DNA from: Beroe forskalii
Lineage: Eukaryota; Ctenophora; Nuda; Beroida; Beroidae
Direction of reading: 5' to 3'
Length of the DNA: 64,000 nucleotides
Assembly: GCA_011033025.1 (NCBI GenBank)
Contig: WFMF01000170.1
Span: 292,896-356,895 of the forward strand
Shown: piece by piece, positions 1 through 64,000 of the stretch
Numbering within the stretch: position 1 is the stretch's first letter
How the letters are laid out: the number at the start of each line of letters is the position of its first letter
Program-made: the position numbers and the translations under genes
The notes under the pieces: model-generated
What the model saw: only the letters and a program-made list of their open reading frames with translations
What the model was told of the DNA's origin: nothing
Databases searched by the model: none

Positions 1-754
1 GGAACAAAAGATCACATTCAGCACTGACTTTAAAATGAAAATTTGATTGAGGATTGCTCATGGTGACTATTGATATTCAACCAAATCCATTTTATTCCTG
101 GGCATTGAAATTTGTGATTTTTAGATCAATTAAACATAATTTCAATTAAACAATCAATTCAACCAAGATATCATAAAGTAAAAGTAAAAGTAAAGTAATA
201 GTAAGCATAATGGTATTAAACCATCTCTTACCTCATACCCAATTGAGCAATATCAAATGTTAACAATTATTTGGCACCATTTCACCCCGGTGCCCATTCC
301 ATAGAAACATTAATAAAAAGCAGTTTTACAATAACCAAATAAGAAGTTATTCAATGTGATAAAATTGATATTTGAATTGATAAAATTGATAAAATTGATA
401 AAATACAATTGATAAAATTGATTTTAACTTTCACAATGACTAAATATCAAAAATTGATAAAAACACTGAAAAGCCAGTAAAAATAGTTAGTCAAATAAAC
501 ATGGTCAAATAATACCAAATGGTAGAATAAAATAATAAAATAAATACTTTTGATGAATACATCAACAATGCTTTCAAAATCAAGTACCTTCAAAATTTCG
601 CTACTTACTGGATCATCCACCCTCAAATCGGATATTAAAAATTAAGAATGATAATTTTTAATTAAAAGCTCTCGCAATTTAAACACCCTGAGAGCTGAGG
701 TAGGTATTGGACTGAAGATGCCTGCACACCACTCATCGTGGTGTGACTCACTTT

Positions 755-803
755 CCTAAGCCCGCATAGGTGTGTGTACGCGCCGCGCGCTTCCCTACGG
801 GAA
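755..803 (+). repeat. GC-rich dispersed repeat end
   Basis: Contains AGCCCGCATAGGTGTGTGTA followed by a CGCGCCGCGCGC tract. The same sequence recurs at about 1968-2003, in reverse at about 59545-59580, and directly at about 60304-60345. It marks the ends of a GC-rich inverted-repeat element in this AT-rich genome. Confidence 0.65.
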
Positions 804-829
804 AGCGCGTCAATTTTTCTGTATCCTAA

Positions 830-912
830 ACCTAACCATTGCCCTAACCAAAACCCTAACCTTAAACCTTATCCTAAACCTAACAAATCCTGACCCTAAC
901 CAGAACCCTAAC
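830..912 (+). repeat. Degenerate telomere-like CCCTAA repeats
   Basis: A run of imperfect CCCTAACC and CCTTAAACC motifs. A second run lies at about 1743-1845 and a short one at 6010-6090. They are irregular and tied to the neighbouring 84-bp dispersed repeat, so they look like part of a transposon-type repeat rather than a true chromosome end. Confidence 0.6.
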
Positions 913-920
913 CTTACTGC

Positions 921-1930
921 TTAAAGCGCTAGATGCGCTTAATTATATTTTTCTGAGTGACGTCATTGTCATAGATAATGAAGGCTCCCGTTTATATGGG
1001 AGACTGACCGATATAGTGTTTAGCAAAATCCTGACCGTAACCCTTGTCCTTAAAGCGCTAGGTGCGCTTAATTATATTTTTCTGAGTGACGTCATTGTCA
1101 TAGATAATGAAGGCTCCCGTTTATATGGGAGACGTACCGATTACCTAAAGGGATCATGATCAAGAAAGATTTCTTGTTAATTCAAGAATGATACATAAAT
1201 AACAAAACCTGCAATGCAATAATATGAAGGCATGTTAACTTTGTCTGACGTCGCGCGAGGGGGTCAGGCAACGCCTGACAATGTTAACTAGAGCATTAAC
1301 AATGCTTGCGCTTATATGAGAAACACAAATTAAATGCTTCAAATGAAAAATAGATTAACTTGAATGATAAGTCAAATTAAATTAAAGTTATTAGTCAGCT
1401 GAATAGAAATAGAAATAGAAATAGAATAGATTATGGTATAGAAATAGAATATTAGAATAATTATGGTATTAAATAATAATAAGCTGAGTTAAAATTGCTC
1501 ATTGAATTGTCTCATGCTTAAATAAAAAATTGGTAATTCAATTGAAATAAAACTAAATCAAAATTTTATAGGGGCTTTGAGCATTAGATGCACTAAAAAT
1601 CGAAACTAGCTTCCTAGGCCGACATAACTATTATATTGCCTTAAACAGTGCCCTATTTTGCGCGCTGTCGTTCCTCCTTATTTAGCGGTATGTCTCCCAT
1701 ATAAACGGCTCTGAGTGACGTCACAGATCTAAACGTCAATTTTTCTGTATCATAAACCTATCCATAGCCCTAACCAAAACCCTAACCTTAATCCTTACCC
1801 TAACCCTAACAAATCCTGACCCTAATCCTGACCCTAACCCTATTCCTTAAAGCGCTAGGTGCGCTTAATTATATTTTTCTGAGTTATGTCATTGTCATAA
1901 ATAATGAAGGCTCCCGTTTATATGGGAGAC
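921..1930 (+). repeat. Three copies of an 84-bp dispersed direct repeat
   Basis: Near-identical units at 921-1004, 1050-1133 and 1847-1930. Each begins TTAAAGCGCTAG and ends in TTTATATGGGAGAC. The last copies follow the CCCTAA-like tracts, so the unit and the tract seem to form one composite repeat family. A related inverted piece occurs near 1690-1725. Confidence 0.75.
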
Positions 1931-2708
1931 TCACCTATTTAGCCCTAGGCTTTGCGGTTCCTTAGCCCGCATAGGTGTGTGTACGTGCCGCGCAACGCAA
2001 ACAGGGATATACGTGTTGCTAGCAAGCTGCGCACGTGTGTAAGCACCAGGTCAAATGAAATAGCTAAAGGTTTGTGTACGCTTCATGCTTGTTGTACGAT
2101 GTTTACCCACTGACGTGGGGTAAGTTGGGCAGAAACCCCTCTGTTTCCCTTCTCCATCTGCTGATGGGACATCTAAATTGCAGATGCAGACAGGGAAACC
2201 TTACAACTGTAGGGTAACTGCTGATGATTCACAGTTTAGTCTCTTCTGCCTCTGATGTCGAATCATTGAATTAGAAAATCAATATGCAGTATTTTGTCAT
2301 CTTAGTTTTTGGTTGAAGAGGCTATGACATGACAAGTTTAATTAAAGAGGAATCTGACATCCTGCAACTCAAATTTCATTGTATAATGTAGTGCTGTTAT
2401 GTTTAAAACTACTTCGTTATGTTTGTAGTATACCCATAGTCAATACTCCTTCATAGATAAGACATTGGATTTCAAAGGCACTGTCTTATGCAGATTGCAG
2501 CCATGGAAATTTTGGTATTGATTGGACATTCACAGATGGTTTTATGAGTGAAATGGTCAAAATTTGGATGCAGCACTTTCAGTCTGAATCTGATCTTTGT
2601 TGTACACAGTAAAGCATTTCTCAATTGGCCCTTGAGTTATTACAGCATTAGTATTAAGGACCAGTTGAATAAGGGCCAAAAAGGTATTTCTTCAAATAGC
2701 TACCTAAC

Positions 2709-5700
2709 ATGGATTGGAGCGATCATATATTTCTGGAATCCTGGATGAATGTGTACCCCAAGAGCATTCCTAAAAGAAAAATCAAAGTGGTAAGATCTGA
2801 AAATTCAATCACTACAAACATACATAACCCCAACTTCAAAGTATTTATTCGCCTTCATCCTTCATGTACTGATGAAATAGAACTTAAATCTGATGAATAT
2901 GGAACTTTGAACTCTATTAATAAATTCAAGTTCAGTGGAATATTCACCAGACATGATAGCACCACGAGTATTTATGAGAAAACAATTGGTGATATATTGT
3001 CTAATGATAAATATGACGGCAAAAATGTGACATTATTTTGTTATGGAGCAACTGGGACAGGGAAAACATACACATTGGTTGATGAAAAAGCTGGGTTGAT
3101 TCAAAAGACAGTGATGCAACATCTCAAATTTCCATTGAAGATTAGTTGTGTACAAATCTACAAAGAAGAAGTTACTAGTCTACTTCATATTGATAGCACA
3201 AGTCCAAGTTTTACTGTGGATCCAAAAGTGGAAACAGATTATCAGCCATCTGAAAAAATTCAAGTGGATGTATATTCAGTTGAAGATGCAATGAAATGCA
3301 TAAAAATAGGAAGTAAGAACCGTGTAACAAGAGGGACTGAATTCAACTCAACATCATCTCGTTCACATATGATACTTACATTTTATAATGATACAAATCA
3401 AATAAATTTTGTGGATCTTGCTGGATCAGAGAAATATACAACTCAAGATTTAGAGGAGACAGCTTCAATAAATAAAAGTTTACTTGTATTGCGTAGAGTT
3501 GTGTCTTGCTTATGCAATAAAAGTTCTCATGTACCATACAGAGATAGTCTACTAACAATGTTTCTTAGGAACAGTCTTGGAGGTACTGTATATATATTCA
3601 TGATTTTTGATATTTCATGTTTCTTAATTTCATGTTACTGAAGTATCTCAATTACAATTCTGTAAAAGAGTAGACAAAGTCTAGACAAATTTATACAAAA
3701 TCCATGGACTATTGCTAGTTGCATTGGTATATAGTTATTATAATCATTAATAGCTAATCATTAATAGCTGAATGTAAGAGTAAATACAACTAAAAACATT
3801 TTCAGGAAAATATTTATTTCAGGCAACTGTGTAACTCTATTATTAGCTACAATTGGTGGTACCAAAATAGATGAAATTCAAAGAACACTTAAGTTTTCTG
3901 CTAAAGCTAGTTTCATTGAAAACAAGGTTGAAAACATTGAAAAGATTCAGGTTATCAGAGAGGACATGGAGAAAAAGGGAAGTAATTTTAATGTTTCTTC
4001 AAAGTTACATAAAGTAGAATGTGGATTATATTGTCTAGATGGTGTTCATGTACACATTATAGGCCATGATAGTTTAGAAACAGCACAGTTAGTTGTAATT
4101 CTACTTCATGGGTCTCCTGGAAATTCAAAGTTCTTCAAAGATGACTGGTTACAGTTTGAAAAACACAAAATCTATGGAATTGCCATAGATATGCCTGGCT
4201 ATGGACTGTCAAATAAGGTTGCAAAACTTCCAAGCCATAGTTCTAATAATCTTGACAAAAATGGTCCTGTTGATATTGTGAACAAAGTAATGACTGCTTT
4301 TTGTTTACCTAAGGTAAGTATTTTTGGTTTTGATTGGGGAGGTGGAATTGCATTATCTATGGCAGAACAATTTCCCTCTAAAGTGGCATCTGTTGTTGTC
4401 TTTCATGGTATGACTAATGCTGATAAATTCAGATTAAAATGTAAGCCAACACTGCTGTGGGTGAAATCAGATCAGTTCCATCCAATCAAGGTATGCCTCA
4501 TGATGATATTGTCATCAATTTTTGAGTTGATATCAAAGCTTTTCAATACACAGTTATAACCATGATATTGTATAGATAATCTTTAATATAAAGGAAAGAG
4601 GCACTTCTACGTTTGTTCTTGAATAACTGACCCAAATGGAGCTAAAAAGCTGCGATTTTTTGCAAGGCGGTAGAAAATGTCTAAACTTAAAAGATAGCAT
4701 GGCCAAAAATAGGATTCAGGCTTTAGATTTTTCGTAAATAACGTCCAAAGTCCGAAAAATCCACCCTAAAAAGAAGATCGAGTTCTAGGTTAAATTCACC
4801 AGTTGAGCGCGTTGCTATGGTTATTGATTGCGCGCGCTAAACTGCACGTGCATTTTAACGAAGCATTTGCCATTTCGTTACTGTGTACTTTGGAAACGTT
4901 TCAACTGAACTTTAAAGTCATAATTTACGTATTTACGTTCTCAATGGAATTTTCGAGTTTGGTAAAAAGTTTACGACAGAAGCATATCAACTCTAATCAC
5001 TATTGTAGGAGAAAAGGTAAGAGTTGAACAATTTGTTCCATTGTGAAAATCAGCGATAATTGTTTCGTATGAAGATATTTGTAGCTTCGATTGTTTGCTG
5101 CGGGGATTTGACAGAAGGAGGAATTTATAATTACTCAAGTTAGAAGTAGGTTCTAAACAGATGAAAATGCGGACAATTTTGATTTCAATGAGCGTGGATT
5201 CAAATTTGTTACCCATCTTTTCTCCGAATCTGAATTTTGGATTAGAAAACGGTCATTGTTCTTGAGTTCTTCTTATTTAATGTTGTGTCCTCGACATTAA
5301 TTTACAATCGCAAAATCTGCAACATTTTTATTTATATTCAAGTCCTATGTAAATATTATGTAATTTCGTTACGTTGCACCCCTACCCCCAGCAACAAAAA
5401 ATTGCATCAATGACTTCGTTCAATTTATTGTACGTCCAACTGTATATACGTCCAATTAAAGTTAGGAGTGGGTTAAAAACAGATGAAAATGCGTACAATT
5501 TTGATTTCAATGAGATTGGATTCAAATTTGTTGCTCATCTTTTCTCCGAATCAGAACTTTGGATTATAAAACCATTGTTCTTGAGTTCTTCTTATTTACT
5601 GTTATGTGTCCTTGACAATTGACATTAGATCGCAAAATCTGCAATATATTTTGATTCATATTCAAATCCTATGTAAATATTTCGTAATTTCGTTACGTTG

Positions 5701-8700
5701 CACCCCTACCCCCAGTAACAAAAAATTACATTAATGACTTCGTTCAATTTATTGTACGTCCAACTGAATATATACGTCCAATTAAAGAGAAAACCCAACG
5801 GGTTTTCTCGTAGGTATATATTATAATAACCTTCTGAATTTTGTCTAAAGTATAAGAAAAGTGACTTCAAGTGAAAAGTCATTCAATCAACCAAATAATT
5901 TCTACCTTATGGGACACATTTATAATGTACGAAATTTGTGGATTTTTCGAAAAACACCAAAGAAGAACACCAATTTTCAAAAAGTGGAAACAGAAGTCGA
6001 AACACTATTCCTAACCATAACCCTAACCATTTCCCTAAACCTGAATGTTTATGGCCAGGATTAGGTTTAGCCAAGATGGTTAGGGTTATGGTTGGGATAT
6101 AAGACAGTAATAGCACTTCCAATTCTGTATTCACTTTTTGAAAGTCGATCTGTTCCCAGTCTGCCTAATATTGAACCCATGGACTCAAAACCACCATGTA
6201 AATGTTGGTTCATGTCCTAGCCAAATGATTATTTGACTCGTGTCTTTTAGGGATCGTTCACATATTACGTAATCAGCCGAGGGGGGGGAGGGGGTTTCCA
6301 AATGATTACGTTTGATTACGAGGGGGGGAGGGGGGGTTTGGCCAATGATTACGTAATCAAAATATCTAAATTTTCATGAAAATTTCAAGGATTTTTATGA
6401 AAATTTCACGAATTTTCATGAAAATTTCAAGAATTTTCATGAAAATTTCAAGAATTTTTTATGAAAATTTAAAGGATTTCCGAATTTTCATAACCAAAAA
6501 TTAACCATTTGCAGAAAAAATTGCCAAAATTTCATAGTTATGATTAAAACATGATCTACTCTAACAAAATATGGTTCAGAATGTATAGTTCCTCTAGTGC
6601 TGCTCATATTGATATAGGAGGGATGTACTCCATTCGTTGAACTCTTCCAAACCACTCCACTTCCAGTGCCTCTCATAAATAAGGTTTGCTGCTCTGTGCT
6701 TGATCAGAGGTTCGGAGGCCTTTCTTGCCGTAGAGTTGACGCCAGAGCAGGTCTTGGCGTACATCCGCAGCTCCATTATCCAGGAATCAATCTTTTTGAT
6801 GAAGGTGTAGGAAGCTGCAGTTGTCTGTGAAGTTGCCAAACTCTGATCTGGAACTTAGGGGCTAGGGATGATCTGGATCTTGGGTTCTGTCGGCTTTGGT
6901 GGCAGATGAGCAGGACACGGATACTGAACTTTGGTTCCATCGGTTTTGAAGGAGGTTGAGGTGGGACCAAGACGTTGATTTCTGGCTCTTTAGTGGAACT
7001 GGGGGCCTCAGGTGTAGAGGAGGAGGAGGATGATCTGTTGGAAGTAAAGGAGGATGATGAGCAGATGAGGATGTGTTGGAGGAAGAGAAAGAGGAGGAGG
7101 TGTCCATCTCATTGTCAGAGGAGTTGTCGTAGGCGAGATTTCCGTAGGAAAACTAAAAGAAGCTTTGAATGTCATCTTCAGGTCGATTATGTTGATGATT
7201 GAATTGAAACACACGATACTGTTCTATTTCTAATTTTTGTCAGTTAATATAGTTTTTGGTGACGTCAAAAAAAAACTGAAGGAGGGGGGGGGCCATGATT
7301 ACGTAATATTTTCCGAAAAGAGGGGGTTTGGCCATTACGTTTGATTACGGAGGGGGGAGGGGGTAAAAATGCCCAAAAATTGATTACGTAATATGTGAAC
7401 GATCCCTTACTAAATTTTGTCTTCCACTAATTGAACCATCAATGATGGTTCAATTGATAGGAGTTAAACTATATGGCTAGGACATGAACCAACATTTTGA
7501 TGGTGGTTTTGAGTCCATGGGTCCAATATTGGGCAGACTGGGAAAACATCGACTTTCAAAAAGTGGAAAGAGAGTGATGGTCCATTATATTATAATGTTA
7601 CTGTCACTTTCATATTTTGATATCTATATGCTCTCAGTGCATATTAACTGAACTTTTGTTCTTTCAGCTTGCTCGTACTTTGAAAGCAAAAACTGGTGGT
7701 ATTTTACACGAGTTCGATGTTGGAAGATTTAGAACAGATTACGATGCTTGTTATTACTGCTGTCACGATAAAATGGTTCCCCTTGCATTAGAGGGACTGA
7801 AAAAGAATATAACAAAAATATCAGCATCTCGACTCCAAGATGAAAATACAACATTTCTAACTTCTGACAATGGTCTCGATAAGGAAAAACAACCAAATGC
7901 AGGGGATTCTTTGACAAATAAAAAGCTCCGTGATATATTTCACAGAATAATGTCCGAGACAATAGACAGTAATTCCAAAATGAACACTATAAAATGGATT
8001 GGTATATTCAGAGATTGTTTCAATGAACAACTATTGCCGTTTCTTTATGGTATCTATCTTGGCAAGATTGATATCCATGATCAATTCAAACCTGCATGTA
8101 CAAAATTGTTTGGACAGTTACCTTGTCTTTATGACATCAGTGGTGAAATTACATCAAGTAAATTGCATCAATGGGGGATATGGTCTAAACCTTACTCTGA
8201 ATATGTTTGCCAGGAATTCTCTAATTGTGAAAGGTCCAATAAACGCTTTGACTCAATTTTCACTAATGAGAAGACTTTAGATTATTTTTACAAGCCAGGG
8301 AGGCATGTGTTCTTCAGGGGATCTGGGGTTAGTAATATAGCATCTGATTTATCCACTATGAAAACCGATGCCGACGAATTTGGAAATGCCCAGGCTGTTA
8401 CAGAAAAGTTCCGAGGAATTGGTATTCTTGAACAGCTGGAGTCAAATGATGAATTGTGTGTTGTTTCAACAAAATGCAATGACTTCAAGAGCACCAAACA
8501 AATCAAAATTCCTAAAACAATGCTGTGGGAACAGAATAATCCTACTTGGCTTAAATGTGCAAATAATAAATTGTGTCTTGAAGACGGTATAAAAGCAAAC
8601 TATGATTCATCACTGATGAAAGCAAGATTAATAGAGTTGATGTTCCTGCTTGAGGGTTGTAAGACCCAGGAAGAAATGGTACACAAAGTGGAGCTTATGA

Positions 8701-9240
8701 TGAACATGACTTGTCTTTATGAGGGTCTTGATAGGTCACGTTATTGCAGGTGCGAGGATCCTGCCAAATTATCAACTTATGGCACAGGTCATTGTCATGG
8801 GTTAACATCCGTGTTTACATCACTGCTGTATCCTTTTCAACATTTGCTGGGAATTTACATGAGGTATGTTCTCGAAAATAACAGATGGGCATGTAATTAA
8901 GTGCTCAATGGGTCACTGCTTGTCCATTTGTCTTTCAACTTTCGACTAGTTTACATGAATATCACACATGATTGGACCTAATTGATTGTATTTATGCAGG
9001 TATACCGGTGGGTTTCATGCTAAATGTGACAAAGTGGATGACATGGAAATTTCTAACTGCATTGAAAATCACCAATGGCTCGAGCTTACATTCTACCCAT
9101 CATTCAAGCTGAACATTGTGGATCTAGTGCAAGCAGTTTCTGACAAGAAATTCATATGCCATCATACCTTGGATGCTTATTCTGATCCTAGAAATATACT
9201 TTATGGAAATGGAAAATTGATTATTGATAGCTATGTCTAA
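2709..9240 (+). CDS. Kinesin motor / alpha-beta hydrolase / transglutaminase-like fusion protein
   Basis: Exons 2709-3582, 3823-4490, 7668-8863 and 9000-9240 join through GT-AG introns with matching phases and give 992 residues. An in-frame TAG lies just upstream of the ATG (2695-2697), which supports the start. Residues 1-335 form a kinesin motor: P-loop GATGTGKT (113-120), switch I NSTSSRSH (213-220), switch II VDLAGSE (235-241), and the PYRDS segment. Exon 2 then runs without a break from the last motor helix into an alpha/beta-hydrolase fold: HGSPG at 387, DMPGYG at 414, nucleophile elbow GFDWGG with Asp462, and acid-loop Asp508. The expected catalytic His near 534 is Arg (GRF). Residues about 570-870 are unrecognised. 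Residues 885-960 carry GHCHGL (Cys890), NHQWLEL (His937) and Asp954, which resemble a transglutaminase-like triad (weaker inference). No coiled-coil stalk is seen, so the motor may not dimerise as usual. Confidence 0.85.
5135..5790 (+). repeat. Tandem repeat, about 325-bp unit, two copies
   Basis: Copies at about 5135-5462 and 5463-5790 share the order TTAGAAGTAGG-like start, GATGAAAATGCG, a TTTTCTCCGAATC block, and CGTTACGTTGCACCCCTACC followed by GTACGTCCAACTG. The copies differ by scattered substitutions and small indels, so the duplication is not recent. Confidence 0.8.
6134..7563. mobile_element. Outer inverted-repeat element, interrupted by a Harbinger-like insertion
   Basis: About 90-bp arms at 6134-6223 and 7474-7563 are reverse complements. 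Each arm contains the CTTTTTGAAAGTCGAT end, a CCCAGTCTGCC block and GGTTCATGTCCTAGCCA. Most of the interior is occupied by a second element with its own termini. This is a foldback or MITE-type repeat; no transposase was recognised. Confidence 0.7.
6250..7406. mobile_element. PIF/Harbinger-like non-autonomous element with TTA target duplication
   Basis: Terminal inverted repeats begin GGGATCGTTCACATATTACG. TTA flanks both sides (6247-6249 and 7407-7409), matching the 3-bp TWA duplication typical of PIF/Harbinger elements. Just inside each end lie G-rich tracts and repeated GATTACG motifs. The centre (about 6560-7230) shows only short minus-strand open stretches of up to 81 codons, none recognisable as a transposase. 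A degenerate piece resembling the right end occurs at about 59068-59140. Confidence 0.7.
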
Positions 9241-9742
9241 CTGAGTAGGTACTGAGGAGTGAGGAGGTACTTTGCAGATTTATTCTTATACTGGTACGGG
9301 GCTGTCAAGAATCCAGAACTTAAATATATCAGATTTCATATTTTAAAGGATGTGTTTTTAATATTGCTATTTTAGAACTGTATACTTGTATATATTGTGA
9401 ATGCTAATTAGGCATGTCTGTATCATGTTTTGTTGAATTATTTTACACCTGCATCTGATTAGTGTTAGGGGCACCACAGGGCCTTCTATCTCCATTACTA
9501 ATGTTTGAACATTGTCATATGGCATTATGGCATGTGTAATGTACTGGTTCACTGTATTTGACCCGTAAATATGCATGATTCTCTCAACTTATTTCAAGCT
9601 TCAATATTTCTTCAAGCTTTATAAAAATGTATGAATGAGTATTTTAATAAAATGTCCCCACATCCCCAAAGCATGCATGTGGATGTACCCAGGGTGTTAG
9701 TGTGGCCAAACCAGGCGATATTCAAACATGGCATCCTGGCAG
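9241..9742. other. Intergenic / 3' untranslated region
   Basis: AT-rich sequence between the stop of the kinesin-fusion gene and the first supported exon of the next gene. It holds the AATAAA candidate and otherwise nothing recognised. Confidence 0.5.
9646..9651 (+). promoter_or_regulatory. Candidate polyadenylation signal for the kinesin-fusion gene
   Basis: AATAAA about 405 bp after the stop codon at 9240, on the coding strand. It is the first exact hexamer noticed downstream. The next gene's exons begin only about 100 bp later. Confidence 0.4.
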
Positions 9743-11700
9743 GATTCCCCGCTTCTTTCGGTACTGCAGAGAATCTATCTAAGTTCCTTCTCTACTGCCG
9801 AACCAAAGGCAAGAATGGCTGGCCATCTGTATGGTAGGTTTTACACCACTAGATTCTTTGCTTTTAAGGATTCTGAGATTTGTGTTGCAATGAGACATTG
9901 TTCACTTTATTAAAGTATTTATAGTTTCTTACATCGGGAAACAGTCTAGCTACTCAATGTGATAATTCAATATTATCATGACAATACTTCCGTAAGGAGC
10001 TTAGTTTACTGAACATTCGATATACCATGATAAATAAATATATTGACTTGTTATGATGTCACTTTATTGAGTATGTTAGTGGCAGGAAATTGTCGAAATG
10101 GGATTAATGCGTAGGTACCTATCAAATCCTATGACTATCGACAGCCTACAAGAGTACAGCACCTATTATTAGGGGGGGGGGTTGCATGTCATGGTATACC
10201 AAATGCTCAGTAAACTAAGCGATTTACGGAAGTATTATCTTGATAATATTGAAATAACACATTGAGTAGCTAGACTGTTTCCCAATGAAAGAAACAATAA
10301 ACAATGCTTCATTGCAACATTTTAGGGATCACTGTTATTTTGTCTAAGCTGTGTTGTGTTCCCTAAGTTGTATGTTGCATTAATAGGTAGGGAATTTCGA
10401 AGAGTTATATTGTATATGCTATTGCAATATTTAATTTGAACCTTTAAAAAATAGCATTTGCGAAAAAAATCATGTGTTAACTTTCTTTCAGTTATGCAAT
10501 TTGGGCGAGTTATGCACAGAGGTATTTCAACATGGACAACGAACTGGCCTCCCTCTTCTTCGAATCTTGTCGACATATCTGTATGGATATCAGGGACACC
10601 TCGCAATGGGATGAAAAGTTCGTAGTTAATAATGTTGTAATTTAGTCACGAGAATATATTTATGTTCTTTAGATTAGATGAAACATCATCTAGCTGTTAT
10701 TAATATGATACACGGTACGACCAGTAATTGAAAATTCACTTTTGTAACCGTGAAGCATGAAAAGAGGAGTGCCGTGTATTATCGAACGTTCCTTGTAACA
10801 CCACCACTACCACCCCAGATACATGACCACCCTATCAGAAGACACTAAGTCCCGAATGCGGGACAAAGTCAGTGTCAACACCATCCACCTCGCCCTTTAC
10901 CTCTACTCTCAGAATGTCACCCTCATGCAGACCCAGAAGTTCTCACTCCGATCAGGTATTTCACGGTGGTGGTTGTAATATCGTATTTTTATCTACATAC
11001 TACAGTACGGAAGTGCTAATCATGATCAGCAATCATCCGTGTCTCAATAGTTAGTAGGAAAAGCAAAAAATAATAGTTAAATAATAGTTAAATAATAGTT
11101 AAATAATAGTTAAAAATATTTCGTGCTCGATCGGTTCTATCAGTTTCATTTTCAAATTTCCCAAAACCAAAATGGATTTGATTGCGTTGGTTTACCTAAT
11201 TAACCACTATAAAACCCATGGTATATGAGAAAGAAGGCGGCGGTTACACTTAAAACTGCTGCAATGTCGCTAAAATGCCATAGTGTCATTTAAATGGCAT
11301 CATAATGTACTAGGCTGTAAAAATTTTTCCCTCTCCAATCACCTTTATACCTTACGCTGAAATATTTGTCATCAGAAGAGTTCCCGACTGACCGGAAGGC
11401 AAAGAAGAAAAGTATTGACGTGCGTTTCATTGAGACTTTCCTCTCGGATATTATGAAGATTCTATCAGATCCTGAGAGCAAAGGTCTTTCTCTGGACAAG
11501 GTTTGTTTTGTCTGTGAAACTAACTCTTTGTACAATGATTAATTCCATTTTCCCCATGTTAGTCCTCTGGGCACTCTCTATTAACTAACCAGTACCCACC
11601 CTCCCCTCTAATAAAACCACTTCCCCTCTAGCAACCCATCACACTATCTGATCTCCAACTTAACTTACCACCCTCCCCTCTAGCAACCCATCACACTATC
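9743..11700 (+). CDS. Unrecognised multi-exon gene, partial
   Basis: Phase-compatible exons were deduced at about 9743-9833 (start uncertain), 10492-10617 (weak GTTCGT donor), 10819-10955 and 11376-11500. The frame then continues into a copy of CAACCCATCACACTATCTGA after the acceptor at 11631. The encoded segment reads smoothly across the junctions, for example TSQWDEK to YMTTLSEDTK and KFSLRS to EEFPTDRKAKKK, so it is probably a real gene. It is a soluble-looking helical protein with a Lys-rich stretch; no family is recognised. The next exon start is embedded in the 52-bp minisatellite, and the rest of the gene cannot be followed. It may be cut by the rearrangement at 20.16 kb. Confidence 0.55.
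9883..10320. mobile_element. Foldback/MITE-like inverted repeat in an intron
   Basis: Arms of roughly 140 bp at 9883-10030 and 10185-10320 are imperfect reverse complements. The ends read TGTTGCAATGA and TTCATTGCAACA, and both arms contain GGAAACAGTCTAGCTACTCA or close variants in opposite sense. It sits between two exons of the unrecognised gene. No target duplication or coding sequence was identified. Confidence 0.75.
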
Positions 11701-12366
11701 TGATCTCTAACTTAACTTACCACCCTCCCCTCTAGCAACCCATCGCACTATCTGATCTCTAACTTAACTTACCACCCTCCCTCTAGCAACCCATCACACT
11801 ATCTGATCTCTAACTTAACCCTACCACCCTCCCACTCTAGCAACCCATCACAACTATCTGATCTCTAACTTAACTTACCACCCTCCCCTCCAGCAACCCA
11901 TCACACTATCTGATCTCTAACTTAACTTACCACCCTCCCCTCTAGCAACCCATCACACTATCTGATCTCTAACTTAACTTACCCATCCACTCCCCTCCAG
12001 CAACCCATCACACTATCTGATCTCTAACTTAACTTACCACCACTCCCCCTCCAGCAAACCATCACACTATCTGATCTCTAACTTAACTTACCACCCTCCC
12101 TCTAGCAACCCATCACACTATCTGATCTCTAACTTAACTTACCACCCTCCCCTCCAGCAACCCATCACACTATCTGATCTCTAACTTAACTTACCACCCT
12201 CCCCTCCAGCAACCCATCACACTATCTGATCTCTAACTTAACTTACCACCCTCCCCTCTAGCAACCCATCACACTATCTGATCTCTAACTTAACTTACCA
12301 CCCTCCCCTCCAGCAACCCATCACACTATCTGATCTCTAACTTAACTTACCACCCTCCCCTCCAGC
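11632..12366 (+). repeat. 52-bp minisatellite carrying a 3' splice site (left block)
   Basis: About 14 copies of a 52-bp unit: CAACCCATCACACTATCTGA, then TCTCTAACTTAACTTACCAC, then CCTCCCCTCCAG. Each unit ends in a pyrimidine tract plus CAG or TAG, and the following CAACCCATC is the in-frame continuation (QPITLSDL) of the upstream exon at 11376-11500. The array therefore iterates an intron 3' end plus exon start. It ends in a short AT dinucleotide tract at 12367-12389. Confidence 0.9.
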
Positions 12367-12389
12367 ATATATATATATATATATATATA
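12367..12389. repeat. AT dinucleotide microsatellite
   Basis: About eleven AT repeats at the junction between the 52-bp minisatellite and the retroelement-derived block. Confidence 0.9.
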
Positions 12390-12471
12390 ACTCTAAATGC
12401 CCTGATCAAAGGCTCCGCCTTAACGTGCGGTGATGAAAACATCTTAGAGAAATCTAGCGAAAATCATACCT

Positions 12472-12870
12472 TCAATATTCAAATACTGATTCCTGAGGTT
12501 TCTTACCAGTCTCCCCTCGTTTTTCTGTTGAATCCCCCTGCTCAGATGACATTACTTTTTCTTGTTCACTTTCCTCTGTACAGCAAATTTCACCCCTTCT
12601 AATAAAAAACTTCTTCATTGGGTGATCGGCAATTTTCCTTTTCAACTCCTGAACCAGTTTGCGTCTCTCAGCACGTTCTTCAGGGCTCTTGTCTAAGCCA
12701 ATGAAGACAGTCCCATATAGCTGATGTCCCTTCAGTTTCTTTGCCACTTTCAGAACCTCAAAGACTGTATCTGTGTTTTCCACTGTAACACGGACTGGTC
12801 TTTTACCTTCAGTTCTACCAAACCGAGCAGCGGTATACTTTGGTTTGAGGATTGGGCATTGAGCCAACTG
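12472..12870 (-). pseudogene. LINE-type ORF1 C-terminal fragment
   Basis: The minus-strand frame contains RPVRVTVENTDTVFEVLK, SPEERAERRKLVQELKRKI and FFIRRGEICC. These resemble the C-terminal part of ORF1-type proteins of non-LTR retrotransposons and related repetitive proteins of invertebrates (recognised from memory, no search run). It is fused directly downstream of a gag fragment. The family's upstream portion is represented by the broken ORF at 61699-62289. Confidence 0.6.
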
Positions 12871-13291
12871 AGTTCGCTTGTTGTTCATCTAAATCACAGT
12901 TCAATACATTTTGAGCAGCGGATGCTTTCATGAATGAGACATTATACTGTTCATCTACGCGCTGAGAAGCTTTTTTCAGTTCAGAACGGACTTTAACGGT
13001 GGCTTTGAGCTCTTTAAGTGTATTAATAACACGCGCCTTAAACTCTTTCCACGTATCGCAGTCCAAGCCCAAGATATCTTTAAACGGCAATAAAGGCTCG
13101 ACAAATAGCTGTATGGATATCTTACTTGAGTCGAAGACTTCTGGTTTTCTACTTCCTGCTACGCCCGCTCTGAATTCGTCCCTCACTGCTGCTGCCACCT
13201 CGGCGTTGACTTGCATGGCGTGTGCTGCTTTGATGGCGTCTCTCTGCTCTGTCGTCAACGTTTGCTCCAGTGCGGCGATTGCTTCGTCCAT
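12815..13291 (-). pseudogene. gag fragment of the LTR retroelement, internally deleted
   Basis: The N-terminal 110 or so residues match the gag at 17172-18371 closely (shared QRDAIKAAHAMQVNAEVAAA). About 90 residues present in that copy, between its ASQREDE and QCDAILKAP segments, are missing here. The frame loses identity after SMPNP, where it passes into the ORF1-like fragment. There are no zinc knuckles, so it cannot encode a working nucleocapsid. Confidence 0.8.
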
Positions 13292-13433
13292 TATTTCGAG
13301 AAGAAAGAAAAGGTTAGTGGCGTACTAATACTCTCAAAATCAACGGAGAATGATTACACGTAGTGCCACACTATAAATTGATGTGTGCAACCCAGGTTCA
13401 GAATACGACTAAATCCTGGTCGCAGCACCAATT

Positions 13434-14022
13434 TGCAGCGTTCACTCTATGAATTTGTGCAATTTAAAGGACACTTTTAGTAATTAGTTGATCAGTTATT
13501 TTGGTGGCTGGAGTTAACAATGAATAATTGGAGTTCAAATGGAAACACTGGGATAAGGGGTACTAAAATGCGAAACCTGGACGTAATACAGTAGAACGTC
13601 TGAACACCCCTCTAGCAGCAGCAAATCCTAGTTGGTATATTTTACAATCGTGCGCGTCGTACAATAATATTGTTTCGTCTAACTGGGATTGGAGGACCAC
13701 AAGACTCGTTTCTAGCTTTGCGATTCGTCCGAAGCGAGTCATGCGATCCTCACGGGGCACAGATTACACGGGGCACAGATTACACCTCCGAAACTATTGA
13801 CAACCGTTTCGAAGTTTAGAATAGTTACGATCATCTATAAACAACACGGCGCCTAAACAATATATTTCAACATCACGGCCCACGCCCCAGTGGTATAACT
13901 TTCTAGGCTAACCACCGTCTACTACTGTTAACTGTTATAAACGCTACCAATCAATTAACGTCCCGGGTCCAACGACCCGGGGAAATGGGGGCAGGTACAA
14001 CCAATTAGGTTGGGATCATGCA
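13434..14022 (-). repeat. LTR, copy 1 (589 bp)
   Basis: Read on the minus strand it starts TGCATGATCCCAACC and ends GAACGCTGCA, giving the usual TG...CA ends. It matches LTR copy 2 (18517-19101) in direct orientation. A polypurine tract (GGGGAGGGGGCGGGT on the minus strand, about 14023-14038) lies just upstream, so it acts as the 3' LTR of the element to its right. A primer-binding site and gag fragment also lie downstream, as if it were a 5' LTR too. Confidence 0.85.
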
Positions 14023-14038
14023 ACCCGCCCCCTCCCCT
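14023..14038 (-). other. Polypurine tract
   Basis: The minus strand reads AGGGGAGGGGGCGGGT directly before the TG end of LTR copy 1. This is the expected plus-strand primer position for an LTR retroelement. Confidence 0.7.
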
Positions 14039-14079
14039 GTGCGTACGGGAAGGATCACTTTCCCGGGGGTTTCAGAAAA

Positions 14080-14555
14080 CTAACATAATGACCATTTGAT
14101 TTCAAAAGCTGTTGATTGGAAAACGACTTTAAAATTCACACGTCAATATGTAAATTGAATCAATTCAAAATATTTCCAGTTTGATTAGCTAACATATGAC
14201 CATTCCATTTTCAAAAATTGTTAATTGGAAAACGATTTCAAAATCAAATTTCACACTTCAATTAGCTGATTGAATCCATTTAAAGTATGTCTAATTTGAT
14301 TATCTTGAATTAGAGAACTACCATATGATCATTTGAATTCAAAACATTGATCATTGAAAAACGAATTCAAATTTTACCCGGCAATTAGGCCTTGAATCAT
14401 TTAAAAATGTGTCTAGTTTGATCAGCTGGAATTAGACAGCTAACATATGAGCATTAAATTTTCAAAATTTTTGATTGGAAAACGTCTGCAAATTTCACCC
14501 GTTAATAAGACACTTGAATCAATTTAGTAAGTCTCCAATTTGATTAGGTGAATCT
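14080..14555. repeat. Diverged tandem repeat, about 120-bp unit, four copies
   Basis: Each copy has a CATATGACCATT-like start, a GATTGGAAAACGA block, a TTTCACNNNTCAAT block and a CTAATTTGATTA-like end. The copies differ by many substitutions. It lies inside the retroelement body near its 3' LTR. Confidence 0.65.
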
Positions 14556-16902
14556 CAGCAGTCTGCAGTCTCTTCTGAGTACGATGTTGTTCTCCGATGA
14601 CGTATCGGGCGGGATCGAGTAGTAAGGTCCAAATCCGATGACGTTTCGGTAAGCGCGGCGACCCCTAGCAAACGTAGGAGGGGTAGGCGTTCTCAAAACA
14701 CAAAACACACTGCCCTGCAGTGGACTAGTGGAGACCTGCACAGTCCTGGACGTGTCCTTACCAGGAGACTCCATCAGTCTTTACTTCCTTCAAGTCCTTC
14801 AAGTGATCTCCAATCCAAACTCTGGAGTCTTTGCTAAAGAGGAACCTCACTGCAGGTTTCGGATATGGGTCAGGGCAAGGTTCATCTGGGCGTGGAATGG
14901 TTCCTTTCTGAACGGGCTGCTTTCCTCGGCCTAGCCCCAGGGATGCGGGAGCTCTGCTAAGTTACTACCACTTGGCGTGGTGTGGTTAGGCGTGGTGACT
15001 CTAAACTGCTCTGGGTTTCGGGATTCAGCAGCGGGTTGACTGGAAATTGTAACAGTGGGAAACAGTTTAGTACCAAGGGGCTTGTCTTGAACTGCTCGTC
15101 GTGTCCCGCCTCCACGGACTAAGGCGCTTCTCGACCTCGATTGAGCTGCTTCACCGACACAGAGGGGCTACGTTCCAAGGAGTTACCCCATGACGTTTCT
15201 AAGATCAGCTTGGGAGTGTCATATCTGGATCGGGCTCAGCTGCTGGCGTGGCAGCAGTGTTGAATGTGCGGAATCTGCAGATGATGCGGAGAAACCGTTT
15301 TTCCATCTGTCATTGCTCTCTGACTGCACTTTCACCTCAAGACTAGCGACTTCCTTCTCAAGTACAGGGAACTGGAACTGAACGGGAGTAGTAAGTGGTT
15401 TGTTATCGAAAAGGTGATCAATTGACAATTTCTCATGGGTTCCACGAAAAACTCGATGATTCACCCCCTCCCTTGGGAATTGAACTAAAGTTGCAGTCAA
15501 AAGCACGGAGTTTACAAGCAGGTTTATGAGAGTTACTTTTAACTTCGTAGGGTAAAGCAGAAATTAGGAAGTTAGAACTTTGAACTTTGAACACTGCCAA
15601 ATTACTAATTTGTACTACCATTTCGTCACTTTGACAGTATCTAACTTCCTAGTAAATTGCAAACGGTGCATGGTAGCGATTGTAACTTGTGAACATTAAC
15701 AAGTTACCATACGAGCTAACGAAGAGGGACCCAAGATTAGGATTACGTCTTTTACTTACTAAGTGGCGTACTAGTAAACAACGGCTTTATTGAGTAGAAT
15801 ATTCTTGTATAATGCGACTGCCAATGCCATCAGATTTAACAGTAATGTTACATTAATACTGTCCGTTTTGGTCTGAGCGCCACGCCCTTAAAGGTGGTTT
15901 CGAAGTTCTTTTCAAATGCAAATGTCTGCGTGATGGATCTAACAAGACCTGTTCCACAGTTAAAGCAGTGCTTTCCATGGTTTAGTACGTGATACAGACT
16001 GAGTAGCTTGGTCACGTGGTGCTACGGATATGGTCTCTAAGCTCTCAACTGGAAGTTTGCTGTAAGCTAGAAATTCAGGGCCCACTTTCCGAAGGCGTTA
16101 TAACCTGTTTGCATGTGTTGTTACACTCAAGTCTGCCATTAAAAGCTCACAATTGAAGGTGCGATCGAAACAATAATATGATGATCATCTTTAATGATTC
16201 ACTTCTTGATTGCAATTAGCGTCATATGAGTTGACACAAATTATAGAACCATAGACATTTTTAGATTTCTTAGCCGAGATATATGCGATAGATTAGTGAC
16301 TGACGATGTGTAAAACTTTGTGTAAGATAAGAGAGTCTTAACCCGGTATGTCGCCGAACAGAGAAACAATCGGCGGCGACCTCCATTCCTCTGTTATTAC
16401 CGGGAAAGTGTACGTCTCTGCCAGGGGCGGATCCTCTCCCAGGTTAAGGACAAACAACGCTGTACGCTGGCACGCAAGTGTTCCCTCTGTGCACCTGGGG
16501 TTACGTTAAAAACCCATCGTCTAAACCAACCCTAGTTACCATTGCTCATACAAACCATTGCTCGTACAATTGTATATGTTCAATGTTATTAACTTTGCTT
16601 TAGTAAATCGCTAATACCTCAGGAAACGTTGTAACTGTCGCTGAAACCATGTTACTACTATAGTACTATAACTGATTCATTTCGCATTAAGATTATCTGG
16701 TATAATGAAGCAATGTATTTAATTGTCAATTGCGTTGAACTGTAGAAGTTTTGAACATCACTTCAGCTATGCTTCGCCAATTGCTAAATACCACAGTTTA
16801 TTGCGATAGTTCATGTCACATACTCAAACAGTCACTATATTCGCAGTGTTTGAGAAATAACCAGGAACAAGCCAGCAAACGGGGCCTGTATTGCGAACCA
16901 TA
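14556..16902. other. Internal region of the LTR element without a recognisable pol gene
   Basis: This is where reverse transcriptase and integrase should lie, but all minus-strand open stretches are short (under 100 codons) and none shows a recognisable catalytic motif. A possible terminal coding remnant, read in two overlapping frames around 15219-15621, includes FPREGVNHRVFRGTHEKLSI but could not be assigned. The element is best regarded as non-autonomous. Confidence 0.5.
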
Positions 16903-17145
16903 TTAGGGCGTGGTCAAAATGTTCAAATCAGCCGCTTGAAATAAGATAGGAATAATGACACGTGACAACTCAAGTACCATTAGTCCATTACTAATTAGAT
17001 TCACGCACGATCCGGAGTATATCAAAGATCGATTAACAGTATTGTGCAATATTGCTTCAATGTAACCATTTTCCTCACGATGGTGACCTAGTGCTAAGAA
17101 CGTGGCTTTGAAGCTCGCACTATCATCGAAATCGCGTGAATCCAA
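16903..17145 (-). pseudogene. Retropepsin-like remnant, catalytic Asp replaced by Tyr
   Basis: The frame contains NRSLIYSGSCVNLIS, which fits the retroviral-type aspartyl protease pattern L-I-D-[ST]-G-[AS] followed by a hydrophobic strand, but the catalytic Asp position reads Tyr. It lies directly downstream of gag in a different frame, as expected for gag-pro order. With no pol following, it is taken as decayed. Confidence 0.5.
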
Positions 17146-17171
17146 GTCCCTCCCGGCCAGAGAGGGGCCGG

Positions 17172-18371
17172 CTAGTTTTTTGGCTCTGCGGTACTGATAA
17201 TGTTTTTCTCAGTCTCCAAGCGTTTGCTCGCCGCTCCAGGACCGGATCCCAAGCTTTGGTGAGGCTTATTATTGGAGCTAGCAGTAATTGGAAGATCAAG
17301 CTGGGCCTGGCGTTCGATGACAACATTAGAGGTCTGGGCCTGTGCGGGACTATGAGGTTTAGAAGATTGAGCTGATGAACTCTGATGACAGGCCTGAGCT
17401 TGCAGCTTCTTCTCCATATCCCTGATCCTCGACCTACATACACGAGCGACATGATTCTTCTTGTGGCAATAATGACATATAATAATTCCACGTTTTTGAT
17501 TGCCTTGGCTATTTCTAAAATAGGAAAGCTGATTTACATGGTGCACGAGCGGTCTGCTGTGGCTGCCATTAGGACAGTAGTTGATTTTCTGAGAATGCAA
17601 ACACTGGAAAGAATAGTGCCCAGGCTGGTGGCATTTGTAGCAAATAACAGACTGAACATGAACGACAGAACAAGGATCAGGCATTGAGTCAACTGTGTTC
17701 GCTTGCTGTTCCTCTAAATTACAGTTCACTTCATTAGGAGCAGCTGCAGGTGCTTTCAGGATCGCATCACACTGTTCGTTGGACTTCATAGTTTCTGCGG
17801 GCCCATACGATGCATCACGTCGAATAGCTTCAGTTAGTAAGGTGTTAAAGTCGATATTAGCATCATCACGCATGTTAATTAAGTGAACGGCTAATTCATC
17901 GCGACTAACACCAGCTGATAACGCGTCCTTCAATGCAAAGTCACGGGAAGGGTTGTCTCCTAGGCCTGGAAAACCAGTCTTACCCAACTGTCTCAATCGC
18001 TCGCCAAAATCAGAGACGGTCTCATCTTCGCGCTGGGAAGCTTTTTTCAGTTCAGAACGGACTTTAGCGGCGGCTTGGAGCTCTTTAAGTGTAATAATAA
18101 CACGCGCCTCAAACTCTTTCCACGTTTCGCAGTCTAATCCAAAGATATCTTCAAACGGCAAGAAAGGCTCGACGAATAGCTGTATGGATATCTTACTTGA
18201 GTTGAAGACTTCTGATTTTCTACTTCCTGTGACGCTCGCTCTGAACTCGTCCCTCGCTTTTGCTACCGCTGCTGCTACCTCGGCGTTGACTTGCATGGCG
18301 TGTGCTGCCTTGATGGCGTCTCTCTGCTCTACTGTCAACGTTTGCCCAAGTGCGGCGATCGTTTCATCCAT
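17172..18371 (-). CDS. gag: Gag polyprotein with two CCHC zinc knuckles
   Basis: 399 residues on the minus strand, starting about 125 bp after the primer-binding site. The N-terminal part is helical and Ala-rich, and the middle has a capsid-like helical region (TWKEFEARVIITLKELQ). Two CX2CX4HX4C knuckles follow: CYKCHQPGHYSFQC and CHYCHKKNHVARVC. The C-terminus is Ser/Gln-rich and low complexity. The order LTR-PBS-gag-protease remnant fits a Ty3-like LTR retrotransposon. It could package RNA but depends on another element for polymerase and integrase. Confidence 0.85.
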   Translation of the reverse strand: MDETIAALGQTLTVEQRDAIKAAHAMQVNAEVAAAVAKARDEFRASVTGSRKSEVFNSSKISIQLFVEPFLPFEDIFGLDCETWKEFEARVIITLKELQAAAKVRSELKKASQREDETVSDFGERLRQLGKTGFPGLGDNPSRDFALKDALSAGVSRDELAVHLINMRDDANIDFNTLLTEAIRRDASYGPAETMKSNEQCDAILKAPAAAPNEVNCNLEEQQANTVDSMPDPCSVVHVQSVICYKCHQPGHYSFQCLHSQKINYCPNGSHSRPLVHHVNQLSYFRNSQGNQKRGIIICHYCHKKNHVARVCRSRIRDMEKKLQAQACHQSSSAQSSKPHSPAQAQTSNVVIERQAQLDLPITASSNNKPHQSLGSGPGAASKRLETEKNIISTAEPKN

Positions 18372-18495
18372 TGTTTCGAGAAGAAAGGAAAGGTTAGTGA
18401 CGTACTAATGCTATCTCAAAATCAACAGATTATGAGTAAAACGTCGTGATACACTATAAATTGATGTGTGCAACCCAGGTTCAGAATACGACTAA

Positions 18496-18513
18496 ATCCT
18501 GGTCGCAGCACCA
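18496..18513 (-). other. Primer-binding site
   Basis: The minus strand reads TGGTGCTGCGACCAGGAT three bases inside LTR copy 2. It begins TGG, as expected for pairing with the CCA end of a tRNA. The same sequence follows LTR copy 1 at about 13413-13430. The tRNA species was not determined. Confidence 0.65.
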
Positions 18514-18516
18514 ATT

Positions 18517-19101
18517 TGCAGCGGTCACTCTATCTTAATTTGAGCAATTTAAAGGACAACTTTTGTAATTGGTTGATTAGTTATTTTGTGGTGGCTGGAG
18601 TCAACAATGAATAATTGGAGTTCAAATGGAAACACTGGGATAAGGGGTACTAAAATGCGAAACCTGGACGTAATACAGTAGAACGTCTGAACACTCTCTA
18701 GCAGCAGCAACCTCTAGTTGGTATATTTTACAAACGTGCGCGTCGTACAATAATATTTTTTTGCCTAACTGGGATTCGAGGACCACAAGACTCGCTTCTA
18801 GCTTTGCGATTCGTCCGAAGCGAGTCATGCGATCCTCACGGGGCGTCTGGGCACAGATTACACCTCCGAAACTTTTGACAACCGTTCCGAAGTTCAAAAT
18901 GGTTACGATCATCTATAGACAACACGGCGCCTAAACAATATGTTTCATCATGACGGCCCACGCCCCCAGTGGTATAACTTTCTAGGCTAACCACCGTCTA
19001 CTACTGTTAACTGTTATAAACGCTACCAATCAATTAACGTCCCGGGTCCAACGACCCGGGGAAATAGGGGCGGGTACAACCAATTAGGTTGGGATCATGC
19101 A
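18517..19101 (-). repeat. LTR, copy 2 (585 bp, 5' LTR)
   Basis: TG...CA ends as in copy 1, in the same orientation. Gag begins downstream. The outer edge abuts the 52-bp minisatellite, indicating insertion into that array. It contains a minus-strand open stretch (18622-18912) that is partly conserved in all three LTR copies of the window. Confidence 0.9.
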
Positions 19102-19103
19102 AC

Positions 19104-20156
19104 CCTCCCCTCCAGCAACCCATCACACTATCTGATCTCTAACTTAACTTACCACCCTCCCCTCTAGCAACCCATCACACTATCTGATTCTCTAACTCTT
19201 ACACTTTACCACCCTCCCCCTCCAGCAACCCATCACACATCTGATCTCTAACTTAACTTACCACCTCCCTCCAGCAACCCATCACACTATCTGATCTCTA
19301 ACTTAACTTAACCACCCTCCCCTAGCAACCCATCACACTATCTGATCTCTAACTTAACTTACCACCCTCCCTCCAGCAACCCATCAACTATCTGATCTCT
19401 AACTTAACTTACCACCTCCCTCTAGCAACCCATCACACTATCTGATCTCTAACTTAACTTACCACCCTCCTCCAGCAACCCATCACACTATCTGATCTCT
19501 AACTTAACTTACCACCCTCCTCCAGCAACCCATCACACTATCTGATCTCTAACTTAACTTACCACCTCCCTCCAGCAACCCATCACACTATCTGATCTCT
19601 AACTTAACTTACCACCCTCCCTCCAGCAACCCATCACACTATCTGATCTCTAACTTAACTTACTCACCCTCCCCTCCAGCAACCCATCACACTATCTGAT
19701 CTCTAACTTAACCTTACCACCTCCTCCAGCAACCCATCACACTATCTGATCTCTAACTTAACTTACCACCCTCCTCCAGCAACCCACATCACACTATCTG
19801 ATCTCTAACCTAACTTACCAACTTCTCCCTCTAGCAACCCATCACACTATCTGATCTCTAACTTAACTTACCACCCTCCTCTAGCAACCCATCACACTAT
19901 CTGATCTCTAATCTTAACTTACCACCTCCCTCCAGCAACCCATCACACTATCTGATCTCTAACTTAACTTACCACCCTCCCTCTAGCAACCCATCACACT
20001 ATCTGATCTCTAACTTAACTTACCACCCTCCTCCAGCAACCCATCACACTATCTGATCTCTAACTTAACTTACCACCCTCCTCTAGCAACCCATCACACT
20101 ATCTGATCTCTAACTTAACTTACCACCCTCCCTCTAGCAACCCATCACACTATCTG
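19104..20156 (+). repeat. 52-bp minisatellite (right block)
   Basis: About 20 more copies of the 52-bp unit seen at 11632-12366, with more single-base losses in the C-rich part. The retroelement block lies between the two blocks. At 20157 the array stops mid-unit (after CACTATCTG) and is followed at once by coding sequence of the truncated BCR/ABR copy, an abrupt junction between unrelated loci. Confidence 0.9.
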
Positions 20157-20639
20157 TCGATGACATATCAACAATTATCTCGTCAATCTTCGTCGAGTTT
20201 CCGTAGTCATCTCCGCTTTCTGATTCAACAATCCCCTCACAAACACTGCTGCTCTTATCTCCCTCACAACAACCCTTCTCCACCTTCTTCTGACATATAT
20301 CATTGTTTTCAGCATGTCTTCCTCCAGGAGTAGTATTGTCACTGATACTGCGAAGCAGCGAAGGTGTTTTGGAACCAGAGACGCGAGGAGGAGCGCTGCG
20401 TTCTCTTCTGATTTCCCTGTTATTTCCTCTGATTGCCTCGTTATCTCCTCGAATTTCCTCGTTATCTCCTCGCATTCTCTCGTTATTCACACACGAATCC
20501 CTGTCAGTTTCCGGCGCGTTACTGCGGGTGGAGTGTTCGAGTGAGCGTGTTCGTGTGACTGTAGTAGAAGTGCTGTCAGAGGGATAACCTCGAGACTTAA
20601 CAACCTCAGAGTGGAAGGTAGAGGAAGATGACACCCCTC

Positions 20640-20945
20640 CACTTGCAGCCATAGATCTGTGTTCAGTGGATTCCTCATAGGATTGAGAAGAAGATGACAC
20701 CCCACCACTTGCAGCCCTAGATCTGCGTTCAGTAGACTCTTGATAGGATTCCGTGGTAGTTGAAGATGACACCCCACAACCTCCTTGAGATCTGTGTTCA
20801 GTAGACTCCTGATAAGATTCCGAAGTGGAAGATGATGACACTCCACAACCTCCTTGAGATCTGTGTTCAGTAGACTCTTGATAAGACTCCGAGGTAGTAG
20901 AGGAAGATGACACCCCTCCACCTCCTTGAGTAGATTCGGATACAC
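20640..20945 (-). repeat. Ser-rich protein repeat in the BCR/ABR tail (left copy)
   Basis: A roughly 24-residue unit of the form SESYQESTEHRSQGG-GVSSSS recurs about five times in frame. The right copy (57726-58040) has a similar number with different order and composition, so the repeat evolves by unit gain and loss. It is likely a disordered region. Confidence 0.8.
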
Positions 20946-21838
20946 TTACCTCAGTAGTGCTGCTACAAGTCGTAACCCCGCAGTTAGGGGTGCCGACTGC
21001 AGCTCTCTCACTCCGTGTTACGGAGCTCTCACTGGTCGAATGTCCGGGGGTTGAGATGCTACCCTCCTCGGGGGTGAAGAACATGGAATTCGGTGAGGAG
21101 AGGCCAGGTGTTAGCTGAACTGGGCTGCTGGAAGTCCCTTCGTCAACAGGGCTGAGAATGAGACCGTTGGAGAGTTCAATGGAGAGGGAGGGGAGGTCGA
21201 GGGGAGGTTGCGAGGGGAGAGAGTGGGGAGGGAGTGAGTGGGGAGGGAACGAGTGGGTGGAGTCTGAGAAAGGGTCGGGGGTGCTCCGCTCCGATCTGGC
21301 AGGGGAGAAAGGATCTTCCTCTTCTGCTATCGCATCGTCAGTGCTTTCACCGTGAGTAGGCACAGACGTGTGTCTGAGCAGGGGCACTGAGGTCCGCTGC
21401 GGGGAATGAGGATGTGAGTAGTAGTAGTAAGATCAGAATCTAAATATTTGGACAGCTCTAGACAATCAAGCTCGCTAGGGAGGGTGTTTATCACTTCATC
21501 AGTCCATCAGATTCGTAACAGAGTTACATTGTTAGATCATGTAAACACTTACAGGAGGGGCAGTAGAAGAAAAGGGAGGGGCTATGATGGGTCTCAGTCC
21601 TTCCTCATCGCCATGTAACTCCTGTAACTCACTCAGCTGCTTCTCACAGAAAAACTTCAATATGCTCACCTGGTGAAGGGTTTCATAAGACAATATTGAA
21701 GGAATTGACCAATGAAGGTAGCGACCCAATGAGGCCTCGTACGCTAATGTAACGAGACAAAGATGATAGTAGGCTTGAAGTGAGCGTCAACTTCAAGCGA
21801 CAATTCCCCGGGTATTTTGGCTACAATTTGAATACCAT

Positions 21839-21942
21839 TATACTTCGCGTATTAGTAATCCGCCGGGCTATGCATCTTTTCTAGCGCGCAACAGTACTTA
21901 GTGACGTCATATGCCCGGCGGATTAATAATACGCGAAGTATA
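21839..21942. mobile_element. 104-bp MITE-like element, left arm only
   Basis: The ends are inverted repeats of about 30 bp (TATACTTCGCGTATTAGTAA and its complement with one change, each continuing into TCCGCCGGGC). TA dinucleotides border it. The corresponding right-arm intron near 56780-56850 lacks it, so it inserted after the arms separated or segregates between haplotypes. Confidence 0.75.
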
Positions 21943-23854
21943 GATGCAGATGCAGACGCAGACGTCTCCTTCAGATCTTCAACAGATTTACCTTGTCGCA
22001 GGTGTTGCCTGATCCCATTTAAAATAATGGGTCTGACCCGCAGACAAATCATACCTGCTGTCGCGTAGTGTTGGTGAGCATTTCGCAGGTAGGCTGACCA
22101 CTGCTATTGGGTGGCTTCACTACATTCGGACCAAAGAGCAGGCACAGGTTGTTCAGATCCATCTTATTCTTGGGCTGGTACTCAGCAATGCTGAAAAGGA
22201 AGGTGTTAGAGACGAAGCACAGAGGAGGGCCCTAAGGCAGCTTCACATCTTTCAATGAACTAATGACACTCAAATTCAAACCTGATCAAACGACCATAAT
22301 AGCGTATTTTAATAATTACCCTGACCCATTCCATTTCCAACCTCTTGTATCCCAAATTTCCATTTCTAATCCTTCTTCAGAAGCAGATATGTTAATCTTA
22401 CTTAATCATTCATCAATGCACTCCACAGGAAACTCACTACTTGATGTGTTGAATTAGACGGACAATGACACTGATGTTCGGCTCAGGAATGTCGCCGAAA
22501 GCATTCATCATCTTCTCTTTGTCTGACTCCTCTACAGGGAGTTATTCGTTATTTCCTTAGAATGTGAACCCAATTAGTAGAGCAACAGAGTCCCTCTTAA
22601 ACCCAATTATGGTAGAGTAAAAAGGTATCTTTTCGATAAAACGATTGAACGATACAACGAGTATACGTAGAGATTTTCAATGGCATTCAAATCATTCCAT
22701 TGAGATGCAATCCCTTCTATCCTTTGTTACCTTTGCTATCCAGGAGTTCCACGAAGTCGTGAAACATCTCCACAGGGAAGAGGGGTTTAGGGAGTTCCCT
22801 GAAGAACTGCTTGACAACTCCCGCCACCACGTTCACTTCCGCCTCAGATGCCAGGATCTCCCCGTTCCGTGCACCTGCGCAAGCAATCGCTATTATCAGT
22901 AGAAGAAACTTGTAAAAGATGGTGCAAATGAGTCTAAGTTTAGTGGGTTAGAGTAAGTATGAGTTAGTATAGTTTGATTTGGTTATGTGCAAGGCGGAAT
23001 TTGGCATCCCGTATTCCATGAGAGAGTCACAATTCACATAATCTCCTTACTTACACTCATCAAAAGCTGACTTGAGTTGTCTGATCTCCCCAAGAATTCC
23101 ACTTATTCTGTAGATGCCCTCCTCCGTAACTCCTCGCTTCTCTATCTCCCTGGTAGATTAAAGAGCTAAAACATTGGAAATCGGAATACAAACGATGGGT
23201 TGGACATCAGTTGTCCGTCGGAAGAAAATTTTTAGATTAAGGGACTTCAAATCGAGCTAAAACACTGGAACTCGAAAAAAATACAAATTAAGATTGATTG
23301 TACATCAACCGTCGGAAGAAAATTCGACTTCTCCACTGGAGGAAAAAGTCCAAGAAGACTCAAAACCTCAACTCCCCTCCAATGAATACCCTCGGTAACA
23401 CCTCACCTGAAACAGGAGTGGATGATGGGGGGTATCTTCTGACCCTCGATCAGGGCTAGCTCCTCCAGTGCAACTCCAAATGTCTGGTGCTGGGATTCCT
23501 TGCGTTGTCGGGCCATCTCCTGGGACAGCAGCTGGATCGTCAGCTTTATCTGACCCTGAAAGGAGAACATGGAAATGAACGCCATGGTGATATGCAGATT
23601 GCAACCGTGGCAATGAACTATCCAACTCAGAAGGTGAACACATTAAATTGCCATTCCTCCTACAAAGCGTCTCATGACCCACCTTGGGCTGTAGGTTGAC
23701 AGCTAGAGGCTTGGGACTGTTATCTTCTAGGCTGTGGTCCAGGAGTGTAAGCAGCTTGATTCCTATCTCCATCGGGGCAGTGAACTTCTTCTTTCCATAC
23801 GCTCTGATGCGGAGGAACTGACATGCTTGCGCCGGGATGCAGATAGTCTGAAAA

Positions 23855-24375
23855 GGAGAGAGGAGTTAGGGGAGGGAGTTAGAGAGGGTAGTTCGAGAGG
23901 GAGTGGGGGAGGGGAGTGAGGGAGGAAAGTTAGGGAGGGAAGTGTGAGAGGGGAGTTAGGGAGGGGAGGTAGGAAGGGAGTTAGGGAGGGAGTTAGGGAG
24001 GGAGTTAGGGGAGAGAGTTAGGGGGGCAGTTAGGGAGGGGAGTGAGAGTGGGGAGTGAGGGAGGGGAGTGGGGAAGGGGATGTTGGGAGGAATTGACATG
24101 CTTGTGCCGGGATACATATTGTCTGAAAAGGAGAGAGGAGTTAGGGGAGGGAGTTAGGGGAGGGAGTTAGGGGAGGGAAGTTAGGAAGGGAGTTAGGAAG
24201 GGAGTTAAGAAGGGGAGTAAGGGAGAGGAGTGTGAGAGGTGAGTAAGGGAGGGGAGGTAGGGAGGGAGTTAGGAAGGGTAGTAAGGGAGGGAGTTAGGGG
24301 AGGGAGTAAGGGAGGGAAGTAAGGGAGGGAGTGAGGGAGGGGAGTTAGGGAGGGGATAAGGAGGAGATATTATAT
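23855..24375 (+). repeat. Purine-rich minisatellite expanded at a 3' splice site (left arm)
   Basis: Irregular repeats of GGGAGTTAGGGAGGG lie next to the acceptor of the C2 exon 23683-23847; read on the gene strand they are pyrimidine tract. In its middle, 24086-24127 is a degenerate second copy of the exon start plus acceptor (TTGACATGCTTGTGCCGGGA). The right arm has only about 65 bp of such tract (54840-54904). Confidence 0.8.
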
Positions 24376-24924
24376 GGAAGGGAGTTAGGGGATTCTAATA
24401 AAACACCAGGAATCCAGGTATACCTCATCCCAGATAGGGTTGACGCTCCCCTTGGCTATCTTAGTCTTGGTCTTCTTGCACATCACCCCGTTGCAGTCCG
24501 CTTCCAGAGTGCAGTACACGTCAGGCTTAGTTCCCACCTCACCCAGATCAGTGCCACAGATCACTTGGACTAGCAACACACCTGGGCAGCACCGAGTATA
24601 AGGTTCAGTGAAAAAAATGAATATTTTCAGTGCATTAACATAAAGAATAGTGTGCTATATTTGAATAGAATATTGGATCGGCCTATGTCAAGGATCACTT
24701 CAAAAATTCCCAGCCATTAATCACAGTTTCAACAATCAAGATACCCTGCTTTGAGCTGAAGATTTATCCCGCGTATAATTCTAATATCTCACCATCGTAA
24801 AGTATCTCATCCTCGTTATCCACGTCCAGCTTTGCTATAGAGGAGTTCTTACGGAGCTGAAACACCGCACTTTGCCATCTCTTCTTAGCATAACACAGAC
24901 CACCGGACATTACACAATCGACAG

Positions 24925-26250
24925 GGCTTGCGGAACAGCTATACTAAAACAGTAGAACAGTGTTTACCACTGTTTAACAGTAGAGCAGTGTTTGTCAATA
25001 ATACAGTAGGATCATGGGTCATTGGGGAAAGTGTGGGTCTATAAACTAGTGAATACTGAATATGATAGCAGTAGACCGTGTGATAAACTTGCCAAATCAT
25101 GGCAGTTTGGAGGCATTTTTGGCAGATCAAACCAACAGCTCATCAAATTGAGGACATACATCGCAATCCGTAGCTAAACCTCTACCGACTAAACAATATA
25201 CAAACTCTGTAAGAAAACGAGTTCATGCATCCACACTAGCCAGACCCAAGAACTCCTAATTACATTAGATCTAAACACAAATTAGGTCATTTTCCGATTG
25301 TTTGCCATCCTAGTAATGAAACAATGCGGCTAATCTAGAAATCTAATTATTCTAAGTATTCAAATTTCCGGGGAAACAGGCAAGGAAGTTTAACGTCCAA
25401 AGCAGGTCTCCGATTTTTGTCTTTTGGCTAATACAGTATCCTGCAACAATGTGACAACAGTCTCAACGGCTGAAGAGTTTATCTGATGAAAACACACCAG
25501 CAAGACGAACTTGAAGATGACTCATTCATTGTGATAGATCTGTCGAGTGTCGAAGGCTTAATAACAACGGTTTCATCGCTGGATGGAAAAGTTTTCGGAT
25601 ATCGATCCTTTCTTCGCTTGAAAAGCACAGCCTCAAATACAAACAGGTGAGCATCTTGTTGGTAACTCATGTGGATTTGATGTTGCCTCCTTATCAGAGT
25701 TGCAAAGTGTACTGGAAGCTTGCTGTGACCGAGAGAAGATAGTGTTTGTACAGCAAGCAACCGTCACAACCAAAGCACGGAGTCAGCACAAGGCATCATA
25801 ACATCGTCTAGGTGAAACATAATAACTTATTTATATTTGATGCTACAACTGATAAACTCCCTCTCTTATCCTATAATGTTTTTGAAAAGCCCCCCGGTCT
25901 GGCAAAATTTTAGGGGGCCTAAGCCCATATCACCGATGAATAGGTCAAAAGGCCACATTCTCAGGAATTCCTTACGGTTTCAACATTGAAAGTGCTAGGC
26001 ATTCGTTCTAACGCACCTAATTCAGAATTTATTGAAGAAAAATAAGTTCATAGATCTAATTTATGTGTCATTGTACTATTGCGCGAAAAAAACTAATAAT
26101 GTGTAAGTTACTGGTGATGGTGGCCAAATAAAATCTCGGGAACACGAGAGCGCTTTTGTTCTCAGATTCTGTAATCAAGTTAGTAATAAAGTTTGAAGGT
26201 TAGAGGGTAGGGAGGGCCTCCACACTACGATAACAGAAGGACAAGCTCCA
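24925..26250. other. Intron region between BCR/ABR C2 exon and nested protease (left arm)
   Basis: AT-rich sequence matching 46848-48140 of the right arm in reverse. It includes a decayed 30-bp repeat near 24940-25000 that is expanded in the right arm (54045-54205). A 60-90 codon open stretch (minus strand 25479-25760; plus strand 47384-47605 in the other arm) differs at many amino acids and is not considered a gene. The protease promoter should lie just before 26251 but was not identified. Confidence 0.5.
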
Positions 26251-27378
26251 TTGTCAAGACACCACACAATGCTACTGTTTTATCTCCTCTCCACCCTCTT
26301 CACTCCCTCCCTATCTACAGAGGAGGACCACTCCTCCCAACACCTTCAGTCCGCCTTAGACTCCCCCTGCGTCCTACGTGACCTATACAAGACCTACGTC
26401 GCCAAACACCAGTACACCCGTCCACCTCATGAGGAAGTTGAGCGTTTAAAACTCTTCTCAGCAACCTTACAGCAGATCCTGCGGCTGAGAGGGGAGGTGG
26501 ACTGGGGGGTGGATGTCACTCTGGCAGCAGATCTAACAGAGTACGAGCAGGAATCTCTCAGGGGTCTGAACACCAGCTCGTTGCTGGAGGAGGCTGAGCA
26601 GGCTGATAGTCTGAGGAGTATCCTCCCTCCAGAGGACATCAGACTCTCCAGACCTCTGAAGTTCGATGAGTGGCGGCTCAATGGACAGATAGGTCCGGTC
26701 AGGTTCCAAGTGAAAGACAGCTGCTGGGCGCACGCGGCGGTAGTGCCAATAGAGGCGCAGCTTGCTGTCTACAAACACAAACTGACAGAGCTGTCTGTAC
26801 AGGAACTGTATGACTGTACGTACGGTCCGGAGGTACAGATTAACGGAAAGGGAGGGCATGCTATAGAGGCGTACAAGTACGTGTACAGGTCAGGGAGACT
26901 TGGTACCTGGAAGGAATCCCCCACAACCCTCTACCCTAAACGACACCCCTGTGAGTACGGACATAAAACCAACGCCATCACAGGGTACGAGGTGCAGGAG
27001 TGGCCGTACAAAGTGAAGCACACCGAGGATGTCATGGACCATCTCCGGGTGTTTTCTCCCATTTCAGTGAGTGTGGACTCCTCCTCCAGCTTCCTCCTCT
27101 TCTACAAGTTCGGGTCGTTTAAAGTGAACGCAGGTCAGTGCTCTGAACCAGATCATGCTATAGTGCTGGTCGGGTATACTGAGAAGGAGTACATTCTGAA
27201 GAACTCGTGGGGTGACTTCTGGGGCAGGAAGGGGTATGTGTACTGGAGGCGGGATGAAGGGGACCTGTGTGGGATGTTCGATGCAGCCTGGTATCCCTTC
27301 CTGCAGAGGAAGGGATCTCAGAGGAGGAAGAGGAGCAGTGAGGAGATTGGAGGGGATCAGTTGGATATAATTAGCTGA
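26251..27378 (+). CDS. Papain-like (C1A) cysteine protease, intronless, nested in the BCR/ABR intron (left arm)
   Basis: 375 residues. The N-terminal signal peptide is about 1-23 (MLLFYLLSTLF core; a second Met at residue 7 could be the start). Residues about 40-105 look like an I29 propeptide. The mature domain carries Cys158 in KDSCWAHAAV, His302 in DHAIVLVGY and Asn318 in KNSWGDFWGRKGY, so the catalytic triad is complete. Departures from typical cathepsins: no QGxCGSCW motif (a single Gln five residues before the Cys), loss of the usual disulfide Cys next to it, and no GCxGG. A basic tail (RRKRSS) ends the protein. It should be secreted or lysosomal. The gene runs opposite to the host gene and has AATAAA 33 bp after the stop. 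Confidence 0.9.
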   Translation: MSRHHTMLLFYLLSTLFTPSLSTEEDHSSQHLQSALDSPCVLRDLYKTYVAKHQYTRPPHEEVERLKLFSATLQQILRLRGEVDWGVDVTLAADLTEYEQESLRGLNTSSLLEEAEQADSLRSILPPEDIRLSRPLKFDEWRLNGQIGPVRFQVKDSCWAHAAVVPIEAQLAVYKHKLTELSVQELYDCTYGPEVQINGKGGHAIEAYKYVYRSGRLGTWKESPTTLYPKRHPCEYGHKTNAITGYEVQEWPYKVKHTEDVMDHLRVFSPISVSVDSSSSFLLFYKFGSFKVNAGQCSEPDHAIVLVGYTEKEYILKNSWGDFWGRKGYVYWRRDEGDLCGMFDAAWYPFLQRKGSQRRKRSSEEIGGDQLDIIS

Positions 27379-27410
27379 TAGCAAGGATCAAAACATTGTA
27401 ACTATTAATG

Positions 27411-27416
27411 AATAAA
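27411..27416 (+). promoter_or_regulatory. Polyadenylation signal of the protease gene (left arm)
   Basis: AATAAA 33 bp after the stop codon, conserved in the right arm at 45682-45687. Confidence 0.7.
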
Positions 27417-27775
27417 ACTTTCTCTGAAGCCCGATAAAGTTTTATTGTTGTTGATATTCTTATTCAGTTATTCCTGGGGTTGTGCCTATGGTTTCTTCCA
27501 CACATAAATCTCGTTATATAATATATTGTTCTTTAGGGCATATTGTTGTACAACCCTGAGCTTAATTCTATTCCATTTTAGTGTGAACAATTCCAAACAA
27601 TAAATGCCCCCAAACCCAAATGTAAAAAGATCGTTGATTGCAATTTCCACGAAAAAAGTAACGTTCGTCCTTTAACCTACATCAAAACATCAGATAACGA
27701 AAACCTCTGATGAGCAGCAAGAAAGCAAACAGTAACAAATATAGCGATACAACCGTTTACCAGGGTGGTGTATAG

Positions 27776-30700
27776 TAGGGAGGTTCAGAAATCATTTTTT
27801 TCGTCAAATAATTAGGGGTATTGTTTTAAAAGTTGACCTAGAAGTTAATGCCCAGAAAAATTTTGGCCCAAAAGTCGTTCATCTTACCCCTGCATGGTTA
27901 CGCCCTTTTTTGGGCTTCCTTATACAGGCAAAAATCGTAAAAATCGATTTTTGACCATGATACTTTCTTTTAATCCCCTTGGAAAGTGGTTACTCTAATA
28001 TAAACCGTAGGATCGTACTAAGTTTATTTTTGGTCCTGAACGAGCAGTAGGATACGCCCAACCCGTCTTTCGACCCGCCCATTTTTAAAACGGAAAATAT
28101 GTTGATATCGAGATTTTCAAAAAACAAGGATTGTTTGTTACTTAAATAGAATATTATGATATTATCAATGTTGACAAACAGCACACAAAATTTGAAATCA
28201 AATTACATCAGCTTCTTCAAATCTTTCTTCTTCTGCAGCTTGAACTTTCTGGTGGGAGTCAACGTACCACTAGTAACAGTTCTGGAAAGAGGTCTCGTCT
28301 TTGTGATCATGCCGTTGAACGTTGTCGCCCAAAGCCAAGCCCCTCTCTCAGCTGTCGTTCACAGGAGTCAGGTTATGAGAGCCTCCTTGAATCTTGTTGA
28401 ACTCGGTGAGGATCTCCAGTCAGGCGAGGATAGGAAGGAGTGTGGGACTTGGAGGAGTTTGAAGGATGGATGGGACCAACATGAAGTCAGGGAGGGAGGA
28501 GCCAGGAAGAATGGTGGGAGGAAGGTCACTGTCAGGAAGTGTGGAGATCATCTGAGCCACGTTGTTGAGGGTTTCTGTAGGTGTGGAGAGAAGAGGCAGA
28601 GTGGCAGGAGTTCTCTGTTAGAGATACCATGTGTCGCTGGGCACAGTCTCTCCGACCTCAGCAAGCTTCTTGTGGACTCTGGCTGAACTTCCTCATCCTC
28701 TGTTGGAGCTCCAGTCGCTGTGGCAGCACTGTAGAGGAGGGCTGTAAACCAGGATCTGAGGTAGAATAAGACGATGTAGAGGTCATCTTTTCAGCTGCTT
28801 CTTTCTGTACCAACCAAGGAAGGCAGGTGAGGCTGAGGAGGAGAGGGTAACTTTCAGGTGGACATTGCCTTGCTCATCCAATGGGCATGATGGTCTGCTC
28901 CAGGAGATTTGGATCTGGAAGGTAGCCCCTCTTCACTTGATGGTCCCACCAAGGACAGGGATTGACAGCTCCAGCAATTCTCTGTAGTCTCCTCTGGGAA
29001 TGAGGTGGGAGTTTGAAGGATCCAGGCACTGCTTGATGAAGGAGAGTAGGTCGGGGACTTCAGCTCTGTAGGATGCAGGGATCTGCGGTCTGGAGATGTC
29101 TGTAAGGTCCAGGGAGCTCCACTGGGGTTTCAGGAACTTGAAGAAGGACTCCTCTGGGCCGGTGGTGTCGCCAAACAGTTCCTGAAAGGTTGATCAAATG
29201 TTGTCACTTCTAGGCCAAAATTCGGTTATTAATGCATTTTCCGTTTTAAAAATGGGCGTGGTCGGAAGACGGGTTGGGCGTGGTCCTACACGTTCGGGAC
29301 CAAAAATAAACTAAGTACGATCCTACGGTTTATATTAGAGTAACCACTTCCCAAGGTGATTAAAAGAAAGTATCATGGTCAAAAATCGATTTTACTCATT
29401 TTACCTGTATAAAAATGGGCGTGGCCGAAAGACAGGTTGGGCGTGGTCCTACTCGTTCGGGACCAAAAATAAACTAAGTACGATACTGGTTTATATTAGA
29501 GTAACCACTTTCCAAGGTGATTAAAAGAAAGTATCATGGTCAAAAATCGATTTTTACTCATTTTACCAGTATAAAAATGGGCGTGGCCGGAAGTCGGGTT
29601 GGGCGTGGTCCTAGAAGTTCGGGACCAAAAATAAACTAAGTACAATCCTACGGTTTATATTAGATTAACCACTTTCCAAGGTGATTAAAAGAAAGTATCA
29701 CGGTCAAAAATCGATTTTTACGATTTTTGCCTGTATAAGGAAGCCCAAAAAAGGGCGTGGCCATGCGCAGGGGTAAGATGAACGACTTTTGGACCAAAAT
29801 TTTTTCCCTCCCCATTGGCCTATTTGTGAATACAAAAAGGCAAATGAGAGGGGTTGGCAGATCGTGGTCTGGAGGGTGAAATAGAATATGTGTATATCAG
29901 GTCCAGTTTTGCAATACAACTACTGTAATTTCTGGAAAGTGCCCGGATTGCTCCTTTATAATATCAGTCGCGAAAATGTCCTCCTCCGTCCTCCGTCCCC
30001 ATGTCACATAAATCTTCAAAATAATGAATTCATGGAGCAGTCGGTTGTCAAAGTATAAATCTTATAGGTTGATCTGGCCCATCCGTGCCGCATGCTCGAA
30101 TTCCTAAATTATGATAAGTTCTGAATTTAATTAGGCTGTTGAAGAATTCGTGTCTTAAAATTTAAAATCTTAGGTGTGAGTTGGGCGGTAGATTTGAGGA
30201 AAAGGCTTCGGTTTTGTTCTAGGTTTAGTACCAAAATGCATAAATATTAGAGTTTCTGCTGGATTCGACTAAGTTTGATTAATACTATTCGCTGTGACTC
30301 TGTGAAAGGCGAATATTGCTTATTGGAACAAGAGACAGCATTGAAACAGAAAACATAAGCACGAAGAAATTTGAAAATCAGATAAAAGTGATATCAACTT
30401 AGTATAACATTCAAGAAAATACATCGCGTGAATAAACGGTGACACAATTTGATGCGAAACGTAAACCAATTCAACAAAATGGCGCGAAATCTACAACGAA
30501 CCTAGTACAACAACGAACGCGCGCGCAAGAATTTTAGAAGAAATGGCACGTGCCAATTCGTGTCGTCGGTGGTCGCGCGCAGCACGCACATCGGAACAGT
30601 ATTTATACTCTTATTACTTTATAACGACTGCGTTTTGTATTATCTTATTATGATGCTAAGGTTACATCAAGCACCGCGGGGAGGGAAATTAAGCGCCTGC

Positions 30701-30838
30701 ATACGGCCTACGGGAACAACAATAATTGTGTCGGTGCAGGCGCAATTCTTGTTTTTGGGAGTTATTGACCCCCTAGGTCAACTTTTAAAACAATACTCCT
30801 AATCATTTGACAAAAAAAATGATTTCTGAACCTCCCTA
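27776..30838. mobile_element. hAT-like DNA transposon, 3.06 kb (left arm)
   Basis: Termini TAGGGAGGTTCAGAAATCAT form long inverted repeats of about 75 bp. The flanks are an exact 8-bp duplication GTGTATAG (27768-27775 and 30839-30846), which fits the hAT consensus nTnnnnAn. Internally there are repeated units of about 170 bp with GGGCGTGG and GACCAAAAATAAAC blocks flanking a minus-strand coding remnant. No hAT transposase motif was recognised, so it may be non-autonomous or carry an unusual protein. Confidence 0.85.
28190..29180 (-). pseudogene. Broken coding region inside the hAT-like element (left arm)
   Basis: The minus strand encodes segments ESFFKFLKPQW, LIPRGDYRELLELSIPVL and a Lys-rich end, matching the right-arm copy. 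Here the early part (through WSSLDLTDISRPQ) is in frame where the right copy has lost a base, while later parts are frame-shifted. It resembles a multi-copy invertebrate protein family of unknown function that I recognise by pattern only (HARWM, WYLTEEL, VGPRSILLF, VNDSCERVLAL). Confidence 0.65.
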
Positions 30839-30959
30839 GTGTATAGCTCAGTGGTTAAACACCCGACATGATACTATGATACAGTGTTATAACATGAGTC
30901 TGGTAATTGGGATATAACCAGATGAGATCATTGATATTTCATGTGTTGGGAGCATGATA

Positions 30960-31130
30960 GGATGGTATGCTGTGTAACGTTGTGTAATGCTGTGTAGTCT
31001 TGTGTTATGCTGTGTAATGTTGTGTTATGTAATGTTGTGTAATGTAATGTTGTGTAGTGTTGCGTAATGCTGTGTAATGCTGTGTAATGTTGTGTTTTGT
31101 AATGTTGTGTTGTGTAATGTTGTGTTGTTA
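30960..31130 (+). repeat. TGTGTAATGT-type minisatellite (left arm)
   Basis: Irregular 8-13 bp units of TGTGTAATGT and relatives. The reverse-complement array is at about 41940-42102 in the right arm, so it predates the separation of the arms. Confidence 0.9.
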
Positions 31131-33050
31131 TACTCTTATACTGACTTACTGATAAAGAAAAAAGCTAATAACGAACCAAACGCATATCAAAATATGCTAT
31201 GTACAAGCGGTTGCATATAATCATAGTTGTTAGTGTGTCGAAACAAGAGAAGCGGCTAATAATGGGGAAGCAAGAGTTTTTAGATGCTCATTCGAAAGGC
31301 AAACGACAGAATACTTCAGTGCGCATTTTAGCCACTTCAGTACCCCACACGAGGCAAGCCACCCACTGCTGACCCACTGCTGAATATAGACTGTAGTACT
31401 GGAGACGGTGTTTAAAGTCTTAGCTAAACGCATCCGCCGTAAAGGCATAAAGATAACTCATATATAACGAATGGGAATATTGAAGGTATTGGCACTCTGT
31501 ATAAGGTGTAATGATGGGGGACCTAATGTCACTCCGGTTTTATGTGACTGGGTTATTAGTTAATATAATGCAATACTGCAGTTTGGAAATGGGGTTTGGT
31601 GATCCAAGGGGAGGGGTCCCCATTTAGTTATAGTTATACGGTAACCCATTAGGATAGCTTCAACCTGTCACGAACGAAATTGGGGGTATCCCTAGCACCC
31701 TAGCACGCTGTGGCTGAACTAATCAGCAAGCAGGATTTCCATGATACTATGATACTGCAGGGCACACCCTCATTCTAAAATCAGCAGTGTGTGACAACGC
31801 CCAAATTGAACAGTTCCATATTCCTGCAGTTCATTAGCAATTGTAGTGCCTATAGGGCTCCCTTATTTGGGACCCCTTGTTATCAAACACAGTAATTCTT
31901 CTGGTGCCAGAGCTCGATTGTTATCATAATCCATTAATCCATCAAATATAAGCATTTGCATTTCCATACAAGTAAAAACTAAAGAACAACTTTACCAGAA
32001 CCTTTTTCCATTTTGAAAAGCCTTTACCGACAATGCACATTTCTTTGCCTTCAACAAAACTACCATCAGTGCGACACAACCAAAGCCACTCTCAAAGTCT
32101 TCAAGTTTGATCTAACTTTAAATTACTGAGCATAATCAATCGATTACCTGTGATGTCAAGGTCTCTATAATTAAATACCTGGATACACAACGACAGAATA
32201 AGAATCATTATTACCCTCCCGTGGCTCAAACTCCAGTGTGATAATTATCGATATATCACTCCTTCATAGAACTACTGTACAGTGGCGGAATAATAGAGCA
32301 GAATATCGTTGAATAAATTGTTGATTTTATGAAGGAGCACTCAAAATCTATAAAAACGTTGAATTCATACGAGGGTCGTCAGACCCGAGTGGGAGGGAGT
32401 ACTGTTTTGTCGGGTAATAATACAATTAACAAACTCATGGATCGTGTGGTATCGAAAATTGTCAAACTCGGCTGACGCCTCGTGTGATAATTTTCGATAT
32501 CACACTCCCATTCGTTTGTTAATCGTACACTATATACTGTGGTATTCCTAAGACTTATGAGGCAAACGACTGCGATCATAATATGCTGTTCAAGGAGTAA
32601 TAAGCATATACCTAAATACGAACCGCCAGCAATTACAGAATAATGATGATAGTGTGTCGTAAACTCATTGGTAAAATTATTTGCCGAATTACACTAGTCC
32701 CAATGAACAATGAACAACTGAAGATGTTGACTTAAACAGAATATCTGCTCACACAGCTAAACAGAGTGCCTACAGACTGACAATAACAAACAGAGTACCT
32801 ACAGACTGACAATGAATCATACCACAAAACATAAACAGAGAACAGACTGGCAAGAAATCAGATCACTAAACAAGATTTTGAGTAGCAGTATCAATTCAAC
32901 AATAAACTATAATAATAGACTGTTAATAATGATAAGACGTGATTAGCTATAATTCGAATAGAAACCGTAACGTTTTTGATGTGTAGGAACTGTAACGTTA
33001 TAATTGACGAGAAATTGAGATTTAAGTCTGAAAAGAAGGCGTCCACTTAC
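31131..33050. other. Intron sequence of the BCR/ABR copy (left arm), no gene seen
   Basis: It matches 40315-41939 in reverse. Within it, about 32207-32540 is extra compared with the right arm. This extra block carries two inverted GTGTGATAATT-TCGATAT motifs and is probably a small inserted element. Confidence 0.6.
32207..32540. mobile_element. Left-arm-specific insertion, about 330 bp
   Basis: The right arm joins AAGAATCAC directly to TACATACTGTGGTATTCC at about 40786-40806. The left arm has about 330 bp between the equivalent points. The block contains inverted copies of a GTGTGATAATTNTCGATAT motif near both ends. Exact boundaries and target duplication are not resolved. Confidence 0.55.
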
Positions 33051-33279
33051 CTTAGTGTAACGCTCTAGCAAGCTTTCCACTTCGGTGTTCGTGAGACTGA
33101 TATTTGCAGTACACGAAGGAACTGAGATATTTACTGTAGCTTGATATTAAGTGGGTTGACATGAGCAGGGTAAAATTATAAGGGTTGCAAGAGAGGGTAC
33201 AAACAAGATAACAAAATATTTTGTAACTTATTCCTATATCGTTATTATAATTGTCATCCACTGTGCCCAATCAGACCTT

Positions 33280-33497
33280 ACCTTTGTTGAGTTGGGTCTG
33301 TATCCTTAGGAACCAATCAGGCCTTACCTTTGTTGACTTGGGTCTGTATGCACAGGGCCCAATGTTCCAATCAGACCTTGCCTTTGTTGAGTTGGGTCTG
33401 TAAGTCCCAATCATGCCTTACCTTTGTTGAGTTGGGTCTGTATCTGCCGCATCCACTCGTCTCTTTCTTTCTCGCCATGGATGTGCATTGTGTACGT
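33280..33497 (-). repeat. Iterated 5' splice site at the end of a PH exon (left arm)
   Basis: On the minus strand, CAGACCCAACTCAACAAAG plus GTAAGG is repeated. GT (or GC in one copy) donors fall at about 33421, 33381, 33327 and 33281. The right arm has three copies at a regular 46 bp. The exon body is 33497-33422. Confidence 0.85.
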
Positions 33498-33599
33498 CTG
33501 GAAATGAAAGTGGCTTTATTATTTAGAGATCATTTTAGAACTTACCCTCCTAAAGTTAGTTTGTTTTCCAAGTGTTTATGAGATGGCCCCACGCCAAAC

Positions 33600-33690
33600 T
33601 TAGAAAACTTTTGTCGAGATGATCTTGAAAAGTAAAACTAACTTTGCCGCGTTTCAAGATGACTTTGAAACAAAAAACTAACTTTGCCGC
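33600..33690 (-). repeat. Iterated 5' splice site after a PH-linker exon (left arm)
   Basis: Minus-strand CGCGGCAAA plus GTTAGTTTT occurs twice, with donors at 33682 and 33642 (40-bp spacing). It corresponds to 39715-39800 in the right arm. Confidence 0.8.
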
Positions 33691-34263
33691 GTTTAGAGAT
33701 TATCTTGAAGGGTAGGTTCATGTGCATGACATGATATTCCTCAATCTTGTCGCTCAGAGAATCTTTCAGTGCCTTCATTCTCTGCTTTCTGAACCCCCTC
33801 ATTCGCTTTGACACTGCCTGAAGGGATATTTCATAAATTTGGTGGTCTATAAGTATAATTTCATCATTGAATAACCTTCAATGATCACAATATGCAATAA
33901 TTCCCAGTCAATAGGACGGATGAAAGTCCTAAGATCATCTGAATTTCGAAGTGACAGCAATATAGCATACTGACCCCTTTAGTTAGATCCTGCAGTATGT
34001 TGGCTTCCTCCTCCTTCAGCAGCTTTTGAATCTCTTTGATCTTCATCTTCAGTTGTCGAAGTTGGATGGTGTCAACTGTCTTAGCTGAAACCCCAAATGT
34101 TACTTAATGTGATTTGGTTTTTTGGAACTTGGTTACATTTTAAGATGCAACTTTTAGGAGATGAAATTTTATCCGATTACTTTTTACTGGTTATTCTCAT
34201 CGCTTTTAACTACTCAGTGATCGTGCTCAATCTTCTGCGTCGCGTAAAGTGGCAACTAGTCAT

Positions 34264-34769
34264 GAATGAAGGCATCTTCATGCTTTAGAATGGTGAATTG
34301 ATGTCATCTTCATGCTTTAGAATGGTGAATTGATGTCATCTTCATGCTTTAGAATGGTGAATTGATGTCATCTTCATGCTTTAGAATGGTGAATTGATGT
34401 CCTCTTCATGCTTTAGAATGGTGAATTGATATCATCTTCATGCTTTAGAATGGTGAATTGATGTCATCTTCATGCTTTAGAATGGTGAATTGATGTCATC
34501 TTCATGCTTTAGAATGGTGAATTGATGTCATCTTCATGCTTTAGAATGGTGAATTGATGTCCTCTTCATGCTTTAGAATGGTGAATTGATATCATCTTCA
34601 TGCTTTAGAATGGTGAATTGATGTCATCTTCATGCTTTAGAATGGTGAATTGATATCATATTCATGCTTTAGAATGGTGAATTGATGTCATCTTCATTCT
34701 TCATGCTTTAGAATGGTGAATTGATGTCATCTTCATGCTTTAGAATGGTGAATTGATGTCATCTTCATG
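34264..34769 (+). repeat. 32-bp minisatellite at the left-arm breakpoint
   Basis: About 16 copies of ATCTTCATGCTTTAGAATGG followed by TGAATTGATGTC. It starts exactly where homology to the right arm stops and ends at the TG of an LTR. It is absent from the corresponding point near 39063 in the right arm. Confidence 0.9.
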
Positions 34770-35326
34770 TGCAGCGTTCACTCTAAGAATTTGAGCAATT
34801 TAAAAGACAACTTTTGTAATTGGTTGATTAGTTATTTTGGTGGCTGGAGTTAACAATGAATAATTGGAGTTCAAATGGAAACACTGGGATAAGGGGTACT
34901 AAAATGCGAAACCTGGACGTAATACAGTAGAACGTATGAACACACTCTAGCCGCAGCAATCTCTAGTTAGTATAGTTTACAAACGTGCGTGTCGTACAAT
35001 AATATTGTTTCGCCTAACTGGGATTGGAGGACCACAAGACTCGTTTCTAGCTTTGCGATTCGTCCGAAGCGAGTCATGCGATCCTCACGGGGCGTCTGGG
35101 CACAGATTACACTTCCGAAACTATTGACAACTGTTTCGTAGTTCAAAATAGTTACGATCATCTATAGACAACACGGCGCCTAAACAATATGTTTCAACAT
35201 CACGGCCCACGCCCCAGTGGTATAACTTTCTAGGCTAACTACCGTCTACTACTGTTAACTGTTATAAACGCTACCAATCAATTAACGTCCGTCCCGACCT
35301 GGGAAATAGGGGCGGTACAACCAATC
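34770..35326 (-). repeat. LTR, copy 3 (nearly complete solo LTR)
   Basis: It matches LTR copies 1 and 2 from the TGCAGCGTTCACTC end, but the last 20 or so bases of the other end are missing where the sequence becomes poor. TCTTCAT occurs just before it and just after it, which may be a target duplication or leftover minisatellite. No gag follows. Confidence 0.85.
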
Positions 35327-35860
35327 TTCATAATTTTCTTTTTCCCCAAAAACATTTTGTTTTTGGGGGAAAGGGTTTTTCCCAACCTTTCTAGTTTAAA
35401 CCCCGGGTTCAAAAGGTTTTTTTAGTTTAAAAAAGAAAAGGGTAGCAAAGTTTTTTGTTAAACTAAATTTCCCTTTTTAAACCCCGGCTTTTAAATTTGT
35501 TTTCCTTTGCTCTGCGAAATAAAATTTTTTTATGGAACGCGCAAATATTATTTCACATGAGGTCAAATAATTTTCCGCGCCATGTTTTTAATTTTGTCGA
35601 TGTAGTAATAACGTAGCCGGGCGGGGTAGCGTTCCCCCAATCCATCCCATTGGAAAAATTTCAAGAAAAAAAAACAAAGCGGGGACTACAGCGTTTCAGT
35701 TTTTTTTAAATTTTTTCTGTTTTTAATTTAAATTTTTGCCCCCTGCCCACCATAAAATCTAAAAATAACCCACCCCGGCCCAAATTTCCTCTCGTTCTCT
35801 AAAAGGAATTTGGGGGAAAAAATTTGAAAGTAGTTCACCCACCCACCGATAATGACAAGT
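35327..35860. other. Homopolymer-rich, poor-looking junction sequence
   Basis: Dense runs of A, T, C and G (for example CCCCAAAAACATTTTGTTTT) unlike the rest of the window, with no match to either arm. It lies between the truncated LTR and the first DH exon. It is either a low-accuracy gap fill or degenerate sequence; the upstream exons of the right-hand BCR/ABR gene should lie beyond it and are missing. Confidence 0.6.
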
Positions 35861-35901
35861 GTTTTAAAGTAAGACCCAAGAGATTAATACCATCTCTTCA
35901 G

Positions 35902-38900
35902 GCTTCGTTCTACAGCTACGACTGTATCGACAAGTTATCAATAGTTGAGAACTTCCTCAATCTGGAGAGGAACTACGTGGAGAAACTACAGCTTCTCGTT
36001 GAGGTGACGAATTAGCTTATTAGTGTAACCAATTATTGTAACCAATTAGCTAATTAATAACCAATTAGTAACCAATTACAATTAGTATAACCAGTCATAA
36101 GTCACAATTAGTAATCCAGTTAGCTGACAGAGGATAATTAATGAACTGTTGTTTATCAAGTACAATTTTAATGACGTTTGCTTGAAGAATACTTCTATTG
36201 CTCTATTAAGCTATTACATGATTAGATGAACTGTTCACTGTTATTAGATTCTTCTTTTTCTCCGATAATCTCCATTAACCACACTGTTTCTCCTCCGCAG
36301 AACTTCGAGCAAGCCCTGCGTGACCACTCCAAAGACTCCCTAACCCTCCGTCACAACGTTAACACCGTTTTCCATCACCCCTGCCATCTACTGATGATCC
36401 ACAAATCCTTCCTCATCGCTGCCCAGCACCGGGTTAAGAAAGTGAGCAGTGGCGGACAGGTGCCCATCATATTCGGAGACCTCTTCCTGGAAATGGTACG
36501 GGTGTGATGTTGTGTTTAGATTGATAAACTTGAACCCTCCCCTTCGTTATTTTGGGTACTCATACAAAATTTCCCGGCTATTCTTTTCATTGACAACTGA
36601 ACTTGTTTCCCAAGTCGAACGGTGTCGGGGCAGGAATCATATTCATCCGAGATTCTACCATAAATATCGTTTTCTTTCCTCAGGTGAATCAATTCAAAGT
36701 GTATCTGGAGTATGCTAAAGATTTCTCCTTCACCATGGAAACCCTTGCCACTATCGAGTCCCAGTACATTCAAACTAAGGAGCTCATTGATAAGGTATTT
36801 AGCTTCTTTATTACACGGAGGGAAAATACCATCGTGATTATCATAAATTCAGTGGTACGCAACGTTTATTTTCCGATTTCTGATGCTGAGTTTTCTATAG
36901 TTATCCGATGACCGTAGACTTTTTATCCTATTTACAGTTAAAGATGATCATATCTTTATACAAGCAGAAATAACCAGTTAACACTCTCTGCAGATTGGTA
37001 AGGACGTCTGCATATCCCTTCCGGACCTATTCCACATTCCCTTGCGGCAAGTGGAGACCTATCAACACCTCATATCGGTAAAGTGCCCAAATTACTGAGC
37101 TCTCCACCACTAAAGTGATATAATAATATTGTAACATGTCATCAATTCACCATTTTAAAACATAGTAACGATGTCATTACCATTGGTGAAGTGCATTTAC
37201 AAACGCAAGTGTGTCTTGTTGCTGGCAATATGCCAGCCCACAGTTCATGTTAAATGGAGTGCTGGAGTCTGTCTATCAGTTTATATCGGGGTAGTTTAAG
37301 TTAGCGGGTGTGGGTAGATGTCATGAACAGAGCTGTCATTCAACAAAACATAGCACTCGAAGTGCTTTATATTTTAAATGGTTCTGTCAGCAGAGAGTAA
37401 ATAATCTAAATAAATGATCTTTAGTGATGCTTCCCGAACTATAGCGATGGATCAAAGCATCCTTTGTGCTAAATGCCAATCTAAATGATCATTTATGCCA
37501 AATATTTATAGCTAAGTAGTTGATCATGTAGGTTAATGGAACAATGGGAGCTGTCAGGCAATTTTTAATGGTGAAACTTTCATTATGGGACTATAAAGCT
37601 TGAGAATAAAGAGAACGACAAAGTAAGATGTCAAAAATTTGATTACGAAAATAATGACAATATTTTGTAAAATAGTGTCATTATTTTCGTAATGAAATTT
37701 TTGACATCTTACTTTGTCGTTCTCTTTATTCTCAAACTTGCTAATTATGCTATATTTAACGCCCCTGGACTGCAAAGCCTTCTGTAAGCTATAACCATCT
37801 CCTAAATTACTAACTTCATCCATTCTTTCTCACTTTGTTGGCTTATAATGATGATATTGGCTGCAATAGATTGGTCTGTACTCATTCAATACATGCTTTC
37901 TTAACGGTATCCAAACAGGGCGCCGGATAAGAGCCGACTGGAGATGAACAAGATTATCTGCTTTCAGTTGATAAGGCCATGATTGAAAGTTTGGGCACAA
38001 TACCTTAAGTTAACAAATGATTTACTCCAATCTCCCTACCTCCACCCTCCTCATTTCTGGGCACATGAATAACTAATGCAGATGACCAATTTACTCTCTC
38101 TCCAAAGTCCCCACCCTACTCCCTCACCACATTATTTGGAGTAAATGACTACTCCAAAGTCCCAACCCCTCCTCCCCATTTTGGGCAATTGAATAATTCT
38201 CTCCAATCTCCCCACTCCCTATCCTACCCCTCTCCTCCACAGAACGTGCGGCACCAGATGCTGGGCAGTGAAGCAAGCAGCGAGTCCATCATCCTTGAAG
38301 AAGCAGAGTACAAACTGGAGGAGATCACTTCCAACATTGACAGGATCATGTCAGATGTCAGGAAGCGGAATAGGAGCTCCCGCAAGCGGGATCTCATCCA
38401 CAAGGGAATGATGGCGGGACAAACGAGAAATCAGGTTAGTGAAGTGGGATCTCATTCACAAGGGAATGATGGCTGGACAGAACGAGAAATCAGGTTAGTG
38501 AAGTGGGATCTCATCCACAAGGGAATGATGGCGGGACAGAACGAGAAATCAGGTTAGTGAAGTGGGATCTCATTCACAAGGGAATGATGGCGGGACAGAA
38601 CGAGAAATCAGGTTAGTGAAGTGGGATCTCATCCACAAGGGAATGATGGCAGGACAGAACGAGAAATCAGGTTAGTGAAGTGAGATGTCATCCACAAGGG
38701 AATGATGGCGGGACAGAATATCATACCAAGTATCTACAGTATCTTCTCATGAATTGCTGTTCAATGTGTTGCCCCCCTCCTTGATAATGACCCCTTCCCC
38801 ATTTGTAACCACCCCTTTCTTCAGTTCTGAAGATGCGGTATCTCTTGTAACCATCCCTCTTTACAGTTCTGAAGATGCGGTATCTCTTCCTCTATAACGA

Positions 38901-41900
38901 TGTGTTGGTCTGTGCCAGAATGTCCCGGACTTCAGACCACGCCAGTCTCTACCTGCCAAAGTGGCACCTGCCCCTCTCCGACATTCTTCTGCCCCTGACT
39001 CACGACCCTCGTACGTTATATCCTGCACCAATTCATCACTGTAAAATATGGAGATGCCCTCACTCATGACCAGTTACCACTTTACGTGACGCAGAAGATA
39101 CAATTAATAAGTGTGATCACTGAGCAGTTATAAGCGATGAGAATAACCAGTTAAACAGCATTTCATTTCCCAAAAGTAACATTTAAATGCAAGAATTTAA
39201 CCATTCTCCAAATAAGCAAATCAAAATGTAACATTTGGGGGTTTCAGCTAAGACAGTTGACACCATCCAACTACGGCAACTGAAGATGAAGATCAAAGAG
39301 ATTCAGAAGCTGCTGAAGGAGGAGGAAGCCAACATATTGCAGGATCTAACTAAAGGGGTCAGTATGTGTTGCTATCACTTTGAACTTCAGATGATCTTAG
39401 GTGCAAACTGTCAAAACTTATTTACAGTTTGATAACTAATGATTGGACTTTGGTCCATCCTATTTACTGAGAATTATTGCAAATTGTGATCATTTGAGGT
39501 TAAATAATGATGAAAGATTGTGATATAGAACGCCTAGACGAAATAACCCCATCTTCACGCGTCTAAGAATCACTATATATCCTTTCAGGCAGTGTCAAAG
39601 CGAATGAGGGGGTTCAGAAAGCAGAGAATGAAGGCTCTGAAAGATTCTCTGAGCGACAAGATTGAAGAGTACCATGTCATGCACATGAACCTACCCTTCA
39701 AGATTATCTCGAAACGCGGCAAAGTTAGTTTTACTATTCAAGATCATCTTGAACGCGGCAAAGTTAGTTTTACTTTTCAGAGTCATCTCAAAGCGCGGCA
39801 AAAATTTTTTATGTTTGGCAAGGGGCCATCTCCTAAACACTTGGAAAACAAACTAACTTTAGGAGGGTATTTTCTTATGATCTCTCAATATTAAAGTCAC
39901 TCTCATTTCCAGACGTACACAATGCACATCCATGGTGAGAAAGAGAGGGACGAGTGGATGCGGCAGATACAGACCCAACTCAACAAAGGTAAGGTCTGAT
40001 TGGGCCCTGTGGCTACAGACCCAACTCAACAAAGGTAAGGCCTGATTGGGCCCTGTGGATATAGACCAAACTCAACAAAGGTAAGGCATGATTGGACACA
40101 GTGGATGATAATAATGATGACAACGATATAGGAATAAGTTACAAAATATTCTGTTATCTTGTTTTCAACCTCTCTTGCAACCCTTTTGATTTTACCCTGC
40201 TCATTCCAACCTATTTAATATCAAACTACAGTAAATATCTCAGTTCCCTCGTGCACTGCAAATATCAGCCTCACGAACACCGAAGTGGAAAGCTTGCTAG
40301 AGCGTTACACTAAGGTAAGGAGAGCGCTTCTTTTCTCACTTTTCTCTCGATTTCTCATCAATAACGTTGCAGTTTCTACTCATCAAAAACGTTACGGTTT
40401 CTATTCGAATTAAAGCTGATCACGTCTTATCATAATTAAAGTCTATTATTATAGTTTATTGTTGATACTGCTACTCAAAATATTGTTTTGTGATCTGATT
40501 TCTTGCCAGTCTGTACTCTGTTTGTTATGTTTTGTGGTATGATTTCTAGCCAGTCTGTAGGTACTCTGTTTAGCTGTGTGAGAAGATATTCTGTTTAAGT
40601 CAACATCTTTAGTTGTTTATTGTTCATTGGGACTAGTGTAATTCGTCGAATAATTTTACCAATGAGTTTGCGACACACTAGCATCATTATTCTGTAATTG
40701 CTGGCGGTTGGTATATGCTTATTGCTCCTTGAACAGCATATTATGATCGCAGTCGTTTGCCTCATAAGTCTTAGGAATACCACAGTATGTAGTGATTCTT
40801 ATTCTGTCGTTGTGTATCCAGGTATTTAATTATCGAGACCTTGACATCACAGGTAATCGATTGATTATGCTCAGTATTTAAAAGGTAGATCAAACTTGTA
40901 GACTTTGAGAGTGGTTTTGGTTGTGTCGCACTGAAGGTAGTTTTTTGAAGGCAAAGAAAGCTTCTTGATTTACTGAATCTTTGGAAATGGGCATTGTCGT
41001 TATGGTTTTTCAAAAGGGGTAACTTAAGCAACTTTCCAACGATTATGGTCCTAATCATGATATGCTTTGCAAATGGTGGTAAAAATGTGTTGTAAATGCA
41101 AAAATGTATGGAAATGCAATTGCTTTTTATAGATGGATTATGATCACAATCGAGCACCAGAATTACTGTTAGATAAGCAGGCGTCCCAAATAAAGGTGCC
41201 CTATAGGCACTACAGTGCTAATGCTTCTTGAGATGCTGAAGGAATGAGAATATGGAACTGTTCAAGTTGGGTGTTGTCACAGTACAGGTTCTGCTTGATG
41301 GAATGAGGGTGTGTGCCCTGCAGTATCATGTAAATCCTGCTAGCTGATTAGTCCAGCCGCAGTGCACTAGGGATAACCCCCTATTTCAGTATTTTGTTGG
41401 TGACAGGTTGAATCTATCCTAATGGGTTACCGTATAACTATAACTAAATGAGGACCCACCCCTCCCCTTGGATCACCAAACCCCATTTCCAAACTGCAGT
41501 ATTGCATTATATTAACTAATAACCCAGTCACATAAAACCGGAGTGACATTAGGTCCCCCCATCATTACACCATATACAGAGTGTCAATACCTTCAACGCA
41601 ATATTCCCATTCGTTATATATGAGTTATCTTTATGCTTTTACGGCGGATGCGTTTAGCTTAGACTTTAAACAGCGTCTCCAGTACTACAGTCTACAGTCA
41701 GCAGTGGGTGGCTTGCCTCGTGTGGGGTACTGAAGCGGCTAAAATGCGCACTGAAATATTCTGTCGTTTGTCTTTCGAATGAGCATCTAAAAACTCTTAC
41801 TTCCCCATTATTAGCCGTTTCTCTTGTTTCGACACACTAACAACTATGCTTATATGCAACCGCTTGTACATAGCATATTTTGATATGCGTTTGGTTCGTT

Positions 41901-44900
41901 ATTAGCTTTTTTATTTATCAGTAAGTCAGTATAAGAGTATAACAACACAACATTACACAACACAACATTACAAAACACAACATTACACAGCATTACACAG
42001 CATTACGCAACACTACACAACATTACATTACACAACATTACATAACACAACATTTCACAGCATAACACAAGACTACACAGCATTACACAACGTTACACAG
42101 CATACCATCCTATCATGCTCCCAACACATGAAATATCAATGATCTCATCTGGTTATATCCCAATTACCAGACTCATGTTATAACACTGTATCATGTCGGG
42201 TGTTTAACCACTGAGCTATACACTAGGGAGGTTCAGAAATCATTTTTTTTGTCAAATAATTAGGAGTATTGTTTTATAAGTTGACCTTGGGGGTCAATAA
42301 CTCCCAGAAACAAGAATTGCGCCTGCACCGACACAATTATTGTTGTTCCCGTAGGCCGTATGCAGGCGCTTAATTTCCCTCCCCGCGGTGCTTGATGTAA
42401 CCTTAGCATCATAATAAGATAATACAAAACGCAGTCGTTATAAAGTAATAAGAGTATAAATACTGTTCCGATGTGCGTGCTGCGCGCGACCACCGAGGAC
42501 ACGAATTGGCACGTGCCATTTCTTCTAAAATTCTTGCGCGCGTTCGTTGTTGTACTAGGTTCGTTGTAGATTTCGCGCCATTTTGTTGAATTGGTTTACG
42601 TTTCGCATCAAATTGTGTCACCGTTTATTCACGCGATGTATTTTCTTGAATGTTATACTAAGTTGATATCACTTTTTATCTGATTTTCAAATTTCGTGCT
42701 TATGTTTTCTGTTTCAATGCTGTCTCTTGTTCCAATAAGCAATATTCGCCTTTCACAGAGTCACAGCGAATAGTATTAATCAAACTTAGTCGAATCCAGC
42801 AGAAACTCTAATATTTATGCATTTTGGTACTAAACCTAGAACAAAACCGAAGCCTTTTCCTCAAATCTACCGCCCAACTCACACCTAAGATTTTAACTTT
42901 TTAAGACACGAATTCTTCAACAGCCTAATTAAATTCAGAACTTATCATAATTTAGGAATTCGAGCATGCGGCACGGATGGGCCAGATCAACCTATAAGAT
43001 TTATACTTTGACAACCGACAGCTCCATGAATTAAGAAATTCGTTATTTTGAAGATTTATGTGACATGGGGACGGAGGGACGGAGGGACGGAGGGAGGGAC
43101 ATTTTCGCGACTGATATTATAAAGGAGCAATCCGGGCACTTTCCAGAAATTACAGTAGTTGTATTGCAAAACTGGACCTGATATACACATATTCTATTTC
43201 TCACCCTCCCAGACCACGATCTCTGCCAACCCTCTCATTTGCCTTTTTGTATTCACAAATAGGCCAATGGGGAGGGAAAAAATTTTGGTCCAAAAGTCGT
43301 TCATCTTACCCCTGCGCATGGCCACGCCCTTTTTTGGGCTTCCTTATACAGGCAAAAATCGTAAAAATCGATTTTTGACCGTGATACTTTCTTTTAATCA
43401 CCTTGGAAAGTGGTTAATCTAATATAAACCGTAGGATTTTTCTTAGTTTATTTTTGGTCCCGAACTTCTAGGACCACGCCCAACCCGACTTCCGGCCACG
43501 CCCATTTTTATACTGGTAAAATGAGTAAAAATCGATTTTTGACCATGATACTTTCTTTTAATCACCTTGGAAAGTGGTTACTCTAATATAAACCGTAGTA
43601 TCGTACTTAGTTTATTTTTGGTCCCGAACGAGTAGGACCACGCCCAACCCGTCTTTCGGCCACGCCCATTTTTATACAGGTAAAATGAGTAAAAATCGAT
43701 TTTTGACCATGATACTTTCTTTTAATCACCTTGGGAAGTGGTTACTCTAATATAAACCGTAGGATCGTACTTAGTTTATTTTTGGTCCCGAACGTGTAGG
43801 ACCACGCCCAACCCGTCTTCCGACCACGCCCATTTTTAAAACGGAAAATGCATTAATAACCGAATTTTGGCCTAGAAGTGACAACATTTGATCAACCTTT
43901 CAGGAACTGTTTGGCGACACCACCGGCCCAGAGGAGTCCTTCTTCAAGTTCCTGAAACCCCAGTGGAGCTCCTGGACCTTACAGACATCTCCAGACCGCA
44001 GATCCCTGCATCCTACAGAGCTGAAGTCCCCGACCTACTCTCCTTCATCAAGCAGTGCCTGGATCCTTCAAACTCCCACCTCATTCCCAGAGGAGACTAC
44101 AGAGAATTGCTGGAGCTGTCAATCCCTGTCCTTGGTGGGACCATCAAGTGGAAGAGGGGCTACATCTTCCAGATCCAACTTCCTGGAGCAGACCATCATG
44201 CCCGTTGGATGAGCAAGGCAATCTACACCCTGAAAGTTACCCTCCTCCTCCCTCAGCTCACCGCTCTTCCTTGGTTGGTACAGAAAGAAGCAGCTGGAAA
44301 AGATGACCCTCTACATCGTCTTATTCTACCTCAGATCCTGGTTTACAGCTCCCCTCCTCTACAGTGCTGCCACAGCGGACCTGGAGCTCCAACAGAGGAT
44401 GAGGAAGTTCAGCCCAGTCCACAAGAAGCTTGCTGAGGTCGGAGAGACTGTGCTCCAGTGACACACATGGTATCTCACAGAGGAACTCCTGCCACTCTGC
44501 CTCTTCTCTCCCGCACCTACAGAAACCCTCAAAAACGTGGCTCAGATGATCTCCACACTTCCTGACAGTGACCTTCCTCCCACCATTCCTCCTGGCTCCT
44601 CCCTCCCTGACTTCGTTGGTCCCAGATCCATCCTTCTCTTCAAACTCCTCCAAGTCCCACACTCCTTCCTATCCTCGCCTGACTGGAGATCCTCACTGGA
44701 GTTCAACAAGGTCAAGGAGGCTCTCAACAACCTGACTCCCGTGAACGACAGCTGTGAGAGGGTCTTGGCTTTGGCGACAACGTTCAACGGCATGATCACA
44801 AAAGACGAGACCTCTTTCCAGGAACTGGTACTAGTCGTTGACTCCCACCGAAAGAAGTTCAAGCTGCAGAAGAAGAAAGATTTGAAGAAGCTGATGTAAT

Positions 44901-47900
44901 TTGATTTCAATTTTGTGTGCTGTTTGTCAACATTGATAATATCATAATATTCTATTTAAGTAACAAAACAATCCTGTTTTTGAAAATCTCGATATCAACA
45001 TATTTTCCGTTTTAAAAATGGGCGTGGTCGAAAGACGGGTTGGGCGTGGTCCTACTCGTTCAGGACCAAAAATAAACTTAGTACGATCCTACGGTTTATA
45101 TTAGAGTAACCACTTTCCAAGGGGATTAAAAGAAAGTATCATGGTCAAAAATCGATTTTTACGATTTTTGCCTGTATAAGGAAGCCCAAAAAAGGGCGTG
45201 GCCATGCGCAGGGGTAAGATGAACGACTTTTGGGCCAAAATTTTTTCTGGGAGTTATTGACCCCCTAGGTCAACTTTTAAAACAATACCCCTAATTATTT
45301 GACGAAAAAAATGATTTCTGAACCTCCCTACTATACACCACCCTGGTAAACGGTTGTATCGCTATATTTGTTACTGTTTGCTTTCTTGCTGCTCATCAGA
45401 GGTTTCAAGTTATCTGATGTTTTGATGTAGGTTAAAGGACGAACGTTACTTTTTTCGTGGAATTGCAATCAACGATCTTTACATTTGGGTTTGGGGCATT
45501 TATTGTTTGAATTGTTCACACTAAAATGGAATAGAATTAAGCTCAGGGTTGTACAACAATATGCCCTAAAGAACAATATATTATATAACGAGATTTATGT
45601 GTGGAAGAAACCACGGGCACAACCCCAGGAATAACTGAATAAGAATATCAACAATAAAACTTTATCAGCTTCAGAGAAAGTTTTATTCATTAATAATTAC
45701 GAAGTTATGATCCTTGTAATCAGCTAATTATATCCAACTGATCCCCTCCAATCTCCTCACTGCTCCTCTTCCTCCTCTGAGATCCCTTCCTCTGCAGGAA
45801 GGGATACCAGGCTGCATCGAACATCCCACACAGATCCCCCTCATCCCTCCTCCAGTACACATACCCCTTCCTGCCCCAGAAGTCACCCCACGAGTTCTTC
45901 AGAATGTACTCCTTCTCAGTATACCCGACCAGCACTATAGCATGATCTGGTTCAGAGCACTGACCTGCGTTCACTTTAAACGACCCGAACTTGTAGAAGA
46001 GGAGGAAGCTGGAGGAGGAGTCCACACTCACTGAAATGGGAGAAAACACCCGGAGATGGTCCATGACATCCTCGGTGTGCTTCACTTTGTACGGCCACTC
46101 CTGCACCTCGTACCCTGTGATGGCGTTGGTTTTATGTCCGTACTCACAGGGGTGTCGTTTAGGGTAGAGGGTTGTGGGGGATTCCTTCCAGGTACCAAGT
46201 CTCCCTGACCTGTACACGTACTTGTACGCCTCTATAGCATGCCCTCCCTTTCCGTTAATCTGTACCTCCGGACCGTACGTACAGTCATACAGTTCCTGTA
46301 CAGACAGCTCTGTCAGTTTGTGTTTGTAGACAGCAAGCTGCGCCTCTATTGGCACTACCGCCGCGTGCGCCCAGCAGCTGTCTTTCACTTGGAACCTGAC
46401 CGGACCTATCTGTCCATTGAGCCGCCACTCATCGAACTTCAGAGGTCTGGAGAGTCTGATGTCCTCTGGAGGGAGGATACTCCTCAGACTATCAGCCTGC
46501 TCAGCCTCCTCCAGCAACGAGCTGGTGTTCAGACCCCTGAGAGATTCCTGCTCGTACTCTGTTAGATCTGCTGCCAGAGTGACATCCACCCCCCAGTCCA
46601 CCTCCCCTCTCAGCCGCAGGATCTGCTGTAAGGTTGCTGAGAAGAGTTTTAAACGCTCAACTTCCTCATGAGGTGGACGGGTGTACTGGTGTTTGGCGAC
46701 GTAGGTCTTGTATAGGTCACGTAGGACGCAGGGGGAGTCTAAGGCGGACTGAAGGTGTTGGGAGGAGTGGTCCTCCTCTGTAGATAGGGAGGGAGTGAAG
46801 AGGGTGGAGAGGAGATAAAACAGTAGCATTGTGTGGTGTCTTGACAATGGAACTTGTCCTTCTACTATCCTAGTGTGGAGGCCCTCCCTACCCTCTAACC
46901 TTCAAACTTTATTACTAACTTGATTACAGAATCTGAGAACAAAAAGTGCACTCGTGTACCCAAGATTTTATTTGACCACCATCACCTGTAACTTATAAAT
47001 TATTAGTTTTTTGCACAATACTACAATGAAACATAAAGATTAAGATCCTAAAAATGGAATCGAATTTATGAAATTAAAATTGAAAATTAGATCTATGAAC
47101 TTATTTTTCTTCAATAAATTCTGAATTAGGTCTGTTAGAACGGATGCCTTAGCACTTTCAATGTTGAAACCTTAAGGAATTCCTTAGAAAGTGACCTTTT
47201 GAGCTATTCATCGGTAACATGGGCTCAGGCCCCCTAAGATTGTTTCATACCGGGGGCCTTTTTAAAATATAGGATTGAAGAGAGGGAGCCTATTTGTTGT
47301 AGCATCAAATATGAACAGGTATTCGTATGTTTTAGCTAGACGATGTTATGGTGCTTTGATTAACCCTGTTTCCGTTGTGACGGTTGCTTGTACAAACACT
47401 ATCTTCTCTGGGTCACAGCAAGTTTCGAGTACACTTTGCAGTTCTGATAAGTAGGCAACATCAAGTCCACATGAATTACCAACAAGAGGCTAAACTGTTT
47501 GTATGTGAGGCTGTGCTTTTCAAGCGAAGAAAGGATCGATATCCGAAAACTTTTCCATCCAGCGATCAAACCGTTATTAAACCTTCGATAGACCTATCAC
47601 AATAAATGTGTTATCTTCAAATTCGTCTTGCTGGTGTGTTTTCTTCAGATAAACTCTTCAACAGTTGGGACTGTTGTCACATTGTTGCAGGATACTGTAT
47701 TAGCCAAAAGACAAAAATCAGAGACTTGTATTGGACCTGAAACTTCCATGCCTGTTTCTCCGGAAATTTGAATACTTAGAATTTAGATCTCTAAATTAGC
47801 TTCATTGTTTCATTACTAGAATGGCAAACAATCGGAAAATGACCTAATTTGTTTAGATGTAATGTAATTAGGAGCTCTAGGGTCTGGCAAGTATGGATAC

Positions 47901-50900
47901 ATGAACTCATTTTCTTACAGAGTTTGTATATTGTTTTAGTGGGTAGTGGTTTAGCTACGGATTGCGATGTATGTCCTCAATTTGGTGAGTTGTTGGTTTG
48001 ATCTGCCAAAAATGCCTCCAAACTGCCATGATTTGGCAAGTTTATCACACGGTCTACCGCTATCATATTCACTAGTATATAGATAGACACACTGTCCCCA
48101 ATGACCCATGATCCTACTGTAGTAGGGTGCACCAAAAAAATTAAATTTTTGGTGCTCAACCCCTGAGCGATAGATCTCGGTGAGACAAGACCGAGGATAT
48201 CCGGTTTTTTGAAATTGGACCCCGGGAACCCCTGGAGCGTTGACGATTTGTATCGGCCATACTTGTATGGAAGGCGCGGTATGGCGTGACCATCCGCGGA
48301 TTCTACGCGCGCGCTTATATCCGCGCGCGCAAGATTCTGCTGCAGTTCCGCGAGATATAGATCGAAGTAGGGTGTATTTGACCGATATTTGCTAGATCGA
48401 AGTAGGGTGTACTTGACCGTTATTTCAAGGAATTTTCAAATATAGTTTACAACAAAGGCGGAAGGCCGTGTTTATGTGTTTATTGAAATATCACACACTA
48501 GCTCCTAATAATAATGAGGGTGAACCGTGAAGTGGTGATGATGCTGAGCATTTGATAAACATAGTATGGGCTATTGGGGTGGGATGAAGGAAATGACAGG
48601 ACCAGTATGATATGCTGCTGTGCATGTAGAACGACATGGCAGGGGACAATCCTGCTCACTAGGGGACAATGTACATTGTACTCCCGTGTGTACTGTGTAG
48701 TGTCGGTGTGTAACTGTTTATCGCAAGCACACATAACATAAATAACTCTCAAAATTAATGATTCTTGTGAGTAAGGTTACTGCGAATGATTCGCTCCAGG
48801 TTTGCTGTCAGTGTGAAGGAGGCTGTACATGACATTCTTCTTCTTCAAACAGCGGAAGAGCACTGCACTGTTCCGTTCTGGTTCTTCCTGAACTAGTGGA
48901 AGGAAGCATCATCAATGCTCAACTTCGTCTTACCCGTAGAAGTTTGAAGACGGGTGAAGGTGCGGGTTGAGGCTGAGCTGTCCCGGAAGCTCAGCTCAAC
49001 TGCGAGGGAGCAGCAGCTGCAGGGGGATGATGTTGATGGTCAGTACGTCATCGGAGGTGGAGGGGAAGGCAGTTACGGGATCAGGTGATGGGGGAGGAAC
49101 CTCGACGTAACCATAGGCATAAGTTCAGTGCTCGTTACTGACAGGATGAAATGTGATCTGAGAGCTTATTCAGGCTTAGAACTTCAGGCACTAACAGGGT
49201 TCGGATATCCTACATGATCACGCTACATCCATCCTACCCATACACACTTTATCCATCTACCCATACACTCTGACCACGCCTCACATCCATCTATGAATCC
49301 ATCTACCCATAACTCACGCTACATCCATCTTCCCATACACTCACTCTACATCCATCTACCCATACACTGATCACGCTACACCCATCTACCCATACACTCA
49401 CGCTACATCCATCTTCCCATACACTCACGCTACACTCATCTACCCATACACTGATCACGCTGCATCCGTCTACCCATACACTCACGCTACATCCATCTAC
49501 CCATACACTCACGCTACACTCATCTACCCATACACTCACGCTACATCCATCTACCCATACACTCACGCTACACTCATCTACCCATACACTCACGCTACAT
49601 CCATCTACCCATACACTCACGCTACATCCATCTACCCATACACTCACGCTACACTCATCTACCCATACACTCACGCTACATCCATCTACCCATACACTCA
49701 CGCTACACTCATCTACCCATACACTCATGCTACACTCATCTACCCATACACTCACGCTACACTCATCTACCCATACACTCACGCTACATCCATGTACCCA
49801 TACACTCACGCTACACTCATCTACCCATACACTCACGCTACACTCATCTACCCATACACTCCTACATCATCTACCCATACACTCACGCTACACTCCATCT
49901 ACCCATACACTCACGCTACACTCATCTACCCATACACTCACGCCATCTACCATCATCTACACCACATACATCCATCTACCCACACTCATCTACCCATCTA
50001 CCCATACACTCACGCTACACTCATCTACCCATACACTCACGCTACACTCATCTACCCATACACTCACGCTACACTCATCTACCCATACACTCACGCTACA
50101 CTCATCTACCCATACACTCACGCTACACTCATCTACCCATACACTCACGCTACACTCATCTACCCATACACTCACGCTACACTCATCTTACACTCACGCC
50201 TACCCATACACTCACGCTACACTCATCTACCCATACACTCACGCTACACTCATCTACCCATACACTCACGCTACACTCATCTACCCATACACTCACGCTA
50301 CACTCATCTACCCACGCTACACTCATCTACCCATACAAAAAAAACGCTACATCCATCCACTACACTCATCTACACTCATCTACCCACATCTACACCATTA
50401 CACTCATCTACACTCATATACCCATACACTCACGCGTCATCATTTACCTATCCCCATACATTGACGCTACACTCATCTACCCATACACTCACGCTACACT
50501 CATCTATGCAATATCACGCTACACTCATACACTACCCATACTCTTGATCACCCATACAACCATCCATCTAACCCATACACTCATGCTACAGCTCCAAAGG
50601 TTTCCTTATGATACTCCATTTACCCCAGGGAAAACACTCAAACTCATCTACTTGGCCATCCATCTACCCAGTTTTGAACACTCAACACTTCTGGAGGGGA
50701 TTCTTCACACTACAGCTGATCTTCCCATCATACTCTACAGGGCTGCATCCACTTGAACACTCACGTCTACTCATCTACACAATAGGGAACATCCCCATAC
50801 ACGCTACAACTTCCATCTGAAGTGTCCCAGGAGCTATCGTTATCCCAGACTTAGGACATCCATGAATGAGACAAAAGAAAGGACTAGGGCGTTGGTGATG

Positions 50901-53900
50901 CGGGCAGATACCAGCAGTAGGAAGCTCTGTCACGGACGTTCCCATACACTGAGCTCAAAGGTCGTAAATGACATGAAAAGTCCGATCTACCTTTAGCCAC
51001 GACATCCGCAACAGAAGGCCAGTGCCGCCAGCTTCTTACACTGTGAGTTTAAGTGTATACCCATAACTGGTGCTTCCTCATCAGGCCCCTTTAAATTTTA
51101 ATACTTCCACAAGTGGAATAGCACTCTTGGGCTCCAATCCCAGGAAACACTCAGAACAGCCTGAAAAGCACCTTGCTCATAGTCCGACAGAAAGGCCTCG
51201 AACAACCATTAATGACTAAAAAACATCTACCCATGATTTCAACTGCCTGAAAAGGTGCAGATACGATTCTTTGCGTTTATTTGGTAGCAGAGGGTTCATG
51301 TTGCTTGACTCTACGTCTCAACTCAGTCGATGGTGCTACACCTGAACCATACATTCCCAAGCACAGTTGCATGGAGTTTATTGTGCCTATAGAGCTATAG
51401 AGGGGATGTGATGTCATTCAAATGTTGAACTTAGACACCTTGAAGACAATTCGCGGATCGGTAGTTTGATCTATGTTTATTCAAAACATCGGGGGTTGGG
51501 GGGTCAAATGTCGCAGCAATCGTCGAACTGCGACGTTTGACCCCCATTTCCTCTTTAGATTTTATCAGTACTGTAAACAGGGGTGAAGTGTCGGGGGATG
51601 TAGTGTCGGGGGATGTAATGTCGGGGGATGTAATGTCGGGGGGTCAAGTGTCCCTTTACCGGTAAAATGACGGTTCAACAGAGCCTACTGAGCTTACATA
51701 TATACTTCTATAGAAATAAGGAAATAGCATTGCAATCGGGTCACACTTAAGCAATAGTCGATTCACAATACTTGATTAATCTATAACTCGATTAAATCTG
51801 TATTGATTAAATCTTGAAGTTGATTGATCATATATATTTAAATTTGAATCATCCCGTTCACAAGAAGGGGACAATCTCCGAGAATGGGGACAATTACTGA
51901 GTGAGCCGAGAGAGCGTGAGAACTCCCACGTTCTGGGCGACCGATTGTCCCCACTTTTGTCCCCACCTTTGTCCCTCATTCTGGGAAAACAGCGGCTAAA
52001 AAGTATCCTTTGGAGTGAGAATGTTGAGAGACTCATAATGAGCTATCATAGATAATATCAATAGAGCTATCTGTATCAGTCACCACTCAGTTGCAATCAA
52101 ATCCGTTTAATTCAAGTAAATGTTGCGTCCTTTTGTGCATTAGACTCTCGAAATGCTTTTCGAGAGTCTAAAGCGCAAACGGACGCAACATTTAGTTTTA
52201 CGTGTTCTAAACGGATTTGAGTATGGGTGATGAGTGAGGACTGAGCGTAAATTTTCGCTCAGTTACTCAGATAATGAACCTCGCGCTGAACTAAGCGTAA
52301 GAGAACTACCGATTTGCGTTACTTTTCACTCACGCTGTATCCATCTACCCATACCTGGGTACGATGAGTGTACGCGCAAAAGGACGCAAAATTTACGTGT
52401 TATAAACGCATTTGAGTACAACTGAGTGGGGACTGAGTGTATGGGTAGATGAGTGTAGCGTGAGTGTATGGGTAGATGGATGTAGCGTGAGTGTATGGGT
52501 AGACGGATGCAGCGTGATCAGTGTATGGGTAGATGAGTGTAGCGTGAGTGTATGGGAAGATCGATGTAGCGTGAGTGTATGGGTAGATGGATGTAGCGTG
52601 AGTGTATGGGTAGATGGATGTAGCGTGAGTGTATGGGTAGATGGATGCAGCGTGATCAGTGTATGGGTAGATGAGTGTAGCGTGAGTGTATGTGAAGATC
52701 GATGTAGCGTGAGTGTATGGGTAGATGGATGTAGCGTGAGTGTATGGGTAGATGTGTGTAGCGTGAGTGTATGGGTAAAGCGTGAGTGAAAGCAACGCAA
52801 ATCGGTAGTTCTCTTACGCTTAGTTCAGCGCGAGGTTTATTATCTGAGTACTGAGCGAAAGAGGATTAAAAGAGTGTTAATAAAATTAAATTTCAGCTCA
52901 ACATGGGCGAAATACGCAATATTATTCGATTCATACTGTATCACGAGTCGATTCACACGCATGACCCAATCAGGGTCATGTGATCTGTTCCATATCATGA
53001 AGGATATCCGAACCCTGTTAGTGCCGCTAACATACCTGAAGTTCTAAGCCTGAATAAGCTCTCAGATCACATTTCATCCTGTCAGTAACGAGCACTGAAG
53101 TTATGCCTATGGTTACCTCGAGGTTCCTCCCCCATCACCTCCCGTAACTGCCTGCCCTTCACCTCCGATGACGTACTGACCATCAACATCATCCCCTGCA
53201 GCTGCTGCTCCCCCTCGCAGTTGAGCTGAGCTTCCGGGACAGCTCAGCCTCAACCCGCGCCTTCACCCGTCTTCGTACGGGTAAGACGAAGTTGAGCATT
53301 GATGATGCTTCCCTCCACTAGTTCAGGAAGAAACAAAACGGAACAGTGCAGTGCTCTTCCGCTGTTTTTGAAGAAGAAGTGATGTACAGCCTCCTTTAAC
53401 CTGACAGCAAACCGTGCTTGCAATAAATCTATAAATTTTCTGATTACATCCGACCTACAAAAGTCTACAGTTACACACCGACACTACACACACACGGGAG
53501 TACAATGTACATTGTCCCCTAGTGAGCAGGATTGTCCCCTGTCGTTTTTTACATGCACAGCAGCATATCATACTGGTCCTGTCATTTGCTTCATCCCACC
53601 CCAATAGCCCATACTATGTCGATCAGTTTATCAAATGCTCAGCATCATCACCACTTCACGGTTCACCCTCATTAACATTAGCTCATTAGGAGCTAGTGTG
53701 TGATATTTCAATAAACACGGCCTTCCGCCTTTGTTGTAAACTATATTTGAAAATTCCTTGAAATAACGGTCAAGTACACCCTACTTCGATCTAGCAAATA
53801 TCGGTCAAATACACCCTACTTCGATCTATATCTCGCGGAACTGCAGCAGAATCTTGCGCGCGCGGATATAAGCGCGCGCGTAGAATCCGCGGATGGTCAC

Positions 53901-56900
53901 GCCATACCGCGCCTTCCATACAAGTATGGCCGATACAAATCGTCAACGCTCCAGGGGTTCCCGGGGTCCAATTTCAAAAACCGGATATCCTCGGTCTTGT
54001 CTCACCGAGATCTATCGCTCAGGGGTTGAGCACCAAAAATTTACTGTTCAGCTGTTTAGCTGCTCAGTAAACACTGTTCTACTGTTTAGCTGCTCAGTAA
54101 ACACTATTCTACTGTTTAGCTGCTCAGTAAACACTATTCTACTGTTTAGCTGCTCAGTAAACACTGTACAGCTGTTTAGCTGCTCAGTAAACACTGTTCC
54201 ACTGATTAACTGGCAAGCCCTGTAGTTTGTGTAATGTCCGGGGGTCTGTGTTATGCTAAGAAGAGATGGCAAAGTGCAGTGTTTCAGCTCCGCAAGAACT
54301 CCTCCATAGCAAAGCTGGACGTGGACAACGAGGATGAGATCCTTTACGATGGTGAGAAATATTAGAATTATACGTGGGATAAATATTCAGCTTTCAAAGC
54401 AGGTTATCTTGATTGTTGAAATGGTGATTTATGACAGGGAATCTTTGAAGTGATCAACTCATGGAAATAGGCCAGACCGAATATCTTATCCAAACATAGC
54501 ACACTATTCTGTATGTTAAATTGTTAATGCACTGAAACTATTTCGTTTTTCCGCTGAACCTTGTACCCTGTGTTCTCAGGTGTGTTGCTAGTGCAAGTGA
54601 TCTGCGGCACTGATCTGGGGGAGGTGGGAACTAAGCCTGACGTGTACTGCACTCTGGAAGCGGACTGTAACGGAGTGATGTGCAAGAAGACCAAGACTAA
54701 GATAGCCAAGGGGAGCGTCAACCCCATCTGGGATGAGGTATACTGAATATATAATACTCTGATTCCTGGTGATTTATTTGGTGTTCTTCTGTGCTGGATA
54801 CTGATGGCACAGAAATGTGTCCGGCTCCAAAATGTTATCAATATATGACTCCCCTCCCTTACTCCCCTTCTTAACTCCCTCCCTAACACCTCTCTCCTTT
54901 TCAGACAATCTGCATCCCGGCACAAGCATGTCAGTTCCTCCGGATCAGAGCGTATGGAAAGAAGAAGTTCACCGCCCCGATGGAGATAGGAATCAAGCTG
55001 CTTACACTCCTGGACCACAGCCTAGAAGATAACAGTCCCAAACCTCTAGCTGTCAACCTGCAGCCTAAGGTGGGTGGTGAGAAGCTTTCTAGGAGGAATT
55101 AAATCGCCAATAGTATGCCAATAATGTGTTCACTTTCTCAGTTGAAACGTTCATTGCCACGGCTGTATATCATAATATTATGACATTCACACGCCATATC
55201 TATACCGCCCCTGTCTATAATTGGCACATGAATCTTATAAAACAGCTTGACCTTTAGTGTTTTATTGACATGCATTGATCATATTGCAGCACTTCTTTAC
55301 TGAGGTTTGTAGATAAATACATACTATCCTGTCAGGGTCAGATAAAGCTGACGATCCAGCTGCTGTCCCAGGAGATGGCCCGGCAGCGCAAGGAATCCCA
55401 GCACCAGACATTCGGAGTTGCTCTGGAGGAGCTAGCCCTGATCGAGGGTCAGAAGATACCCCCCATCATCCACTCCTGTTTCAGGTGGGCTGCTACCGAG
55501 AGTATTCATTGGAGGGGAGTTTATAAGTCTTATTTGATTTTCCTCGAGTGAAGAAATAGAATTTTCTTCCGACGGACAATTGATGTCCAACCCATCGTTT
55601 GTATTGTTGTTAGGAATTCCAGTGTTTTAGCTCGATTTAAAGTCCCTCAATCTGTCAGGGAGATAGAGAAGCGAGGAGTAACCGAGGAGGGAATCTACAG
55701 AATTAGTGGAATTCTTGGAGAGATCAGACAACTCAAGTCAGCCTTTGACGAGTGTAAGTCAGGAGATTATGTGAATTGTGACTCTCTCATGGAGACATGG
55801 AATTCCGGATGTCAAATTTCGCCTTGCACAGCACCATCTTATCCGAACCCAACTCAAATCAATTGTACCATTTTTCTTCTTCTTACAGTTTTCTGTTACT
55901 GGTAATAGCTATTGCTTGCGCAGGTGCCCGTAACGGAGAGATCCTGGCGTCTGAAGCTGAAGTGAACGTTGTGGCGGGAGTTGTCAAGCAGTTCTTCAGA
56001 GAACTCCCTAAACCCCTCTTTCCTGTGGAGATGTTCCATGACTTTGTGGAACTCCTGGATAGCAAAGGTAACACGTGGACAAAGGATATATAGGTTACAT
56101 ATCAATGCTTCAATGGAATGATTTGAATACGTACGAGTATATACGTAGAAAATTTCTACGTATATACTCGTTGTATCCTACAATCGTTTTCTATCGAAAA
56201 GGGACCCTGTTACTGTACTAATTGGGTTAAAAGGGACTTTGTTGCTCTACTAATTGGGTTTACATACTAAGGAAATAACGAATAACACCCCGTAGAGGAG
56301 TCAGACAAAGAGAAGATGATGAATGCTTTCGGGGACATTCCTGAGCCGAACATCAGTGTCATTGTCCGTCTTATTCAGCACATCAAGTAGTGAGTTTCCT
56401 GTGGAGTGTATTGATGAATAACTAAGTCTGAACATCTTTATTCAAATAATAACACATCTGCTTCAGCTGAATTTGAGTTTCATTGGAAGATGTGAAGCTG
56501 CATTAGGGCCCTCGCCCCTCCTCTGTGCTCCGTATCTAACCCCTTCTTTTTCAGCATTGCTGAGTACCAGCCTAAGAATAAGATGGATCTGAACAACCTG
56601 TGTCTGCTCTTTGGTCCGAATGTAGTGAAGCCGCCCAATAGCAGTGGTCAGCCCACCTGCGAAATGCTGACCAACACTACGCGACAGCAGGTATGATTTG
56701 TCTGAAGTTGTCAGGCCCATTATTTTGAAGGGGATCAGGCAACACCTAATAAGGTAAAATCTATTTAAGATCTGATAGAGACGTCTGCATACTCATCTTA
56801 TGGTATTCCTAAAAAGTCACCAAAATACCCGGGGAATAGTCGTTTGACGCTCACTTCAAGCCAACTATTATCTGCATACAAGGCCTCATTGGGTCGTTAT

Positions 56901-58685
56901 CCTCATTAATCAATTCCTTCAATATTGTCGTATGAAACTGTTCCATCTACTATTAATTAAAGTTCGCTAACCCTGTTAACCCTTCACCAGGTGAGCATAT
57001 TGAAGTTTTTCTGTGAGAAGCAGCTCAGTGAACTGCAGGAGCTACATGGAGATGAGGAAGGACTGAGACCCATCATAGCCCCTCCCTTTTCCTCTACTGC
57101 TCCTCCTGTAAGTGTTTACATGATCTAACAATGTAACTCTGTTACGAATCTGATGGACTGATGAAGTGATAAACACCCTCCCTAGCGAGCTTGATTGTCT
57201 AGAGCTGTCCAAATATTCAGATTCTGATCTTACTACTACTACTCACATCCTCATTCCCCGCAGCGAACCTCAGTGCCCCTGCTCAGACACACGTCTGTAC
57301 CTACTCACGGTGAAAGCACTGACGATGCGATAGCAGAAGAGGAAGATCCCTTCTCCCCTGCTAGATCAGAGCGGAGTACCCCCGACCCTTTCTCAGACTC
57401 CACCCACTCGTTCCCTCCCCACTCGCTTCCTCCCCACTCGCTCCCCTCGCAGCCTCCCCTCGACCTCCCCTCCCTCTCCATAGAACTCTCCAACGGTCTC
57501 ATTCTCAGCCCTGTCGAGGAAGGGACTTCCAGCAGTCCCGTCCAGTTAACACCCGGCCTCTCCTCGCCAAATTCCATGTTTTTCACCCCCGAAGAGGGCA
57601 GCATCTCTACACCCGGACACTCGACCAGTGAGAGCTCCGTAACACGGAGTGAGAGGGCAGTTGGGACCCCAAACTGTGGGGTTACGACTTGTAGCAGCAC
57701 CACTGAGGTAAGTGTCTCCGAATCTACACAAGGTTGTGGAGGGGTATCTTCCACTACTACCTCTGAATCTTATCAGGAGTCTACTGAACAGAGATCTCAA
57801 GGAGGTGGTGGCAGGGGATCTTCCAATACTTCAGAATCTTATCAGGAGTCTACTGAACACAGATCTCAAGGAGGTTGCGGGGTGTCATCTTCCTCTACAA
57901 CGTCGGAATCCTATGAGCAATCTACTGAAAACAGATCTCAAGGAGGTGGTGGCAGGGCATCTTCCAATTCTTCGAAATCTTATCAGGAATCCACTGAACA
58001 CAGATCTCGGTCTGCAAGTGGTGGGGTGTCATCTTCTTCTACTTTCCACTCCGAGGTGGTTAAGTCTCGAGGATATCCCACCGACAGCACTTCTACTACA
58101 GTCACTCGAACACGCTCACTCGAACACTCCACCCGCAGTAACGCGCCGGAAACTGACAGGGATTCGTGTATGAATAACGAGGGAGTGCGAGGGGAAAACG
58201 AGGAAATTCGAGGAAATAACGAGGGAGTGCGAGGGGAAAACGAGGAAATTCGAGGGAATAACAGAGAAATCAGAAGAGAACGCAGCGCCCCTCCTCGTGT
58301 CTCCGGTTCCAAAACACCTTCGCTGCTTCGCAGTATCAGTGACAATACAACTCCTGGAGAAAGACATGCAGAAATCAATGATATATGTCAGGAGAAGAAG
58401 GAGGAAGGTTATTGTGAGGGAGGTGGCAGTGTTTGTGAGGGGATTGTTGAATCAGAAAGCGGAGATGACTACGGAAACTCGACGAAGATTGACGAGATAA
58501 TTGTTGATATGTCATCGAAAAAAGGCGACTCTTTAGCAGCTGACGTTGTTTCTCAACGAGTTGAGTATTTCAGAGAGGAAACAGTCTCTTTGAACAACGA
58601 TCCAGTGTTAGCTGGCTTCAATAAGTCACAAAACAGTGAATCAGGATTGCTGTTAAACTCAAAAGATTCTGGCATATCAAGTTAA
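35902..58685 (+). CDS. BCR/ABR-like RhoGEF-RhoGAP (DH-PH-C2-RhoGAP), 5' partial
   Basis: Exons: 35902-36003, 36301-36495, 36684-36794, 36994-37077, 38243-38434 (or a later donor), 38867-39010, 39248-39357, 39589-39723, 39913-39988, 40244-40314, about 54226-54351, 54580-54737, 54905-55069, 55336-55484, 55659-55753, 55924-56067, 56296-56386, 56555-56690, 56991-57107 and 57264-58685; about 1,270 residues. The first five exons give a DH domain (IVENFLNLERNYVEKLQ). A PH domain follows (MRYLFLYNDVLVCARM to EKERDEWMRQIQ), then C2 (GVLLVQVICGTDLGEVGTKP) and RhoGAP with the arginine finger in EEGIYRISG. The tail is Ser-rich. The order is that of animal BCR/ABR, which activate and inactivate Rho-family GTPases. 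The N-terminal part is lost at the junction before 35860. The phase into the C2 exon at 54226 does not fit the preceding exon, so an exon may be missing. Confidence 0.9.
37595..37736. repeat. Near-perfect 140-bp hairpin in a DH intron
   Basis: Arms of about 62 bp (TTGAGAATAAAGAGAACGAC and so on) are reverse complements with about one mismatch around a 15-20 base AT-rich loop. It is a young MITE-like palindrome; no target duplication is clear. Confidence 0.85.
38390..38730 (+). repeat. 59-bp minisatellite iterating a 5' splice site
   Basis: Units of exon end (CATCCACAAGGGAATGATGG ... GAGAAATCAG) plus donor GTTAGTGAAG give five intact GT donors at 38435, 38494, 38553, 38612 and 38671. The first unit lacks one base in ACAAACGAG compared with ACAGAACGAG in later units. 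As a result the first donor leaves the wrong phase for the next PH exon, whereas the third (38553) restores frame with 39 extra residues. Confidence 0.9.
38823..38890 (+). repeat. Duplicated 3' splice site of the first PH exon
   Basis: TTCTGAAGATGCGGTATCTC, preceded by a pyrimidine tract and CAG, occurs twice 42 bp apart: after 38824 and after 38866. Only the second copy continues into the PH reading frame. The first runs into TTGTAACC and looks like a partial duplication. Confidence 0.85.
39700..39815 (+). repeat. Iterated 5' splice site (39-bp spacing, right arm)
   Basis: GCGGCAAA plus GTTAGTTTTAC occurs with donors at 39724 and 39763, and a third degenerate copy lacks GT. The 39-bp step keeps the frame, so use of the second donor would add 13 residues to the loop of the PH domain. 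Confidence 0.85.
39969..40100 (+). repeat. Iterated 5' splice site (46-bp spacing, right arm)
   Basis: AGACCCAACTCAACAAAG plus GTAAGG occurs three times, with donors at 39989, 40035 and 40081. A 46-bp step shifts the frame, so only the first donor matches the next exon at 40244. Confidence 0.9.
40315..42223. other. Intron sequence of the BCR/ABR gene (right arm), no gene seen
   Basis: It corresponds to 31131-33050 in the left arm without the 330-bp insertion. The end (41940-42102) holds the reverse-complement TGTGTAATGT minisatellite. No protein-like frame was recognised. Confidence 0.6.
42224..45330. mobile_element. hAT-like DNA transposon, 3.11 kb (right arm)
   Basis: Same termini as the left-arm element, flanked by CTATACAC (42216-42223 and 45331-45338), the complement of the left-arm duplication. 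Both arms thus share one insertion event that predates their separation. Units of about 170 bp with CCACGCCCAACCCG blocks occupy 43300-43870, and one inverted unit lies at 45005-45250. Confidence 0.85.
43903..44900 (+). pseudogene. Broken coding region inside the hAT-like element (right arm)
   Basis: Fragments in shifting frames: ESFFKFLKPQW; LTDISRPQIPASYRAEVPDL; GADHHARWMSKAIYTLK; then WYLTEELLPLCLFS; and a final 120-residue frame ending DFVGPRSILLFKLLQ, VNDSCERVLALATTF and SHRKKFKLQKKKDLKKLM. At least two single-base frameshifts and a stop interrupt it, at positions different from the left copy. Pattern memory places it in a repeated invertebrate family of unknown function; whether it is a divergent transposase is open. 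Confidence 0.7.
45682..45687 (-). promoter_or_regulatory. Polyadenylation signal of the protease gene (right arm)
   Basis: AATAAA on the minus strand 33 bp after the stop codon, matching the left-arm copy. Confidence 0.7.
45720..46847 (-). CDS. Papain-like (C1A) cysteine protease, intronless (right arm)
   Basis: The protein is identical to the 26251-27378 product over all 375 residues (signal peptide, I29-like propeptide, Cys158, His302, Asn318). The DNA is not identical: near the codons for RRDEGDL at least three silent changes are visible (CGG/AGG, GAA/GAG, GAC/GAT). Silent differences with no amino-acid change indicate purifying selection and show that both sequences represent intact genes or alleles. 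It lies in the same BCR/ABR intron, on the strand opposite to the host gene. Confidence 0.9.
   Translation of the reverse strand: MSRHHTMLLFYLLSTLFTPSLSTEEDHSSQHLQSALDSPCVLRDLYKTYVAKHQYTRPPHEEVERLKLFSATLQQILRLRGEVDWGVDVTLAADLTEYEQESLRGLNTSSLLEEAEQADSLRSILPPEDIRLSRPLKFDEWRLNGQIGPVRFQVKDSCWAHAAVVPIEAQLAVYKHKLTELSVQELYDCTYGPEVQINGKGGHAIEAYKYVYRSGRLGTWKESPTTLYPKRHPCEYGHKTNAITGYEVQEWPYKVKHTEDVMDHLRVFSPISVSVDSSSSFLLFYKFGSFKVNAGQCSEPDHAIVLVGYTEKEYILKNSWGDFWGRKGYVYWRRDEGDLCGMFDAAWYPFLQRKGSQRRKRSSEEIGGDQLDIIS
46848..48142. other. Intron sequence between protease and foldback element (right arm)
   Basis: Counterpart of 24960-26250. No gene was recognised. It ends at CATGATCCTACTGTA, the point where the left arm continues uninterrupted and the right arm is interrupted by the foldback element. 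Confidence 0.5.
49220..50580 (+). repeat. 27-bp minisatellite
   Basis: About 45 units of CACTCATCTACCCATACACT plus CACGCTA, with a CATCCATCTACC variant. It gives long repetitive open stretches in several frames on both strands that are artefacts of the repeat length (27 is divisible by three). Confidence 0.9.
50581..52329. other. Central part of the foldback element, no gene recognised
   Basis: Mixed unique sequence with palindromes at 51494-51546 (GGGGGTCAAATGTCGCAG stem) and 52119-52191, a GTCGGGGGATGTA tandem repeat at 51583-51645, and inverted GGGGACAA motifs at about 51865-51975. No open frame looked like a protein. Confidence 0.55.
52119..52191. repeat. Palindrome inside the foldback element
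   Basis: Arms AAATGTTGCGTCC and its complement flank an inner perfect stem TTAGACTCTCGAAA. The total is about 73 bp, capable of forming a cruciform or RNA hairpin. Confidence 0.85.
52430..52790 (-). repeat. 27-bp minisatellite, inverted block
   Basis: About 13 units of the complement of the 49220-50580 repeat, bounded by inverted copies of a sequence containing CGGTAGTTCTCTTACGCTTA (about 52285-52310 and 52800-52825). It forms the second arm of the internal inverted structure. Confidence 0.85.
54045..54205 (+). repeat. 30-bp minisatellite, five copies
   Basis: Units of ACTGTTTAGCTGCTCAGTAA plus ACACTGTTCT, right next to the foldback element end and about 20 bp before a BCR/ABR exon acceptor. 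The left arm holds only about two degenerate copies (24945-25000). Confidence 0.85.
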
Positions 58686-59518
58686 ATTGAGAAATTGCTT
58701 TTTGAAATTTGTTAAGGGATTGCATTGTTAACTTGTTAAATGTTAACATATTATTACGATATCAGCCGATTAGGATGGTTTTCGCGTTCGAGTAATCACG
58801 GTTATTATGGGGGAGGAAGGGGTTATACAAGTGCAAGTGCAAGTACAATTTCTTACGTATCAAAGTTTTCCTGGAGTTAAAACTGTCTAAGCCTCACAGT
58901 CAAAACCCTCAAGGATGGCCAAATTTAAATGTTGGCACTTCGAAAAGGGCGAAACAAAACAAAATAACTGCAAGTGATATGCTATTTTCAATTTGGCTCT
59001 TCTACTCCTAGACCACTATCTCGGGTAAGGAGTTTAAGCCATGACTGTGGTCGATTTTTATACGGAGGGGTTAAAAATGGCCAAGAATTGTTATTCATAT
59101 TGAATACGTTATTCAATATTTGATTTTGTGCACGATCCCTAATTGTTGCAGTGGCCTCTTGCCCTCTTAGTCTTTTCTTAATTTGTTAATTTGCATTATA
59201 TTGTTTATGTTAATGTTATCCCACTGACAGGTATGGTAGCTGCATTAACAAACATGGATGGGTATTAATATTATATTTATTATTGTTATTGTTAACAATA
59301 ATATCAATATATTACTGCACTGATAATATTGACAGCGTGAGCTTTTGTTATAAGTGGTTATTGTTAATGATGAAGATATTATGAATATTTTCTAACAAAT
59401 TTGTTTGATTTAAATTGAAATGACCACTTTCAGTCGGCGACAAAAGAAAATTCACTTGACTAGAAAAATATGGATCTTCTATGGCAAAAATGAAAAGGAT
59501 TGCTCATTCTGATTCAGG
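58686..59518. other. AT-rich region downstream of the BCR/ABR gene
   Basis: No coding sequence recognised. Near 59068-59140 a GGAGGGGTTAAAAATGGCCA block ending in ACGATCCCT resembles the right end of the Harbinger-like element at 6250-7406, probably a decayed relative. Confidence 0.5.
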
Positions 59519-60392
59519 CCTTGCTAAACACGTATATCTCTGTCTGCCGCGCGCGTACACACACCTATGCGGGCTTAGGAAATTCAGAGTCGCGCCCCGA
59601 CTCACAATTCTGTAACTCCTGACAACAGTTACAGAATTTTGTGTGGCCGTGGAGATTTGCTAAACATGAACACATATACCCGTGTTTGCGTGTGGGAAGC
59701 GCGCGGCCGCGCGTCCACACCTAGATTCTTGCCCTGGTTACGTGCACGCCCCTGGTTAGGTTGCTAAACACGTATATCCCTGTCTGCGTTGCGCGGCGCG
59801 CTTCCTCAGAACAGGAGATCTTGTTGCCCTAACCAGGACCCTGGTTACGCGCACGGAGTGCGCGGCGCCCCTGGTTAGGGGAAGAGATCTTGGTTATTAC
59901 AATACAAGTTTTACGTCTCCCTTGAAATTGCTGATTTGTTCGCGCTTGCGCTTACTCCATGTTACGGAGCCTTATTTTGCGCGCGCAAGCGCGAACAAAC
60001 AGGGACACGTAACATGTGGTAAGCTTGCGCGTGTTGATGGATTTCTCCCATCCCAGCGCGCAACACTCGGAAGTTTGGAGCGAAGGGTCGTGTTGCCCTA
60101 ACCAGGATCAGGACCCTGGTTACGCGCACGGGAAATTAGGGCAATGCAATATGATTTGTGTCATAACATTCTCAAACCAGCCGGCTGGGTTGAAAATGTA
60201 GTGACTGGTTTGGGGAAGCGCGGCGTTCCGCTAATTGGAAATTTATGCAAAATGCTGCTCCTTTATAAAATCATTTTTTCGAAGTCGATGAGTCACAGTT
60301 TCCTAAGCCCGCATAGGTGTGTGTACGCGCCGCGCGCTTCCCTACGGGACACGCGCCGAGCGAGCCACACAGGGATATTCGTGCTTAGCAAA
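59519..60392. mobile_element. GC-rich inverted-repeat element
   Basis: The left end TTGCTAAACACGTATATCTC and the right end (complement of TTTGCTAAGCACGAATATCC) form an inverted pair continuing into the GCCCGCATAGGTGTGTGTA motif. The interior has several repeats of CTGGTTACGCGCACG and of the end sequence itself (for example 59761-59790). Related fragments lie at 0.7-0.8 and 1.95-2.03 kb. No transposase was recognised. Confidence 0.7.
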
Positions 60393-61698
60393 GTCCCAGT
60401 GAGCGACATAAAATCGAACAGCCTCTTTAATGAAGATATTTAATTTAACTTTTCGTGAATTTGGCTTTCTGATTCCGATTTCACAGATTCTGTCGCGAAC
60501 TCCGTGCGCGTAACCAGAGTCCTGGTTAGGGCAAAGGCTTGCCATTCCCTCATTCCCTACATTATGACACTGGGTCCCCATTTGTTAAGCAGAGAAACAA
60601 CGTAGAGAAACAACGTTTAATAGAGAAACAACGTTTAATAAATTTTTCGGCACTTTACAATCAAATCATATCAAATATATTTATAAATATTAATGATAGG
60701 CTACCCTTCAGTGTAAAGATTTGTTTCACAAGATTACATTTTCACGTTCAGAAATGTCACATGTGGAGTTGGTGTGCCCGAATCAGCTAATTTTACAACA
60801 GACTGTTTTTGAATATCAATTTCAAGCGCCAAGTAGGTATACCGCAAGAGTACACTATGCAGGAAGCCAGCTAAGTCAGCACAACACCCACTGCCAGCAT
60901 ATGGGCCGACGGACATTCCCTGTCTTTTAACTTGGAAAATGACCATTCCAAATGCAAACAGCAGCTACCATACCAACTCAGACCAACTTCCACATTCCTA
61001 GCGAAGAATTATGTGTTCATGTTTTGACTAGTAAAGTTTCTATAGATAATATTATCTTTAGATAATTATCAATCTGTCTGAAGGGCACATCCAACCATGT
61101 TAGTATTCTAAAACCTATTGATTGTCTGTTGGTTTATCAAATGGGCGCCTTAGGCAATCTAATAAATTTAAGTGAAATGGAAAAATTTCATTAAATAAAT
61201 CACATCGAAGGTATATAGCATTTAAAAAGTAAAAGATAATAAATTAAAAATTCATACCTCGATCTACAATGTAGAACAACAATAAAAACCTGGTAAAAAA
61301 AGCCTTTCAGTCACTATCTGTCCTAAATACCTAAATACCTGAGCTCTGAGACACCTACCTGTCATCTAAGGCCTAAACCACCTTCCTTTCACCGAGGAGA
61401 CCTGGCTTTCTGATACTTCAAGACTTTCAATAAGAAATATCAGAATAAGAGTGAATTTTTTGGTATCACAGAAAGAGTTGCAATTTGGAAGACGATTTCA
61501 CCATGTTATTTCACACCCACTTTTTTGTTCACTAAGGAGCGTGTTTTTGATTCTAGATTTGATAGCTGATACAGATGCTGATAGGTCAGAGTTTTTTGTT
61601 GAACCGGGTACCACAATCCCACTAATATTTGCACTACATTTTTCAAACATGGATCTAGTATATTGGTTCCAAAGCATACCTTGATAGGGCGAGGCCTG
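60393..61698. other. AT-rich region, nothing recognised
   Basis: No protein-like frame, RNA gene or clear repeat was identified, apart from a short direct repeat AGAGAAACAACGTTTAATA near 60602-60640. Confidence 0.5.
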
Positions 61699-62289
61699 TC
61701 AGTTGTCTTTTTCCCAGCCTTTCACAAACCCGATGTGTGGCTTTTCTCCAACCTTACTGAAAACTTCACTAATGGTCCTCTCCACATCAGCACTATCATC
61801 TTCTTTCACACCATACAGTATGATGTTTTTACTCAGGCTGTCCTCTGTTTTAACCACATTCTTCACAGCCCCAGCAATGTCTTTGGCAGAAACCATCTGG
61901 ACCTGTGTACTAAAACTTGATGCAACAGCTGTAGCTCTTTAATTCTGTTTTAAGGGTTGTCTGCTTTTTCCCCAGGGTCTCACTCTGAACTTCTCTGAAC
62001 TGTCTCCTTTGATTCTCAAGCTCAATCTATTGCAGAGTCAAAACTTCTTTCTTGAGCTGGTCAATATTCCCAGTTGAGGTCTTTAGTGCATCATAGCAGA
62101 GTTTAAGCTGTTTCACAGATTCCACAAGCCAGGCTAATAGCACGCATCCTTTGTATTTGCTGGTTTCACAAACATCTCCGATGTGATCTTCTTGACCTCT
62201 GTACACATAGTCTTGAGCAAAAATTCATGTAACAAGGCAGAGATATCAAACAGAAGACTCTGAGAGTTTTCCAAAGAGTACTGATCCAT
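61699..62289 (-). pseudogene. LINE-type ORF1 pseudogene (N-terminal and coiled-coil part)
   Basis: The minus strand starts MDQYSLENSQSLLFDISALL and passes through Lys/Glu-rich coiled-coil segments (KQLKLCYDALKTSTGNIDQL; ENQRRQFREVQSETLGKKQ) in shifting frames with at least one stop. It ends with a conserved piece containing NIILYGVKEDDSADVERTIS and VGEKPHI. It is complementary in extent to the ORF1 C-terminal fragment at 12472-12870, which seems to be the same family. No reverse transcriptase is attached. Confidence 0.65.
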
Positions 62290-64000
62290 CACTGGTTAAG
62301 AAATGTACTTGTACAATCCTATATATGGTAGCTGTATTCCATGTATTTAGCACTCGCAAGAAAGCAGTGGTGTGTGATGCGCCTATCAGCTAATTAGATT
62401 AAGATAGCAGAGAGATAAAACGCAACGAAATACAAATCGCAAACTTTCCAAAATGCTCCATAATTATGAAAATAAACTTAAGTTTCCTAACTTAAGTATG
62501 ATTTCGGAAATACTTTTTACTTAAGTTTTCACTTAAGTCTGTTTTTTGACTTAAGTTTGGGTTCCGAATGGACCCCCAGGTTAGATGAACCTAAAACTGC
62601 AATTGGGTAGGCATGTGTGATACTTCCATCATCTACCAAATATATTTTTGTTTGTTTAAAGTTCAAAGTTTAATGGATATCTATGTTGTGTCTTCAGTTA
62701 TTTCAAAGGGCTGAGGTCAGCAATGTTATCTAACATTTTTAATGTTATTGAAATTGATGATATATTCAAATAAAAAAGAACAATTTCTTCAAGACATCAA
62801 TCTGCAATACTTTTCTCCAACTCTCTACTCAAACACCAACATGATCCCATAAGATCATACAATGTGGTGAGCAGCAAGATCTAAGTGATACACACCAAGA
62901 TTAGTGATGTGCAGGAATCTTCCTTCATTAGCTTTTGGGGTGTTTAAATTGCTAGAACTTTTGATGAGATATGCCCCCTTGCAGTTATTGTTGTCATAAT
63001 ATCCTAATGTCATGATATCCATGAGCTAGATTCCTTCATGCCTAGAGTTGAATATTTCCCTATTAAATCTCTTCCTAAACAAACTCCTCCTAGACCACCA
63101 TCACACTCCATGTGGCAAGATAATTAGCTACACTTAGCTAGAAACAATAGAGCTTTGTAACCACTTTAAAGGGCGCCTCCCCAAACTCCATAATAAAACA
63201 ATGTTCCAATCTAATAGCCATTATAATTCTGCCCTGCAGCACTGTTTAGCCCCCAGAGTCCCAAGAAACTTCTTGTTATCTTCCAATACCACTTTGTGCC
63301 TATTGTGCATGGGAAACTACCATCACACTAAACAATAGCCCTCTGCTCTAGTGAGCCTATGTGATAGTCACATGATTGAAACTCCCCAAACCTGCACCCC
63401 AACTCTAGCTAGTTAGCTTGTTGGTTCAAGTTAGTTCGAGTTAAAGTTACAACTATAATAATGTCTTCTTTGCCTACCAAACCCACATGTAGTCACTCCC
63501 TGGTACCACAGTATAGCACAAGTCAAGTGCAGTGACCACCTGCCTGAATGAAACTGAACATTGCTCTTTGGTCTTTCTCATTACTCCAAGCCTCAAGAAA
63601 TTAAGTTAAACTCTTATCGAAGAGAAGTACAGGATCAGTTGATGCATATATATGTGTTTCTTTGTTTCCTTTTACTTTGCACATTGATTATTAATTTGCA
63701 AATTGATGATTTTTCTTCAGGATTTGAATATGATTGAAATGATTTGAATATGATAGAAAACATATTTTTTCCTTAAAATATTTCCCTCCTTTTTGAATTA
63801 TTATTATGCAATGACACACTGTATGTGTCCAATACTTTAGTATCACACATTGCTACATTGTATGTAAAGTTAGAAGTAATTGATTGAAAAATTAATGAGC
63901 TCATTGTTCCTTCCCCTAGGCAGCTCTAATGACTACTCATCTCTTCCAGCAAATATTTCAAAGTAAGATCAAAACAAGGACTATAACCAAGTACAGGTCA
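62290..64000. other. AT-rich region, nothing recognised
   Basis: Contains several short CTTAAGT motifs at 62475-62565 but no gene-like frame, RNA gene or mobile-element end that could be supported. Confidence 0.5.

Follow-up and report, generated by a model that had tools for sequence, protein, structure and literature searches.

A kinesin motor followed by an alpha/beta hydrolase and a transglutaminase-like domain encoded in a contig of Beroe forskalii

Introduction

The tails of kinesins are usually stalks or coiled coils and cargo-binding parts. A locus in contig WFMF01000170.1 of Beroe forskalii (GCA_011033025.1) raises the question whether a kinesin motor can carry two enzyme folds in place of such a tail, and what a protein of this kind would do. 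The original prediction, made from the DNA letters and a list of open reading frames, was that positions 2709-9240 of the window (the whole stretch of 64,000 nucleotides that was analyzed) encode a motor fused in one frame to an alpha/beta hydrolase and a papain/transglutaminase-like cysteine domain. Here we present the gene model, the relatives of the predicted protein and a set of features for each of its three domains, together with the reading that we prefer and its alternatives.

Gene structure

The gene is a single unit on the + strand (2709-9240) with four exons, and its spliced open reading frame gives a product of 992 aa with the sole stop codon at the end. All introns have GT-AG borders. 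Exon 1 (2709..3582, +), delimited by the open reading frame, a GT donor and a Pfam Kinesin match (PF00225, aa 60-321), encodes an N-terminal extension and most of the motor with its P-loop, switch I and switch II. Exon 2 (3823..4490, +; AG...GT borders, Pfam and alignment) encodes the last motor segment, some 45 aa of linker and the larger part of the hydrolase with the motifs HGSPG, GFDWGG and WVKSDQFHP; the last motor helix and both HGSPG and GFDWGG thus lie inside one exon, as had been stated. Exon 3 (7668..8863, +; Pfam and alignment) holds the end of the hydrolase, a family-specific middle region and the start of the transglutaminase-like domain including its Cys, while exon 4 (9000..9240, +; splice borders and alignment) holds the remainder of that domain including the His and Asp, and the stop codon TAA.

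The splice junctions fall in the motor (SLGG/NCVT), the hydrolase (DQFHPIK/LARTL) and the C-terminal domain (LLGIYMR/YTGG). As all three junction-spanning blocks are continuous in the aligned relatives, the splicing is backed by homology; the intron structure within the family is known here from the window gene alone. The region 661-2028, which lies 5' of the gene, contains repeats with further copies at 59.5-60.3 kb and 62.9 kb (best match 61 columns at 95%). As these copies are separated from it by more than 50 kb of the contig, the gene belongs to the genome of its contig, which looks like one of a repeat-rich animal or a relative.

Intron 2 (4491..7667, +) contains perfect inverted repeats of 27 bases (6249-6275 / 7381-7407) within an inverted repeat of 103 bases (90%; 6124-6226 / 7471-7573), an arrangement at 6124-7573 that looks like one transposon inside another. 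Positions 5137-5787 of the same intron form a direct repeat, whose two units of about 330 bases are 88% alike.

Relatives and phylogeny

At least 11 relatives of the window protein were found in three protein-collection searches, a lower bound with 7999 and 8000 candidates scored in two of them. Six of these (P0003, P0004, P0007, P0008, P0009 and P0010) contain motor, hydrolase and C-terminal module in the same order, with the first motor strands missing in P0003 and P0004. The other five are cut at the front: P0001 starts at the last motor helix (MKFAAKASFVENK), P0002 sets in within the last motor part and has EF hands at its end, P0011 starts near the end of the hydrolase, and P0012 and P0013, both from short contigs, cover part of the module. 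P0005 and P0006, which are DedA/hydrolase proteins by precomputed Pfam and name (E 1e-4 and 9e-4), had a query coverage of 16% and were dropped from the family counts. The triad count and the module tree given below are based on 12 rows including P0011-P0013, the hydrolase counts on nine rows with P0011-P0013 left out, and the motor counts on the seven rows with a motor.

P0004 originates from Paratrimastix pyriformis (Metamonada) and P0010 from Symbiodinium natans (Dinophyceae). Both share the domain order and the Cys-His-Asp triad of the window protein, but they are only 24-33% identical to it per domain, and their records name kinesins only (a putative kinesin motor domain protein and 'Khc', respectively). 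The fusion is not peculiar to the window genome, and the search for the same order in other eukaryotes, which had been proposed as a check, was positive in distant protists. Because the dinoflagellate, the metamonad and the window genome are far apart, the fusion is either very old with many losses or has moved between eukaryotes. When viral contigs and prokaryote genomes were scanned for the module, 47, 4 and 44 pattern stretches came up, among which tblastn recovered no relative.

In the module tree (12 rows) the window protein pairs with P0001 (100/99), and these two group with P0002, P0003 and P0007 (100/99); the hydrolase tree (nine rows) agrees, with 100/99 for the pair and 90/93 for the larger group. 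The motor tree (seven rows) resolves P0003 with P0007 as its one group, and the branch of the window motor is the second longest among the seven.

That long branch, together with an inverted duplication outside the gene which questions the assembly in general, might suggest that neighboring genes were joined by the reader or the assembly, or that the gene is a decayed copy. This is largely refuted by the relatives and very improbable: the same order occurs in independent proteins, including P0009 and P0002 with names of transcript-assembly type, the last motor helix shares an exon with the hydrolase, 992 codons run without a frame break, and the repeats upstream of the gene recur on the same contig. 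Names of this type are carried by P0002, P0009 and P0011; P0009 spans the complete motor to the module, and P0009 and P0002 are both fused across the motor-hydrolase boundary, so that at least one relative (P0009) seems to have a fused transcript. On the 992-aa model, its GT-AG introns and the equal domain order of the relatives, the placement of all three domains in one frame holds.

In P0002 the module is followed by two EF hands (residues 852-912), a hint of calcium control added in one line; scans of the other family sequences gave no EF-hand match.

Kinesin motor

The Kinesin match of the window protein (aa 60-321) has an E-value of 2.2e-57. The P-loop GATGTGKT (aa 113-120; 3045..3068, +), located as a motif position in the alignment, switch I (NSTSSRSH at aa 213) and switch II (DLAGSE at aa 236) are all present and aligned with those of the relatives, and the nucleotide motifs are intact, as first claimed. 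The putative absence of a coiled-coil stalk, also part of the original prediction, is judged from the short linker (about 45 aa) that joins the two Pfam-recognized domains. Motor fold and nucleotide motifs are shared with kinesin-1 and other N-terminal-motor kinesins, whereas the window protein differs from these in having no long stalk, in a linker that leads straight into an enzyme fold, and in a shortened loop after switch II, visible in the alignment with the relatives. Motility of the window motor is not assured, due to this shortened loop and the long branch.

By sequence search the window motor scores 133.5 bits with P0007 and 111 bits with the best solved kinesin. The P0007 motor scores 175 bits with kinesin-1, between its values for P0008 (181.6) and P0009 (160.5), and the best PDB matches of the family motors are mixed N-kinesins. 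For the P0008 motor the best family motor gives 194 bits and kinesin-1 gives 234; for the P0009 motor the best family motor gives 191 bits and OSM-3 gives 205.5. Both score higher with other kinesins than within the family, which weakens a single origin of the motor. A single fusion would be the simple account of the common order and of a module that was confined to these proteins in the searches; the motors are no proof of it.

Alpha/beta hydrolase domain

Pfam Abhydrolase_1 (PF00561) matches the window protein at aa 382-487 with an E-value of 1.5e-11, and both the alpha/beta hydrolase fold and a nucleophile elbow were found, with HGSPG at aa 387 and GFDWGG at aa 460. The nucleophile position is Asp 462 of GFDWGG (4332..4334, +), an Asp in 8/9 family rows, and G(F/Y)DWG is likewise present in 8/9. 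The acid position, Asp 508 of WVKSDQFHP (4470..4472, +), is Asp in 8/9 rows and Glu in 1/9, and His 511 of DQFHP (4479..4481, +) is His in 9/9. The column of the usual catalytic His is occupied by Lys, Arg or Pro in 7/9 rows (Arg in the window protein), by a gap in P0008 (1/9) and by His in P0001 (1/9); a Gly-His near the gap in P0008 may, judged from the alignment, be the counterpart of this residue. The hydrolase of P0010 (Symbiodinium natans) is without the GxDWGG stretch, due to either a gene-model error or a true loss.

An Asp followed by Trp in the elbow is a motif that we take to be the nucleophile motif of haloalkane dehalogenases and epoxide hydrolases. These enzymes, whose cap domain sits before the acid strand, share the Asp-Trp with 8/9 family rows but differ in their catalytic His after the last strand, present in 1/9 rows here, and in the cap itself, which was not found. 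As Asp 462 and Asp 508 stand only 46 residues apart, and a 207-aa hydrolase is the top structural match of P0001, the family hydrolase seems to be without a cap. NCBIfam returned 21 hydrolase-type matches for P0007, all far below their cut-offs; the haloalkane dehalogenase profile PRK00870 is the third best (E 1e-10, 41.5 bits with a cut-off of 265), and a polyhydroxyalkanoate depolymerase and HsaD rank ahead of it.

ABHD14B is of the capless type. The small alpha/beta hydrolase fold is common to the family hydrolase and the CIB-like or ABHD14-type hydrolases (3bdi), but the nucleophile elbow of the family (GFDWGG) carries an Asp, and a conserved catalytic His is missing. A deacetylase role of ABHD14B is stated in the abstract of PMC9270251.

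The protein might on these grounds carry two enzymes acting in turn, an active Asp-nucleophile hydrolase of the haloalkane dehalogenase or epoxide hydrolase kind, perhaps with His 511 as base, followed by the C-terminal enzyme. We consider this unlikely: the elbow motif (8/9), the acid (Asp or Glu in 9/9), the DQFHP His (9/9) and the rank of PRK00870 for P0007 speak for it, but that His lies elsewhere than behind the last strand, its normal position, there is no room for a cap domain, and the P0010 model is without the nucleophile.

C-terminal transglutaminase-like domain

The third domain had been proposed as a papain/transglutaminase-like active site on account of the pattern GHCHGL...NHQWLEL...D. 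In the window protein GTGHCHG is found at aa 886 and NHQWLEL at aa 936. The putative catalytic residues Cys 890 (GHCHG; 8793..8795, +), His 937 (HQWLE; 9070..9072, +) and Asp 954 (9121..9123, +) are each conserved in 12/12 sequences, always in the right order for the transglutaminase-like / papain-fold superfamily, and Gly, His, Trp, Leu and Glu positions near the triad are also invariant (12/12). This holds although the window module is 27-40% identical to the eight relatives measured, with 26-43% across the deeper branches (nine rows).

Transglut_core, in contrast, matches aa 843-944 of the window protein with an E-value of 0.0021 and 18.7 bits, below the curated Pfam cut-off of 23, so that the profile searches that had been suggested support the motor and the hydrolase and leave the third domain short of its threshold. 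At E up to 1 it is matched by 8/12 whole proteins (window, P0002, P0004, P0007, P0008, P0009, P0011 and P0013) and not by the other four (P0001, P0003, P0010 and P0012); none of the eight matches is above the cut-off, the best among the scores listed being 19.7 bits. Of seven cut-out modules, six match it when E-values up to 10 are allowed (best 0.00044), and the sole other Pfam family among the seven at this level is DUF5910 in one module. Vasohibin (PF14822) was matched neither in the window protein at E up to 1 nor in the seven modules at E up to 10 by HMMER, whose filters drop weak matches. No solved structure in the PDB matched the module sequence at E up to 1. NCBIfam gave one weak match for P0013 (Mbov_0119 family, E 0.0034, 16.1 bits with a cut-off of 250) and none for P0011 and P0012, and PHROGs gave none for P0011-P0013.

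In the structural model of P0007 the Cys begins a helix, the His is directly followed by a strand and the Asp comes right behind the next strand, at a mean pLDDT of 47 for residues 971-980 around the His. A Cys at a helix start, a His before a strand and an Asp after a strand is the expected order in the papain/transglutaminase fold. The model of P0001 is weak overall (mean pLDDT 59.6). Since the best 50 matches listed by VIA-align and Foldseek are motor chains (P0007) or hydrolase chains (P0001) only, these searches say nothing on the third fold. The module, seen only in the family proteins among the matches listed and without a Pfam match above cut-off, may be a new domain family.

According to passages of a survey of papain-fold proteins (PMC10318531), vasohibin, CEP76, DRC7 and CC2D2A belong to this fold. 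Vasohibins, CEP76 and DRC7 share with the C-terminal module the design of Cys, His and a third residue near the microtubule system; vasohibin differs in having Ser as the third residue (PMC10318531, same passages), whereas the family has Asp in 12/12 sequences and its module is fused to a motor. The word 'kinesin' is absent from the main text of the survey.

Judged from conservation, the strongly kept active site is the triad of the transglutaminase-like domain, whereas the hydrolase has mostly lost its usual catalytic His. Both enzyme folds could nevertheless be dead and serve as cargo adaptors that bind a ligand or partner, which the motor simply carries. This is a possible but rather unlikely alternative: the usual catalytic His of the hydrolase is left in P0001 only, and inactive papain-fold members are described in cilium and scaffold proteins (CC2D2A, FBXO21 and menin; passages of PMC10318531), but a dead domain would not need a triad that is kept in every sequence at such low module identity.

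Proposed function

The reading that we prefer, with a probability of about one half, is a stalkless N-terminal kinesin with a capless-looking hydrolase and a cysteine-enzyme tail, i.e., a motor-tethered enzyme from an old, sparsely distributed eukaryotic family. Its motor head would, in view of the intact nucleotide motifs, bind microtubules and move along them driven by ATP. The C-terminal Cys-His-Asp site would, given the invariant triad, be a working enzyme, a peptidase or an amide transferase, which might cut amide bonds, or carry out transfers on them, in a protein that it encounters on the microtubule. The hydrolase, with its Asp nucleophile kept and its usual base mostly lost, might be a platform for binding or an unorthodox second site. 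As a guess that fits the location, the substrate could be a microtubule-bound protein or tubulin itself. A bolder and decidedly doubtful extension is a self-propelled tubulin-modifying enzyme, whose C-terminal cysteine domain cuts or modifies tubulin tails or proteins on the lattice during the walk, so that the motor alters the track it runs on, and which represents an ancestral eukaryotic motor type, lost except in scattered lineages.

No description of a motor-hydrolase-transglutaminase-like architecture was found in the titles and abstract openings of open-licence papers, and the earlier claim that no such kinesin has been described agrees with this non-exhaustive literature. The word 'hydrolase' has 0 occurrences in the main text of Wickstead et al. 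2010 (PMC2867816), a study with 105 architectures in a supplementary list. The family is apparently an old, undescribed kind of motor enzyme. A tail built from two enzyme folds, of which one has an invariant active site, would couple transport and catalysis in one chain.

Other features of the window

Pfam searches with 20 other open reading frames of the window gave RhoGAP, Peptidase_C1 and zinc knuckle matches, weak Fascin and SRA1 matches, and nothing for the remainder; no tRNA and no Rfam match was found in the window. The RhoGAP match is an exon at 55552-55902 (+; E 5e-7). Two look-alike gag-like frames at 17175-18404 (-) and 12818-13324 (-), the longer with weak zinc-knuckle matches and the shorter without a Pfam match, are probably retroelements. 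Arrays of short repeats at 49297-50753 and 52396-52824 keep long frames open on both strands (YTHATSIYP-like), and these frames are probably not genes. The inverted duplication mentioned above (21002-31373 / 41697-57658) consists of five arm pairs, 95-99% alike, and is either a real palindrome or the product of joined haplotypes. A papain-family Peptidase_C1 frame at 26197-27375 (+) and its mirror copy at 45723-46901 (-) lie in an arm pair of 99%.
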